From: Thraustochytrium sp. TN22
Lineage: Eukaryota; Sar; Bigyra; Thraustochytrida; Thraustochytriidae
Assembly: GCA_013306675.1 (NCBI GenBank)
Contig: JABLUY010000023.1
Span: 160,041 to 224,040 of the forward strand
Direction of reading: 5' to 3'
Length of the DNA: 64,000 bases
Below the pieces are notes generated by a model. That model did not search any database. It was given only the letters and a program-made list of their open reading frames with translations, and was not told the DNA's origin. Numbering within the stretch: the stretch's first letter is position 1; the number at the start of each line of letters is the position of its first letter. Of this stretch, positions 1 to 64,000 are shown in pieces. Position numbers and translations under genes: made by a program.

Positions 1-114
1 CTCGACTTGGCCACGCTCGAGGTGGCCTTCTTCGACATGGGCGCTTACCAGAGCCAGGGCGAAAGGGCACGAGCGCGCACGAGCGCGCGCGAGAGCGCGG
101 ATGCGCGTGCGTGA
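1..114 (+). CDS. Possible 3' end of a truncated gene
   Basis: Frame 1 is open from the window edge to a TGA at 112-114 (37 residues). The first 20 residues include FFDMGAYQ, which faintly resembles the C-terminal GAY(T/Q) segment of alanine-racemase-fold PLP decarboxylases (ornithine or arginine decarboxylase). The tail after it is Arg/Ala/Ser low complexity encoded by a GAGCGC-rich run, so it could also be read-through into a 3' UTR. Only a fragment is visible, so the family is a guess. Confidence 0.25.
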   Translation, partial: LDLATLEVAFFDMGAYQSQGERARARTSARESADARA

Positions 115-684
115 GAGGGCGGGCTGCAGACGGCGCCGTCTCACGCTCGTCCTGCCTGCAAACAAAGATTGCCAGTACCAAGCGTTTGCCCTGCCACGCC
201 CGGGCAGTTCGGCGCGGCCACGTGAACAGACTCTGGCTCACCCACCGAGCAACGCCCACCGATCTCACGCCCTTGTGGTCTCCATTCTTCACCGCATCAA
301 CTGCTACACTTTTGACACGGAAACGAGCGAGCTGAGTTGACAGGGTGGGTGCCTGTCACGCTAGCCTCTCCAAGTGCGTGCACTTTGCGGATGCCCTCCA
401 AAAACTCATCCTGTTGCACTGTGGGATCCGCGGCCAGCTCAAGGGCCCGGGGTCGGCATCCGCATGTGCAACGGATATCCCAATCCCATCGCCCTAGACG
501 GAGTTTAATCAGGATAGCCATATTATCCCTAGTAAATCGGCTCTCCTGCTTGCGCTCGACTGACCTGTTGCTATCATGATTCTAATCATTTTTGGAACTT
601 TCAACTACTGGGTTTGTATGGAAGCGTAAAGTGTTGGTCACTTCCGACTGGCCTGTGCGGATGCTGAGGCCAACTTGGGCTGCA
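115..684. other. Intergenic, no gene seen
   Basis: Short open frames on both strands look random in composition. GC is lower than in most of the window from about 480 to 640. The stretch may include the flank of the decayed mobile element that follows, but I could not identify a terminal inverted repeat. Confidence 0.4.
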
Positions 685-2357
685 TCAAGGGCACGATGGA
701 CTCGTGCTGAGGCTGCTGCGAGAGGATCTTGAACTATGGCTTGATGGGGTGTCGGTGTAGCTGGCTTGGGCTACGTGGTCGTTCCTGCTCTGCGCTGTAG
801 GGGTACCGGACGAGGCACTGGCGCTGCTCGAATCGACATGATCGAGGCAAATGGGCGAAGGTGTTCCGTTGACGTTTGTCTTGCGCTTCTTGAAGCCTTC
901 GTGAGGCTCGACGCGCACGCGCGTGTGCCACTTGGAAAAGCAGGTTGTGCGTTCATTCTTTCTCATGAACACGTGCAGAGGCACACCGCAGATGGTGCAA
1001 CGACGGTGCGTTTGCTTGCCGCAGATGACGCAGAGCCGCTTGGCGGGAATCCTCTTGTTGTTGGCGTTGAAGGATGCCTTTCCCGCTGCCTCTGAGTCAT
1101 GTTGCAGTGCGGCATCGAGGCGGATGTCGCGGGCTTGGCCGTGGTTGAAGAACTTCTGCAACTCGGGGGTTCGCTTGCGCTGACCGGCGGTCACGAGGTC
1201 CCTCGCCGCTTCCCTGGTGAGCCCAGTGGGCTTGGGCATGCTTGGCTGCATGTTGAACTCCACCTGCGCCGTATCGAGCTGCCTGCTCCTGTAGACGTGA
1301 CGGACCATGTCGACAGTGAGGCGGAACGAGACAGTGCTGAGCGCTTCAGAGCGGTTCACCTTGTCGCGGAGGGCCTTTAGCCCGTCGCTGTCTTCGAGGT
1401 TGCTCTTCCTCGCAGCCTGTAAGTAGCGGTAGACCACGATGGCGTTGACAACGAGCTGCTTGTACGTGCGCAACGCGATGTTCTGGTCGCAGCTCAGATT
1501 CATGCACTGCGTGTTGGTGATCTGCTCCACGTACTGTGTGCTTCCGTCGACGCCGCCCTTTGCGACGTTGTATAGCTCCTGCGGTAAGCACTTGATGACA
1601 TGCACGGGCCGCATGGGCCCCTTCAGAGCGACAAGCTTGCGCATGGCGCGCCACAGCCGGAAGTGCGAGCTCAGCACCGCCCCCTCCTCCTCGCCGAAGA
1701 TGGCAGGTGGCTTGGGCGGCGCACCCGCTGTCGATGCTCTGGTGCGCCCATGTCGTGAGCTTGTCCGCCCACGGTTTCAGAGCGCGCTCCATGGCGAGCC
1801 GGGCGTCCGGAGGCACTTCAACGAGGCAGGCGTACAAACACGAACTCGTGCTGGCAGCAACGTAGAGCACGTGATCGATTTGGAGGACCACAGCTTGGTG
1901 CAAGACTTGCGCGCGGTGCTCGGCAGGTATGGCCTTCCACCAAGTCTCGTCCCCCACGTGTTCATCTGGGTGCTCACGATACGTGCGTCTACCGCGCCTC
2001 CAGGCGCGACGCGCGTCTTGATCTCGACGCTGCATAGTACTGACGATGCGTCGCACTCCGCGCCTGGAAGCCGGACGCGAGCGACTCCATCCGGCGAGAC
2101 TGCGAGCCCCGGAACGGTCTTGTGCTGAATGAGGCCGACCTCGAACATGCACTCGCACCACGCGTCGGTTCGTCGACCAACGCAAGTATGTCTTCGAAGT
2201 CTTGCTGCGCAGCGGCCTCAGCACGAGCATCCTCGTCGCCAAGCTCCTCTCCTTCTTCGTCTTCGTCCCCTGTGTCCCGCTTGTCCAGGGGCACGAACTC
2301 GCTGTCGCTGTCGCTGTCGCTGTCGTCCTCCACGCGGTGGTTAGGCCTCGCCGATGC
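685..2357 (-). pseudogene. Decayed piggyBac-like / YqaJ-nuclease mobile element
   Basis: Pieces of one protein lie in order in different minus-strand frames. First, from 2357, an acidic Ser/Asp N-terminus (repeated DSDS) like those of piggyBac-type transposases. Second, at about 2160-1985, a segment with LAVSPDGV and CSVEIKTRV, matching the SPDG and EIK catalytic motifs of YqaJ/lambda-exonuclease-type nucleases. Third, at about 1985-1725 in another frame, HRAQVLHQAVVLQ, the usual continuation of the YqaJ fold. Fourth, at 1720-685 in a third frame, YNVAKGGVDGSTQY, resembling the piggyBac GGVD motif, and a terminal zinc-ribbon with CVIC, CTIC and CFSKWH. At least two frame changes (near 1985 and 1722) break it, so it is probably dead. 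The usual DDE core is not visible. The last frame alone is open for 330 codons (685-1677). I did not find target-site duplications. Confidence 0.6.
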
Positions 2358-3409
2358 CATGATGTCGCAGTGCGGGCCCGACTCCACGTCCAAGCGCTGC
2401 GGCAGGGGCGTGCGAGCTGAGAGCAGGCACAAGGCACCCGCCAGGGCCGCCTGCAGCCGCGCGCCGCAGCGCCTGCGGCTCCAGCGCGCTCCGCGACGAA
2501 GTCGCGCGCGAGCTCCCCCCAAAGCCGCTCTGGGCGAACTGCCGAGCTCATCTCATCCTAACCACCACGCCTTCGGCCAAAATGAATAGGGGGCAGGAGC
2601 CTTGGGTCGCTTCGAGTGGGCCTCTTCAAGCTCGGCCCCATCGCTGCGTTTTTGATCGAATGCGGAACTAACTTCGCCAGACTCTAGGCCACTTTTTTGG
2701 AGCAAATCGGGAGTAAAGTACCCTCTTAATACGCTTTAGTGCCCCCTGTGCCGGGCGTCACCGAGGGACCCCCGCGTGGTAGGCGGATACGAGTAAGCAT
2801 AGAGGTGTGATTGGGATATGTCCCTTTTAAAAAATGCACTGACAGTGAGGCTTTCATCCGTTCAGCGGCCTGGAAGTGGAGCGAGGCCGACGCGAAGCAA
2901 GCCGTCCAGGCAGTAGTAGTCGCTGCACGGTCTCTACTTGATGTTCCGGCTGCTCAGGCGCAACGGCTTCATTGCACATCCTGTCCTTTCAAGACGCAGG
3001 CCCGTCCATTCAAGAACGCCCTGACGATGGCGCTGTCCCAGACTTGCCCGTTGCCACATTCCCAAGGTGGCACTGGAGCGGGGTGGGAGGTACCGGCTTT
3101 GGCCCTGCCCGGTCTCTTGCCCGGGCCGCCACAGCCCCGCAACTCTTCCTGGAGGTGCATTCTTCACCCGTCGCAGCGTCGCAGCGGCACTGACTCTGGT
3201 GAGGCAGGGGCGACCGGGGGGAAGGCCGGTAGGCTCGCAGGCTGGCTCGCTCGTCTTGCGAGCGTAGGTGAGTTGCGGCTACATACATCTACCTGCGCGA
3301 GTTGCGCCTTCTTCATCACAGAGTGCTCAGCTGCTTTCCCTTATTTCAGAATGCCTTTTCAAGGTCTCCTGCCATCGCGAGCCTGTGTGGCCGCCTGAGC
3401 TCGACCGTG
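2358..3409. other. Intergenic, no gene seen
   Basis: The stretch contains a lower-GC part (about 2590-2830) and overlapping short open frames on both strands without recognisable domains. A 195-codon plus-strand frame at 2811-3398 has no family resemblance and mixed composition, so I do not call it a gene. Part may be element-derived. Confidence 0.4.
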
Positions 3410-5395
3410 TCACTGCAAAGGTTCACCGTTGATGAGGTCTGGCATCTTGGAGAAATCGTACTCGTTGATGTAGTCGGGAACTGCACGGCCATTTTGAAGA
3501 TGGGATGCAAGCTTGAAGGGCGCCGTTAGAACGCCAAAGTAGAGGCCATGGCGGATGAGTCGGAGTACGGTGGCCTGCTTGCCGCGAACGAGGGCAAAGG
3601 CGACGGCCAGTGGGAGCAGCTGCACCTTGATGAGCAGCGGTCCGTACATGACGAGATCATCCTCGAGGGTTGTGCTGGCATGTGTGAACTTGCCCAAGAT
3701 GGTCTGAATAGGGCTGGCCCATGTCCTTGCGAAGACACTGCTGCCGTGGTTGCACAGGAGTACGGTGGTGTCGTAGTCACTGATTCCAGGCACGGTGGTG
3801 TGGCCTGACACGCGGTGCTTGTTGCGAGCGCTATTCGCCTGCCACCCCGAGCCGGTCGAGGAAGACTGCTCTCCGCGCCGAATAAATCGCTGCACGAGAT
3901 CAATCAGAAAGAAAGGGGCCTCCATGGCAAGAACGAAGCCGATCGTGAGCAGCAGCGGCTCGAAGTGGACGACGTAAAAGACTTCGAGGCCGGACATACC
4001 CATGCCAGAGGCGACACTGCAGGGAACAGCGCCTATGATGCCAATCTCCCTGGAGCTCACGATGGCGCAGGATTTGACTAGCACCTGCCGAAGGGCGCGG
4101 ACCTCAGACTGGGCGCTGTGTTGAACTGTGGTCAGTGTGAGAAGGCGCGCCGCGAAGGCGAGCCCAAAGATCATGGAGCCCGTGGCGAAGAGGCGGCGGC
4201 CAGAGGATGCGACGAGGAAGCTGAGCAGCAGGCTGGTCGCAGCGGCTACGCCGGCTGTGACCCACAAATGCGAGACGAGTGAGTGCTGATAGACGGCGGC
4301 ATCGATGTAGAGGTACTTGTGAATGCCGCAGACAACCGTGAACATGAAGAGGTTGAACGAACGACCGGGCGAGGTGAAGAGCCCGCCCATGAGGTCGGCC
4401 TTGACAAGCACGCGCGCAGAACGAATCTTGACGCCATGGAAGAGCACGGGGCACGTCATGATGCGTCCACAGACGCTCAGAAAAATGTCAACAAGGAGGA
4501 AGTACGCGAAGACATCCTGCCACGGGTAAGAGTACTTGGCCTGTGCGTTGGACGCGTGGGTGGTGCGCAGCTCCAGGCTCAGCTCATAGACGCCGTCACC
4601 AGTGCGCGCGACCGAAGTCACGTGCTCCGTGGTGTGGGTGATGCCAAAGCCGAGGCCATTCTCGGTGATGTAGTGTCCCTCGATCTCGAAAACAGGGTCA
4701 AGCAAGGCGACACTTGTGGGATCCTTGGCCTCGAAGTCTTGCGCCTGCAGGCAGACCTCTTTGCAGCCTCGCGGGTCCCCGGCGCTATCGAGAGGACAGT
4801 GCATAGCCATCACTCCATAGGGAGACGCCTGTGCGCCCACGGTGACGGGCCCGGAGCCGACACAGGCGTGGGCTCCAATGATGATGAGGTCTGTCCCGGT
4901 GGAGACAACCACGAAGAGGGTCATACCAGAGTCCAGAGGAGCCATGCGACCTGTATCAGCCACCATCCACGCAAAGGCGCCTTGGTCTGACGCCGTGCGG
5001 TAGAGCAGCAGGGACGCGACGTTGGGGAAACCCAGCGAATCGCCCCCAGTCATGTCCACCGTCATTGATTTGGACGAAATTTCCGTGATTTGGCCGATGG
5101 AGAACGCGAAGACACGCACGAAAAGAACCCAGGCGAGGACGAGCATGGCGAGGTTGACGCTGCCCATCATGATGCACTTGATGAACGTCGAACGAGACTT
5201 TCGCTGCCGTTTGGCACCGCCACGTGCATGTACTTCCTGGGAAGTGGGCCCTTCCGCAGTGGACAAGACGCTCGATGTGGCCATGCTTGACGGTGCCACA
5301 GCTGCCATGGCTGCAGCAATCGTCAAGCGCAAGAATGACTCTCTGACGGCCTTTCCAGCTGCCGATGACCAGCCGCAGGTTTTTTTGTTTTGCAT
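3410..5395 (-). CDS. Multipass membrane protein, family not recognised
   Basis: A 661-residue protein. A basic stretch (KRQRKSRS, near residue 62) precedes a first strong membrane segment at about residues 75-100. A roughly 200-residue loop with several Cys residues (for example CPLD, CKEVC) follows and is probably lumenal or extracellular. The C-terminal half has about six further hydrophobic helices between residues 285 and 620, separated by short basic loops such as RRLFATG and RFIRRGEQ. The layout (one helix, large exposed domain, helix bundle) suggests a surface or endomembrane protein, but I see no motif that gives a function. Several in-frame ATGs occur in the first 40 codons, and the start at residue 29 or 38 is as plausible as the first. 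It ends with no downstream gene nearby; the next unit on that side is the decayed element. Confidence 0.75.
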   Translation of the reverse strand: MQNKKTCGWSSAAGKAVRESFLRLTIAAAMAAVAPSSMATSSVLSTAEGPTSQEVHARGGAKRQRKSRSTFIKCIMMGSVNLAMLVLAWVLFVRVFAFSIGQITEISSKSMTVDMTGGDSLGFPNVASLLLYRTASDQGAFAWMVADTGRMAPLDSGMTLFVVVSTGTDLIIIGAHACVGSGPVTVGAQASPYGVMAMHCPLDSAGDPRGCKEVCLQAQDFEAKDPTSVALLDPVFEIEGHYITENGLGFGITHTTEHVTSVARTGDGVYELSLELRTTHASNAQAKYSYPWQDVFAYFLLVDIFLSVCGRIMTCPVLFHGVKIRSARVLVKADLMGGLFTSPGRSFNLFMFTVVCGIHKYLYIDAAVYQHSLVSHLWVTAGVAAATSLLLSFLVASSGRRLFATGSMIFGLAFAARLLTLTTVQHSAQSEVRALRQVLVKSCAIVSSREIGIIGAVPCSVASGMGMSGLEVFYVVHFEPLLLTIGFVLAMEAPFFLIDLVQRFIRRGEQSSSTGSGWQANSARNKHRVSGHTTVPGISDYDTTVLLCNHGSSVFARTWASPIQTILGKFTHASTTLEDDLVMYGPLLIKVQLLPLAVAFALVRGKQATVLRLIRHGLYFGVLTAPFKLASHLQNGRAVPDYINEYDFSKMPDLINGEPLQ

Positions 5396-7544
5396 GCAAG
5401 CGAGGGTGTCTTGCGGACTCCGGAGAGAAGGAGGTTTCGTGCCAATCTTCTGAGGGGTGGTGCTCTCGAGGATGGCTGCGCTGGCTGCGCTGAGGTTGGG
5501 GAATTCCGCTGGCTGACTCGCGTGAACCCTAACGAACCTGGGGCTGACCGTCGTAAACCGCCGAAGACGGTGGCCACTCAGTTCGAGTCGAGTCCCAGAA
5601 GCGAGTCATGCATGTATTGCAGACCAGGCCATCTAACAAACCCCTGCGCTCCAACTGCGGTTGCAAATGCGAACCAGATCGTCTCGGGCGTTTTCGGCGG
5701 CCGGCCAACGGCCGGTCCTTTGCTAACATGCCCTCCGACGGTGCGCGCAAGCAGCATGACCATGCCCCTGCAGTGCCAGTGGGCCAAATACCATGCCTGC
5801 AGCCACCCCATGGTCGCCATTTCTGCTGGGTGAGGTGTCGCAAGTCGCTGTGAGAGACGCCTCGCGGCAAAACGACTCCACAGCACTGCTACGACTCGAG
5901 CACAGGCTGACACCGCTACGTGAAGTATTCCAGAAAGTGCTCGAGCTCTCTCTCCGAGTCCATGTTGTGACTGCTCACTGTGGCACAGTCAGTCCTCGGC
6001 ACCTCGTCTCGGTGCATCATAGCCTCGAGCCGCAACAATGGCCTGTTCCGGAGGTGAGGAGATCGCCGCCTGGATACCAGCCTGCCTCTACCTGCAGTGC
6101 AGTGCCGCTGCTGCCCCGACCCTGACCTGCCAGTGCTCCACTCTCGGGCTCATGATGCGCGTGCTATGCCAGTGGCAAGTTGGGATCCTGGCGTGCGCTC
6201 CCAGCTCGCTCGCTCAGCTGAGTCAGCTCAGGCTCAGCTCCGAGTCGTCAGTCTCCCACAGCCGGCATCGACCCCCTGGCCCTCTGCACGTATCCCCGCG
6301 GACCGTACCGCCGTCGTTTCCCGCAGCGCAGCCTTGCACCACCTGCTCCACTGGTGGGTGATGCGCTCAGTAAACACCCCCCTTTCTCCGCAGCGGGCTC
6401 CGCGCAGGGGCGCCCCCACTGGCGGCGGCACGTGGCCAGCGCCGAGCCAACTTCGCCACGGAGCCAAGTTCAGCCAACGCGAGCAAACCAGTCAGGGCGC
6501 GTGCCCGAGCCTGGCTCGGGGAGTCCCGGAGCGCGCGGCGAGCAAAGCGAAGCGAGAAATTCTCAGCATCGTGCGTGCGCCCGGGCGCGCCTCGCCGCTC
6601 TGGCTGCTAAGTTGGCTTGTAGGAGCTAGCGCGTGCTTGCCGGGCCTTGCTTGTGCTCAATGTGCTGTGCTTGCGTTGACGTGCGCTTGTGTGCATGCAA
6701 GCGACGGTGACTCGGATCATGATCACGGCACGAGCGACCAACTGAGCTGAGCATGCAGTGCAGTGCCATGCTCAGGCTGAGCACGAGCGAGCACGACTCG
6801 GAGCGAGCGAACTGTGCCAGTGAGCAGAGCTAAGCAGTGGTGATGGGCACGCGTGAGCACGAGCTCGCGGCCGGGCTGCAGCAGCACGCGCACCGCTCGC
6901 TGCTAGGTAGCCAACGTCCCCAACGCCAGCCATCACCAACCACGAGCGGCAGCCTGAGCGCAGCAATGCGCACACTGGCTGGCGTGGGCGCTGCCTGGAG
7001 TGGCCAGGGCTCCCCATTTCCACGGCGCTGGCAGCGGCAACGCGTAGCTCTCGCTCGCTCGCGCTCGCTCGCTCGCTCGTGCCCGCTCGCGCGGCGCGGG
7101 ACGTTCAAGTTCCACACGCGCCCGGCAAGGCCAAATTCGAATTCAAATTCAAATTCAAATCCAAACCGCAGCGCGGCGAGCGGGCGCCGCCGGCGAGCAT
7201 CCAGACTCCGAAAGCCCCGTGCGCGGCACGCGCGGGCGCGGGCGCGGGCGCGCGCGCGCAGCGCGAGCGCGAGCGGGGTCGGCGCGGGGCGGCCGCGCGC
7301 GGCCCGAGGCTGGCTAGCTGGCCGGCTGGCTCTGGAGGAAGAGGCGCCGCGCGTGGCAGGCGCTGGCACTGGCAGCAGTGGCAGGCAGGCAGCAGAGTCA
7401 GGTAGGCAGGCAGGCCGGCGGCGCCAGGCTCGGCTCCGAGGCGCGCGCGGCAGTTCTGGAGCGCGACCTGACGCCGGCGGCGGCGGCGGCAGCAGCGGCG
7501 GCGGCGGCGGCAGCAGCAGCAGCAGCAGGAGAGCGGGCGGAGGG
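5396..7544. promoter_or_regulatory. Long divergent spacer between two genes
   Basis: This spacer separates the 5' ends of two divergent genes. It holds several copies of TGCCAGTG or its complement (5774, 6128, 6167, 6815, 7368), a CTCG/GCTC tetranucleotide tract at about 7049-7080, an (AATTC/AAATTC) run near 7138-7160, and a GGC/GCA repeat at about 7472-7528 just before the next start. Open frames here are GC-driven and overlap on both strands. No independent gene is supported. Confidence 0.45.
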
Positions 7545-8378
7545 ATGGGCGGGTGCGTGGGCAAGGCGTCGCGCGCGGGGTCGGCGCTGGAGCCCGGGGC
7601 GCTGGCGGCGGCCGACGAGGACGATGCGAGGCTGCTGGCTGGAGGGGCCGTGGGCAGCGAGGCGGAGCGGCGCGCGCACGCCGTGCACGTGGACCATAGC
7701 ATGAGCAACCTGGCCAAGGAGCTGCAGTTTACGCAGTCGGACGCGTCGAACCAGATGGTGGCGGCGCAGATTGAGCGGAGGAGGGACTCGTGGCGCGCAC
7801 GCTCCGTGCGCCTGCAGGAGGCCTTCCGCCGGATCAGTAGGGATCCGTCCAGCACGAACCTGGTCGCCTCAGAGGCAAGGCAGACGGCGGACGACGAGTT
7901 CAAGGACCTGGTCGTCAGCACGCTGGCCGGCCGCATCCTCGCGCTCAGGGACGCGCAGGGGAGCGTGGACGCCTCGGGCACCGTCGTCTCGCTGTGCGAG
8001 CACCTCAACGAGGTGTTCTTTGGCGTCGTGGGCGGCAAGGACATGCGCCTCAAGCGCCTTTTTGAGAACTTCCGCCCGCACAGCCCGGTCTGCACCTGTT
8101 ATTTTGTCCTCGACGCAAGCATGGCCGTGATGGAGGACTACCTCACCGACGGCCAGCTCCGCGACATGGTTGAGAAGGCTCCTGCCAAGGGGAGGATGCG
8201 CGCCTCGGCCCTGCGCCGCACGCTCGAGTCACGCCTGCGCGCCAAGCTCGACCGCTTCATGCTTGACAACGACTATGACCCATTCGGACACCTCTGCGAG
8301 GCCGAGCCATCACTCGAGGAGCTGCGAGAGGATCTTTCACGAGGCGAGCTAGATCCGCTCTTCCAGGTTGTTGCCTGA
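7545..8378 (+). CDS. Putative N-myristoylated protein of unknown family
   Basis: A 277-residue protein starting MGGCVGKASR. Gly2 followed by Cys4 and a basic residue is the pattern of dual myristoylated and palmitoylated membrane-anchored proteins (established for Src-family and CBL/calcineurin-B-type N-termini). I chose this ATG because of that motif. The frame stays open upstream to 6837, but that part is Arg/Ala/Ser low complexity encoded by repeats. After an Ala/Glu-rich linker (to about residue 45) the protein is helical and charged, with LCEHLNEVFFG and CTCYFVLDASMAVMEDYL in the middle and an acidic C-terminus. I recognise no catalytic motif. It is probably a peripheral membrane adaptor. 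Confidence 0.7.
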   Translation: MGGCVGKASRAGSALEPGALAAADEDDARLLAGGAVGSEAERRAHAVHVDHSMSNLAKELQFTQSDASNQMVAAQIERRRDSWRARSVRLQEAFRRISRDPSSTNLVASEARQTADDEFKDLVVSTLAGRILALRDAQGSVDASGTVVSLCEHLNEVFFGVVGGKDMRLKRLFENFRPHSPVCTCYFVLDASMAVMEDYLTDGQLRDMVEKAPAKGRMRASALRRTLESRLRAKLDRFMLDNDYDPFGHLCEAEPSLEELREDLSRGELDPLFQVVA

Positions 8379-8421
8379 GCGAGCGAGCGAGCGAGAGATG
8401 GAGCGAGCGAGCGAGCGAGCG
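8377..8421. repeat. GAGC tetranucleotide tract
   Basis: Nearly pure GAGC repeats, interrupted once by GAGATG, begin at the stop codon of the preceding gene. Similar tracts occur at 7049-7080 (as GCTC), 32651-32671, 33871-33891 and 37249-37284. Confidence 0.9.
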
Positions 8422-8888
8422 TATCGCGTGCGTGTGGCGCGCGGACATGCTCTCTCGCTGCTCTTCCCTCGCTCCTCTTTACTCGCTGCTCTTTTGCGTG
8501 CGCAGCACGATACGAATGCTACATATGCCACGCGCGGAGGTTGACTTTGCCACGTAATTTCCTTCCTTCCCTCCACGCGTGCGAGCGGTGATCCTACGGT
8601 CCTTCTTTTGTTTCCCGACTTCTCCCGGCTCCCGCCTACTTCCATTTCTTTTCTTCATCTTCTTCTTTCCTGCTTTTTCTTTCCTGCATCTTCTTCTTCT
8701 TCTTCTCCTTCTCCTTCTTCTCTCTGCGGACTCTCGAACGAGCATGATGCATCTCGCAAAATGACCCCGTCTCGAGTCCTGATGTCTTACTTTGAATGTT
8801 TTCCTGTTTTTACTCGCATGGTGTCAGCCAAGAGGAGTTCGATGTTCTTGTTGATGGGGGTTGCTTTCTATTTTTCTTGATACGGACT
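8422..8888. other. Convergent 3' spacer, pyrimidine-rich
   Basis: The region lies between the 3' ends of two convergent genes. It holds a long CTT/CTTT-rich stretch (about 8555-8735) that is probably 3' UTR. No gene is seen. Confidence 0.5.
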
Positions 8889-10159
8889 CTACAGGCGCAG
8901 CTGCGCGGCGGTGGCGCCATTGCTGGCCGTGACACGAGGCGCCTTGGGCGGGCGCTTGGCGGCCTTGCCGCTCTGGTCCGCCGCAGCGTGCTGCTGCAGC
9001 TTGGCGAAAAACGTGGAAGACTTGGTCCACTTGGTATCGTCGCCGCCGCCGACAGGACCGGCCGCGGCCTTGCCGGAAACCTTGGCCTCGGCCGCGGCCT
9101 TGGCGTGCTTGTTCCCGAGACCCGGGTTCAGGCGAGAAACAACGCGCTTCTCGGCCTCACGCTGCCGCTGCCGCTTGCGCTTGGCCGTCTTGGTGGCCTG
9201 CCGCAGGCGGCGGCGCTCCTCCTGGTCCATCTCCTCGCGCGACTTGCCCACGCCATCGCGACCCTTGCGCGCAGCCAGGACCTGCTCGGGCGCCGCCTGC
9301 GCAGAGGAGCTCATCGCCACGGGCAGCGCCTCCTCCATGTTGATGGCCGCCACGTTGAGTGGCTTGACCTCGCCCTCCAGCACGGCCGGCTTGGGCGTGA
9401 AATGGAAGTTCGACAGCGCATCCAGCTTGTGGCACAGCTTGGCAAAGAGGCCCTGCAGCTCATCCTCCTCCGCCTTGCGCGCCGTGTCAGCCTCCGACGT
9501 GTGGCCCAGCATCTGCTCCTCGTACGCGCGCGCGTACTCCTCACCGAGGCCCAGCTTGCTCTTGTCCGTCGACAGCTCTGCCTTGGGCTTGTAGTCCGCG
9601 TCCAGGGCCAAAGGAAGCTTGCGCTCCACGTCGTCAAAGTCCGTGTCCAGGATACGCTGCTTGATGCGGTCCTCCAGTGTCCGCGTCACCTCCTCCGTGA
9701 TGACCGGCGCCGGCCGCGACAGGTAGTCCACCTCGATCTCCGCGCCGCGCTCCAGCAGAGCGTTCTCTGGCCGATCGCGGCCCGTCGTCTCGCCCTTCAT
9801 GTCCCAGTCCTTCTCCGCCAGGAGCTCCGCCTCCATGGACTGAATCTCCTCGCGGAGCTCCGCTTGCTTCTTCTCAAAGGTCGACAACCGCGGGGCCTCC
9901 TCCTCTTCTTCCTCCTCCTCTTCTTCCTCACTCTCCTCCTCACTCTCACTCTCGCTCTCCTCCTTCGCGGCCGCCTTCTTCGATTTCGTGGTCTTGGCTG
10001 CCTTCTCCGTCTTCTGCTCCTTCTTGCCGGCGGCCTTGGGGCCACCCTTCCTGCCCCAGAACTCTGCGAACATGACCTTGCGGCCGTCCTCTTCGTCCTC
10101 CTCCTCCTCTGGGTCTGAATCGGCGATGCCCAGGTCGATGCCGCTGTCGTCATCCGAAG

Positions 10160-10192
<33 letters not shown>

Positions 10193-10409
10193 TCTCTTCT
10201 TCAGCGCCGTCATCGCTGTAGTCGTCTTTCTCCTCGTCGCCGACAGCCTTGCGCGCATCCTCGGCCTCGACTTCCTTCTCCTTGCGCTCGCGCTCCATCA
10301 GCTTGAGCTTCATCTTAACGTCGGCGTCCTCCACGCCCGAGGTAAAATTTTCCATGTCCGCGAACGTGAACCATTCATCGTCCATCTCTGTCGGCATGTT
10401 CATGTCATT

Positions 10410-10443
<34 letters not shown>

Positions 10444-11111
10444 GCCTCAGCCTTCTTTTTCTCCTTCTTCTTGGTTGCGCCATCCTTGGCGAGCGCGCGC
10501 CGCAGGTCTGCCTCGTCCTCGTCCTCGTCCTCCTCAGATTCGTCATCCTCGTCATCCTTCTCCTCGTCGTCCTCATCCTCGTCCTCGTCCTCGTCTTCAT
10601 CTTCGTCCTCGTCCTCAACCTCGTCATCCTCATCCTCGTCGTCCTCGGCAAGTACATGGCCACCAGCAAGGAGAGATTCCGGCGCGTGCTCGTCGAGCTG
10701 CTGAACAGCCTTGTCGAGGTAGCGCATGGTCGGCTTGTTTTCCATGTCAAGCATGGCCCAGAGCTGCTCCGGGTCAAAGCCCTCGACCGGAAGCTCGTCC
10801 AGGCGGCCGGACCCGATAGGGCGCCGGCGCTTGCGCGAGCCCCCAGCTGCGCCATCCCCCGAGGCGGCATCCTCATCGTCCTCGTCCGAGCCATCGGCTT
10901 CGGCTTCGGCGCTCATGGCGTGCACGTCCACAGCCTTGCCCTCGGCGCGGCGCGCCGCATCGAAGAGCGACTTGAGCCCGCGCAGCACCACCCGCGCCAC
11001 ATCGTCGAGCTCCTCGCGCGACCCGCCGAACTGCTCGGCGCGTAGCGCGGCCAGGTCGCGCAGGACGCCCTCCTCAGGAAGCTCGCCCTTGCACAGCGAA
11101 GCGACCACCAT
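8889..11111 (-). CDS. MPHOSPH10: U3 snoRNP protein MPP10
   Basis: A 740-residue homologue of MPP10, the U3 snoRNP/SSU-processome scaffold that works with IMP3 and IMP4 in 18S rRNA maturation in the nucleolus. Diagnostic segments: GFDPEQLWAMLD near residue 110, the C-terminal core GETTGRDRPENALLE and PVITEEVTRTLEDRIKQRI near residues 435-490, and a DDVERKL motif just after it. Between these lie long Asp/Glu tracts (about residues 150-200, 220-245, 295-340, 380-405), typical of the family but expanded here as GAC/GAG microsatellites. The C-terminus is Lys/Arg-rich, as expected for nucleolar retention. Length is close to human MPP10 (about 680). The ATG is the first in the frame. Confidence 0.93.
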
Positions 11112-11514
11112 GGCGCCGCCGGCGAGGCCTCTGCCCGCCCCGCGCGCGCGTCAGTCTGCTCGCCTCTCGCGCGCCGCGCCGCGGGACCAGCCGCACCAGC
11201 AGGACCAGCCACGCCTTTTGCCCAATTTGCATCTCGGAGACTGGGATTTCCGGGATGTACTTTGCCCGGTTTGGGCGCGATCGTCATCTTCACTGTCCGC
11301 AGCCAGCCAGCGCCCGCAGCCTGGCCGTCAAGGGAGGGCTCAAGGATGGGACTAAGTTAGGCCTAGGACGTGCAAGCCATAAGCTCTTTCTGGCGCCTTT
11401 CGTGTGATGAATATTTCCCAGAAGTTCAAGGCTGGGAGACGTGGGTGAAGTTGACTTCATTGGCGAAAGCTTTCAGATTGTCAGCGACGGAGGAAGACGG
11501 AGTGAGAAGCAAAA
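11112..11514. other. Short spacer between two minus-strand genes
   Basis: This covers the 5' region of the MPP10 gene and the 3' flank of the coiled-coil gene. Open frames are random-looking; I see no clear core promoter element. Confidence 0.4.
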
Positions 11515-12747
11515 CTAACGCGCTGCAGCAGCTGCGGCAGAGCGCGCCTCGCGGAACTTGGCGTCCATGGCGCGGCGCTGCTCGTCGCGCTCCTTGATGC
11601 GGGCGAGGATCTCATCCTGCTTGGACGTGTTGAACTGCTTGGAGGTGGCGGCGTCGTCCTGCTCAAACTTGAGGCGGTCAGAGATGGCGGCCTCGCGCTC
11701 CGAGCGTTGGGCCTGCGCAAGCTCCTGGCGCTTCGCGCGGTCGGTCTCGAATTTGTCCTTGAGGGAGGCGGAAATCTTGAGCGCGCTCGCGGCGGCCTCC
11801 TGCTCGCGCTGGCCCTCGCCCTCCAGAAAAGCCTGAAGGGCAGCCTCGCGGTTCTGCTTGTGAGCAGCCTCGCGCTCGCGACGCTTGCTCGTGGCCTCGG
11901 CCATGCGCTCCTTGTACTGCGAGGGCAACGTCTGGGCGAGCTTCTTGGCGGCGGCCTGGTCGGCCGGCTTCTCAGGCTCCTCATGCACCGGGACACCACG
12001 GCTCATGGTAATGGGGAGCGCGCGGCGCGCGGCCGCCGGCGCGGACACAACATCATACGAGACCTCGCCCTTTTGCACCGGCGCCGAAGGTTGGTGCTCC
12101 TGCTGTTTGGCGAGTTGCGACGCCGGCAGCTGCTGCTTCCTCTTGGGCTCGGCGGCGCGCTTGCGGTACTCCTCCAAATTGGCGTCCCAGGCCTTCTTTT
12201 CCTCGGCGCGCAGGTCGGCGAGCAGCTTCTCACGGCGCTTGAGCGCATCCGCGCGGCACTTTGCGCGGTACTGGCTGCGCACTTCGTCCGCCTGCTCCTT
12301 GGACTTGGCCTTGGCGGCCGCGGCGTCCTCGCCCGACACGTACTCGGCGACGGCCTTCTCCTGGGCGGCCTTGCGCTCCTGGTCCTTGGCCACGCGCAGC
12401 TCATTCGCCTTGCGCTTGCGCTCTTCGACGGCAGCCTCCTGCTCCTTGAGAGCGCGCTCCTGCGCCGGCCGCGCCGCCTCCAGGTCCTCGTAGAACTTGC
12501 GCACGGCCGCCTCGCGCTGCTGCGCGAACTCCCGGTCGCGCGCCACGCGCTGCTCACGCGAGGTCGCGCCCCGCGCCGCCAGGTCCGGCTTGGCCGCCTC
12601 GAAGCGCGCCGCCGCCTCGCGGTCCTCCAGCGTCCACGCCTCCATCTGCGACTGCAGCTTCACCTTGAAGTCCGAGTCACGCTGCTGCTGCGCCGCGCGC
12701 AGCTTCTGCTCGCGCTGCGGCGTGTGCTGCTCGCCCGCGCCTGCCAT
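11515..12747 (-). CDS. Charged coiled-coil protein, unknown function
   Basis: A 410-residue protein starting MAGAGEQHTPQ. Almost the whole length is rich in Ala, Glu, Lys, Arg and Gln with heptad-like spacing (for example AVEERKRKANELRVAKDQE), predicting a long alpha-helical coiled coil. A Pro-containing hinge (about residues 215-275, with QPSAPVQKGEVSYD) splits it into two rods. There are no membrane segments or enzyme motifs. The frame is open 27 codons further upstream to 12828, but that part is Cys/Ser/Pro-rich and out of character. It is divergent from eIF3a. A cytoskeletal or trafficking role is possible but not shown. Confidence 0.75.
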   Translation of the reverse strand: MAGAGEQHTPQREQKLRAAQQQRDSDFKVKLQSQMEAWTLEDREAAARFEAAKPDLAARGATSREQRVARDREFAQQREAAVRKFYEDLEAARPAQERALKEQEAAVEERKRKANELRVAKDQERKAAQEKAVAEYVSGEDAAAAKAKSKEQADEVRSQYRAKCRADALKRREKLLADLRAEEKKAWDANLEEYRKRAAEPKRKQQLPASQLAKQQEHQPSAPVQKGEVSYDVVSAPAAARRALPITMSRGVPVHEEPEKPADQAAAKKLAQTLPSQYKERMAEATSKRREREAAHKQNREAALQAFLEGEGQREQEAAASALKISASLKDKFETDRAKRQELAQAQRSEREAAISDRLKFEQDDAATSKQFNTSKQDEILARIKERDEQRRAMDAKFREARSAAAAAAR

Positions 12748-13565
12748 CCTTCCCTGCCAGGCCTCAGGCTTGCTTTGATTGCGCTCTGTAGGTATTTCCT
12801 TGCACGAAAGTGGCGAGGCCGAGCACAACTGTGACCGCCACGCTGGCCGCCGTCACGGTGGACTCGAGTCGTGACCGTCGCCGGCGCCGACGACTCGGCG
12901 AAGACCGGGCTCGGGAGCCTGGCTTGCGACCAAAGAGAGAAATGATCAGCCTGGCAGGTACCGCGACGTCAAAGCCTTGACGACTCATCACCCAGCTGCA
13001 CTGCACTGCACTGCACTGCACTGCAGGCAGGCAGGCAGGCAAACGTCGAAGCCATGAAGATCTTCATCAGAATCAAAGAAGACGAGACGCGACGAGTTGC
13101 TCGCCACCGAAGGAACCTAGGCGCTCGCAGGCTATTGATGACGATGGCATGCAAAGCACAGAGAACTTGAAGGCTTTGCATGATCGCACGTGCTCTCGAT
13201 CTCGTTCAACTTGGTCGATAGCAGCACAGAGAAACTTGGTCACCCTTGTCCACTGGCACTGGGTTATTCTCCCCGCGCTGACTCGGCCAAGACGGCGCCA
13301 AAGGGGCCTCGCAAGTGGACAAACGGCCAGGCGCTGGCGCATAGGGCAGTGGCGCGCGGCGCGGGCGGCGTAGGAGGGTGGTAGAGAAAGGCGTAGGCGG
13401 GATCGATGGCTTGGAGAGACAGGAGGATCGAGCGGCAGAGGGCGAAGCGGCGCGCGGCGGGCGCGGCGGCAGGCAGCGCGGCGGCGGCGGCGGCGGCGGC
13501 GGCGGGCGCGGGCGCGGGCGAGGCGGGGGGCGAGGTCCCTGGCGCAGGCCAGGCCGTCCGGCACG
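12748..13565. promoter_or_regulatory. Bidirectional promoter spacer upstream of eIF3a
   Basis: The spacer separates two divergent genes. It includes a CTGCA pentanucleotide array (12996-13025) running into GGCA repeats (13026-13041), a CACTGGCA octamer at 13251, and a GGC trinucleotide repeat (about 13482-13505) close to the eIF3a start, probably in its 5' UTR. No gene is supported. Confidence 0.45.
12996..13041. repeat. CTGCA array followed by GGCA repeats
   Basis: Six consecutive CTGCA units are followed by about four GGCA units. A related degenerate CTGCR array lies at about 33355-33404. Confidence 0.9.
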
Positions 13566-16500
13566 ATGAACTGGTTCGTGATCAAGCCGGAGAATGTGCT
13601 CAAGCGCGCGGATGAGTTCATCGCGGTGGGCAAGAAGAAGCAGGCGCTGGAAGTGCTGTACGAGCTGCTGTCGCAGCGGCGGTTCCGGCAATGGCAGCCC
13701 TCGCACATCCAGGTGATGGAGCGGTTCATGGACCTGTGCGTGGACGCGCGCAACAACTTCATGGCCAAGGAGGGCCTGCATCAGTACAGGAACCTGTGCC
13801 AGCACCAGGCGCCGCAGTCGCTGGAGACGGTGATCGAGTACATGCTGAACCTGGCGGAGAAGCGCGTGAAGGAGATGTCGGCGGTGTGCGACCGCAAGGC
13901 GGTGGACGATGTGGAGGACCTGGAGAACGACAAGACGCCCGAGTCGATCCTGCTCGAGTCCGTGAGCAGCGAGCAGAGCAAGGAGCGCACGGAGCGCGAG
14001 GTGCTGGTGCCGTGGCTGCGGTTCATGTGGGAGTCGTACCGGTCGACGCTGGAGATTCTGCGCGCCAATCACAAGCTCTCGCACGTGTACCACCGCACGG
14101 CGCTGCGCACGATGAAGTTCTGCACGGAGTACACGCGCAAGGTGGAGTTCCGCAAGCTGTGCGACACGATGCGCAACCACAGCAACCGGAACCGCGACCG
14201 CGAGGGCGAGCCGCCCGCGGAGACCCTGGAGCTGCAGCTGGCGACGCGTTTTGAGCAGCTCAAGGTCGCCTCGCAGCTCAAGCTGTGGAACGAGGGCTTC
14301 CGCACGATCGAGGACATCCACTCGATCTTTACGCGCACCGAGCAGCGGCCGTCGAGCCAGCTGGAGGCGACGTACTACCAGAAGCTCACGGATCTCTTTC
14401 TGGTGGCGGAGAACTACCTCTTCCACGCGTATGCGTACCGCGCGTACTTTCAGATCTCCGTGGAGAAGAACAAGAGCCTGACGGCCGAGGAGAGCGCGAG
14501 CATGGCGAGCTGCGTGCTCATGGCCGCCATGAGCATTCCGCTCAAGGAGGCCAAGGCCGGCACCACGTACGGGTCCAAGAGCGTGGAGAAGCAGAAGAAC
14601 AGCCGGCTCGCTGTCCTCCTGGGCTTTGAGGCCAGCACGGACCGCGAGGCGCTGGTCAAGGAGATGATTGACGACGGCATCCTGGAGCTTGTGACGCCTG
14701 AGGCGCGCCAGTTCTTCGTGCTGCTGGAGCGCCGCTTCTCGCCGCTCAAGATGGCGGAGAGCGCGGCGCCCCTCCTCCAGGTCTTCGCCAAGGACGAGCG
14801 CCTGCAGCACTACGTCAAGCCGCTCGAGCACCTGCTCGTGGTGCGCGTCGTCTCGCAGCTCGCGCAGGTGTACTACTCGGTGCGTCTCGAGTACCTGCAG
14901 AAGATGATGGAGCCGCTGGGCCGCCCGTGGATCGAGATCGAGTCCTACCTGATCAAGGCCATCAAGACGCGCCAGGTCGAGGCGCACTCCATGACGGTGG
15001 ACCACACCGCCGGCTGCATTCGCTTCGGCGAGGACATCATGGAGGAGCAGCGCACGCAGTGGGTTCTCACCGACATGGCGCGCGGCTTGAAGTCCATCTG
15101 CGTCGAGCTGGAGCCCAAGGGCCGCGCCAAGCTGCAGGCCGAGGCGCGCGCCACGCGTGCCAAGACCGTGCTGGCGCACCTCTCGCAGACGCACCAGGAG
15201 GTGCTGCGCCGCCGCGACATCATCGCCAAGCGCAAGGACGAGTACGACCGCGAGCAGCACGCCCGCAAGGTCGAGGCCGAGCGCCGTCGCAAGGAGGCCG
15301 AGGCCGCGCGCAAGAACGCCGAGGCTGCTCGCCTGCAGAAGCACAAGGAGGCGCGCGCCCAGAAGGAGATGGACGCCCTCGAGGAGGAGAAGCGCCAGTT
15401 CGAGCTCAAGCAGCGCATGCTCGAGGAGGGTGTCGACGTCACCCAGGTCGACAAGAACATGTCCATCGAGGAGCAAGAGAAGCTCATCGAGGACACGCGC
15501 AAGAAGGTCCTGGACGAGTCCATCGAGACCGAAAAGAAGCTCATCGCCAGCGCGAAGCGCCTCGACACGCTCGTGCGCGCTCTTCGCGAGAAGGAAATCC
15601 CCAAGCTCGAGCGCCTCTACCAGGAGCAGCTCGTCAAGGACGAGGAGGACCACAAGAAGGGCTTCTCCGCGCTCAAGACCAAGAGCCTCGAGGAGCACAC
15701 GCAGAACCTCAAGAACAAGGAGACATACGCGTTCATGCAGCCCGCGCGCGAGGCCTTCGAGGCCAAGCTCATGGAGCGCTGGACCAGCGAGTACGAGGAG
15801 GAGCGCCACGAGCGCTGGCTCGAGTGCGACCGCCGTCTCAAGCTTGCCAAGCTTGACCGCGCCCGCAAGGCGCGCGCGAAGGCCTCCAAGGAGATTGAGA
15901 TGCGCCAGGCCGAGGCCGAGCGCGTCGAGCGCGAGCGCCAGAAGCAGGCCGCCGCCGAGGAGGAGCGCCGCCGCCAGGAGGAGGAGGAGGAGCGCATGCG
16001 CGAGCAGCAGCAGTATCAGCAGCAGCAGCAGCCTCCCCAGCCTCCAGCCATGCGCGGCGGCATGATGGGCGGCGACGACGGCGACCGCCCGCCCATGCGC
16101 TACGAGGACGAGGGCGGCCGCTTCGGCATGGCCCAGGCCCGCAGCGATGGCCCCTTTGGCGGTGACCGTGGTGGCTACGGCGGCGACCGCGGCGGCGGCT
16201 ACGGCGGTGAGCGTGGCGGCTTTGGTGGCGAGCGCGGCGAGCGCGGCGGCTTTGGTGGCGGCCGTGGCGGCTTCGGCGGCGGCCGCGGCGGCTTCGGCGG
16301 CGACCGTGGTGGCTACGAGGACCGCGGCGGCTATGAGGACCGTGGTGGCTACGAGGATCGTGGCGGCTTCGGCGGCGGTCGCGGCGGCTTCGGCGGTGGC
16401 CGTGGCGGCTTTGGCGGTGGCGAGCGTGGTGGCTTCGGCGGTGGCCGTGGTGGCTTTGGCGGCGGCCGTGGCGGCTTCGGCGGCGACCGTGGTGGCTACA

Positions 16501-16781
16501 GCGAGCGCCCGGGCGCCTCCGCTTTTGGCGGCGGCCGCTCCAACTACGGCGGCGAGCGTGGCGGCTTCGAGGGCGGTGAGCGCGGCGGCTATGAGGGCGG
16601 CGAGCGCGGCGGCTTTGGTGGCGGCCGTGGCGGCTTTGGCGGTGACCGCGGTGGCTTCGGCGGTGGCCGTGGCGGCTTTGGCGGCGGTGACCGTGGCGGC
16701 TTCGGCGGCGATCGTGGCGGCGACCGTGGCGACCGCGCCTTTGGCCGCAGCGGCGGTGCGGACAACGAGCGCTGGCGCTAA
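13566..16781 (+). CDS. EIF3A: Translation initiation factor eIF3 subunit a, with RGG tail
   Basis: A 1071-residue eIF3a (yeast TIF32). It scaffolds the eIF3 complex on the 40S ribosome. The N-terminus [18 protein letters not shown] is diagnostic. A helical/PCI region covers about residues 1-500, with the PCI end around [16 protein letters not shown] (residue 450). A long charged spectrin-like coiled coil follows (about 530-820, for example [21 protein letters not shown]). A Gln-rich stretch near 815-835 leads into an unusual tail (about 858-1065) of tandem [17 protein letters not shown] and GGERGG units. Animal eIF3a instead carries DDDRGPRRG-type repeats, so the RGG/FGG tail is odd. The 3' end converges with the MORN gene 199 bp away. 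Confidence 0.95.
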
Positions 16782-16979
16782 AACGATGACTCGAGAGTGG
16801 GAAGGGAGAGTTCGTCTGCTTTCTTTGCACCTTCTCGATATTGGTACCACCCCCCACCCCCACCTCACCCCCCTTTTCAAGAAAAAGAAGAATGATTTGA
16901 TTTCTTTGTTTCTTCGTGTTTCTCCGTCTCGTGATGCGGAAAACCCACGGGCGACTCATGTAAAGGAAGTCGTCGCAAT

Positions 16980-18395
16980 TCAGTCGTAAATGGTCTTGAC
17001 CGGTGGGGCGCCCGGGATGCCACGCAGGTTCTCGCGGCCCACAAAGATCGCATTTCTGGGCAACCGGAGCTCCACGTAAGGATAGTCAATGACTGAGAAC
17101 ATATTGTTGTCGACGCGTAAGCGTCGCTTGAGGGCACGTTTGATGCACTGGCAATACGGGACGACCTCCGCCAGGCAATCGTTAGCGAACTGTCCTTGCT
17201 TTGAGTATGTCTTGATGACGGTCTTGTACTTGCCATGCTCGAACTCCAGATCGTAGCATCGGCCGTCACGCCAAAACAAGAGACCCCTGCCGTGCGGCGT
17301 TCCAGCATACCACTCGCCGTCGTACTTGCTGCCATTCTCGAACTTTTTGATGCCATGGCCAGCGTGTAGACCCTTGGCCCAGTTGCCCTCGTACACAGTG
17401 CCATCGCTCCAAGTCTTGATGCCGTAGCCGTCTGGCTTGCCGTCCTTCCAGCTACCCTCAAACCGCGAGCCCTCGTGCACCTTGACACCGTAGCCATTCT
17501 GCACGCCGGCCTTCCACATGCCGACGAACTTAGCTCCGTTCTCCCACCGCTTTTTGCCGACACCTTCAGGCCGTCCATGCTTCCACTCTCCAGAGTACTT
17601 GGCGCCCGAAACCCAGCGAATTTTGCCCTTGCCATGGCGGATGCCGTTCACCCAATCGCCCTCGTACTGGTCGCCGTTGTTCCAGTGAAAAGCACCCTTG
17701 CCATGACGGATTCCATTCACCCAGTCCCCCTCGTACCAGTCGCCATTGTGCCACTCGTACCGGCCGCGGCCCATGAAGTCGCCGTCGCGCCACTCGCCCT
17801 CGTACGAGTTCCCGTCCGTCCAGGTGTACTTGCCATGGCCGTGGCGGATGCCCTCTTGCCAGTCTCCATTGTACTGCTCGCCGTGAGGCGAAGTAGCTGT
17901 GCCTTTACCGTGTGGCACGCCACGTCGCCACGCGCCAACGTAGGACCACTCCTCGTCATTGAAGAGAATTTTGTAGGTGCGCGCCCGTGGCGGCGGCAGC
18001 TCAAGCTTCGAGAGCAGCTTTCGCGCCGCCTCCGAGAAGGCAGCCGCTGGCTGCTCTGACAAGGGTCTCTTCTTGCGGCGCGGCTTGCTGATGCTCGGCG
18101 CCGGCGTCTGGTCGAAGTCGCCTGGTCCGGAGACTGCGCCTGGAGCGCTCCCTGGCGCCACCACTTTAGGCGTGCTTCCGTCTGACGCATTTGCTGCAGT
18201 CGGCGCGCTTGCGGGTGGTGACAACGTCTTTTCCGCGTCCCGGGCGTGCAAGATCTCCGCGCTGGTCTCCGCCACCTCTTCTCTGCTGTTGCTCGCACGC
18301 AGGTTCTCGCTTTCGCCATGCTCTGGCGCCGCCGCTTTGCCGCCGACCTCGCTGGCAGTCTTGTTGCCGACGCGGCCACGCACGCGCGCAAGCAT
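16980..18395 (-). CDS. MORN-repeat protein
   Basis: A 471-residue protein with ten consecutive MORN repeats of about 23 residues (roughly residues 145-375). Each has the YxGxWxxGxxHGxGxxxWxxG pattern, for example YEGDWVNGIRHGKGAFHW. A partial eleventh repeat follows. The N-terminal 140 residues are Ser/Ala/Pro-rich and probably disordered, with a basic KPRRKKRP cluster that could be a nuclear signal. The C-terminal 90 residues are non-repetitive, with CQCIKRALKRRLR and a hydrophobic DYPYVELRLPRNAIF segment. MORN repeats bind membranes or act as scaffolds, for example in PIP kinases and junctophilins, but no catalytic domain is attached here. The specific role is unknown. Confidence 0.88.
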   Translation of the reverse strand: MLARVRGRVGNKTASEVGGKAAAPEHGESENLRASNSREEVAETSAEILHARDAEKTLSPPASAPTAANASDGSTPKVVAPGSAPGAVSGPGDFDQTPAPSISKPRRKKRPLSEQPAAAFSEAARKLLSKLELPPPRARTYKILFNDEEWSYVGAWRRGVPHGKGTATSPHGEQYNGDWQEGIRHGHGKYTWTDGNSYEGEWRDGDFMGRGRYEWHNGDWYEGDWVNGIRHGKGAFHWNNGDQYEGDWVNGIRHGKGKIRWVSGAKYSGEWKHGRPEGVGKKRWENGAKFVGMWKAGVQNGYGVKVHEGSRFEGSWKDGKPDGYGIKTWSDGTVYEGNWAKGLHAGHGIKKFENGSKYDGEWYAGTPHGRGLLFWRDGRCYDLEFEHGKYKTVIKTYSKQGQFANDCLAEVVPYCQCIKRALKRRLRVDNNMFSVIDYPYVELRLPRNAIFVGRENLRGIPGAPPVKTIYD

Positions 18396-19418
18396 GGTGC
18401 CAGCGCCGGCGCTGTCGTCTTTGCGTTGCTGCTCCTGTAGCTACGTGTGCTGCTTGTGTCGCTTGTGCTGCTGCAGCGTCGAGAGCTCGCTCTCTCGCAG
18501 CCTCGCGACGCCTCTCGAGGGCATCTAACAAGTTCTCAGCTCGCACGCACCTTGGAGCACCTCGGAGCGGAGGCGAGGCGCCGAGGCGACCTGGAGGCGA
18601 GCGGCGGACAGCGTTCCCAAGCAGTCAAACGTGCAGTTGGCTGGAGTTCGGTCAAGGCTCAGGCTCGTAGGCAGCCTGCAATGCCACTGCAGCTTTTTTT
18701 CCGAACTCGGCGGCCGGACCCACTGGCAGCGTAGGAAAAAAAAAGCGAACCACTGCAAGGCACAGCTGTCCGAGTCCGCCGCCGGCGGCCAGCAGACTGC
18801 AGTGCCGTGCCACTGGCAGTCACGGCGGTACCAAAGGTGGCCTCCCGTTTTAGCGAAGAGAACAAAATAAAGCGCAGGCCGTCACAGTCCGCGCGACGCG
18901 GAGCAAGCGAGCAAAAGCAGGTAAGCAGAGCAAGCGCGATCGAAACGAACTGTGTGAATGAAGGACAGCGTGCGGCGACGGCGCGAGTGTGAAAACATGT
19001 GCTTGCTGACGCACGATGCGAGGTCGTTGCTGTTGCGCTAGCTAGCTAGCCAGGTAGCTGGGCGATGACGAGCACTTCCTTCTAAGTCTGGCGCAACCGC
19101 GCAAAGCCGTTGATTGCGAATCGAGCCTGAGCCTGAGCCGCTGAGCCTGAGAGCCGCATCAGGCGGGCAAGGGAGAGAGAGAGAACGGCAGGCGACGCCG
19201 GACCTGCCGGACTTGGCTGGTTGGCCAAGCAGGCAGCAGCGGTGGCGTCGCTGTGTGTGTGATGCGAGCTGGGGCGAGCTGGTTGAGCTGGGTGATTGAG
19301 GAGGAGGTTGAGTAAATAATCGAGGTGGAGGCCAGGCGGCCACAAGACCGAGTTCGAGGCGAGCGGCAGCGTCGCTGGCGCGCTCGGGCGCGCTCGGCGA
19401 CGCGCTGGGCAACCAGCA
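18396..19418. promoter_or_regulatory. Divergent spacer, no gene seen
   Basis: The spacer separates two divergent genes. CACTGGCA occurs at 18721 and 18811. An AATAAA at about 18865 is not obviously linked to any gene end. Short open frames on both strands have no recognisable content. Confidence 0.4.
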
Positions 19419-22235
19419 ATGGTGCCGCGCGGCGGAGGGGAGGGAGATGGCGGCGAAGATCAGCACTCCTTCGAGGCGCTGCTGGAAAAGCTGTGCCGCT
19501 CGCTGGAGTTCGCGAGCGAGGTGCCAAGCCTGCAGGCCTTCTTGCACCAGCGCGAGCAGGCGCGGCGCGGGGCGCATGATCTGATGGCACAGTCGTCGTC
19601 TGGCACGGCAACATCGCGAGACGTTCCTGCGGACGCCTGCTCGCTAATGAACCAGCCGTCGGGTGGATTGACTCTGATGCCTGAGGACCTTGGCGATGAG
19701 ACAGACCAAGCTCGAGCGAGCATCGCGTATCGCGCTTGGTGCTTCATCTTCCGCGAGGCGCTGGCTGCGAACCACACAGGGCTGTTGGACAGCCTCCTGG
19801 CGTGGCTGGACGAGTCCTATGCGGACAAGCCCTGCTCGTCGCCCGTGAGCGGCGTGGAGATCATCCGCATCTACGCGGCGCTGCGGACCGGCCTGCAAAA
19901 TAAGCGTCTGTCGGGTCAGGCACAAATGACGTGCTTCGATGTAATGATGCGCATGCCACTGGGCCCCCTTCTACCCATCATGCAGACACCGCTGTCGGCG
20001 GCGGAGGTGGAGACCCTTATTGAAGTCGCCAAGTCAGCGTGCGGCGACGTGGACGACCGTAGTACCTACTTGGTGAAGGCAAACCTTCAAGGCGCTGTGC
20101 GCTCGCTCGCCTTTGAGGAGCGGCCGGTTCCGTTTGGAACGTACGACAAAAAGCTCTTCGTGCTCAAGCTCAGAGACCGGAGAACAAGGAGCGACACCCT
20201 CATGGCCTGCATGGCGTACCTGCGCGCGATGGAGCGCGAATCGGGTCAGGTGACGGATTTGGAGGCGCGTTTCTCGTTCGCCAGTCGGCTAATTGGGCGG
20301 CAAATTGGGTCCTTCCCGCCATCATTGCCAGTGGCGCACGCCCTCTTTTCGCAGTCGCTCGCGCTCTGCCAGGCGGCGGCGGAGGCCTCGTATTCGCACT
20401 CGTTCAACCAGGAGCTGACCTCACTCTTTGAAGACATGCACAAGGCGCTCATTCGCGCTTTGGAAGCGAATAAGGCGAACAACCTGCAGCTGCTGAACAC
20501 TTCGCAGGCTGCACGACGAGGGACGCGCGCCGGCGCTACGATGCGCAACACCATGTTCCGCGCGGATACAGAGCGAGGGTCGACGGCCGCGTTGCTTCTG
20601 AAACGCTTGAGCTCCAGCAACGTGTCTTTCGCGCATGCGTCCATGTCAAACATGAATGTAGTCGGGCAGCAGCGGGCACCGGCCATGATTCGGGACCCGT
20701 CAGCGCTCATCTCCTCGGCCTCAGCGCTCTCGCATGGAACGCGCACCATGCTGCTCCCCGCCAACTTGGCTGACAAGAGCTCCGAGGCGACCCTGAATAC
20801 CTCAGACATGATGAATTCGTTCGGCGGCCAGGCGTCCTTCGCGGGCGGAAACGCTATCGGGGCCGCGGTCGGGGCCGATGATGCAAAACGGCAGGCCTTG
20901 CGGCGCACGCAGCCGACGGCGACCGAGTTCGATGCGGACAAGTTCTACTCGGCGCCGCAGGGCACCAAGGTGGCGGAGGTGACGCGTGTGTGGATCCAGG
21001 TGGACACCAACCCGGAGAGCGTCGGGATAACGCAACCGGACCTTGTGGGTGATGACGAGATGACTTCGCGCGGCTTCGGCACCTTCCGGCTGTATAAGAA
21101 CCGGCTTACATGGGTCATGGTGGAGTCTGACCTGCTGGCGTCCGGCAAGGGCCTGGGCAGCCTGGAGAGCGAGTCGCTCGTGTCCGAGTCGGTGGTGAAT
21201 GGCTCCACGGGAAACCCGCTTGTGCGCGGCATCGCCTCCGTTTACGACGTAGAGCGCAAGGTGGCGGACCCTGGCGAGGACCTGGTGAGCAAATATTGCA
21301 GCGGATTTGTGCTGCCCGAGGCAGCCGACGTGAAGCTGCCCGGCGCGCTGGCGGCGCGCGTGCGCCACGTGTCGACGCCCATTGCGCGCGCCTTTCACCG
21401 CATCATGGCGACGTACCTGTACTCTGAGGGCGGGTCAAGTCGGCGGCTCTTGCAGGATGGGCTGGAGGAGGCCGAGGAGCAGGACGCGAGTCGGCAGCAG
21501 GAGATTGCCGAGTCACAGTACACCATCCCCCTGGCGGCCATGAAGCGCTTCGCCTTTGGTGCTCTGGACGAGGCCCGCTCTTACCTGGCGGTATATACGG
21601 CGAGCGAGGTGATCAAGGTTTTCCCGTTCGATCGACACGAGGTGGCGCAGCTGGCCAGCGCGTTGAACGAGTTCAGTGGACTCAAGCCGACGACGATCGG
21701 CGCCCAAAAGGACCTCGGTGTGAAGCGCAAGATGGATAATATGCGGCGCCGCCTTCACGCTGCAGTCACGGGCAACTGGATCGACCACACCGAGGAGCTG
21801 CACCGTGTTCTGGAGAGCCTAACGCGGGACGACACGCCCATTCGCATGCGCGAATTGGAGCGCGTCTACCATAGCGCACGACACAACAAGACCATTGTGC
21901 GCGAGAGCATCCCGATTCTTCAGGAGATTTGGCGGCACGCCAAGGGTCAGGACACTATGCTCAAGGTGCTGGCCATTGTGGATCGCATCTTGGACGGTGA
22001 CATTCTCTACGGCGAGGACCCTGTCCTGGCGCAGATTTTGCTCTGGTTGCATCAAATCGAGACGGGCCTTGACCCGTACTCGCACTCGCGCCCGCTCAAG
22101 CTCCTGCTCAAGGTGTGCCATCGCGCCGAGTACCTGCAGAGCCAGACCATTTTACCCCTCATCGAGACCTTTTACGACGACGAACTCTTCGAGATGCCCA
22201 AGGTGTATCAGTGCTTTCTTGAAAAGCATGCCTGA
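19419..22235 (+). CDS. Large orphan protein, family not recognised
   Basis: A 938-residue protein. Residues 1-340 are helical and contain EALLEKLCRSLEF and an IPxx-free regular helix pattern without membrane segments. Residues 340-500 are Ser/Met/Asn-rich, probably a linker. Residues 500-700 include a denser region (VTRVWIQVDTNPESVG, GTFRLYKNRLTWVMVESD) that reads like a beta-rich globular domain. The last 200 residues are helical (IRESIPILQEIWRHAKGQ-like) and end FLEKHA. There is no enzyme signature that I know. The composition is that of a real cytosolic protein rather than a random frame. ATGs at residue 1 and residue 56 are both possible starts. Confidence 0.78.
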   Translation: MVPRGGGEGDGGEDQHSFEALLEKLCRSLEFASEVPSLQAFLHQREQARRGAHDLMAQSSSGTATSRDVPADACSLMNQPSGGLTLMPEDLGDETDQARASIAYRAWCFIFREALAANHTGLLDSLLAWLDESYADKPCSSPVSGVEIIRIYAALRTGLQNKRLSGQAQMTCFDVMMRMPLGPLLPIMQTPLSAAEVETLIEVAKSACGDVDDRSTYLVKANLQGAVRSLAFEERPVPFGTYDKKLFVLKLRDRRTRSDTLMACMAYLRAMERESGQVTDLEARFSFASRLIGRQIGSFPPSLPVAHALFSQSLALCQAAAEASYSHSFNQELTSLFEDMHKALIRALEANKANNLQLLNTSQAARRGTRAGATMRNTMFRADTERGSTAALLLKRLSSSNVSFAHASMSNMNVVGQQRAPAMIRDPSALISSASALSHGTRTMLLPANLADKSSEATLNTSDMMNSFGGQASFAGGNAIGAAVGADDAKRQALRRTQPTATEFDADKFYSAPQGTKVAEVTRVWIQVDTNPESVGITQPDLVGDDEMTSRGFGTFRLYKNRLTWVMVESDLLASGKGLGSLESESLVSESVVNGSTGNPLVRGIASVYDVERKVADPGEDLVSKYCSGFVLPEAADVKLPGALAARVRHVSTPIARAFHRIMATYLYSEGGSSRRLLQDGLEEAEEQDASRQQEIAESQYTIPLAAMKRFAFGALDEARSYLAVYTASEVIKVFPFDRHEVAQLASALNEFSGLKPTTIGAQKDLGVKRKMDNMRRRLHAAVTGNWIDHTEELHRVLESLTRDDTPIRMRELERVYHSARHNKTIVRESIPILQEIWRHAKGQDTMLKVLAIVDRILDGDILYGEDPVLAQILLWLHQIETGLDPYSHSRPLKLLLKVCHRAEYLQSQTILPLIETFYDDELFEMPKVYQCFLEKHA

Positions 22236-22290
22236 TGTGTGTGAGTGTGTCATATAATGAAAAAATCGTAGCGTTTCTCCACATGAAAGC

Positions 22291-22346
<56 letters not shown>

Positions 22347-22443
22347 AAGACAAGAGGAAAAGACCACGTGTCGTTTCTCGTTCTTTCCGTGCGCTAGCAG
22401 GGGTGGCTGGGTACCCATGACGGCGCATGCTTGCACATTGACG
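22236..22443. repeat. Convergent 3' spacer with (GA)n microsatellite
   Basis: A pure GA dinucleotide tract at 22294-22343 lies between the 3' ends of two convergent genes, probably in the overlapping 3' UTR zone. Confidence 0.9.
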
Positions 22444-23808
22444 TCAGCGGCTAAAGGTGTACAGAGTAAAGGTAGTCTCAGCAATCTCCGGAAAGCGAAG
22501 CGCAAAGTCGGCTGGTGCTTCCCTGAAAGGGTCGTCCAGATACGAAGCCGGGACAGCCTTGCGGTTGACACGGAACGAGGCGGCCTCCATAGCGGCAAGG
22601 AACTCGTGCAGACCGGCGCGGTCGTCGTCAGCTGACACGTAAAAAAAGGTCCCGCCAGAGGGCCCGAGTAGAGCCTGCACAACAGCAACGAGCGGAGCGA
22701 CGAGCTCAACGTCGTAGACAAGGTCCGAACCGACGATGATATCCGTCTCGCCAAGCGCGTCCTGGGGCCAGGTGGCCTCGTCCTTCCAATCGAGAGCATG
22801 CGCGAGGAGGTCGGTGCCGGCCCGTTTCCCGGCGTGCAGACCCACGTTGTGCTCCGTATTGGGAAAGGTGGCCGAGCGCATGTCGGTGACCACTACCTTG
22901 CGCGCGCCTGTGCAGCGGTATGCGACAAGGCCGGGGAGACCGCAGCCGGCGCCGAGCTCGACGACGAGCTTGCCCTCGAAGCGGGCCGGCTTGGCGGCGA
23001 TCCAGCTGCTCAGCGCGAGCGAGGCAGCCCACAGAAAGGCGCCCGTGGTTTTCAGGTCGTCGTTGGCCTGTGCCGTGTCGACGAAGCCGATCTCGCGCAC
23101 CTCAATGTCCTGTCCGCCATAGTGGGCCACACTGCGGCTCGCCTGCACGCGCACTGTTGACGTTCCCGAGGTCCCCCCTGCGGCGGCCCCGGTCTCGGCA
23201 GCGGTGGTGGTGGTGGCGGCGGCGGCGGCAGCAGCAGGTGGCTGCGCGGCGTCCTGGGCGGCGTCCTGATCGGCGTCGGCGTCGGCATCGGCGTCGGCGT
23301 CGGCCTCGGTCTCATCGCCCATCTTCTCGAGCTTCTCGGCGCTGGGGTGCTCAAGGACGGCGGAGAGGATGCGCGCATTGTCAGCGTCCATGGCGAGCGT
23401 CACGCAGGACTTACCCTGGGCGTTCTGGTCCAGAACGTCAAGGTCCGGGACGAGGCTGAGTAAGGCAAGAACTGCGGCCTCCTGCTTGGTGTCGAGTGCC
23501 CAGTGCAGCGGTGAATTGCCGGCGTTGTTCTTAGTGAAGCGCGCGTGCTTGTCCTTGATGAGAAACTCGACGACGCGGGCGTGGTTGTTGGCGCTAGCCA
23601 TATGCAACGCGGTGTTGCCATCGTCGTCGGCAAGGTCCGCGTCAAGGTCTGGCACCAGGGTCCAGAGCAGCTGCAGGTTGTCGAGCTCGTCATAGCGCGC
23701 GCAGTCCAGCAGGTCCGTCCGCGCCGCGGCCTGCTCCTCCTCGCTCAGGCTCGCGAAGGGCCGCGGCTCCTGTTGCTGCTCCTGCTGCTCCTCCTCGTCC
23801 GCAGACAT
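22444..23808 (-). CDS. Ankyrin-repeat / METTL21-like methyltransferase fusion
   Basis: A 454-residue protein starting MSADEEEQQ. Residues 25-165 hold about four ankyrin repeats (DDDGNTALHMASANNHARVV, NNAGNSPLHWALDTKQEAAV). A low-complexity Ala/Asp and Ala/Thr linker follows (about 170-215). Residues 220-454 are a seven-beta-strand SAM methyltransferase of the METTL21/family-16 protein-lysine type: motif I VVELGAGCGLPG near residue 280, the acidic VTDM after it, and GSDLVYD near residue 360, the family's DxxY-type post-motif. These enzymes methylate chaperones or elongation factors; the ankyrin part probably selects the substrate. The frame stays open upstream to 24114 through a Pro/His-rich stretch, which I regard as 5' UTR. 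It is divergent from SYF1. Confidence 0.85.
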   Translation of the reverse strand: MSADEEEQQEQQQEPRPFASLSEEEQAAARTDLLDCARYDELDNLQLLWTLVPDLDADLADDDGNTALHMASANNHARVVEFLIKDKHARFTKNNAGNSPLHWALDTKQEAAVLALLSLVPDLDVLDQNAQGKSCVTLAMDADNARILSAVLEHPSAEKLEKMGDETEADADADADADADQDAAQDAAQPPAAAAAAATTTTAAETGAAAGGTSGTSTVRVQASRSVAHYGGQDIEVREIGFVDTAQANDDLKTTGAFLWAASLALSSWIAAKPARFEGKLVVELGAGCGLPGLVAYRCTGARKVVVTDMRSATFPNTEHNVGLHAGKRAGTDLLAHALDWKDEATWPQDALGETDIIVGSDLVYDVELVAPLVAVVQALLGPSGGTFFYVSADDDRAGLHEFLAAMEAASFRVNRKAVPASYLDDPFREAPADFALRFPEIAETTFTLYTFSR

Positions 23809-24193
23809 GGTGTTGATGTGGTCGAAGTGGTGGTGGCGGTGCGGCGGTGCTGGTGGTCGCGGCGGCGGCGGTGGCGGTGGCAGCGACGGGTCTGCGCCAG
23901 AGCCTGCGCGTGCGCGCAAGAGCGTCTTTGCTTGGCTTGCCTTGGCTTGGCCTCGCCGAGTTAGGTCGCAGTGCCAGTCAGGTCGGCTGGTTGGTACTCG
24001 TACCAGCGCGCGCAATTCTGGTGGAAAGCGCCGCGCTTGGCAGGACGTCGTGGGCAAAAGCGTTGAAGTTGATGCTTGTTTGTTTGTTTGTTTGCCGCTC
24101 AGCTGCGCGGCCACGCAGAAAGGGATCGCCGCGCGGCGCGAGCGGCGCGGGCGCGGGCGCGGGCGCGGGAGCGCGGGCGCGGGCGCGGGCGCG
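23809..24193. promoter_or_regulatory. Short bidirectional promoter
   Basis: This 385 bp separates divergent starts of the methyltransferase and SYF1 genes. It contains a (TTTG)n run near 24078-24093 and a GGGCGC-rich stretch before the SYF1 ATG. No TATA box is evident. Confidence 0.4.
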
Positions 24194-26632
24194 ATGGAGG
24201 CGGCGGAGGAGAGGCTGGTGCGCGAGCCGCACGTGGTGCAGCGGTGGGTGGAGTACCTCGGGTTGCGCGTGGGCGCGAGCTACGCGGTACGCGTGGCCAT
24301 TTACGAGCGTGCGCTGCACCACCTGCCGGGCAGCTACAAGCTGTGGTTCAGGTACTTGGACGAGCGCATCAAGCATGTGCGTGGCAAGCCGCTGTCGCAC
24401 GCGGAGTGGGAGGCGACGAATCAGGCGTTTGACCGCGCGCTCGTGTACATGAACAAGATGCCGCGCATCTGGCTCATGTACGCGCAGTTCCTGCAGTCGC
24501 AGGACCTGATCTCGCGGTGCCGGCTGGTGCTGGACGACGCGCTTCGTGCGCTGCCGGTGACGCAGCACGAGCGCGTGTGGAGTGAGTACCTGGGGTTCGT
24601 GAACAAGCACAAGGAGCTGTGGAAGCTGGGCTGCCACGTGTGGCCCAAGTACCTGCAGTTCGAGCCGCGCAACCGCGAGCTGTACGTGGAGTATCTGCTG
24701 GAGGCGAAGCGCCACGGCGAGGCCATGGAGCAGCTGTCCATCGTCGTGCGCGAGCCTAGCTTCACGTCGCGGCGCGGCAAGACGTTGCACGACGTCTGGG
24801 TGCAGCTTTGCGATCTCATTGTGGAGTTCCCGGCCAAGGCGGCTCTGCTTGGCGTGCACAAGCTGGACGTGGAAGGTATCTTGCGCGGCGGTCTACGGCG
24901 GTTTCCGGACGAGACGGGGCGGCTGTGGTGCGCCCTGGCGGAGTACTACATCAAGCTTGGGCGGTTCAGCTCGGCGGAGGACGTGTACGAGGAGGCGATG
25001 CAGACGGTGCGCACGGTGCGAGACTTTAGTACGATCTTCGACGCGTACACGCAGTACCAGGAGGCGATGCTGACGGCCAAGATGGACCTGTTCGGCGACG
25101 CGGACGACACAGACGAGGACGCCGCCGGCGCGGGGAGCGACGGGGAGGCGGCCGAAGCGGTGAGCGCGCGTCGGCGCAAGACCGCGGCGGCGTCCATCTT
25201 TTACCAGATCAATGCCGGATCCGAGGACCGCATCAACGATGTAGACCTGCGGCTGGCGCAGATGTCCCACCTGATCGACCAGCGGCCGTTCCTGCTGAAC
25301 GAGGTGGTGCTGCGGCAGAACCCGCACAACGTGCGCGAGTGGTTGGCGCGCGCACATCTGTATCGAGACAAGGACGATTTGACCAGCGTGGTGTCAACGC
25401 TGCAGCGCGCGCTGGACGAGGTGAATCCGGCGCTGGCCGTGGGTCCGCCCAGCGATCTCTGGGTGGAGCTCGCCAAGGTGTACGAGGCGAACGACGATGT
25501 GGACGAGGCGCGGCGCGTGCTGGCGGCGGCCTCGGAGAGCCCGTTCCGCGAGGTAGACGATCTGGTGGCCGTGGTGTGTGCGCGCATTGAGCTGGAGATC
25601 AGGCGCGAGGAGCACACGCGCGCGCTAGAGCTGGCCCGCGACGCCGTCAAGCGGCCCTCGGAGCGCGCCATCGCCGAGCGCCTCGCTGCGCAGCGTCAGC
25701 GCCGCGCCAAGGGCGTCGAGGTGGACGCCGCCACCATCGCCAAGGAGCAGTTTCGCCTTCATCAGCTGCTGCACAAGTCCACCAAGCTGTGGAGTCTGTA
25801 CGCGGACCTGGAGGAGTCGCTCGGGACGCTTGAGACAGCGCGCGCCGCCTACCAGTCCATGATGGACCTGAAGGTCGCCACGCCGCAAACTGTGCTGAAC
25901 CTGGCCTCCATGCTACAGGAGAAGGCGCACTTCGAGGATGCCTTCCAGGCGCTCGAGAAGGGCGTGGCGCTCTTTGACTGGCCGCACGTGGCCGACATCT
26001 GGACCGCTTACCTGGCCAAGTTCATCGCGCGCTACGAGGGCTCCAAGATGGACCGCACGCGCGAGCTCTTTGACCAGGCGCTCGCCGGCGCGCCGGCAGA
26101 CCAGGCCAAGCCCATCTTTTTGCTGCTGGCCGACTTCGAGGAGAAGTATGGCGACTCTGCGCGCGTCATGGCGGCCTACGACCGCCTTTGCAAGACCGTG
26201 CCGGAGCAGCAGAAGCTCGACGTCTACCTGGTGGCGGCCGCGAAGGCGCGCGACCTGGTGGGCGTTGCGCGCATGCGGGCCGTCTTTGAGGCTGGCCTTG
26301 AGGACCTGCAGGACCCGGCCTCGCTTCGTGACCTCGCTCTGCGCTTTGCCGAGCGCGAGCGCGACCTCGGCGAGATTGACCGCGCGCGCGCCATTTTCAA
26401 GCACGCCGCGCAGTTCGCCAACCCCCGCACTGTGCTCTCCTTTTGGCAGACATGGCAGGAGTTTGAGGTCAATCACGGCAACGAAGAGACCTACCGCGAC
26501 ATGCTCCGCGAGAAGCGCGCCACGTCGGTGCGCTTCCAGGACACCAACTATGCCATCGAGAATGACGATGCCGACGCGGACGTATCGGCTGCTCCTGTTG
26601 CCAAGAAGGCTCGCACAGACGGCACAGACTGA
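24194..26632 (+). CDS. XAB2: Pre-mRNA splicing factor SYF1/XAB2
   Basis: An 812-residue HAT-repeat (half-a-TPR) superhelical protein matching SYF1/XAB2, a component of the Prp19-associated NTC complex in the spliceosome that is also linked to transcription-coupled repair. Characteristic segments include VVQRWVEYLGLRVG near the N-terminus, YKLWFRYLDERIKHV near residue 50, and repeated W-x-x-Y/L and E-x-x-x-x-R HAT signatures (for example RVWSEYLGFVNKHKELW). The C-terminus is acidic with a short basic KKART cluster. Human XAB2 has 855 residues, so the length fits. I chose the start MEAAEERLVREPH because residues before it in the open frame are low-complexity Arg/Gly/Trp. Its presence implies that the organism still splices introns. 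Confidence 0.93.
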   Translation: MEAAEERLVREPHVVQRWVEYLGLRVGASYAVRVAIYERALHHLPGSYKLWFRYLDERIKHVRGKPLSHAEWEATNQAFDRALVYMNKMPRIWLMYAQFLQSQDLISRCRLVLDDALRALPVTQHERVWSEYLGFVNKHKELWKLGCHVWPKYLQFEPRNRELYVEYLLEAKRHGEAMEQLSIVVREPSFTSRRGKTLHDVWVQLCDLIVEFPAKAALLGVHKLDVEGILRGGLRRFPDETGRLWCALAEYYIKLGRFSSAEDVYEEAMQTVRTVRDFSTIFDAYTQYQEAMLTAKMDLFGDADDTDEDAAGAGSDGEAAEAVSARRRKTAAASIFYQINAGSEDRINDVDLRLAQMSHLIDQRPFLLNEVVLRQNPHNVREWLARAHLYRDKDDLTSVVSTLQRALDEVNPALAVGPPSDLWVELAKVYEANDDVDEARRVLAAASESPFREVDDLVAVVCARIELEIRREEHTRALELARDAVKRPSERAIAERLAAQRQRRAKGVEVDAATIAKEQFRLHQLLHKSTKLWSLYADLEESLGTLETARAAYQSMMDLKVATPQTVLNLASMLQEKAHFEDAFQALEKGVALFDWPHVADIWTAYLAKFIARYEGSKMDRTRELFDQALAGAPADQAKPIFLLLADFEEKYGDSARVMAAYDRLCKTVPEQQKLDVYLVAAAKARDLVGVARMRAVFEAGLEDLQDPASLRDLALRFAERERDLGEIDRARAIFKHAAQFANPRTVLSFWQTWQEFEVNHGNEETYRDMLREKRATSVRFQDTNYAIENDDADADVSAAPVAKKARTDGTD

Positions 26633-27734
26633 TATGAGCCAGACACCACGAGTGACGAGTGACTGAGTCCAGAGAGCGTGAAGCTCGACCTGCCAGGCCA
26701 TGAGAGAGAGACCTATAAACAACAATCAACAATGCAGTGGAACATCAAACCAGAGGGATGTTGGACTGAATTTGCGCTGCATCGCTCTTTGCCACGGCAG
26801 AGGACGCGGCGCTTGCCTTTTTTTTTTTTCTATAAACAATGCAAGCGGCGAAGCGACATGATTCAGGCCCGTGTGTGCTACAGCTGGTACTGACCGGTGT
26901 CCTGCCAGTGCCAGTGGCGGCAAGGCGTACTAGCTCAAGGTTAAATTAATACCTTACCACCCATGCCTTTGTCGTTGTCATTTTCCACCAGATAAGCGAC
27001 GCGGGGAATCTTGATCAAAGCAAAGCTCTTCATTCTTCAAGTGCGCTTGAAGCGTGGGGCGAACGAACAGTGACGACACAGGTCGCCCCGCTGCTGACGT
27101 GACGTGCAAGCAACCCCGGCAGCAAACCTGGAGATGAGCCGTTTTTGTCTTCGAACGACACGACACAGCTGAACATGAGATAGGAAATCCAATGTCTGCA
27201 ATCGCAGAGCGAATGGATCTGAGCTGGTGACGTGACGTGACGTGACGTGACGTGACGTGACGCGAGGCGTGGCGTGGCGTGGCGTGCGCAAGAAGCTTCT
27301 GGCGCTCGGTCTGTCTGGGCGACGTGAACCTAAAGCGCAGAGTGGTGGCAGATCTGCAGGCGGGGAGATTTCGAAGGCGCGACGACTTCGAAACCAACGG
27401 GAAATCGTTGAGGCGCGCGAAAAGCCGAGTTGGCTGGACGAGGCTCGCTGCAGCGATCGGAGCGGCCATTGATCGGGCCAGCCCCGCAGCGGCGGCTGCA
27501 AAGGGCAGCATCCGCGTATAGCCGACTGGCGCGGCGGATGCGGCAGTTGCGGCAAGGGCGGCGCAGGGCGGCGCAGACTCGGAGACTGACCGGCGCGGCC
27601 TTGACAAGGCAAGCAAGGCGAGCAAGCCCGATCGGCGCGGCGGCGGCGCGGCGGCGGCGCGGGCGGCGCGCGTGCGCAGGGCGCGGCGGCGGCGGAGCGC
27701 AGGCCGAGGCCGTCGCGAGCAGCGGCGGGCAGGC
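26633..27734. promoter_or_regulatory. Spacer between two plus-strand genes
   Basis: Two overlapping TGCCAGTG copies lie at 26903-26916. A GTGAC pentanucleotide array (27227-27261) runs into GGCGT repeats (about 27266-27288). The stretch near 27640-27720 is GGC-rich and leads into the PHD gene start. No gene is supported. Confidence 0.45.
27227..27261. repeat. GTGAC pentanucleotide array
   Basis: Seven tandem GTGAC units create overlapping TGACGTGACG motifs. TGACG is the core of CRE/bZIP sites, so a regulatory role is conceivable but not shown. Confidence 0.85.
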
Positions 27735-30470
27735 ATGTGGGCCACGATGAAGGCCCGCGGGAAAGCGCGCGACAGAGCGGCCGTGGACCTGGTGGAGGAG
27801 GACGAGGACGAGGACGAGGAGGTGGAGGAGGAGGACGAGATGCCACGGCGACGACACAATTCGGGGTTGTCGGCGTCGAGGATGTCGCCGCGCGCGGTTG
27901 CCAGCACCAAGGCAAATTCGCAGCGGAAGGACACCATCATCAAGCTGCCCAAGCGACGTGTGAAGGCTGCCGGCGGCACCCCGGAGGAGGAGCAGAGCGA
28001 GGATGACGAGGATGACCACAACGACGACGGCATGATCGAAGAGATGGATGACGAGGTCGATGACGAGGATGACGAGGCGGACGAGGGGAATGACGACAGT
28101 GACGCGAAGGACCAGAAGAAGAACCCGGGCACGTTGCAAAGGACACCAGCGGCGCAAGGCGTACTTCGCAAGCGCACGGCCAGTATCGGCAGCATGCGCA
28201 ACGCCGAGGACATCGCGGCGGACGCGCTGTGCGGCGCGGGCCTGGGCGACGAGGGCGCGGCGCGCCATGCTACGAAGAAGTCGCGACTGGAGGACCGCAC
28301 GAACGCGTCGACCGGGTCGTCGGGCGGCATGGTGGACGACCAGCAGGCGGCCGTGGAGATGGTAGGCGCCTGGGACCCGGCGCGGTCGAGCTGGGCGGGG
28401 AGCTGGCACCAAGTGGACCTGCCCGAGATTGATGCGCCCTTCCAGTACGAGCCGCTGCCGGCGGAGGTGGACGCCGAGATGGTGGAGATGCCGTGCGAGC
28501 TGTGCAAGGGGTCGGATGCCGAGGGCTTTCTGTTCTGCGACCTGTGCGACCGCGGATTCCACATGAAGTGCTGCGGCATCGCGCGCGCGCCGCCGGAGGA
28601 CCAGGACTGGCACTGTACCTCGTGCCAGGCCGTTCTGGACAAGTACAAGATGCCGCTGCCACCGAGTCGGCGGTGGATCGGGTGGTTCCGCATGTCCAAG
28701 AAGATCCACCTCAAGGGCTACCAGTATAAGGAGCGGTTCAAGATCAGCTTCGACTACACGCCGGACGCGGACCCGAGGACGCGGACGGTGGCCACCTTTG
28801 GCGGGCGTGGGAGCAACCGCTATGGCCAGTTCCGCTTCTCCGGCGACATGGTCTTTCGCGACGGCAAGATGGTGCTGCGTTCCTTGAAGCGGTACTTTCA
28901 TGAGTCAGAGCCGGCCAAGCGTAAGCGGCCTGCCTCGATTGACGTTGGCGGCGCCGGCTCGAAACGTTCGGCCGACACTCGCTCGCTGTCGCCCAGCCTC
29001 TCGCCGGCGCCCTCGCCCGACCCGCTCGGCGTGCCGGCGGTGCGCACCGTGTCGACGCGCGGTCCGGCGCCATCCTTGGCGCTCGCCGGCGGCAGCAGCG
29101 GTCACATGAGCGGGCTCGCGATCGACGCGTCCAGGGAAGGCCTTTCGTCGTCGGCGTCGGTGGCGGCGGCGGCGCCGCCGCAGTCGGCCACGTCGAGCTC
29201 CTCTAGCACAAGCAGGGCGAGCTCCTGGGTGAAGGGCCGCAACAGCAGCAGCAGCATGGGCAGCAGCACGGGCAGCAGCATTGGCAGCGGAACCCCGCGC
29301 ATCAAGATTGTCTCCAACGGCGCGGGCAGGTCCTCGGCCTCGTCTGGCTTTGGGGCAAAAGCACGAGAGAATGGCGCGGTCTCGCCGCCACTCGAGCGCG
29401 CCGACGCCTCGCCCGAACCCGAGCGCGGCGGGTTCGCGCAGAATCCGCACCATGCGGCGGCCTCCCAGGCCGCCGCCGCCGCGGCGGCAGCAGCAGCAGC
29501 GGCGGCGGCCGCCGCCGCTACTGCGTCCGCGCCGGCGGCTGGTTTCCGTCTTGACACAAACGACCCGAGCAAGCTTTTGCTGGCCTACAGCGTGTTGTCA
29601 CGGGAACTGCTGCGGATGCGCGGGCCGCGCACCACCCTGGTAATCGCGGACTTGGATTGCATGTTCGTGAATGAGTCGGAGGCGCACAGATGTACGGTGC
29701 CGGACGCCCTGGCAGCGATTGGCGCACTGTCCCCGCAGCTGACCCTTTCGTGGATCTCGGACGTCTCCCGCTGCACGTTGGACCTCCTGTACAAGGCGCA
29801 TGACCCGAGCTACGTGACGAGCGTCCTGCGACGTGCCCAGCTCAGTCGGGACGTGCAGGGCGACATGAACGCGGCGTTGAAGAGCGCCGGCGCCATCTCG
29901 TTGGCGATTTCCAAGCTCTCGAGCCGCGAGCGCGGGGGTGCCGGGCTCGCGACGCCGCCCAGCGCGAGCAACGCAGTCGTGGTCGCCTCAGGCATTTCTG
30001 GGTGCACCGGCATCCACGGCATCACGCCGGGCTCCTCCATGGCCGCCACCTCGTCCGGGTCCGCCCCGTGCTGCCTCTTCAACTTCGTGGCGCATGGCGC
30101 TCTCCTTGCGCATCAGCGCGGCGAACGCGTCGCCGTACTCAGTCTATCTCCCTTTGAGCGTGCGCTCGGCACGCAGGAGATCCTGCGTAAGCGTGAAGGC
30201 ATCTTCTTTGCCTCCGCCTATGCCGCCTCCACGCGTAGGTGGTTTGAGCGCCTTACCGAGGCACTCGACACCCTCAAGGCCTTTCGTCCCACCGTTCTCA
30301 TTGTCGTCCAAGCCTTTGTCAAGCCCGCAGAGTGCCATGCCTCTGTCGTGAGCAAGCTCACGCTCGACCTCATGAACCTGTGTCCGTGCCTCATCTCCGT
30401 TGTCGAAGATGCTCCGGCTCGCCATGGGCCGCTGCTCCAGGCCCACATTGAGGCCCTGCAAGCGTTGTGA
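27735..30470 (+). CDS. PHD-finger protein with degenerate histone-deacetylase-like domain
   Basis: A 911-residue protein. The N-terminus is acidic with Lys/Arg patches (disordered). A PHD finger lies at about residues 254-300 (CELC, CDLC, H, C, CTSC) and should read histone H3 tails. A compact segment follows at about 330-395 (RFKISFDYTP, FGGRGSNRYGQFRFSG, DGKMVLRSLKRYF), a small beta-rich module. A long Ser/Ala-rich linker leads to a C-terminal domain (about 612-911) that follows the class II HDAC fold order: AHDPSYVTSVLRRAQ, AGAISLAI, a CLFNFVAHGALLAH segment aligned with the GFCxFNNVAIAA motif, ERALGTQEI aligned with HHGNGTQ, and FRPTVLIVVQAF aligned with the FxPDxVLVSAGFD motif. The zinc ligands (DxH and D) and the tandem catalytic His are absent, so it should be inactive. 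I infer a chromatin scaffold. Confidence 0.78.
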   Translation: MWATMKARGKARDRAAVDLVEEDEDEDEEVEEEDEMPRRRHNSGLSASRMSPRAVASTKANSQRKDTIIKLPKRRVKAAGGTPEEEQSEDDEDDHNDDGMIEEMDDEVDDEDDEADEGNDDSDAKDQKKNPGTLQRTPAAQGVLRKRTASIGSMRNAEDIAADALCGAGLGDEGAARHATKKSRLEDRTNASTGSSGGMVDDQQAAVEMVGAWDPARSSWAGSWHQVDLPEIDAPFQYEPLPAEVDAEMVEMPCELCKGSDAEGFLFCDLCDRGFHMKCCGIARAPPEDQDWHCTSCQAVLDKYKMPLPPSRRWIGWFRMSKKIHLKGYQYKERFKISFDYTPDADPRTRTVATFGGRGSNRYGQFRFSGDMVFRDGKMVLRSLKRYFHESEPAKRKRPASIDVGGAGSKRSADTRSLSPSLSPAPSPDPLGVPAVRTVSTRGPAPSLALAGGSSGHMSGLAIDASREGLSSSASVAAAAPPQSATSSSSSTSRASSWVKGRNSSSSMGSSTGSSIGSGTPRIKIVSNGAGRSSASSGFGAKARENGAVSPPLERADASPEPERGGFAQNPHHAAASQAAAAAAAAAAAAAAAAATASAPAAGFRLDTNDPSKLLLAYSVLSRELLRMRGPRTTLVIADLDCMFVNESEAHRCTVPDALAAIGALSPQLTLSWISDVSRCTLDLLYKAHDPSYVTSVLRRAQLSRDVQGDMNAALKSAGAISLAISKLSSRERGGAGLATPPSASNAVVVASGISGCTGIHGITPGSSMAATSSGSAPCCLFNFVAHGALLAHQRGERVAVLSLSPFERALGTQEILRKREGIFFASAYAASTRRWFERLTEALDTLKAFRPTVLIVVQAFVKPAECHASVVSKLTLDLMNLCPCLISVVEDAPARHGPLLQAHIEALQAL

Positions 30471-31077
30471 TCAAGGTGGCGGCGTTGTGATGCGTTGTGA
30501 GCAAGAGCATGAGATTCGGCGAAACTCTAGCGGACAGATTTACATAGAAACCCTCGGATCAAGAGCACGCAGCAGGGCCCATACGTGATAACATTCCGGG
30601 TAAAAATGCGATGAGACGTAAGATGACGACGCTGAGACATGGAGAAGAGGCCTTGTTTACGTAAACATGAAAAAAGCCTTTGAGATGATGGCCACACGCA
30701 GAGAAATCAAATCAATCAAAGGAATCGAATCACCAATTCGGAGAGACAAAGAAAGAAAAGAGCAGACATCAAATCTCATCTCCAGGGCATCAGCACGCTC
30801 ACAATCGCAGTGTCAGTTGTCAAGCAGAGCAGGGCATGAGCTCCGTGTCTCCATGTCCTAATGGAAGACGAGAATGCGCAGCAGGCCAGCGGAGCCAACG
30901 CGTCAAGAGAAACACAAGAAAAGCACGGAGAGGGGATGTATCACAATCTTCATGATGAGTAGCAGCTAAGGGCTATGATCTCACGACAACCTCGTCTGCG
31001 CTAGCCGGCCCGAGCGGGATGCACTGAAGCCTCGACCGGGGGCTAGCCCGCGCGGAGCGGGGAAGTTCGTGTTGCGC
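30471..31077. other. Convergent 3' spacer, relatively AT-rich
   Basis: The region lies between the convergent PHD and actin genes. It has lower GC than its surroundings (about 30480-30960), consistent with 3' UTRs. No gene is seen. Confidence 0.45.
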
Positions 31078-31126
31078 TTAGAAGCACTTGCGGTGGACGA
31101 TGGACGGGCCAGACTCGTCGTACTCC

Positions 31127-31158
<32 letters not shown>

Positions 31159-32208
31159 GAGCGAGGCAAGGATGGAGCCGCCAATCCAGACGGAGTACTT
31201 GCGCTCAGGGGGGGCGACGACCTTGATCTTCATGGTCGAGGGGGCGAGGGCGACCATCTCCTTCTCGAGACGGGCGGCGAGGCCCTCGTACATGGTGGAG
31301 CCACCAGACATGACGATGTTGGCGTAGAGGTCCTTGCGGATATCGACGTCGCACTTCATGATGGTCTGGAACATGGTGTCGTGGACACCCTGGGCCTCCT
31401 TGCCGATGAACGAGGGCTGGAAGAGCACCTCGGGGCAGCGGAAGCGCTCGTTGCCGATGGTGATGACGTTGCCGTCCGGGAGCTCGTAGCTCTTCTCGAG
31501 GGCCGAGGACTCGGCGGCGAGGCGCATCTCCTCGTCGAAGTCCTGGGCGACGTAGGCGAGCTTCTCCTTGATGTCACGCACAATCTCGCGCTCGGCGGTG
31601 GTGGTGAAGGAGTAGCCGCGCTCGGTCAGGATCTTCATCATGTAGTCGGTGAGGTCGCGGCCGGCAAGGTCGATGCGGAGCACGGCGTGCGGGAGCGCGT
31701 AGCCCTCGTAGATGGGCACGGTGTGGGTCACACCATCACCCGAGTCGAGGACGGCACCGGTGGTGCGGCCCGAGGCGTACAGGGAGAGCACGGCCTGGAT
31801 GTTGACGTACATGGCCGGGACGTTGAAGGTCTCGAACATGATCTGGGTCATGCGCTCGCGGTTGGCCTTGGGGTTGAGGGGGGCCTCCGTCAGCAGGACG
31901 GGGTGCTCCTCCGGGGCGACGCGGAGCTCGTTGTAGAAGGTGTGGTGCCAGATCTTCTCCATGTCGTCCCAGTTGGTCACGATGCCGTGCTCGATCGGGT
32001 ACTTGAGCGTGAGGACACCACGCTTGGACTGGGCCTCGTCACCGACGTAGGCGTCCTTCTGGTCCATGCCGACCATGATGCCCGGGTGCTTGGGGCGGCC
32101 CACGATGGACGGGAAGACGGCGCGGGGCGCGTCGTCACCGGCGAAGCCGGCCTTGCACATGCCGGAGCCGTTGTCGACCACGAGGGCCTGGACCTCATCG
32201 TCAGCCAT
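31078..32208 (-). CDS. ACT1: Actin
   Basis: A 376-residue conventional actin, full length and without an intron. Visible signatures: [20 protein letters not shown] at the N-terminus (phosphate-binding loop 1), [25 protein letters not shown] (loop 2), [10 protein letters not shown], and the invariant C-terminal [20 protein letters not shown]. The ATG is supported by the [14 protein letters not shown] start. As a highly expressed gene it uses almost exclusively G- or C-ending codons. Confidence 0.98.
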
Positions 32209-34927
32209 CTTGCTAGGGGGGTTGGTGCTTGCTTGTCGGAGTGGGCGAGCTAGCTGCTGTCTTGGTTGCGGATCTGCTGCCCCTGCCGCCGCGCCGCCGC
32301 CGCGCGCCGCGCGCTCCGGCCCTCTGCCCCCCCTCGCGCTTCAGTGGCATCCCCCCCTTTTGCGCTGGGCTTGCGTCTCCGGTGGGCCCCTGCCCTCCAC
32401 TGTCCCGCAGCCTCCCTCCTAGTGGGCCGCGTGCCGAGCGCTGCGGAGGGGGGGAGCTCGGCGCGCGCTACCACAGCGCCCCTTAGCCGCATGCGCCGCA
32501 GCTCGGAGTGCGGGGGGGGGGGTGGAGGGAGTTGCACAGGAGGCAGCCAAAGTGGGCCTGTGCTTGCTGACAAAAGGCGGCCAGGAGCGGGGGAGGCGCC
32601 GAGCGAGCGAGGGAAGCCACACCTGGCTGGCAGCCGCGGCCCGCCGAGCTGAGCGAGCGAGCGAGCGAGCGAAAGGGCGAGAAAGCGCAACATCAGCGGC
32701 CGTCAGCGAGAAAGAAAGCAAGCAGGCAAGCAAGCAAGCCAGAGCAAGAACGCGGGCGAGCGAGGATGGAAGCACGCAAATCTAAGCCGGCGGTGCACTG
32801 GCAGGCGGGGCCCCGGGGGGCAGCCTGTACCACCCGCTCGCGCGCGCACTCGCCGCACACCCCGTCGGAGTCAGGGAGAGGATAGTCGTGCGACCACACT
32901 GCAATGACAAGACGCCGCAAGACGAAGAAGGAAACGGAAGGATACAAAGATGGCGGCGCGCTTCACGCGTCTCGCGGCGGACCTTTTGCCCCTGCACGTC
33001 GAGCGCTGCGCCGTGCCACGGGCCGGCCGCGATCGCGGCGCGCCGACCTCGGCGCGCGGCGCGCGGCCGGCCCGTCCTTGATCGCGCCGAGGCGCGCAGG
33101 CTGCGCTGCCTCGACTCGGAGCCTCGCTCAGCTCGGCGACAAACGGCGGTAACTTGAACTTGAACCGACGCGGCGCGCACACCCCCGCCGGTTGACGCTC
33201 CGAGACGCGCAGCGTGCCCCGGGACGCCCGCCGCACGTCCCCCGGCGCGGGAGGCGCCTCGCGTGCCTCGAAAACGCTCCCTCGCCCCCGCAGCCTCGCG
33301 GATCTTACGTAGTGTGCGGCCGCCGCGCGCTGCGCCGAGCTCGTGCGTGCACCACTGCACTGCACTGCGCTGCGCTGCGCTGCACTGCGCTGCACTGGCG
33401 TGCACAAGTCGGAGTTGGCTTCGCTGACTTGTTCTTTCTGTCACTGGCTAGTCCGGGTCGGCGCCTCCTCAACGCACGGGCGCTGCGCGGCACCCTCGCG
33501 CGTCGCTGGCCGCCCCGGGGCGGCCGCGCCGCGCGCAGCACGCACCTCAAGCTGCCGCGCCGCGCAGCAGCGCGCGCGCGCCGCGCCGCAGGGCAGTGCA
33601 GCAGTGCAGTGCGGTACGCCCGCCAGGTCCGAGCCGAGTCCAGCCTGGTACTTGCTCTGCGCCGACCGGGACGGGCGCCGCGCGTCCCGCCTGGATCGAA
33701 TCCTGAGCTGGCAGCTGAGCTGCAGCTGAGCTGGCAGAGGCAGGCAGGCCGGGCCAGGCCTGGCAGGCCCGGCCGGCGCCGCGGCCGCGCCTCCGCCCGC
33801 CTGGCAGCAGGCTGGCTAGGACGACCGGGACGGGGCAACGCGGAGCGTGCAGTGCCACTGCCACGCCGGCGAGCGAGCGAGCGAGCGAGCGATCCGAGGC
33901 GGACGATGATGCTGCCGAGTCCCGACCATGACACCGACGTGCCAGTCAGTGCCAGTGGGGAGGCGGGGGAGAGCCGGGCCGCGCGCGCGGGAGGCGGCCA
34001 ACCGTCGTCGGCCAGGCAGGCCAGGCCAGCTTGAGCCCGACGAGGCCGGCCAGGCAGGCCGGCCAGGCCCCTGGCTGCCTGGCAGCGACGAGGAGCTGGA
34101 GCAGCGCTGGCAGTGCCAGTGCCGGAGGCAGCGCAGCGCGCGCGTGCGAGCGATGGCGGGCGAGCGCGCGCGGCGGCACAGAAGCGCGCAGCGGCGGCGC
34201 GGCACGTCCCTCGGCTGGCTACTTGGCGCCGCGAGGCCGGCCAGCTGGCCGGCGAGGCGGAGGACGAAGCCAGCGGACCGTGCTGACCAGAAAGGAGGAG
34301 CCAGGCGCCACGAGGCCGGGCTCGGCCCGGGCTCGGCCCGGGCTCAGCCTGAGTCACGTGCGCGAGCTGAGCCAAGCCTTGAGAGCTGAGGCTGCAGCGC
34401 CAGCACCACACGCGGCGCACACACGTGGTGATGAGCTCGATGATCTCGTTGTGTACAGAGGAGGAGCGCGTGCACGTGTGCAACCCAAAGCGCCCGGACT
34501 ACTCCGGGAGGAGGCCGGCGAGCGCCGGCCAGCCAGGCGCAGGCTGGCAGGACTGGGGAGGCTCTCGCGCCTGCACCGTGGCGTGTCGAGTGCAGCGCTT
34601 ACTTCAAGTTGGCTTGACTGTGTGTGACGCACGCAAGAAGTGCGTGGGACTGGGACTCCGGCACGCCACGGTGCACACCGTCCTTCATCACTGCACTGCA
34701 CAGGAAAGCCTTGGACAGAAGTCACGGTTGAGCGGAACTTGAGCCTGAGGCGATCGCAAAATGCAGGCCTACTAACTAACAAAGGCCTTAGCCTCACTCT
34801 GGCAGGCAGGCAGGCCTTGATGCAGCAGACTTGTTCTTATGGTTAGTGCACAACAGAATCAGGGAGTCTCTCAGGCGTCGTAGCGCGTCGTAGGCTCGTA
34901 GCTCGTTCTCGGGCAGGCTCTGGCAGT
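32209..34927. promoter_or_regulatory. Long repeat-rich spacer upstream of actin
   Basis: About 2.7 kb with no supported gene. Overlapping long open frames on both strands at 33192-34483 are GC/Arg/Ala-rich and mirror each other, so I treat them as chance. The spacer contains CT-rich and homopolymer-rich sequence just upstream of actin (32290-32530, including a G9-type run near 32513-32521), GAGC tracts (32651-32671, 33871-33891), a CTGCR array (about 33355-33404), a large inverted repeat (33020-33073), GGCAGGCC-type palindromes (about 33740-34075), and TGCCAGTG or complement at 32796, 33950 and 34114. Confidence 0.5.
33020..33073. repeat. GC-rich near-perfect inverted repeat
   Basis: The left arm begins GGGCCGGCCGCG and the right arm ends CGCGGCCGGCCC. 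About 25 bp on each side can pair around a very short centre (CGACCTCGG), with a two-base bulge. It could form a cruciform or hairpin. Confidence 0.8.
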
Positions 34928-36964
34928 TCATCCAATCTCCTGAACGAAGGCTTCAAGGCAGTCGGAGTTCGGAAAGGTGACAACCTTAAAGGTTGGGTTC
35001 ACCTCGGCAATCTTCTTGAGCCATTCCATGCAGGCGCCGCAGGGCTGGATTGGGTTGAGCTCGCCGACGAAGCGCGGGTTTTGGCCGCCGGCCGAGTGCA
35101 CGCTGAGCGTGGAGCTGCGGCTGCGCGGGCGCTGGTAGTGACGACGAGGCGAGGTGGGCGAGTCGGTGACGTGGTGCTGGTGCGCGGCACCGTGGTGCTG
35201 GGGCGGAAGCATGGCCGCAGACGAGGCCTGCGGCATGAGGGCCGAGGTCGGTCTCTGCAGCGGCGATTGGTCGAGAGGCTGTGGCCTCCTGCTCGAAGCG
35301 GACCTTCGGAGGCCGGGCCCGGCGCCGCTCGTGGGCGACGGCAGCACTGCCGAGGAGGTCACCGCGAAGCTGCCGCTGGCGCTGCCGCCGCGAGGCGTTG
35401 CGGCGCGGCTTCCGGTGCTGGAGAGCACCGTGGACGTCTGCGAGTCGAGCGTCATGGAGAGCACGGCGATGAAGCGAAAGTCTTGGCGGCGCAGCGTCTG
35501 GTTGGACGCAATCGCCGTGCCGATCACGTTGCGCTCCGCGCACAGCGAGCCGGTGGGCATGGACACCTCGAGGTTCATGCCACGGTAGAACTTGGGCTTG
35601 TCGTCGCCCTGAGCACGCACCATGAGCACCGAAAGCACGACCTTGCGCGTCTTGCGAAGCCAGAAGGAGGCCATCTCCTCCAGGCGCCCAGCTTGCTTGG
35701 CCTCAAGGAACTCCTGCTTGAAGACCTGCATCTCGTTCACGACGAGCTGGCAGTCCGGGTCCAGGCCGTCCACCGGCACGGGCGGCTTGGTCTCCATCGT
35801 CTCGAAGGACTGAAAGATGAGGTCGGCGCTGAGGAACTTGAGCTCATACCAGAACGACTTGAGCTGCCACATGTGCAGGTAGCTCGGCCGGTAGTAGCGC
35901 AGCGAGGCGTTCAGGGCGGCCAACCGTGCCGGCGACCCGTCTGTGAGCGCCACCGTCATGCCCAGCCGCTTCTGCCACTCGTTGCCGAAGCGCGTCACCA
36001 GCGGGTGCCGCAGGCGGTCGACGGCCGGCAGGAGCACGTCGTTGCAGAACCGCACGTTCTGATCGTAGTGGAAGACGTCCAGCCCCGAGTCAAGGCACTC
36101 CACGTCCACGCCGGGGCACGTGCGCTTGATGAAGAGCTTGATGATGCGCGCAGCTGCCTTGGTCGAGTTCGACTCGATCGGCAGTGCGCGGTTGCGCGGC
36201 GTCCCGCACCCGCTCACCAGAATCACCACCCGGTGCACCTCCATCGCGTCCGCGTCTGCGTCTGCGCTCTCTACGATGCCTAGCCACGTGAAGAGCAGCT
36301 GCGACACCAGCGGCAGCATCACCGAGCACAGCTGTGGCCGGGGCGTGCTGTCCGGCGCCAGCGGCGCGTTGGCGTCCCGACCCGCCTCTTCGCTATTATG
36401 CTCCAGCTGATGCGGCTCCTTCTCCTTGAGCGAGAGCGAGCCCCAGTCCTCCGCGGCCGTGCCGCTGTTGCTGATGTCAAAGCCCACCGGCAGCACCACC
36501 GGCCCGCCCGAGAGGCTTAGCAGCGAGTTCGTCGAGCTGGTCGAGGGCAAGGTCTCATGCTGCTGATGGAGTTGGCCCTGCTGGGCGAGTGCCGTGGCGG
36601 TCTGGCCGGTCTTGCTGCTCGCTGCCGCGGCCGCCGTAGCGCGGTCCTCCCCGCCCCGCGGCGCCTCGCCCGGCTCGTACTCGCAGTCGATGACGGCGGC
36701 GCTCTCGCCCAAGGCCAGGAGCGCATCTTCCACCTGCAGCGTCAGCGGATAGAAGCTGTTGAAGCGCGGGCGTGCCAGCATCTGCTCGCGCGCCAGGGCC
36801 TCCGCGTGCAGCTCCGCCGGGTCCCGCGTCGTCGCGGCGGGCGCCGCGGCCCCGCGCGCCACCCCCAGGATCACATCCACGTGCGACACATTGTACACCA
36901 GCACTTCCACGCGCTCCGGCTCCAGCCGCAGCCGCGGCGCGACCGGCGGCGCCGCGGCCTCCAT
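34928..36964 (-). CDS. Cytidine deaminase-like protein with split catalytic domain
   Basis: A 678-residue protein starting MEAAAPPVAPR. The C-terminus holds a cytidine deaminase fold: SLCAERN near residue 473 (Cys zinc ligand, Glu proton shuttle), then QPCGAC near residue 638 (second and third ligands) and a final strand FKVVTFPNSD. These motifs are normally about 30 residues apart; here about 165, because a Ser/Pro/His-rich segment is inserted. Upstream, residues 190-440 form a well-composed domain (VVILVSGCGTPRNR, STKAAARIIKLFIKR, LDVFHYDQNVRF, WQLKSFWYELKFLSADL) of unknown family. All metal ligands are present, so activity is possible. Substrate (free nucleoside, RNA or other) is not predictable. 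The frame is open to 37195; the extra 77 codons are low complexity. Confidence 0.82.
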   Translation of the reverse strand: MEAAAPPVAPRLRLEPERVEVLVYNVSHVDVILGVARGAAAPAATTRDPAELHAEALAREQMLARPRFNSFYPLTLQVEDALLALGESAAVIDCEYEPGEAPRGGEDRATAAAAASSKTGQTATALAQQGQLHQQHETLPSTSSTNSLLSLSGGPVVLPVGFDISNSGTAAEDWGSLSLKEKEPHQLEHNSEEAGRDANAPLAPDSTPRPQLCSVMLPLVSQLLFTWLGIVESADADADAMEVHRVVILVSGCGTPRNRALPIESNSTKAAARIIKLFIKRTCPGVDVECLDSGLDVFHYDQNVRFCNDVLLPAVDRLRHPLVTRFGNEWQKRLGMTVALTDGSPARLAALNASLRYYRPSYLHMWQLKSFWYELKFLSADLIFQSFETMETKPPVPVDGLDPDCQLVVNEMQVFKQEFLEAKQAGRLEEMASFWLRKTRKVVLSVLMVRAQGDDKPKFYRGMNLEVSMPTGSLCAERNVIGTAIASNQTLRRQDFRFIAVLSMTLDSQTSTVLSSTGSRAATPRGGSASGSFAVTSSAVLPSPTSGAGPGLRRSASSRRPQPLDQSPLQRPTSALMPQASSAAMLPPQHHGAAHQHHVTDSPTSPRRHYQRPRSRSSTLSVHSAGGQNPRFVGELNPIQPCGACMEWLKKIAEVNPTFKVVTFPNSDCLEAFVQEIG

Positions 36965-38139
36965 CCGCGCGCCGGCGCGCTTCGAGCGCAACGAGCGCGC
37001 GCCGGCCAGCCCGCGACGGAGTCTGGCGTTGATACTGTGAGTCAGGGTGAGAGGGAACTTGAAGGGAAGAAAGCTCGCAACCGCCCCGAACGGCGAGCGA
37101 GGCCGCGCGCGTAACTGCCTATTGAGCGTTTCGTGAAACTCTTCCCCCCACCGCCGCGCCCACCGCGAAAAGTGCGCGTCATGAGCGTCCTCCACATCAG
37201 GCTCGCTGCCAGTGGGGATGGTCGCGCCGCGGCGTTGCGCCGTCGCCCGAGCGAGCGAGCGAGCGAGCGAGCGAGCGAGCGAGCTACGTAGCTGTCAAGA
37301 CTCGGCCGGTTGCACTGCGGCGCCGCGAGACGAGGTGCATCGCAGAGGCGCACGCCCGTGGACGCACGCGCGTACTCGCACTCACTCTACAGGTCTCGCT
37401 GCCGCTCCCGCGCGTGGCGTGGCACATCATGTGTACGTACGTACACAGGCCGTGCAGTGCTTCGCTTCGCAGCTCCAAGTCCGAGTCGTGCTGGCCTGAC
37501 GGCTGCTCCGAGCCCGGCGGCGAGCCAGCCGCGGAGCGCACGACGACGACAAGAAGCTGGCCATCCCTAACTCCGCGCCTGCTTCTGCCAGCAGTCAGCG
37601 CAGCCTGGCCGCTGCCACTGGTGGGCTAGCAGCTAGCTACGTTAGAAGCAGTCAGTAAAAAACACCTACCTGCCTGCCTGCCTGCCTGCGCGTGGCGTAG
37701 ACGAACTTGGAGCTGAGTTAACTTTCCGCCAAGCTCCACTGCTAAAGGTTAATTACCGACAGTGCGCCAGCAGAGCAGAGCAGCGCAAGCCCACTTTGTA
37801 GAGACGCCGACCCTCGGGCGCGACGGTACGGGCGGGCGCGCGCCAACCCGCGCGGCGCGGCACTGCGCGGCGGGCGCGGCGCGGCGCGGCGCGGCGCAGG
37901 CGCGGCAGTCGGGCAGCGGCAGCCCCGGAGCGCGGCGCGGCGCGGCGCGGCGGCGCGGCGCGGCGCGGCGGGCACGGGCGGGAGCGAGCGGCGGCCGAGA
38001 GCGCGCGTGCGCGCTGCACGGTGCCGCGCGCGCCGGGAGGAGGTGCCGTGGGGGAGGAGGCGGCGCGGCGCGGCGGCGCGGCGCGGCGCGGCAGAGCGGC
38101 AGAGCGGCGGGGCGGCGGGCGGCGCGAGGCGCGGCGGCG
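36965..38139. promoter_or_regulatory. Divergent spacer with GAGC tract and GGCGC-rich sequence
   Basis: TGCCAGTG occurs at 37207. A pure GAGC tract covers 37249-37284. CCTG repeats lie near 37670-37690. From about 37800 to 38139 the sequence is dominated by GGCGC repeats. Open frames running through it are GC artefacts. Confidence 0.5.
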
Positions 38140-41100
38140 ATGGCGGAGCGCGGGGGCGGCGCGCGCGGCGCGGCGCGAGGCGCGGCGGCGAGCGCCAGGC
38201 GCGATGGCGCCGGCGTGGCGCTGGCGGCGGCGACGCGCGAGACGACGGCGACGGCAGCAGGGGCGACGCGGGTGACGGGCGCGCCCGCGGGCCCGGCGGC
38301 GGCGGCGGCGGCGGCGCCGACGGCGCTGGACGGTTTCATGGCGAACTGGAAGCGGCTGGACGGGCAGTTCGACGAGTACGCGCGGCTGCGCGAGCTGAGG
38401 TCGCTCGTGGCGCAGGGGGCGCTCAGCCAGGAGGTGTACGATCAGATGCACCGCTATGTGCTGGAGAAGAACCTGTCGAAGAAGGGCAAGAAGAAGCTGG
38501 CGCAGCAGAAGATGGCGCGGTCCAGGTCGCAGCGAGCCGCGCCGGAGCTGCCGCCGCGGCGCAAGTCGCTCTTCGGCGGCGGCTCGCGCAGGACGCTGGC
38601 GGCCGCGCCGCCCGGCTCGCGCGTGGTGCACAAGGGCGGCGAGGTCCTCGTGGAGGGCGACGAGCAGTCGGCGCTCTGGGGTCGCAAGGCCGTCATGGAG
38701 GGTTTCCTCTTCAAGCGCGCCACGGTCTCCGGACGCAACTGGAAGCGCCGCTACGTCAAGCTCTACTACGACCGCATGGACTATTTCAGCGCCAAGACGG
38801 ACAAGACGCCGCGCGGCACCATCCACCTCACCAAGGACTACTTCGTGGCGGACTCCATCCTGCGCCGCATCAAGAACACGCGCCCGCACGGCTTCATGGT
38901 CTCGGACTTTGCCACCACCTTTTACCTCGCGGCGTCCTCGCCCGAGGCCAAGGTGTACTGGATGCACACCATCCAGCGCGTCCTGCAAAAGCTCAAGGAC
39001 CAAGACGCGGAGCTGGACGCGCCTGTCCGCCTCGACGAGCCTGAGCGCACGCCATCCATGCGCGCCCGTGACATGCAGGCGCGCCTCGAGGCGTACCGCA
39101 AGGCCCAGCCTGTCACGGATATCGCCAAGCGCGTCTCGCGCAAGACGCGCGGCGAGGAGGTCGATGAGGAGGACGCCGAGGAAGACGAGGAGGAGGACGA
39201 CGGCGCCTTTGCCGGCCCTCTGGCCCGTTTCTCGCATGTTGTTGACCGTGACGACGACGACGACGACGCGCTGCGAGCCGCCGTGGCCACGGGCGCCATC
39301 TCCAGCGCTGCGGCGCTCCTCGGGGCCACGGACGAGGATGAGGACGAGGACGTGGACGAGGACGGGGAAGCGGACGACCTGCACGAGCACGAGCACGAGA
39401 CGGAAGACGATCTCGACCAGCAGCTGGAGGAGTTTGCCAAGATGCAGCAGATGCAGCGGCCACCCTCCGGGGCCGAAGCCATGGTGCCGCCGGCGCCGCA
39501 CGGCGGGCGCCTCATGTCAGCGGGATCGGCCAGGCCGCGGCCGCGGTCGCTCTTGCTCAGCATGGAGCGCGAGGAGAAGACGCGCAGCCTCGCGGATGCC
39601 GCCCTGAGCGCGCACGAGTCTGCGCGCCGCAGCGCGCAGGTGCACCTCGGTCTGGATGTCATGTCGTACGACCAGCAGGAGGACCTGCGCGAGGAGGCGG
39701 CGCATGCCGAAGCCACGCGACTCATGGCCGACATGGAGAACGCCGCGGCCATGTCGGAAATGGATGAAGTCCTTGAAACCAAGGACGCGATCAAGAGGGA
39801 GCTTCGCTCCGCCACGGCCGCCGACGCCGACGAGGCCGAAGTGCAAACTCTCGAGGAGGAGTACGAGGCCACGCGCCGCCGCCTACAGGAGCTCGAGGAG
39901 GTGATGGCGCGCACCGCCGCGGAGCGCGCCGAAGCCGAGGACATCGCGCGCCGCAACCGTGACCGCATTGCGCGTGCCAACGCCGCCAACGCCATCGTGC
40001 TGGAGCTCGCTCAGGTGGACGAGGCCATTTTGCGCGCCGAGCAGCTCGCGGAGCGCGCGGAGGAGGCGCGCTTGCGCGCGCGCGAAGCCGCGGCCAAGGT
40101 CCATGTGGAGACGATGCAGGAGACCACGGCGCGCGAGGAGGAACTGCGCCAGGCCGAGGAGATTGCCCGCAAGGCCCGCGAGGAGGAGGAGGAGCGCGCG
40201 CGCCAGGAGCGCCTCATCATGCAGAAGCTCGAGGAGACCGCGCGCAAGAAGGTCAACGAGCGCCAGCGCGAGAAGATCGAGGAGGTCGCCGAGCAGGCCG
40301 CCGCCGCGCGCGCCGAGGCCGAGGAGCGCCGCTTCGAGGCCGAGCTTGCCGCCACGGAGCTCGCCAACCAGCAGCTGGACGCCCTCGCCAAGGCCGCTGC
40401 CGTCGAACGCGCACTCGAGGAAACTCAGGCCCTCATCAACCGCAGTCGCCACGCCCAGGGCCTCGAGGAGTTCGCCTTTGCGCGCCCGCGCCACTCCGGC
40501 GAGTCCGCCGTCTCCGTCGACGAGGATCTCAAGCCCAGGGCCGCCAGCAAGCCCAAGCGCTCCTCGCTCCTGCGCAAGCTGCGCCCGCGCAGCGCCGCGT
40601 CAAAGTCGTCCGCCAAGGCATCCGCCAAGCCTGCTGCTGCTGCCGCCGCCGATTCTTCCAAGCCGCCACGGAGTCCGGCCGCCGCGCACGCCTCCATGGC
40701 GCCCGGCGACGATGGCCCATCCGAGGCTACCTCTTCCTTTCGTTCCTTTTTCACCGCCTTTACGCAGGCCGCTGTCGACGGCATCGAGTACGTGACCGGC
40801 CTCCAGCTGGGCGACCAGGATGCCCAGGACGACGACGACGATCGCAACGCCCGCGGCGCGCGCGCTGATGACTACGACTCCGTCTATGACGAGGACGAGG
40901 ATGACGAGGATGACGACTACGACGACGACTTCGATGAGCAGCTCCGCGCTGTCGGCGAGCAGGAGCGCATGGAAGCTGCCTCGGCCTGGATCGAATTCGA
41001 GATGAACCGCTTGCTCGAAATCATCAAGGACATTGGCGTGCCGGATGAATACGGCCGGCCCACCACCACCTTTAAGGAGCTCCTTGACGTCTACGAGGAC

Positions 41101-41220
41101 ATTTCGGACACCCTTGTGGGTATCCTCATGCGCGCCAAGCGCGCCGGCAAGATCCACTACGATGGCGAGATGCTCTTTGAGATTGAGCACGACGATGTCC
41201 AAATCACAGCGCTCGAGTAG
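38140..41220 (+). CDS. PH domain / coiled-coil / Costars domain protein
   Basis: A 1026-residue protein from MAERGGGARG; MANWKRLDGQFDEY at 38338 is a possible alternative start. A pleckstrin-homology domain lies at about residues 185-285 (VMEGFLFKRATVSGRNWKRR, then FMVSDFATTFYLAAS and WMHTIQRVLQKL), with the usual basic beta1-beta2 loop for phosphoinositides. Acidic tracts follow (about 345-425). A long Glu/Arg/Ala coiled coil spans about 490-780. A basic Ser-rich stretch follows (780-850). The C-terminus (about 945-1026) matches the Costars domain of ABRA/ABRACL actin regulators: EMNRLLEIIKDIG, TFKELLDVYEDISDTLVGIL, KIHYDGEMLF and HDDVQITAL. I infer a membrane-to-actin linker. The upstream open frame (to 37762) is GGCGC low complexity and was excluded. 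Confidence 0.85.
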   Translation: MAERGGGARGAARGAAASARRDGAGVALAAATRETTATAAGATRVTGAPAGPAAAAAAAPTALDGFMANWKRLDGQFDEYARLRELRSLVAQGALSQEVYDQMHRYVLEKNLSKKGKKKLAQQKMARSRSQRAAPELPPRRKSLFGGGSRRTLAAAPPGSRVVHKGGEVLVEGDEQSALWGRKAVMEGFLFKRATVSGRNWKRRYVKLYYDRMDYFSAKTDKTPRGTIHLTKDYFVADSILRRIKNTRPHGFMVSDFATTFYLAASSPEAKVYWMHTIQRVLQKLKDQDAELDAPVRLDEPERTPSMRARDMQARLEAYRKAQPVTDIAKRVSRKTRGEEVDEEDAEEDEEEDDGAFAGPLARFSHVVDRDDDDDDALRAAVATGAISSAAALLGATDEDEDEDVDEDGEADDLHEHEHETEDDLDQQLEEFAKMQQMQRPPSGAEAMVPPAPHGGRLMSAGSARPRPRSLLLSMEREEKTRSLADAALSAHESARRSAQVHLGLDVMSYDQQEDLREEAAHAEATRLMADMENAAAMSEMDEVLETKDAIKRELRSATAADADEAEVQTLEEEYEATRRRLQELEEVMARTAAERAEAEDIARRNRDRIARANAANAIVLELAQVDEAILRAEQLAERAEEARLRAREAAAKVHVETMQETTAREEELRQAEEIARKAREEEEERARQERLIMQKLEETARKKVNERQREKIEEVAEQAAAARAEAEERRFEAELAATELANQQLDALAKAAAVERALEETQALINRSRHAQGLEEFAFARPRHSGESAVSVDEDLKPRAASKPKRSSLLRKLRPRSAASKSSAKASAKPAAAAAADSSKPPRSPAAAHASMAPGDDGPSEATSSFRSFFTAFTQAAVDGIEYVTGLQLGDQDAQDDDDDRNARGARADDYDSVYDEDEDDEDDDYDDDFDEQLRAVGEQERMEAASAWIEFEMNRLLEIIKDIGVPDEYGRPTTTFKELLDVYEDISDTLVGILMRAKRAGKIHYDGEMLFEIEHDDVQITALE

Positions 41221-41485
41221 CTTTGCAGGTATCCCCGCACATACGCACGCATTCATTCATGCAGCCAGCCAAGCCAAGCCAAGGCAACGGACAAGCAAGT
41301 GGACCTGCTCGTTACTTCTCACAAAGAAGGACTGGGCGTTCGCTGCTGCCAGCCTCTAAAAGGGCGTCCTTCGCCTCCTCAGCGTGTCCATCCAGCATGA
41401 TAACAACAGCAATTCACGATGTTCTTCTCTTTGTTCTCAACAACACCATTTCCCTTTCAAACATCCGAGCCCGAGTTCTTTCAAG

Positions 41486-43832
41486 TTAAACCGCCGCGGA
41501 TGCCATGTCGCGCACCTGCATCAGAGCTTCCGGCTGGAAAATCAAAATGGTGGCGAAGCGAACGCCAAAGATGGCCGACATGAGAAGGCCAAAGGCAGTG
41601 AGCGCCAGGTCGATCAGGCTCAGGGCGCTCACATCGAGCTCAAAGCCCGTAAAGGAGAACGAGTAGCAGTCCATGAGGCGGGCCGAGTCGCGCGCCTGAA
41701 ATTCGATCCACGGAATCTCAATGTACGGCGCGCCCGAGTAGAGCAGCAGGCTGTAGTTGGAGGCCGTGCTGAAGACGATGAGCGAGAAGGCCGTGCCGAA
41801 GACAACCAGGTCGCCCAGCGCATCGAAGAGCACCAGGCGTTTGAGCTGTTTGAGAAGATCCTTGAGCCGCTCCGCGGCTCGGGACGCGGCGCGCTGTGCG
41901 CGCTCTTCCAGGACCGACCGGGTGCTGGGCGCGGGCACATCAACCGCAAAGCCATAGGCCCTCGGCCCCGAATACTCCGGCTCCTTCTCTTCAACGCTTC
42001 GGAGCAGCTCCGGCTCGTCCGTGCCAAAGCCCGTTCTGATGACGCTCCGGCCCCTTTGCTCTTCCTTCTTGATCTTCTTCTTCTTCTTCAGCCGCGTGAA
42101 CGCTACTCCAGGCGCGCCGTACGCGAGAGAGTCCTCCGCCGGGGGTGCGGGGGGGCGACGCCGGTGGCATGCGCGAGACCGGCGGCACTGGCCTGGATGG
42201 CGGCGGTATCTCCTCAAAGCCTGCTGCGAAATCGTCTACCTCGTCCTCCTCATCGAGAAGATAGCTCACCTGTGGCCCTTCTTCTTCTTCTTCTTCTTCT
42301 TCTTCTTCTTCTTCTTCTTCTTCTTCTTCTTCCTTCTCCTCCGGCATCTCCTCCCCAGCACGCGCCTCGCGCTCCTCGTCCCATACCGACCGAACCTCTG
42401 CAAAGTCTTCGAGAATGTCCCAAAAGGGCTGCGGCAATTCACGCAGCAGGCTCAGGCGGTCCTCCAGGTCAGCTCGCAGCGCTGCCAGCTCCTCCGAACT
42501 CCTCGTAGTCCTTCTGGCTTCGTCCAGCGCCTCGCGGACGATGCGCAGGGAACGGCGCATGGCCGACATGCTCCCCGGCACAAAGAGCGCCCAGAGCAGG
42601 CCACTCCAGGACGACGGGTACAGGTTGGTGGGCTCGCGCGCGGGCAGCTGGCTCGTACCTTCGGTCGAGAACAGCCGTTGCGAGAGCTGTGTGGCCCTAT
42701 CGATGATCTCTGCGCCAGCTGCACGACGCGCCGCTACCAGGTCGTCGCGAGCCTGCGCGGACTCAAAGTTCTTGTCCGGCTCGGCGCGGATCTTTGCAAT
42801 CTCGGTGGCAACTGTCGTAGACATGCGGATGATGAAGGCCTCGGCATCGAAGGCACCTCTGTAGCTTTCTACCTTGGCCGTCAGCTCGCGCAGCTCGCGC
42901 AGCGACTCGCCGTCACCGCCCAATGTGCGGCGGAGTCGTGCCAGTGCGCGTGCATAGGCCACCACGGTTGGCAGACGCAGGAGCCAGTGCAGAGGAAAGG
43001 TGGCCACGTAGAGGCTTGCGAGGACGACGGCCATGACGACGACCAGAATGCCGCTCAGGACGGTCAGGGCTGCATGCAGCGCGGTGATGACCACGGCCAG
43101 CGGGATGTTGAGGATTAGCCACCGTAAGGTCCGCTCACGAAAGTAGTCGCCGACGCGAAGCGCATGAGAGACCACGAGCATGAGCAGAAGTGGCAGGAAC
43201 ACGAAGCAGAAGGCTGCCAACCCTGGCACCACATGCGTGAGACCACCGCCGAGGACAAGCACGAGCAGCGAAAAGTAGTGCTCCAGCGCCATCTCTGTGC
43301 CCTCGGTGCACTCGTCTTCCATCTCTTGACGTCGGTCTTTGAAGCGGCCAAAGAAGGCCTGGTCCGCGCCCAACAGGAGCTTCTCTTCACTTCGCCGGAG
43401 CCGCAGCAGGCGGTTCTTGAACCAAGCGCGCGCGAGCGCCATGAGCGTCGGGAAGAAGCGCTTGAACTTGAGCCGCACCCACAGCGTGAGGCAGGTCAGG
43501 AGCGCCGTCGAGTTCGAGAAGGCGTACACGAAGGCCTGATAGCACGACCAGGCGCCCTCGCACACGGGCGGCTCGTCCTCGGGCTGCACGGCCAGACGCG
43601 CCACGACGGGGGTGAGCGCGACGAGTGTAAGGATGGTGAAGGCCACATTCTCGCGTGTCGTCTTGCGCTCGCCAATGCTGCCCCCCTCCTGCTCGCGCAA
43701 GAAGACCAGCGCCAGCTCCACAGGTACCGTGAGCGCCGCGTACCACCACCACGGCTTGGGCACCACGCCGATGGCATCGCAGCACTCGCCGAAGCCGCCC
43801 GTGTACTCGAAGCACCACGCCTCGGTGGTCAT
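41486..43832 (-). CDS. Tandem membrane-protein family, copy A (frameshifted)
   Basis: The family starts TEAWCFEYTGGFGECC (here M-T-TEAW). It has six or so N-terminal membrane helices (about residues 27-280), a large soluble middle, an acidic tract, and two C-terminal helices around FDALGDLVVFGTAF and LSLIDLALTAFGLLMSA. The reading frame changes at a run of seven G (42149-42155, plus strand). One frame runs 43832-41991 and ends soon after the shift; the other, 42217-41486, supplies the C-terminal helices expected from copies B and C. One base fewer in the run would give about 781 residues. Either a sequencing error or a recent inactivating indel explains it. The Glu tract (about residues 499-517) is coded by GAA (CTT on the plus strand). 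I do not recognise the family or function. Confidence 0.75.
42278..42333. repeat. CTT trinucleotide tract coding poly-Glu in copy A
   Basis: About 18 CTT/TTC units, read as GAA on the minus strand. Copies B and C use CTC (GAG) instead at the matching place. Confidence 0.9.
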
Positions 43833-44785
43833 ATCCCTCAGGCTGCCGCTGCCGTGTCGTTGTCGCCGTGGCCGCCACCGCGCCGCGTACTGCTCTGCTC
43901 TGGGCGCGCACTCAGGCTCGCGCGCTCGCTCGATGCACGCGCTCGCTCACTGTCAATGCATGGTTTGCCATGGTTTGGTACTGCAGTGGTACCACTGTTC
44001 TACTCCCAGAGGTACCGGGTACCATACCACCGCCAGTGCAGTGGTACACCAGGTGACCAGGAGCGGGCACGGTAGTAGGTACTAGTACAGGCTCGGTCGC
44101 ACCGGTACCACCGCCACCACCAGTCTGCGGCCGCCGCGACTGGCACCAGCACCACCACTGCAGCACCACCAGCACCACCATGATACTCCTCCACCGCACC
44201 TTGTACCACCAGGTACCCACCGAGACACCACAACACGAACATGACATGAGCCAGGCGCAGCAGCCACACGTCTACTGCGAACAGAGGCCCTAATTCGTTG
44301 CGATCACGGCGGCGCAACAGCCCAGTCCTCCTCCACCAGGGGCCAACCAGCGCAGGACAGGACAGAACAAGGCAACCCTTTTAAAAACAAAAGACATGCA
44401 GTGTGACCTCGAGGTCGATACCTTCACAATTCAATCGCCATGGTCATCTTGGACAAGGCACCCAGCGCCAAGCTCCAACCGCCACAGGCTGGCACCCGAC
44501 GAGCGCCAACTGTCGAGCCAGCCATGTGTACCCACCTCGAACGATCGTTCCAGGCGGTTTCCACTTCGTGGGCTCTCACAGTCAACGACTTGCGGTTCTC
44601 CAACGTAGCTAGCTAGCTAGCTTTGCTATCCGGATCACCCAGCCTGCCTATCCTCCAGCATGCCGAACAAACGTCAACGAACCTCTGGCAGAATTTACTA
44701 TCGATGCGCGAACAACGTGACAATGGAGAGCCACAGGCTGAGGAGAGGCCATGTAAGGTCGAGGCTGGCGAATGGTTGCGTGCAA
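43833..44785. promoter_or_regulatory. Spacer upstream of copy A with GGTACC-rich cluster
   Basis: Just upstream of copy A the leader resembles those of copies C and D. From about 43975 to 44225 many GGTACC, GGTAC and TACCACC elements occur, with short inverted repeats. Copy B ends at 44786. No gene or relic is recognisable in the rest. Confidence 0.45.
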
Positions 44786-47278
44786 TCACACCGCTGCGGA
44801 CGCCAAATCGCGCACCTGTGTCAGGGCTTCTGGCTGCAGAATCAGAATGGCGGCGAAACGAACGCCAAAGACGGCCGACATGAGGAGACCAAAGGCTGTG
44901 AGCGCCAGATCGATCAGGCTGAGGGCGCTCACGTCGAGCTCAAAGCCCGTAAAGGAGAACGAGTAGCAGTCCATGAGGCGGGCCGAGTCGCGCGCCCGAA
45001 ACTCGATCCACGGGATCTCAATGTACGGCGCACCCGAGTACAACAGCAGGCTGTAGTTGGCGGCCGTGCTGAAGACAATAAGTGAGAAGGCCGTGCCGAA
45101 GACGACCAGGTCGCCCAGTGCGTCAAAGAGCACAAGGCGCTTAAGCTGCTTGAGCAGATCTTTCAGCCGCTCCACCGCCTTGGACACAGCGCGCTCCGCG
45201 CTCTTCTCCAGGTCTACCAGGCGTTGCTGCGAGGGGCTCTCCTGCAATGGCGGGAGCTGGTCGAGCCTGTCCACGAGATCAGCACTGAGGAGCAACTCAC
45301 GCTTGACCATCTGGTCTTGAAGGTCGCCCCCTACGGAGATATCCATGAAGCCTGCCGAGGAAAGATTCTGGCGCAGGCCGCCATCGACTTCTGCCTGCAA
45401 CGCACGACCTAGACCATCCAAGGCGTCACGGGCCGGCGGCGGACTCTCATCGAAGGCCGGGGTGAGAGTGGCTCTGTCCCCCTCCTCCGGGACCGCGGCC
45501 TTGCCGCCCTCCCTCTTGCGCGGCGCGGCGCCCTTGCGCCTCACTACCTCCTTCTTCGCTGCAGGCGGCGCTGCGCCTCCCGCGGGAGGAGGGGGGGCAG
45601 CCGCTGACGCCCCCGGACGAGGTGCAGCCCTTGACTCCGCCCGGCCGAAGCTGGTCGTAATTTTTTGGGCTGGCGGTGCCACCTCTTCAAAGTCTTCAAA
45701 GTCTTCATCTTCTTCTTCCAAGGCCTCCTCCACCAGGAAGTCCTCCTTCTCTGCCTCCTCCTCCTCCTCCTCCTCCTCCTCCTCCTCGGACTCCGGCATC
45801 TCTCCGGCACGCGCCTCGCGCTCTTTGTCCCACGTCCGGCGAAGCTCGTAAAACTCGTCGGAAATGTCCAGGTACGGCTGGGGCATAGCGCGCAGCATGT
45901 CGAGGCGCTCCTCCAAGTCGGCCCGCAGCGCCCGCAGCTCCTCCGAAGTCATCGTGCCCCTGGCCTCGTCCAGCGCCTCGCGAACGATTCGAAGGGACCG
46001 CCGAATGGCCGTCATGCTCCCCGGCAAAAAGAGCGCCCAGAGCAGAGCGCCCCAGGACGTCGGATACAGATTGGTGGGCGTCTGCGCGGGCAGTCGTCGC
46101 ATGTCTACGCTCGAGAACAACCGCCGCGTGAGCCGCATGGCCCTTGCGTTCATGTCGGCGCCGATCGCCTTGCGGGCGGCCACCAGGTCCTCGCGAGCCT
46201 GCGCGGACTCGAAGTTCTCGTCCGGCTCGGCGCGGATCGCCGCGACCTCGGCACCGATCACCTCCGTGACCGTCGCACCAAAGCGATCCATGAACGCCTC
46301 GGCATTGAAGATGTCCCGATATTGCTCCACGTCGGACACCAGCCTACGAAGCGACTTGCCGTCGCCGCCCAAGATGCGGCGGAGCCGCGTACGAGCGCGA
46401 ACGTAGGCCACAACAGTCGGCAGCCGAAGCAGCCAGTGCACAGGGAGGGTTGCCACATAGAGACCCGCAAGGACGACAGCCGCGACAACGACCAGGACGC
46501 CGTTCAGCACGGTCACGGCCGCGTGCACCGCGGTGATGAGCACGGCCAGCGGGATGTTGAGAATGAGCCACCGCAAGGTTCGCTCACGAAAGTAGTCGCC
46601 GACGCGGAGTGCGTGTGAGACCACAAGCACGACCAGCAGCGGCACGAACACGAAGCAAAAGGCAGCGAGCCCGGGCACCACGTGCGTGATGCCGCCACCC
46701 AGGACAAGCACAATCAGCGAGAAGTAGTGCTCAGTTGCCATCTTCGTGCCCTCTGTGCTCTTGTTTTCCATCTCCCGGCGCCGGTCCTTGAAGTGCCCGA
46801 AGAGGGCCCGCTCCGCGCTCGACGTCACCCCGTCCATGCTGTCGCTGAGCCGCAGCAGGCGGTTCTTGAACCAGGCGCGCGAGAGCGCCATGAGCGTCGG
46901 GAAGAAGCGCTTGAACTTGAGCCGCAACCACAGCGTGAGGCAGGTCAGGAGAGCCGTCGAGTTGGAGAAGGCGTACACGAAGGCCTGATAGCACGACCAG
47001 GCGCCCTCGCACACGGGCGGCTCGTCCTCGGGCTGCACGGCCAGGCGCGCCACGACGGGCGTAAGCGCGACCAGGGTGATGAGGGTGAAGGCCACATTCT
47101 CGCGCGCCGTCTTGCGCTCGCCGATGCTGCCGCCTTCCTGTTCGCGCATAAAGACCAGCGCCAGCTCCACGGGTACCGTGAGCGCCGCGTACCACCACCA
47201 CGGCTTGGGCACCACGCCGATGGCGTCGCAGCACTCGCCGAAGCCGCCTGCATACTCGAAGCACCAAGCCTCGGTCAT
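44786..47278 (-). CDS. Tandem membrane-protein family, copy B
   Basis: An 830-residue intact member, starting MTEAWCFEYAGGFGECC. Membrane helices are at about residues 27-44, 61-80, 96-118, 184-222 (two), 236-256 and 258-278; a conserved basic loop RLKFKRFFPTLMAL follows helix 3. The soluble middle includes a conserved NLYPTSWGALLWALFLPGSM stretch. A poly-Glu tract lies at about 497-510 (GAG codons). A Pro/Ala/Lys-rich linker longer than in A or C follows, then an amphipathic LKDLLKQLKRLVLFDALGD segment and two C-terminal helices (about 720-745, 785-812). The open frame continues upstream to 47605, but the paralogues fix the start. Six or more helices plus a large cytosolic or lumenal domain suggest a transporter-like or sensor scaffold; this is inference only. 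Confidence 0.85.
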   Translation of the reverse strand: MTEAWCFEYAGGFGECCDAIGVVPKPWWWYAALTVPVELALVFMREQEGGSIGERKTARENVAFTLITLVALTPVVARLAVQPEDEPPVCEGAWSCYQAFVYAFSNSTALLTCLTLWLRLKFKRFFPTLMALSRAWFKNRLLRLSDSMDGVTSSAERALFGHFKDRRREMENKSTEGTKMATEHYFSLIVLVLGGGITHVVPGLAAFCFVFVPLLVVLVVSHALRVGDYFRERTLRWLILNIPLAVLITAVHAAVTVLNGVLVVVAAVVLAGLYVATLPVHWLLRLPTVVAYVRARTRLRRILGGDGKSLRRLVSDVEQYRDIFNAEAFMDRFGATVTEVIGAEVAAIRAEPDENFESAQAREDLVAARKAIGADMNARAMRLTRRLFSSVDMRRLPAQTPTNLYPTSWGALLWALFLPGSMTAIRRSLRIVREALDEARGTMTSEELRALRADLEERLDMLRAMPQPYLDISDEFYELRRTWDKEREARAGEMPESEEEEEEEEEEEAEKEDFLVEEALEEEDEDFEDFEEVAPPAQKITTSFGRAESRAAPRPGASAAAPPPPAGGAAPPAAKKEVVRRKGAAPRKREGGKAAVPEEGDRATLTPAFDESPPPARDALDGLGRALQAEVDGGLRQNLSSAGFMDISVGGDLQDQMVKRELLLSADLVDRLDQLPPLQESPSQQRLVDLEKSAERAVSKAVERLKDLLKQLKRLVLFDALGDLVVFGTAFSLIVFSTAANYSLLLYSGAPYIEIPWIEFRARDSARLMDCYSFSFTGFELDVSALSLIDLALTAFGLLMSAVFGVRFAAILILQPEALTQVRDLASAAV
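45755..45787. repeat. CTC trinucleotide tract coding poly-Glu in copy B
   Basis: About 11 CTC units, read as GAG on the minus strand. Confidence 0.85.
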
Positions 47279-47865
47279 CCTTGTGCGCGGCCGTCGCGGC
47301 CGTCGCGGCCGTCGCCGCCTCGCGGCGGCTCGCAGTCGTCGCCGCTTCCGGCTCCGCTCGCCTCGCTGCTTGCCGTTTTGCCGCCCGCCGGGCCTTTGCG
47401 GCGCGCACGCGCGCTCTCGCTCGCTCCTTCGCTCCCTCGCTGCGGGTGCCTGCCTGCCTGCCAGTGCCTGCCTGCCTGGGCCTGCACGCGCGGCTTGTGG
47501 CATGACATGCGTTATGATGCGTACCTCGAGCGAGTGTGCTGCCGCGCAAGTGGATAAACTTACATCCATCATGATGGCCTGACAGTGAAACAAGCCCCTG
47601 CGCAACCAGAGACCATCTGGGAGCCTAACTTATCAACAACTGTAAGGCCTTATGCATTGTATGCAAGGTGTGCGCTACGGTACTACCACAACCCGGCGCT
47701 GGCCGCGCTGGCCGGCGCTGGCCGGCGGAGGGCGGGCCCGGCGGGGGCCAGGGCGGCGGCATCGAACTGCCGGCGTCACGGTGCATGGCATGTACATGCG
47801 CGTTACTGGAACGTTACATGCAGCACGATCAGCCACGCATCTTGTATGATCTCGGAGCGACGACT
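47279..47865. promoter_or_regulatory. Spacer between copies B and C
   Basis: TGCCAGTG occurs at 47459, 181 bp upstream of the B start, within CCTG repeats. The sequence directly upstream of B (CGGCCGTCGC repeats) is unlike the leaders of C and D. No gene or relic is seen. Confidence 0.45.
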
Positions 47866-50142
47866 TTACACCGCTGCGGACGCCAAGTCGCGCACCTGTG
47901 TCAGAGCCGCCGGCTGCAGGATCAGGATGGCGACGAAGCGAAGGCCAAAGACGGCCGACATGAGGAGGCCGAGGGCCGTGAGCGCCAAGTCGATCAGGCT
48001 GAGGGCGCTCACGTCGAGCTCAAAGCCCGTAAAGGAGAACGAGTAGCAGTCCATGAGTCGCGCCGAGTCGCGCGCCTGGAATTCGATCCACGGAATCTCA
48101 ATGAAAGGCGCGCCTGTATACAGCAGCAGACTGTAGTTGGCGGCCGTGCTGAAGGCAATGAGCGAGAAAGCCGTGCCGAAGACGACCAGATCGCCGAACG
48201 CGTCGAAGAGCACCAGGCGCTTGAGCTGCTTGAGCAGATCCTTGAGTCGCTCCACGGCCTTGGACGCAGCATGCTCCGCGCGCTCGTCCAGCTCCTCCAG
48301 GCCGCTCTGCGACCTCTTCTGCGATCTGTCCGTGAGGGCACTTCTGAAGAACGGCCGCCCCCCCGTGGCGCCGGAATCTCCATCGAAGAAGCCAGACGCG
48401 GACAGGTTCATCCGTAAGGCACTATCCATCTCTGCTGACAACCCCATGTGAAGGCGCGAAACTGGGTCAACCCCCGGCGGCGGGCGGTCCGCGACGGCCT
48501 GAGCGCGCGGGGCTCTCGCCTCCCTCTGGCGCGGCGCACCGCCCCTTTTCGACGACTGCATCATCCCGAACAAACCCGCTCTAAGTTCAAGCTCCTCCTC
48601 CTCCTCCTCCTCCTCCTCCTCCTCCTCCTCCTCCTCCTCGACCACCCTCTTTGCTGCCTCCTCAACGCGCGCCTGGCGCTCATTGTGCCACGCCGTCCGG
48701 GTGGGCCAGCTCAGGTCCTCGATGAGGTCCATGTACGGCTGCGGTAGGGCACGCAACATGCTGTAGCGCTCTTCCAGGTCGGCCCGCAATGCCGCGAGCT
48801 CGTCAAGACTCATCACGTCCCCGACCTCATTCAGCTCCTCGCGGATAGTGCGCAGTGACCGCCGCACATCCGCCATGTGACCCGGCACAAAGAGCGCCCG
48901 CAAGAGGTCGCGCCAGGACGTCGGGTACAGGTTGTCGCTTGTGCTCTCCGGCAGCCGGCTCAGGTCAATACTTGAGAACAACCGGTGCGTGAGCTGCCTG
49001 CCCTTGTCCACGGTCTCGGCGCGGGTTGCCTCGCGTGCGGCCACCAGGTCGTCGCGGGCCTGCGCAGACGGAAAGTTCTCGTTCGGCTCAGCGCGGATGG
49101 CTGCGATCTCCTCGTCGATGACTTGGTCGACGGCCGCCGTGAATTTGACCAGAAATGCCTCGGCGTTGAACGCCTCGCTGTACTCCTTCGTCCTGATCGC
49201 CAGGACGCGCAGCGACTTGCCATTCGCGCCCAGCTTGTGGCGTAACCGGACGCCTGACCGGGCGTATGCCACAACTGTCGGCAGCCGAAGCAGCCAGTGC
49301 ACGGGGAGGGTGGCCACATAGAAACTCGCGATCAGAACAGCCGCGCTCACAAGGAGGACGCCGTTCAGCACAGTTACAGCCGCGTGCACCACGGTGATGA
49401 GCACGGCCAATGGGATGTTGAGAACCAGCCATCGCAAGGTCCGCTCGTGAAAGTAGTCGCCGACGCGAAGCGCATGAGAGACCACAAGCATGAGCAGCAG
49501 CGGCACGAAAACAAATGAAAAGGCAGCCAGGCCCGGCACCACGTGCGTAAGTCCGCCGCCTAGCACCAATACCAGCAGTGAGAAGTAGTGCTCCGTCGCC
49601 ATCTTCGTGCCCTCTGTGCTCTTGTCTTCCATCTCTTGACGGTCGTCTCCGAAGTGGCCGAAGAGGGCCCGCTCCGCGCTCGACGTCACCCCGTCCATGC
49701 TGTCGTTGAGCCGCAGCAGACGGTTATTGAACCAAGCGCGCGAGAGCGCCATGAGCGTCGGGAAGAAGCGCTTGAACTTGAGCCGCACCCACAGCGTGAG
49801 GCAGGTCAGGAGTGCCGTCGAGTTCGCGAAGGCGTACACGAAGGCCTGATAGCACGACCAGGCGCCCTCGCACACGGGCGGCTCATCCTCGGGCTGCACG
49901 GCCAGGCGCGCCACGACGGGCGTGAGCGCGACGAGTGTAAGGATGGTAAAGGCCACATTCTCGCGTGCCGTCTTTCGCTCGCCGATGCTGCCCCCCTCTT
50001 GCTCGCGCAAGAAGACCAGCGCCAGCTCCACGGGTACCGTGAGCGCCGCGTACCACCACCACGGCTTGGGCACCACGCCGATGGCGTCGCAGCACTCGCC
50101 GAAGCCGCCCGTGTACTCGAAGCACCACGCCTCGGTGGTCAT
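47866..50142 (-). CDS. Tandem membrane-protein family, copy C
   Basis: A 758-residue intact member starting MTTEAWCFEYTGGFGECC. Its N-terminal 300 residues are nearly the same as in A and B (PWWWYAALTVPVELALVFL, then CEGAWSCYQAFVYAFANSTA). The middle differs from A and B in many positions but keeps NLYPTSWRDLLRALFVPGHM and the YMDLIEDL-type helix. A GAG-coded poly-Glu tract lies at about residues 500-516. The C-terminal block (FDAFGDLVVFGTAFSLIAFS onward) is conserved. The upstream frame to 50457 is Arg/Ser/Gln-rich and excluded. Orientation and spacing (587 bp to B) fit tandem duplication. Confidence 0.85.
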   Translation of the reverse strand: MTTEAWCFEYTGGFGECCDAIGVVPKPWWWYAALTVPVELALVFLREQEGGSIGERKTARENVAFTILTLVALTPVVARLAVQPEDEPPVCEGAWSCYQAFVYAFANSTALLTCLTLWVRLKFKRFFPTLMALSRAWFNNRLLRLNDSMDGVTSSAERALFGHFGDDRQEMEDKSTEGTKMATEHYFSLLVLVLGGGLTHVVPGLAAFSFVFVPLLLMLVVSHALRVGDYFHERTLRWLVLNIPLAVLITVVHAAVTVLNGVLLVSAAVLIASFYVATLPVHWLLRLPTVVAYARSGVRLRHKLGANGKSLRVLAIRTKEYSEAFNAEAFLVKFTAAVDQVIDEEIAAIRAEPNENFPSAQARDDLVAAREATRAETVDKGRQLTHRLFSSIDLSRLPESTSDNLYPTSWRDLLRALFVPGHMADVRRSLRTIREELNEVGDVMSLDELAALRADLEERYSMLRALPQPYMDLIEDLSWPTRTAWHNERQARVEEAAKRVVEEEEEEEEEEEEEEEELELRAGLFGMMQSSKRGGAPRQREARAPRAQAVADRPPPGVDPVSRLHMGLSAEMDSALRMNLSASGFFDGDSGATGGRPFFRSALTDRSQKRSQSGLEELDERAEHAASKAVERLKDLLKQLKRLVLFDAFGDLVVFGTAFSLIAFSTAANYSLLLYTGAPFIEIPWIEFQARDSARLMDCYSFSFTGFELDVSALSLIDLALTALGLLMSAVFGLRFVAILILQPAALTQVRDLASAAV
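48592..48639. repeat. CTC trinucleotide tract coding poly-Glu in copy C
   Basis: About 16 uninterrupted CTC units, read as GAG on the minus strand. Confidence 0.9.
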
Positions 50143-50714
50143 GTCCCTCGCTCGGGCTGTCGCTACCTCGTCGTGGCCGTGGCCGTGGCCCTGTGAACGT
50201 GATCGTGGCCGTGGCGGTCTTGCTGCTTTGCCGCGGGCCTGACACTCGCGCGCTCGCCTCTGGTCCGAGTCAGACTGGCACGCCTGGTCGCTCTCGCGCC
50301 GAGTCTCTCTCTCGCGCGCGCCGGGTCGCTCGCTCTCCAAAGCATTACTCGTGCCGTCTGAGTGGCACGCGCAGCTTGCGCTACGCAAAGTGCCAGTGCC
50401 TGGGCCGTGCGAGGGCCCGTGCCGGGCTGGCTGCTGTGTGTGCTCAGGCTGGCTCAAGTTGCGCGTCCACCAGTTCCACTTTGAACAACTTGGAAAAGCA
50501 CCCCCAAAAGGTCCCTGCTCAGGCTACCAGTAACGTCTGCTTGCTCAAGCACGGTGTGCCTTGGAGCACAACTTGATCCACCACCGCCACTGGCATAGGG
50601 TTCTTCGCCTGACACTGGCAGGGAAGGTACGGTGCTTGGACTGATCGAGAGCTAGTTCTGACTCGAAGGAGTGCCAGCGCTGGCCCGTGCCGTACATGCA
50701 TTCATGTCTCAGCC
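50143..50714. promoter_or_regulatory. Spacer upstream of copy C
   Basis: The first 110 bp (leader) closely matches the leader of copy D at 53686-53795. CACTGGCA/TGCCAGTG occurs at 50391, 50588 and 50613. A single diverged copy of the 120 bp repeat described at 54022-54264 lies at about 50541-50635. Confidence 0.5.
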
Positions 50715-51146
50715 TTACAGCGACCGATGAGAGTCCCAGTCAGCGTTCTGAAAGTCTTTCGCCAAACAAACTTCACACCTCAGCTTCGCGGACACCACTG
50801 GCGTCAGGGTCTCTGGCTGGATACAGAGGCAAAACGGCAACAAAGATGGACATCCAAAAGCCAAGCAAAGGTCCCGAGCGCCAGGTCGAAGGGCGGCGCC
50901 TACATCGAGCTCACACCCTAAGGCCATGAGCGCCCTCACATCGAGCCCAAATCCCGTGTAGGAGAACGAACCGCAGTCCATGAGGCGCTCTGGATTGCGC
51001 CCCAGAAACACGAGTCGCGGGATTTTCAGACTCGCGTGAAGTGCTTGTGGCGGCCGGGCTTTTTGAACAAAACCAATGAGCGGGAATGTCCAGCCGAAGA
51101 CGACCGATCCACCTAGCGTGCCGAAGAGCACCCTGGTCCCGGGCAC
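50715..51146 (-). pseudogene. Relic of family C-terminus, 3' of copy D
   Basis: A 143-codon open frame matches only the last part of the family: VLFGTLGGSVVFGWTFPLI aligns with VLFDALGDLVVFGTAFSLI; NPERLMDCGSFSYTGFGLDV aligns with DSARLMDCYSFSFTGFELDV; the IQPETLTPV segment aligns with LQPEALTQV. It resembles the A-C subfamily more than D or E. The N-terminal 85 percent is missing, so it is a decayed remnant. Confidence 0.75.
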
Positions 51147-51576
51147 CCGAGTTACTTCTCATGAGAATCCTGGAGTTGCTTCACGGATCTTGACATGGCA
51201 TGCTCAGCGAGACCGCTAGGCCGTGGTCGCCGTTGAGCTGAGACTTCTTCACCTCGTCGTGAAGGCACAAACTAGACCGCATCAAACCCCGTGACTCGTA
51301 CCGTAGGCCTAGTCCCACGCTTACACTCGCAGTCACTCTCATTGTTCGCTGTGTGTGGACTCGCGGTCACGAGCGGCACGTGCATTAGGCGCGACGCAAG
51401 TGCTTCTAGGCCTGTAGTTATTCTGGTGATGCGCGGCACGATCCTGACAATCGCTTCAACTGAGGCTCCCACGCCGCCCGTCATCACGCGCTCATGACGC
51501 CACGCGCCCTGGCGACACCGTGACCGAGCCACTTGCAACGTCAAAAAGAAGGACTCCGACGCCGCGGACTTGCCTT
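51147..51576. other. Spacer between relic and copy D
   Basis: This is closely matched by the spacer at 54803-55242, including the stretch around GTAGTTATTCTGGTGATGCG. No gene is seen. Confidence 0.5.
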
Positions 51577-53685
51577 TCAAACGAGGTCAAGCTGAAGTCG
51601 GCGGCCACCGTGTAGTGCCAGGAACCCAAGACGTACGACGAAGAGCCCTGAGGTGAAGAAGCCAGCAGCGACGATGGCAAGGTCCAGGAGGCCAAGCCAG
51701 CCGAGGTCCAGAGCATGGATGTCGAGCGTCGAGACGGAGGCGACGTAGCATGCGGCGAGGCGGGAGGAATCACGGGCACGCAGCTCAAGGAGAGGCACGT
51801 GAAGGTACGGCGCCCCGGAGAAGAGGAGCAGGCTGAAGTTGGCTGCCGTGCTGAAGGTCAGGAGCATGAAGGCGGTGCCAAAGACCACAGGGAAACCAAG
51901 CGCGTCGAAGAGGACCAGACGCTTGAGCTGCGCGAGGAGGCGCGCCGCCGCCACCTCACGCGTTTGGCCGATGGCGGACTCGGAAGGGAGGAGATTGATA
52001 TATCGAACGGAGTCAATCAAGCCACCGCCGCCCGAACCTTCTGAAAAGCCGAAGGTGGGCTGCACTTCAACCGCTGGCCGCGCCATTTCACTCAGATGCG
52101 CGTCAAGCCTGATCACCAGGGCCAGCCCGGCACTAGTTTCCCCGGTGTCCGGTTGCTGCAAGCCTGGAAGGAGCGCCTGGCGGAGACGGCGCGCCTCGTC
52201 CCATTCGGCCTGCCGCTTGTACATCTCGTCCACTAGCCCCTTGGGAAAGGTCCACAGCGTCTCCCGTTGCTCCATCAAGCGCCGTCTGCAGGCGTCGAGC
52301 ATGTGGGGACTTGTCGCAGCCTTGAGGTTTGCCTTGGCGTCTTTGAAAAAGCTCAGCGACATCAGCAGTGCCTCGTATCGTTGATCCGAGAGCACGGCGA
52401 GGAGCAGTGAGAGGCCGTCCGTCGGGTACGTGTCATCAAGACCATGGAGCGCCGAGGAGATGTAGCTGATGTTGTTGCAATCAGTTCTGGACATGTCCAA
52501 AAGGCCCCATCCCAGGTGACTCGAGATCCAATGCATCTGCCCAATGACGTTCTTGGCGACGCGAACGAGCTCCTTTCGCTCCTTTGGCGATGCAAAGGCG
52601 GCCTCTGTCTCCGCCTCTAAAGCGATGCACTCGGTCTCGACGATCTCAGCGACAGCTGCACTGAAGGCTTCCACCACCCTTTCAACAAGATTGTCTCTTT
52701 CCCAGATGTCGATTCTCTCTGAAACCTGAGCGGCTACTTTCAGGTCGCTCGAGTTGGGTCTGCACAGGAGCACCCAAGCTCTGTCCGCGAGCGCATACTC
52801 AATTGCATCGGGTAGACGATACCGCCAGCGCCTGGGGACCACCAGCATGGAGAGGAGAGCGAAGGCTACGATGCTCACCGCCGCGATGATGGTGGCCGTC
52901 GTGACGACCAGATGAGCAGCAACGATGACCGTCGCCACGGGCAAGCTGAGCACCAGGCCGCGAACCGTGCCGCGCTCGAAGATGCCCCGCCCCACGCACA
53001 GCGCATGACACACGAGCAGCACGAGCAGCGCGGGCGCGAACACAAACCCGTAGACCGCCAGTCCTGGCACCACATGCGAGAGACCGCCGCTGCCAGCAAG
53101 CACGAGCATGGCAAACCAGTGCTCCAGGGCCATGGCCGTGCCTTCTTTGCGCTTGAGCTCCATCTCGTCCGCCTGCTCCTTCGTCGCGAGCGAGCCATAC
53201 AACGCCTCCTCCGCCCGATTGACGCGGTCCTGGACAGGAAGCACTTGGACGCCGGCCCCGCACCGCATCCACGCACGGGCGAAGCCCCAGAGCGCCGGGA
53301 AGTGGCGCTTGAACTTGAGACGCGCCCAGAGCGCAAGGCAGGTCACCAGCGCGGTGGAATTCGCAAACGCGAACACGAAGGCCTGGTAGCACGTCCACGC
53401 GCCCTCGCACACGGGCGGCTGCGAGTCGCCCTCCGGCTGTGCGGCGAGGCGCGCCACTACTGGCACGAGCGCCACGAGGGTGATGACGGTGAAGACCGCG
53501 TTTTCTCGCGCCGTCTTGCGCTCGCCAACGCTACCGTTCTCCTGCTCGCCCAGATACACGAGCGCCAGCTCTATTGGGACGCTGAGTGCCACGTACCACC
53601 ACCACGGCTTCGGCACCACGCCCAGCGCCGAGCAGCACTCGCCGAAGCCGCCCGTGTACTCGAAGCACCACGCCTCGGTGGTCAT
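51577..53685 (-). CDS. Tandem membrane-protein family, copy D (short subfamily)
   Basis: A 702-residue member starting MTTEAWCFEYTGGFGECCSALG. The overall plan is that of A-C (N-terminal helix block to about residue 285, soluble middle, C-terminal helices), but the poly-Glu tract and Pro-rich linker are absent and helix sequences differ (PWWWYVALSVPIELALVYLG, ARLKFKRHFPALWGFARAW). The middle contains DTYPTDGLSLLLAVLSDQRY, the equivalent of the NLYPTSW stretch in A-C. The C-terminus ends in a Gly/Leu-rich helix and GGRRLQLDLV instead of the A-C ending. It shares nearly identical N- and C-terminal blocks with copy E. Function is unknown. Confidence 0.85.
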   Translation of the reverse strand: MTTEAWCFEYTGGFGECCSALGVVPKPWWWYVALSVPIELALVYLGEQENGSVGERKTARENAVFTVITLVALVPVVARLAAQPEGDSQPPVCEGAWTCYQAFVFAFANSTALVTCLALWARLKFKRHFPALWGFARAWMRCGAGVQVLPVQDRVNRAEEALYGSLATKEQADEMELKRKEGTAMALEHWFAMLVLAGSGGLSHVVPGLAVYGFVFAPALLVLLVCHALCVGRGIFERGTVRGLVLSLPVATVIVAAHLVVTTATIIAAVSIVAFALLSMLVVPRRWRYRLPDAIEYALADRAWVLLCRPNSSDLKVAAQVSERIDIWERDNLVERVVEAFSAAVAEIVETECIALEAETEAAFASPKERKELVRVAKNVIGQMHWISSHLGWGLLDMSRTDCNNISYISSALHGLDDTYPTDGLSLLLAVLSDQRYEALLMSLSFFKDAKANLKAATSPHMLDACRRRLMEQRETLWTFPKGLVDEMYKRQAEWDEARRLRQALLPGLQQPDTGETSAGLALVIRLDAHLSEMARPAVEVQPTFGFSEGSGGGGLIDSVRYINLLPSESAIGQTREVAAARLLAQLKRLVLFDALGFPVVFGTAFMLLTFSTAANFSLLLFSGAPYLHVPLLELRARDSSRLAACYVASVSTLDIHALDLGWLGLLDLAIVAAGFFTSGLFVVRLGFLALHGGRRLQLDLV

Positions 53686-54369
53686 GTCCCTCGCTCAGGC
53701 TGTCGCCGCCTCGTCGTCGTCGCCGTGGCTGTGGCCCTGTGAACGTGATCGTGGCCGTGGTGGTCTTGCTGCTTTGCCACGGGCCTGACACTCGCGCGCT
53801 CAGCTCGCCTGGCACGCTTGGTCGCTCTCGCGCCGAGTCTCTCTCTCGCGCGCGCTGATTCGTGAGTGGCACGCGGCGCGCGCAGCTTGCGCTACGCAAA
53901 GTGCCAGTGCCACTGCAGTGCTGCGAGCCTGTCCGAGGGCCCCGGGCCCCGGGCTGGCTGCTGTGTGTGCTGGTCAACTTGCGTCCACCACTGGCAGTAA
54001 AAAAGCTAACAACTCGTCTGCTTGCTCAAGCACGACGTGCCCTCGAGCTGACCGTGGCCACTGGGCAAATTGCCCAGCATAGGGTTGCCTGCCGTGGCGA
54101 TGACACTGGCAGGGAAGGTAAGGTGCGGTGCTCGTGCTGTTCGCATTGCTCAAGCGCGATGTGCCCTCGAGCTGACCGTGGCCACTTAGCAAATTGCCCA
54201 GCATAGGGTTGCCTGCCTTGGCGATGACACGGGCAGGGAAGGTACGGTGCTCGTGCTGTTCGCAGCTCATATCAAAGAGGAGTTCTGACTCGAAAGAAGT
54301 GTTGGCCCGTGCGGTATCTTATTACAGCGATGAGAGTCCGAGTCATCAACGTTGTGAAAGTCTTCTTCT
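53686..54369. promoter_or_regulatory. Spacer upstream of copy D
   Basis: It holds a leader of about 110 bp shared with copy C, TGCCAGTG or complement at 53902, 53989 and 54104, and a tandem duplication of a 120 bp unit (54022-54264). Confidence 0.5.
54022..54264. repeat. 120 bp direct tandem repeat, two copies
   Basis: Unit 1 is 54022-54145 and unit 2 is 54146-54264. Each starts TTGCTCAAGC and ends GTGCTGTTCGCA, with CATAGGGTTGCCTGCC and GGGCAAATTGCCCA-like cores (unit 2 has TAGCAAATTGCCCA). A diverged third copy lies at about 50541-50635. Confidence 0.88.
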
Positions 54370-54802
54370 TTTGCCAAACTAACTTGAACACCTGCGTCAG
54401 AGTCTCTGACTGGATACAGAGGCAAAACGGCGACAAAGATGGGCATCCAAAGCCGACCAAAGGCCGCGAGCGCCAGGTCGAAGGGGTGCTTAAATCGAGC
54501 TCAAAACCCAAGGTCGCGAGCGCCAGGTCGAAGGGCGCCTACATCGATCCAGCTCACACCCTAAGGCCCTGAGCGCCCTTACATCGAGCCCGAATCCCGT
54601 GTAGGAGAACGAATCACAGTCCATGAGGCGCTCTGGGTTGCGCGCCAAAACCACGAGCCGCCTGATTTCCAGACTCGCGTAAAGTGCTGATGGCTGTCGT
54701 GCTTTTTTGAAAAAAATAAAAATAAAAAACAATGAGCGGGAATGTCCAGCCGAAGACGACCGATTCACCTAGCGTGGCGAAGAGCACCCTGATCCCGGGC
54801 AC
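54370..54802 (-). pseudogene. Relic of family C-terminus, 3' of copy E
   Basis: This is a decayed counterpart of the relic at 50715-51146, now spread over three frames: VLFATLGESVVFGWTFPLI (54614-54802), NPERLMDCDSFSYTGFGLDV (about 54550-54640) and PFCLCIQSETLTQV (about 54380-54430). A short A-rich insertion (near 54712-54732) and a local duplication of a roughly 45 bp stretch containing GCGAGCGCCAGGTCGAAGGG (54469-54540) disrupt it. Confidence 0.7.
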
Positions 54803-55242
54803 CTGAGCTGCTTCTCGTGCGAATCCTGGAGTTGCTTCACGGATCTTGACGTGGCATGCTCAGCGAGACCGGCGGTCCGCTATAGGCCGTGGTTGCCGTT
54901 GGGCTGAGACTTCTTCACCTCGTCGTGAAGGCAAATCAGACCGCATCAAAGCCCCTGCACCGTGACTCGAACCGTAGTCCCGCGCTTACACTCGCACTCA
55001 CTCTCGTTCTTCGCTGTGTCTGGACTCGCGGGCACGAGCTGCATGTGCATTTGGCGCGACGCACGTGCTTCTTGACCTTAGCATGTAGTTATTCTGGTGA
55101 TGCGCAGCACAACCCTGACGTTTGCTTCAACTGAGGCTCCCGCGTGGCCCGTCATCACGCGCTCATGACGCCACGCGCTCACGACGCCACGCGCCCTGGC
55201 GGCACCGTGACCGAGCCACGTTCTACTTCGCGGACTTGCCTT
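54803..55242. other. Spacer between relic and copy E
   Basis: This is the duplicate of the spacer at 51147-51576. It contains a CTCATGACGCCACGCG/CTCACGACGCCACGCG local repeat at about 55160-55195. No gene is seen. Confidence 0.5.
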
Positions 55243-57345
55243 TCAAACGAGGTCAAGCTGAAGTCGGCGGCCACCGTGTAGTGCCAAGAACCCGAGACGC
55301 ACGACGAAGAGCCCGGAGGTGAAGAAGCCAGCAGCGACGATGGCAAGGTCCAGGAGGCCAAGCCAACCGAGGTCCAGAGCGTGGATGTCGAGCGTCGAGA
55401 CGGAGGCGACGTAGCATGCGGCGAGGCGGGAGGAATCACGGGCACGCAGCTCAAGGAGAGGCACGTGAAGGTACGGCGCCCCGGAGAAGAGGAGCAGGCT
55501 GAAGTTGGCTGCCATGCTGAAGGATAGGAGCATGAAGGCGGTGCCAAAGACCACAGGGAAACCAAGCGCGTCGAAGAGGACCAGACGCTTGAGCTGCGCG
55601 AGGAGGCGCGCCGCCGCCACCTCAGGCGTTTGACCGGTGGCGGACTCGGAAGGGAGGAGATTGATATATCGACCGTAGTCAATGATGTCACCGCCGCCCG
55701 AACCAAATACAAGGCGGGGGGCGGGCCTGTACTCAGCCGCTGACCGAGCCATATCACTCAGATGCGCGTCGAGCCTGATAACCAGGGCCAGCCCGGGACT
55801 AGTTTCCCCGGTGTCCAACTCCTGCGACCCTAAAAGGCGCGCTCGGCGGAGACGGCGCGCCTCATCCCATTCGGCCTGCAGCTTGTACATCTCGTCCACT
55901 GGCCCTCGGTGCAAGGTCCACAGGGTATCCCGTTGCTCCATCAAGCGCCTTCTGCAGTCGTCGAGGTCTATGAGCCTTCTCCTGGTCTCACGGTACGTCA
56001 TGGCTGCTTTGCATGACCTCAGCGACGTCCGCAGCGCCTCGTATCGTCGGTCCGAGAGCACTGCGAGCAGCAACGAGAGGCCATCCGTTGGGTACATCTC
56101 ATCGAAGCCATCAAATGCCCCGGCAGCATCCCAGATCTTACTGCAAACGGAATCGACTTCGTTCATGACAACCACTCCTAGTTGGTTCCTGAGCCGATTC
56201 ATCTTCCAAAGCACATTCTTGGTGACGCGAAGAAGCTCCTCCCGCTCCTTTGGCGATACAAAGGCGGCTTCTGGCTCCGCCAACAAAGCGTTGCACTCGG
56301 TCTCGACGATCTCCTCGACCGCTGGCATGAAGTCCTCCTTCAGTCTCCCGATGAGATTGTCATTCGTCCAGGCTTCGAGCCAGTGTGAAACCTGAGAGGC
56401 CACGTACCGATCGTCCGGGTTAGGTCTGTACATGAGAACCGCAGCTCTGTCCGCGAGCGCATACTCAATTGCATCGGGTAGACGATACCGCCAGCGCCTG
56501 GGGACCACCAGCATGGAGAGGAGAGCGAAGGCTACGATGCTCACCGCCGCGATGATGGTGGCCGTCGTGACGACCAGATGTGCAGCAACGATGACCGTCG
56601 CCACGGGCAAGCTGAGCACCAGCCCTCGAACCGTGCCGCGCTCGAAGATGCCCCGCCCCACGCGCAGCGCATGACACACGAGCAGCACGAGCAGCGCGGG
56701 CGCGAACACAAACCCGTAGACCGCCAGTCCTGGCACCACATGCGAGAGACCGCCGCTGCCAGCAAGCACGAGCATGGCAAACCAGTGCTCCAGGGCCATG
56801 GCCGTGCCTTCTTTGCGCGTGAGCTCCATCTCGTCCGCCTGCTCCTTCGTCGCGAGCGAGCCATACAACGCCTCCTCCGCCCGATTGACGCGGTCCTGGA
56901 CAGGAAGCACCTGGACGCCGGCCCCGCATCGCATCCACGCACGGGCGACGCCCCAGAGCGCCGGGAAGTGGCGCTTGAACTTGAGACGCGCCCAGAGCGC
57001 AAGGCAGGTCACCAGCGCAGTGGAATTCGCAAACGCGAAGACGAAGGCCTGGTAGCACGTCCACGCGCCCTCGCACACGGGCGGCTGCGAGTCGCCATCC
57101 GGCTGTGTGGCGAGGCGCGCCACTACTGGCACGAGCGCCACGAGGGTGATGACGGTGAAGACCGCGTTTTCTCGCGCCGTCTTGCGCTCGCCAACGCTAC
57201 CGTTCTCCTGCTCGCCCAGATACACGAGCGCCAGCTCTATTGGGACGCTGAGTGCCACGTACCACCACCACGGCTTCGGCACCACGCCCAGCGCCGAGCA
57301 GCACTCGCCGAAGCTTCCCGCCTCGCCATGCTCGAAGCAAACCAT
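55243..57345 (-). CDS. Tandem membrane-protein family, copy E (short subfamily)
   Basis: A 700-residue sister of copy D. From GFGECC-equivalent SFGECCSALGVVPKP onward the first 290 residues differ from D at only a few positions, and so do the last 120. Residues of about 300-560 are strongly diverged (for example DRAAVLMYRPNPDDRYVASQ against DRAWVLLCRPNSSDLKVAAQ) while keeping YPTDGLSLLLAVLSD. The extreme N-terminus is different (MVCFEHGEAGSFGECC), and the leader shared by C and D is missing, so the duplication ends inside the first 15 codons. A TATATAA on the minus strand about 160 bp upstream could serve as its new promoter. Confidence 0.85.
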   Translation of the reverse strand: MVCFEHGEAGSFGECCSALGVVPKPWWWYVALSVPIELALVYLGEQENGSVGERKTARENAVFTVITLVALVPVVARLATQPDGDSQPPVCEGAWTCYQAFVFAFANSTALVTCLALWARLKFKRHFPALWGVARAWMRCGAGVQVLPVQDRVNRAEEALYGSLATKEQADEMELTRKEGTAMALEHWFAMLVLAGSGGLSHVVPGLAVYGFVFAPALLVLLVCHALRVGRGIFERGTVRGLVLSLPVATVIVAAHLVVTTATIIAAVSIVAFALLSMLVVPRRWRYRLPDAIEYALADRAAVLMYRPNPDDRYVASQVSHWLEAWTNDNLIGRLKEDFMPAVEEIVETECNALLAEPEAAFVSPKEREELLRVTKNVLWKMNRLRNQLGVVVMNEVDSVCSKIWDAAGAFDGFDEMYPTDGLSLLLAVLSDRRYEALRTSLRSCKAAMTYRETRRRLIDLDDCRRRLMEQRDTLWTLHRGPVDEMYKLQAEWDEARRLRRARLLGSQELDTGETSPGLALVIRLDAHLSDMARSAAEYRPAPRLVFGSGGGDIIDYGRYINLLPSESATGQTPEVAAARLLAQLKRLVLFDALGFPVVFGTAFMLLSFSMAANFSLLLFSGAPYLHVPLLELRARDSSRLAACYVASVSTLDIHALDLGWLGLLDLAIVAAGFFTSGLFVVRLGFLALHGGRRLQLDLV

Positions 57346-57503
57346 CGAGATCGGTACCGCCTTGCTGATGTTGATTTGCCGCCACGCGCCTGCACTGCAA
57401 GTCTCGAGAGCGGCTCAGCGCCGCTCGGGCCGCCCCGTACAGTCTCCGCCGAGCGCGATGCCATCGTAATGACGCATCCTGCCCGTCACAACGCAAGCAG
57501 TCA

Positions 57504-57510
57504 TTATATA
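57504..57510 (-). promoter_or_regulatory. TATA-like box between copy E and tRNA-Leu
   Basis: TATATAA on the minus strand, about 160 bp before the copy E ATG. It is also 44 bp upstream of the plus-strand tRNA gene, so it might serve the tRNA instead. It is one of very few clean TATA motifs in this GC-rich window. Confidence 0.35.
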
Positions 57511-57553
57511 TCTCAAGGTCAACTGACCTATCAACAGCCGAAATGAGCTGTTC

Positions 57554-57631
57554 GCAGTGATGACCGAGTGGTTAAGGTGCTACGTTAAGGCCGTAGTGCG
57601 CAAGCTCGGGGGTTCGAGTCCCCCTCACTGT
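57554..57631 (+). tRNA. tRNA-Leu (anticodon AAG)
   Basis: It folds as a class II tRNA of 78 nt: acceptor GCAGTGA/TCACTGT (6 Watson-Crick pairs plus one G-U), D arm ACC...GGT with GAGTGGTTAA loop, anticodon stem CTACG/CGTAG with loop TTAAGGC (anticodon AAG), an 11 nt extra arm, and T arm GGGGG-TTCGAGT-CCCCC. The internal B box GGTTCGAGTCC is perfect. A T-rich pol III terminator follows at 57634-57650. There is no intron. The variable arm is a little short for tRNA-Leu. Confidence 0.93.
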
Positions 57632-58326
57632 ATAATTTTTAATTTTTTTGCCCGAAAATCGGACCATTTTTGCAGCGCTGGCCAGCGGCGTGGCGTGGCG
57701 TGGCTGCGCCGCACGGCCGCCTCGACTCGGACTACGTGCCGAGACGAGACGATCATTCTTGTTGCGAGCTGCGCTGAATGTCCTCGCGACTTACTGCAAG
57801 TTGCAAGTTTCTGGTTTGTGTTTCTTCTGCTGAGTTTGCATCCTACAAGTTGTTCATGAACTTCATGGGTTTGCACGTACATGACACGAAAGACTCGCCA
57901 TGGTCGCTGGCTTGAAACGCTGAAGCCTGCCAATGTCATCAACATGGCTTTCAGGCTCCAATTTCCTCGCTTCAAGTTCAAGGTGACGTCGGTCTCTTCG
58001 CGTCTCTTCGCGTCGCGTCGCGTCGCGTCTCTTCGCGTCACGTCGCGTCGCGTCGCGCGCCGCAGCGCCGCAGCGCCGCGCTACTCTCTTTTGTCCACCA
58101 CCACTCGCAGGCAATGCGATTGCCCGGACCCGCAGCGTTGTTTGTTGCCAGTGCCGTGCTCACTGCTTGCTGGCTGACGAGCTGGGCCGAGTAGCGCATC
58201 GCAGCCTCGGCTGGGCTCGAAGCTCCCGCTCGGCATTGCGCAGGTCTGAAGCCGAGGCCTGCGTAGCGCAGGCCGGCACCGGCGCGGCGTGCGCGCGCGC
58301 AGAACGGCAACGAGAGCACGGGCACG
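57632..58326. promoter_or_regulatory. Spacer upstream of the GST gene
   Basis: It holds a GTCGC/TCTTCGCG degenerate tandem array at about 57992-58057, GCAGCGCC repeats just after, and TGCCAGTG at 58146, 181 bp before the GST start. No gene is seen. Confidence 0.45.
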
Positions 58327-59397
58327 ATGGGCGGCAAGGACAGCAAGAGCGAGGGCACGCTGGCATCGGCGCCGGCGGACAAGTCGGAAAAGAAGAAGGA
58401 GGGCTGGTTCGTCAAGACGGGCGACAAGGGCGACTTCAAGCGCGAGAAGAGCGTGTTCCGTGACTGGGTCAAGGCAGACGGGAGTTCGGACTTCCCCGTG
58501 GAGGCGGATAGGTACGTGCTGTACATCTCGTACGCGTGCCCGTGGGCGAGTCGCGTGTACGCGGCCGTGAACCTGCTGGGTCTGCGGCATGTCTTCGAGG
58601 TGGTGCCCGTGGAGGACGTCTTCGAGCGCACGCGGCCCAAGGATGAGAACGACGAGCACCGCGGGTGGGTCTTTAGCAAGGAGCGTCCGGACCCGATCTT
58701 GGGCGCCGCGACCGTGCGCGACATTTACGAGCACGACAGCCCGGGCATCGAGACGCGGTACACGGTGCCTTTGCTCTTCGACAAGAAGCAGGGCCGCATC
58801 GTGAACAACGAGAGCTCGGAGCTGCTTCGCATGCTCAACAGCGAGTTCACCGAGCTGCGCGACAAGAGCAGCTCCGAGCACGCGGACCTCGACCTGTACC
58901 CGGAGGACATGCGCGAGGCCATCGACGAGGTGAACGAGTGGGTTTACCCGCAGTTCAACAATGGCGTGTACCGCGCGGGCTTTGCGGTCAAGCAGGGCGC
59001 CTACGACGAGGCGGTGGCCGAGGTCTGGGAGGCGCTGGACCGCGCCGAGGAGATTTTGGGGCGCCAGCGCTTCATGGCCGGCGACCGCTTCACGGAGGCT
59101 GACCTTCGCCTCTTCGTCACTTGCATCCGCTTCGACGAGGTCTACGCCGAGCACTTCAAGTGCATTCGCCACATCCAGACCTCCTGTCCGAACCTCTGGG
59201 CCTTTACGCGCCAAGTGTACCAGATGGATGGCGTCGCGGAAACCGTCCGCCTCGACGCCTGTGCGAACCACTATCGTCGCAGTCACCCGAGCATCAACCC
59301 GCACGGTATTGTCGCCATTTCTCCCTTCAAGCTGCACTCTTCGCTCGACTTTCCAGACTGCGCCTACGAGGCGTTCTCCCAGCCGCACGGCCGCTAA
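58327..59397 (+). CDS. Glutathionyl-hydroquinone reductase-like GST (Xi/omega class)
   Basis: A 356-residue protein of the ECM4/YqjG family, which reduces glutathionyl-hydroquinones. The catalytic motif is SYACPWASRV (Cys71), the Xi-class CPWA signature. VPLLFDKKQGRIVNNESSEL follows as the GSH-binding cis-Pro/ES element, then the C-terminal helical domain with GDRFTEADLRLFVTCIRFD and the family's closing NPHGIVAISP. The size is typical (310-370). The N-terminus MGGKDSKS has Gly2 and Ser6, matching the N-myristoylation consensus, which is unusual for a soluble GST and implies membrane association. The gene lies downstream of the tRNA and is independent of the array. Confidence 0.92.
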   Translation: MGGKDSKSEGTLASAPADKSEKKKEGWFVKTGDKGDFKREKSVFRDWVKADGSSDFPVEADRYVLYISYACPWASRVYAAVNLLGLRHVFEVVPVEDVFERTRPKDENDEHRGWVFSKERPDPILGAATVRDIYEHDSPGIETRYTVPLLFDKKQGRIVNNESSELLRMLNSEFTELRDKSSSEHADLDLYPEDMREAIDEVNEWVYPQFNNGVYRAGFAVKQGAYDEAVAEVWEALDRAEEILGRQRFMAGDRFTEADLRLFVTCIRFDEVYAEHFKCIRHIQTSCPNLWAFTRQVYQMDGVAETVRLDACANHYRRSHPSINPHGIVAISPFKLHSSLDFPDCAYEAFSQPHGR

Positions 59398-60538
59398 GAC
59401 AGACAGAAGCTGTCGACTCGGACCAACTTGAGCCTAGAGCTAGGCTGGACGGATGGCACACAGAATGGCCGACATCAAGAAAACTCCTGATGCAGGTGTT
59501 GAGATGAAGCCTGCTGGCAGCCTGCTGGCAGCCTGCTTGGCGTTAATTAACAGTAAGAAAGAACTTTATTTTTTCTTTCTTTGGCTTGCTTTGTTTGGCA
59601 TGTCTGAGACTGGGCCGCCTATGCACACGACAGCCAGAGGATCCTTCATTTCTTCGCTCGGAGAGGCTGATCCCGTCACCGGCTTCGGCCTCAATTCGCC
59701 GCCTCTGGAAGCCGTTCTCAGAATCAGAGCCGCACAGCTCCAGCCCCGCCCTGCAGTGCCAGCCTGAGCGGCAGTATCAGTCAGTCAGCGGCAAGCACGG
59801 CAAGCAGCTGCGCTTCGTGCTGCCACTGACGATTCGCGCTGGCTGCCGGCGACCACAGCGTCGCGGAGGTTCATCGCCTCTCCTCTCTCACGGGTGCATC
59901 GCAGCACATCGCATCGCATCGCAACGCATCGCGCATCGCATTGCTCTGCTCGCCGAGCCTGGGCTTTGTCCTCGCCAGCCCCTCTGTCCCCTCCCTGCTT
60001 GCCGGGCTTGCCAAGCCCCTTTCCCTTCCCAAAAACAGAGAGAGCGCAACTTGAAGCCAGGTTGCGTCTCACTGTCTCAGCGTCTGCGAGTCTGCGAGGC
60101 GCGACTCGCCTGCCAGCCAGCTAGGTCGGCACGCCAGCAGGGCGACTTGCGCGCGGCGATAGCGCTGTTGCAGCGGCGGCGGCCCCAGTTGCGGGCAAGG
60201 GGCGGTATCCGCACGACACGGTCGGACTCTCGGCGCGGCTCGGCGCGGAGAGTCGGAGCGCGCCCCGAGGGAGACTAGGCACGCGCCGAGGCGGAGCGGG
60301 TAGTCGAGGGTTCGCGGGGGGTGCGGCAGGAGTCTCGCCCGCTGCAGCGCCGCGCTGCAACTGCGGCCGGGACGAGCAGGAGAGCGCATTCAAATCCATC
60401 CAGGAGCGCTCGAGGCGCGGCGCGGCGGCGGCGGGCGGGAGAGCGGCGCGCGCGGCGAGCGGTGCGCGGGCGTACGGCAGCGCAGCGGCCTCCGAGCATC
60501 CGACCCCCGGCGTGCGCGGGCAAAAGTAGCTGGCGAAG
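59398..60538. promoter_or_regulatory. Spacer between GST and SDHA
   Basis: It contains a TTTCTTT-rich stretch near 59560-59590 (probably the GST 3' end), a CATCG repeat at about 59897-59941, and GGCGC-rich sequence before SDHA. Open frames have no recognisable domain. Confidence 0.45.
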
Positions 60539-62416
60539 ATGATGCTCCATGCGGCGGCTTCGCGGGCGGCCGCGCGCTCGAGCGCGGCGCGCGGCGCGGC
60601 GGCGCGCGCCATGAGCACGGGCACCGGCGAGTACACGGTGGTGGACCACGAGTTCGACGTGGTGGTGGTGGGCGCCGGCGGCGCCGGCCTGCGCGCCGCC
60701 ATGGGCGCGGCCGAGGCCGGGTTCAAGACGGCCTGCGTGACCAAGCTCTTCCCGACGCGCAGCCACACCGTGGCGGCGCAGGGCGGCATCAACGCGGCCC
60801 TCGGCAACATCACCAAGGATGACTGGCGCTGGCACGCGTACGACACCGTCAAGGGCGCCGACTGGCTGGGCGACCAGGACGCCATCGCCTACATGGCGCG
60901 CGAGGCGCCCAAGGCCGTGCTCGAGCTCGAGTCCTTTGGCCTGCCGTTCTCGCGGACGGAGGAGGGCAAGATCTACCAGCGCGCCTTCGGTGGCCAGTCG
61001 CTGGAGTTCGGCAAGGGCGGCCAGGCCTACCGCTGCGCGTGCGCCGCGGACCGCACCGGCCACTCGCTCCTCCACACGCTCTACGGCCGCTCGCTCGCCT
61101 TCGACACGAGCTTCTTCGTCGAGTACTTTGCGCTCGACCTCATCATGGACTCGCAGGGCAACTGCAAGGGCATCATCGCCATGAACCAGGAGGACGGCAC
61201 CCTGCACCGCTTCGCGGCGCAGGCCACCGTCCTGGCCACGGGCGGCTACGGCCGCGCCTACTTCTCTGCCACCTCGGCGCACACCTGCACGGGTGATGGC
61301 GGCGCCATGGCCCTCCGCGCCGGCATCCCGCTCGAGGACCCCGAGTTTGTCCAGTTCCACCCGACCGGTATTTACGGCGCCGGCTGCCTCATCACCGAGG
61401 GCTGCCGCGGCGAGGGCGGCATCCTGCGCAACAGCGAGGGCGAGCGCTTCATGGAGCGCTACGCGCCCAGCGCCAAGGACCTGGCTTCGCGCGACGTCGT
61501 CTCGCGCGCCATGACCATGGAGATCCGCGAGGGCCGCGGCGTCGGCCCCGAGAAGGACCACGTCTACCTGCACCTCGACCACCTCCCGGCCGATCTTCTC
61601 GCCGAGCGCCTGCCCGGCATCTCGGAGACCGCCAAGATCTTCGCCGGCGTCGACGTCACCAAGGAGCCCATCCCGGTGCTCCCCACCGTCCACTACAACA
61701 TGGGCGGCATCCCCACGCTCCACACCGGCCAGGTCGTCAACCCGACCAAGGACGACCCGGACCGCGTCGTCCCGGGCCTCTACGCCGCCGGCGAGGCCGC
61801 CTGCGCCTCGGTGCACGGCGCCAACCGCCTCGGCGCCAACTCGCTCCTTGACATTGTCGTCTTTGGCCGCGCCTGCGCCAACCACATCGCCTCCGAGCTC
61901 AAGCCTGGCGCCAAGGTCGATCTCCCGGCTGGCGCCGGCGAGGCCTCCATCGCCAACCTTGACAAGATTCGCAACGCCAACGGCCCCACGCCCACCGCCG
62001 ACCTCCGCCTCAAGCTCCAGAAGACCATGCAGGCTCACGCCGCCGTCTTCCGCACCAGCGAGCTCCTCAAGGAGGGCGTCACCAAGGTCGACGAGGTTGT
62101 CGAGGAGTTCAAGGATGTCAAGGTCTCCGACCGCTCCCTCATCTGGAACTCGGACCTCATCGAGACCCTCGAGCTCCAGAACCTCCTCGCCAGCGCCGCC
62201 TGCACCATGCACGCCGCCGAGGCCCGCAAGGAGTCTCGCGGCGCCCATGCCCACGAGGACTTCCCGGACCGCGACGACAAGGAGTGGATGAAGCACACCA
62301 TCACCTACTTTGACGAGAACACGCGCAAGGTCGACGTCTCTTACCGCCCCACCCACCAGCACATGCTCCCCGGCGAGGACCTCGAGCCCTTCCCCCCCCA
62401 GAAGCGCGTGTACTAA
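60539..62416 (+). CDS. SDHA: Succinate dehydrogenase flavoprotein subunit, mitochondrial
   Basis: A 625-residue SDHA, complex II, which oxidises succinate to fumarate. Residues 1-25 (Arg/Ala/Ser-rich, no acidic residue) are a mitochondrial presequence. The dinucleotide fold [20 protein letters not shown] follows. [14 protein letters not shown] carries the His for covalent FAD. Further motifs are [31 protein letters not shown] and [20 protein letters not shown], including the substrate-site Arg. The C-terminal [16 protein letters not shown] is typical. It is full length with no break. An AATAAA at 62681 downstream may be the poly(A) signal. Confidence 0.97.
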
Positions 62417-63011
62417 GTTTCCCTATGATCTTGTCACGTCTTTGCATTCATTTTCTCTGCCTGGCTGGTCGACTTGCCCAGAGCGCCTTGGGCGGACCCT
62501 TCCTGTCTTGTCTCTTGCCTTGCCTAAAAGTCTGTTCAAGAGTGGCTCGCGGAGTCCGGCTCATGAGCGAGCGAAGTACAGCGGGTGTCAGCGGCGGTCA
62601 CATGGTCGAGCGGAAGTGGAAGCGTCGTGGGCGAGTGAGCTCATTCTCGTGAGGCAACATGAAGCTCATTCCTGTGAGCCAATAAAGAGGCGAGAGATAG
62701 CCAAGATAAATGGTAGTCTCAAGCCAAGGTGGGCGGGTGAGCTCACCAAGGCCAACGTACGCAAGAAATTTTCAAAGTCATGTATACATTGTTGCGGGCA
62801 GATGCGCCCGTGCTAGCTAGTTAGCGAGCCGAAGCCTTCAAGGTCCGTCGTCATCGTTGTCGTCATCGTTGTCGTCATCGTTGTCGTCATCGTTGTCGTC
62901 GTGATTTCGTCGTCGTGGATTTGTCGTCGTGGATTCGTCACCGTGGATTCGTCCTCGTCGCGCTCTGGTGGTCGCCCCTCGCTTTGCTCGGTCGATGGGT
63001 CGATCCTGTAC
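62417..63011. other. Convergent 3' spacer with 12 bp tandem repeat
   Basis: The SDHA 3' region includes AATAAA at 62681-62686 (possible poly(A) signal). Four tandem copies of TCGTCATCGTTG lie at about 62848-62900, followed by a degenerate CGTCGTGGATT repeat. No gene is seen. Confidence 0.5.
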
Positions 63012-63770
63012 TTACAAGAAGACCGGGTCCTCAAAAAGGACCGTAGTCTTAGGCGCCGCGCCCGTGGCGGAGCGCGACGCCTTGATGCCGGCGGACGGGC
63101 CGACGACCGCGTCCATCTCCGCGTCCGAGTGCGCTTGAAGCGCGAGCATGTGCGCGCGAGCGCGCTCCATCTCCTCGGCAGCGCGCAGCTCATCAGCGTC
63201 GTCGCGATCCGAGTCGCCAAAGATAAGCTGGTTGAGCAGGCTGTGCTGCGTGTGCGCAGCGCGCTCGTCGTGCGCCGTCTTGCCCGGCACCGAGAGGCAC
63301 TGAATGAGAGTCTCGAGGCGCTTGTCGAACATGCGGCACTGCGCCTTGAGCAGCTCCAGGTCGTCCACCACGTCCAGCGTGCGCCAGGCGTTGAACCACA
63401 TGCGCGCGTGCTTGTCCATGTTGTTCTGGATGCGCGTCAAGGTGATGCCGATGGTCTCCATAATGTCGCGTACGTTGTTCACGCAGACCTCAATGAAGTC
63501 CTTGCTCGTGCTCCCAGCCAGCTCCACGTCATCACTCTCCACGGCCTCTAGGAGCGATCGTACCGTCTTGAACTTGGCCTCCACGTCCAGCTCCATGAGA
63601 ATGAACTGCACGTGCCCCACGCTCTCGCTGTTCTTGGCCAGAAGCGCGATTGCCGTGTTGGCCGCGGCCTCCACCACCTTGTACAGCATCACGCGCGTCA
63701 GCTGGTACGCCAGCGACACGCTCACCGCGCTCACCGACGCCACCGTCACCAGCGCAGTGGCCGCCGCCAT
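63012..63770 (-). CDS. Small N-terminally anchored orphan protein
   Basis: A 252-residue protein. Residues 3-30 form a hydrophobic helix (TALVTVASVSAVSVSLAY) that could be a signal anchor or outer-membrane anchor. The rest is helical and charged, with FIEVCVNNVRDIMETIGITL, MWFNAWRTLDVVDDLELLKAQ and RMFDKRLETLIQCL, suggesting a helical bundle or coiled-coil cytosolic domain. The C-terminus is Ala/Ser-rich ending VLFEDPVFL. I do not recognise the family. It converges with SDHA. Confidence 0.7.
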   Translation of the reverse strand: MAAATALVTVASVSAVSVSLAYQLTRVMLYKVVEAAANTAIALLAKNSESVGHVQFILMELDVEAKFKTVRSLLEAVESDDVELAGSTSKDFIEVCVNNVRDIMETIGITLTRIQNNMDKHARMWFNAWRTLDVVDDLELLKAQCRMFDKRLETLIQCLSVPGKTAHDERAAHTQHSLLNQLIFGDSDRDDADELRAAEEMERARAHMLALQAHSDAEMDAVVGPSAGIKASRSATGAAPKTTVLFEDPVFL

Positions 63771-63945
63771 GGTTCCGCCGTTCCGCCTTTGCGACGCGCT
63801 GTGCTGTGCAAGGCAAGGCGCTCACTCGCCGCCCGTTCCCTTCCCCTTCGCGACCTGGACCCTGCCGCCGCCGCGCCGCGCCGCGCGCTCGCTAGGCTAG
63901 GCTAGGCCTCCGACCGAGTCGACCGGGACCGCGCGAGGACGCAAG

Positions 63946-63995
<50 letters not shown>

Positions 63996-64000
63996 TGCCG
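63771..64000. repeat. Spacer ending in (GCC)n at the window edge
   Basis: The 5' flank of the orphan gene is followed by an almost pure GCC trinucleotide tract at about 63946-63994 that reaches the end of the window. Confidence 0.85.

What the first reader, a model, noticed from the sequence alone, without database searches (positions are those of the whole stretch)
41486..57345. Five-copy head-to-tail array of an unrecognised polytopic membrane-protein family
Five paralogues in one orientation share a signature start (WCFE...FGECC), a six- to seven-helix N-terminal block, a soluble middle domain and a two-helix C-terminal block. I know no family with the N-terminal FGECC-x(7)-PKPWWWY signature. 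Tandem growth, two subfamilies, relics and one frameshifted copy indicate an actively evolving locus. Surface recognition, sensing or transport are all possible; none is shown by sequence.
Basis: partly seen in the sequence, partly recalled or inferred. Interest (0 to 1): 0.78.

Follow-up and report, generated by a model that had tools for sequence, protein, structure and literature searches.

The report
Tandem family of unmatched membrane proteins
A marine protist carries five side-by-side copies (one split between reading frames) and one distant copy of an unrecognised membrane protein whose membrane parts are kept alike while a soluble helical domain in the middle diverges, a pattern best explained by DNA exchange between the copies.

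Summary
Copies E, D, C, B and A lie head to tail on the minus strand at 57345-41486. B-E are single open frames of 830, 758, 702 and 700 codons; A is split between two frames. Degraded 3' relics follow D and E. A sixth, intact member lies on another contig. No significant family match was found in Pfam, NCBIfam, PDB sequences, viral contigs or prokaryote genomes; no eukaryote collection could be searched. PUFA-synthase frames and no light-harvesting match suggest a thraustochytrid. Hydropathy and charge suggest about nine helices with the variable middle domain in the cytosol. D and E are 0.93-1.00 identical in DNA windows of the membrane parts but 0.53-0.92 in the middle: four-fold silent sites differ 16/58 there, 13/276 in the flanks, and 49/373 bases in the co-duplicated relics. 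Selection on protein alone does not explain this; gene conversion or segment exchange does. The middle domain of D is predicted as a helical bundle without a clear structural match. Four histidines in TM4-TM6 are invariant in all six members, an inner and an outer pair. Function is not shown. My reading: a conserved membrane machine with a copy-specific cytosolic module, under concerted evolution.

The parts
55243..57345 (-). Copy E, 700 codons plus stop; D/E subfamily; no W in the start signature
51577..53685 (-). Copy D, 702 codons plus stop; D/E subfamily
47866..50142 (-). Copy C, 758 codons plus stop; A/B/C subfamily, poly-Glu run in linker
44786..47278 (-). Copy B, 830 codons plus stop; A/B/C subfamily
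41991..43832 (-). Copy A, N-terminal reading frame (613 codons plus stop)
41486..42235 (-). Copy A, stop-to-stop frame that carries its C-terminal membrane block (other frame than the N-terminal part)
50718..51158 (-). Relic R1 downstream of D: diverged A/B/C-type C-terminal block without the rest of a gene
54389..54865 (-). Relic R2 downstream of E, co-duplicated with R1 (49 of 373 aligned bases differ); stops in all three frames of the minus strand
52369..52773 (-). Best-fitting diverged tract of copy D relative to E (D residues 305-439)
   Evidence: four-fold differences 16/40 inside, 18/324 outside; 0 of 200 shuffles reach it
56035..56439 (-). Corresponding tract in copy E (about residues 303-437)
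52066..52788 (-). Middle domain of copy D (residues about 300-540), predicted helical bundle; 20 of 24 ten-residue blocks (301-540) have mean pLDDT 65 or more
45794..46381 (-). Middle domain of copy B (residues 300-495), helices in the same order, low confidence
53642..53987 (-). 5' flank and first codons of D that resemble copy C rather than E (junction of a mosaic)
   Evidence: 11 of 13 30-column windows at 0.83 or more identity to C; E against D upstream only 0.36-0.45

Best explanation
A family of polytopic membrane proteins, so far seen only in this genome (about seven helices, a cytosolic helical-bundle domain, a linker, two more helices; N-terminus outside, C-terminus inside by charge), that grew by tandem duplication and is held together by gene conversion. 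The membrane frame with its outer cysteines and intramembrane polar and histidine residues does the shared job, most likely transport, channel or sensor activity across the membrane. The cytosolic bundle is where copies differ and most likely sets copy-specific partners or regulation. Shown: copies, subfamilies, relics, sixth member, conserved frame, diverged middle tract with raised silent divergence in D/E. Inferred: topology, gene conversion as the agent, function of either part.
For: Topology: outer loops carry 1, 0, 0, 0 and 3 K/R, inner segments 3, 12, 2, 37 and 2 (helices placed by eye). Invariant residues: outer N-terminus 13/28, TM1-3 39/93, TM8-9 block 33/93, middle 12/262. D/E: dS 0.067, about 0 and 0.040 up to residue 300, 0.482 in the middle, 0.180 in the linker, 0.070 in the C-terminal block; four-fold sites 16/58 in the middle against 13/276 in the flanks, Fisher p 1.2e-6; relics 49/373, middle higher (p 0.009), flanks lower (p 0.0002); change-point 305-439, 0/200 shuffles. 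A/C four-fold differences 5/73 in codons 1-127 but 41/87 in 128-300. D has a C-like 5' end on an E-like body. dN/dS in the middle 0.42-0.61 within the two subfamilies against 0.09-0.17 in the membrane parts of A/B/C. Middle domain of D predicted as a bundle, blocks up to pLDDT 93.
Against: No expression, localisation or population data. The membrane parts of the AlphaFold model have pLDDT under 50 and draw TM6-TM7 as one helix; the hydropathy scan at 1.5 missed TM1 everywhere and TM3 in A, B and C, so helix count and with it the side of the middle domain are not certain. TM4-7 have only 18/95 invariant residues, TM7 none. In A/B/C the middle is not clearly raised in silent divergence over codons 128-300 (27/64 vs 34/100; 28/78 vs 36/95; 25/60 vs 41/87), so the cassette signature is seen in one pair only. 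D/E membrane parts have dN/dS 0.37 and 0.48 on very few changes, and the D/E linker 1.18. Within subfamilies the middle's dN/dS stays below 1. The silent-site run test is mixed: D/E p 0.088 for longest run, 0.021 for sum of squares; ten pairs, no correction.
Confidence: 0.5

Rival explanations
1. Ordinary paralogues with a loosely constrained cytosolic domain. Conversion runs wherever copies are similar; the middle has drifted, mismatches and indels now block conversion there, and it escapes. No diversifying selection and no special role of the middle.
For: Middle dN/dS 0.42-0.61 within subfamilies, below 1; poly-Glu microsatellites next to it in A, B and C; few invariant residues, 12/262; D/E changes fall alike on hydrophobic (44/112) and other (53/129) positions of D residues 300-540.
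Against: Middle four-fold divergence of D/E (16/58) exceeds the co-duplicated relics (49/373), p 0.009, which simple escape from conversion does not predict unless the relics are partly converted too; the bundle is predicted with fair confidence in D, so it does not look like disordered filler.
Confidence: 0.35
2. D and E are former alleles of one gene with long-lived variants of the middle domain, brought into tandem by unequal crossing-over; the middle is a self/non-self or matching module under balancing selection.
For: Middle more diverged than flanks and relics in silent sites; both D and E branches are long in the middle tree (0.142, 0.234) and short in the membrane tree (0.009, 0.016).
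Against: No allele or strain data; no second haplotype of the locus among the matches; a cytosolic position is unusual for a recognition domain.
Confidence: 0.1
3. Assembly artefact: collapsed or mis-joined repeats give false mosaics and the frame change in A.
For: Near-identical tandem repeats are prone to it; the window ends at a contig end; copy A's frame change lies in a linker rich in simple repeats.
Against: D and E differ at scattered sites in the conserved parts as well, and the intergenic relics differ; the family structure does not depend on it.
Confidence: 0.05

Closest known systems
Tandem multigene families under concerted evolution with conserved and variable segments (general kind; recalled, e.g. 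cnidarian allorecognition loci)
   Same: Head-to-tail copies, relics, mosaic 5' ends, homogenised conserved parts and a diverged segment
   Different: Here the variable segment is predicted to be cytosolic, in a polytopic protein, and the array has five copies; no population data
BAR / F-BAR domains (middle domain only)
Transmembrane di-haem b cytochromes (b561, ferric reductase/NOX, NarI; patterns recalled)
   Same: Two pairs of invariant histidines, one toward the inner and one toward the outer side
   Different: Spacings of 15, 23 and 31 residues over TM4, TM5 and TM6 fit none of the recalled patterns; no such family among the Pfam matches; haem not tested

Membership tests
Any Pfam-A or NCBIfam family | Score above the curated cut-off | tested here: not met
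   Pfam: all 6 members scanned (A by its N-terminal frame only), 9 families up to E 10, each in 1 member, best AAA_lid_9 E 0.019, 15.3 bits against a cut-off of 22.8. NCBIfam: 5 of 6 members scanned, best E 0.5.
Rhodopsin-like seven-helix receptors (PF00001) | Seven helices and 7tm_1 profile match | tested here: not met
   No 7tm match up to E 10; about nine predicted helices (uncertain); the genome's own PF00001 matches lie on contigs C92 and C133.
BAR domain superfamily (middle domain) | Pfam profile match | tested here: not met
   None among families up to E 10 for 6 members; HMMER's filters drop most matches above about 0.1.
BAR domain superfamily (middle domain) | Crescent-shaped dimer of long three-helix bundles | tested here: inconclusive
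Di-haem transmembrane cytochrome (works-like) | Two bis-histidine sites stacked across the membrane | tested here: inconclusive
   H189/H227 near the inner side, H204/H258 near the outer side by the assumed topology, invariant in 6 of 6; pairing in space not testable, membrane model confidence under 50.
Di-haem transmembrane cytochrome (works-like) | Haem bound, redox activity | not testable with these tools
   needs spectroscopy
Concerted tandem family with a variable segment | Silent divergence low in conserved parts and raised in the variable part | tested here: met
   For D/E: 13/276 vs 16/58, change-point 0/200 shuffles. Not for A/B/C, where only codons 1-127 are lowered.
Concerted tandem family with a variable segment | Variation between individuals | not testable with these tools
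   one genome held, 'no relatives here'

The most novel reading that the evidence does not exclude
A new kind of transmembrane electron carrier or metal site: four invariant histidines (D numbering H189, H204, H227, H258) in TM4-TM6, an inner and an outer pair, hold two haems or metals, with a cysteine-rich outer cap, and the variable cytosolic bundle docks different redox or regulatory partners in each copy. The genome would thus keep one membrane machine and swap its cytosolic adaptor by DNA exchange.
Probability: 0.1. Interest if true: 0.75.

Novelty: new variant of a known kind. Interest (0 to 1): 0.42.

Why it matters
Families with a constant and a variable part usually vary outside the cell (recalled). 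Here the variable part is predicted inside, between two conserved membrane blocks, in an unmatched protein of a probable thraustochytrid, a group used for omega-3 production. If resequencing shows the middle domain to be polymorphic, it would point to a new recognition or adaptor system; if the histidine pairs bind haem or metal, to a new membrane redox or transport protein. If neither holds, it is an ordinary orphan family under concerted evolution.

Tried and rejected
Sequence searches that gave no accepted relative: Pfam, NCBIfam (59), PDB sequences by one protein and by two profiles (8, 60, 87; the best profile hits, E 0.0026 to NONO and 0.0095 to ClpB, fall on helical or coiled-coil stretches of the middle and linker, and I read them as compositional; one search gave 0), viral contigs with two alignments (32: 31 pattern matches, 0 confirmed; 85: 0), genome contigs with two alignments (33: 0; 86: 0).

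Structure: AlphaFold of full D (mean pLDDT 47.7; membrane parts unusable; middle fair to good) and of the B middle domain alone (mean 56.1). The helices come in the same order in both, but the B model is weak, so this is only a hint. Foldseek: 0 of 410 and 0 of 98 matches at E<=0.001 (117, 133). VIA rows (105, 132) are designed bundles, axonemal proteins, BAR domains, tweety chains, trypanosome receptors, Dps and ferritins: generic. Trypanosome-receptor-like and BAR-like readings were therefore dropped as membership claims.

A match on contig C30 (E 0.0046) was dropped: its query range 389-562 runs into the poly-Glu linker and the matched stretch holds three stops. A weak match on C416 (E 0.16) was dropped too.

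Considered for copy A: a short intron instead of a frameshift. Inspected by eye only; the N-terminal frame stays similar to copy B beyond the candidate donor, which argues against it. Undecided without RNA.

Literature: searches were seen as listings with starts of abstracts only, no paper was opened; no listed title or abstract start names such a family (129: 0 papers; 130: 1 paper, on P-type ATPases). The 38.7 Mb, 57% GC figure for thraustochytrid CCAP_4062/3 comes from the abstract start in the listing (PMC5854782).

Full report
What is there. The window is the last 64 kb of contig C155 (G000:C155:160041-224040) of a 37.9-Mb genome in 453 contigs. Five related genes lie head to tail on the minus strand, in transcription order E (57345-55243), D (53685-51577), C (50142-47866), B (47278-44786), A (43832-41486). 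B to E are each one open frame (830, 758, 702, 700 codons); A changes frame once in its acidic linker. A diverged piece of an A/B/C-type C-terminal block follows E and another follows D. Searches of the genome with copies B and E and with the sixth member found the array, these relics and one more complete gene, on C442 (L019:3412-5871, minus strand, 819 codons; 35-38% identical), plus two matches that I dropped (the tool calls such counts lower bounds).

Organism. No chlorophyll-binding protein was found (0 matches; 1 of 14 control genomes, a cyanobacterium, rang). Two strong PfaD matches sit in open frames of 2083 and 1719 aa (two further matches are weak, and 3 of 14 control genomes, all bacteria, ring, 1 over the cut-off), which fits the two enoyl-reductase-bearing subunits of the thraustochytrid PUFA synthase (subunit layout recalled).

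Architecture. In copy D I placed helices by eye at 29-46, 62-82, 102-121, 189-206, 209-229, 241-261, 265-283, 599-622 and 664-691; lysine plus arginine counts then alternate so that the N-terminus is outside and the middle domain and C-terminus inside. The plain hydropathy scan at 1.5 missed TM1 in every copy and TM3 in A, B and C, and the low-confidence model draws TM6-TM7 as one helix, so nine is the best guess, not a result. Invariant residues (six members; A counted only in its N-terminal frame) are dense in the N-terminus (13/28), TM1-3 (39/93) and the TM8-9 block (33/93), thinner in TM4-7 (18/95; TM7 none) and sparse in the middle (12/262). Six of the seven invariant cysteines lie outside by this topology (7, 17, 18, 93, 99, 646; the last is also kept in A's C-terminal frame). 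Copy D has 13 histidines and copy B only 6, yet four are invariant in all six members: H189 and H204 on TM4, H227 on TM5, H258 on TM6. By depth they make an inner pair (189, 227) and an outer pair (204, 258). Other invariant polar residues inside helices include E39, N109, S110, T115 and N616. This suggests that the membrane part binds or moves something.

Middle domain. AlphaFold with five sequences gives useless membrane parts but a helical bundle for D residues about 310-540 (blocks up to pLDDT 93; weaker, 54-69, at 411-460). The B middle domain alone gives helices in the same order at low confidence. Structure searches give only generic helical bundles.

How it evolves. D and E come from duplication of a unit that includes the downstream relic: their alignment runs 57320-54225 against 53654-50610. 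In 60-column windows they are 0.95-1.00 identical from 57296 to about 56457, 0.53-0.92 until about 55617, 0.93-1.00 over the next six windows, and 0.75-0.95 in 13 of the 15 windows that follow, through intergenic and relic DNA to the window at 54440. Silent sites show the same: dS 0.067, about 0, 0.040, then 0.482, 0.180 (linker), 0.070; four-fold sites 13/276 in flanks, 16/58 in the middle, 5/30 in the linker; the relics, a rough neutral clock, differ at 49/373. A two-break scan puts the diverged tract at D residues 305-439; 0 of 200 shuffles reach its score. Protein differences follow: 13 in residues 1-284, 61 in 305-439, 13 in 545-702. Selection on protein alone does not raise silent divergence in one tract only, so the membrane parts have been homogenised, or the tract replaced, by recombination.

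Other signs of exchange: A and C differ at 5/73 four-fold sites in codons 1-127 and 41/87 in 128-300, with an abrupt drop from 0.98 to 0.65 in DNA identity; D carries a C-like 5' flank and first codons on an E-like body. The silent-site run test (longest run, sum of squares) gives A/C p 0.059 and 0.0014, B/C 0.018 and 0.012, D/E 0.088 and 0.021, B/E 0.139 and 0.039, and nothing under 0.05 in the other six of ten pairs, without correction. Against a general cassette rule: in A/B/C the middle is not clearly more diverged in four-fold sites than codons 128-300, only more in protein (dN/dS 0.42-0.43 against 0.09-0.16 in 183-300). Comparisons with the sixth member are near saturation (B/F middle dS 0.96, dN 1.05) and I did not use them.

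The subfamily split: D with E has support 100 in four of four segment trees; A, B, C together have 53, 77, 52 and 100.

What it most likely does. I commit to a membrane protein whose conserved frame performs one activity (transport, channel or sensing) and whose cytosolic bundle binds copy-specific partners; about 0.5 for this reading as a whole, of which the evolutionary part is much surer than the functional part. The plain rival, a loosely constrained domain that escaped conversion, is at 0.35. The boldest reading not excluded is a four-histidine redox or metal site; it is post hoc and rests on conservation and assumed depth only.

Novelty. The protein has no significant match in the libraries named; eukaryote proteomes were not available, so relatives in other protists are likely and untested. 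The kind of locus, a tandem family under concerted evolution, is known; the predicted inside position of the variable part makes it a variant.

Noticed in passing
window 57554-57632 (+): tRNA-Leu (AAG) gene directly upstream of copy E; E's 5' end and first codons differ from the other copies at this junction.
   Followed up: partly
window 54022-54264: Two tandem copies of a 124-bp unit (91% matches) between relic R2 and copy D.
   Followed up: no
window 37753-41217 (+): Open frame with a PH domain and a C-terminal Costars domain, next to copy A.
   Followed up: no
window 34931-37294 (-): 788-aa frame ending in an LmjF365940-type CDD/CDA-like deaminase domain, E 4e-58.
   Followed up: no
window 22447-24279 (-): Ankyrin repeats joined to a lysine methyltransferase (Methyltransf_16) domain in one frame.
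   Followed up: no
L019:3412-5871 (-): The dispersed sixth member lacks the poly-Glu linker and has an extra stretch between TM3 and TM4.
   Followed up: partly
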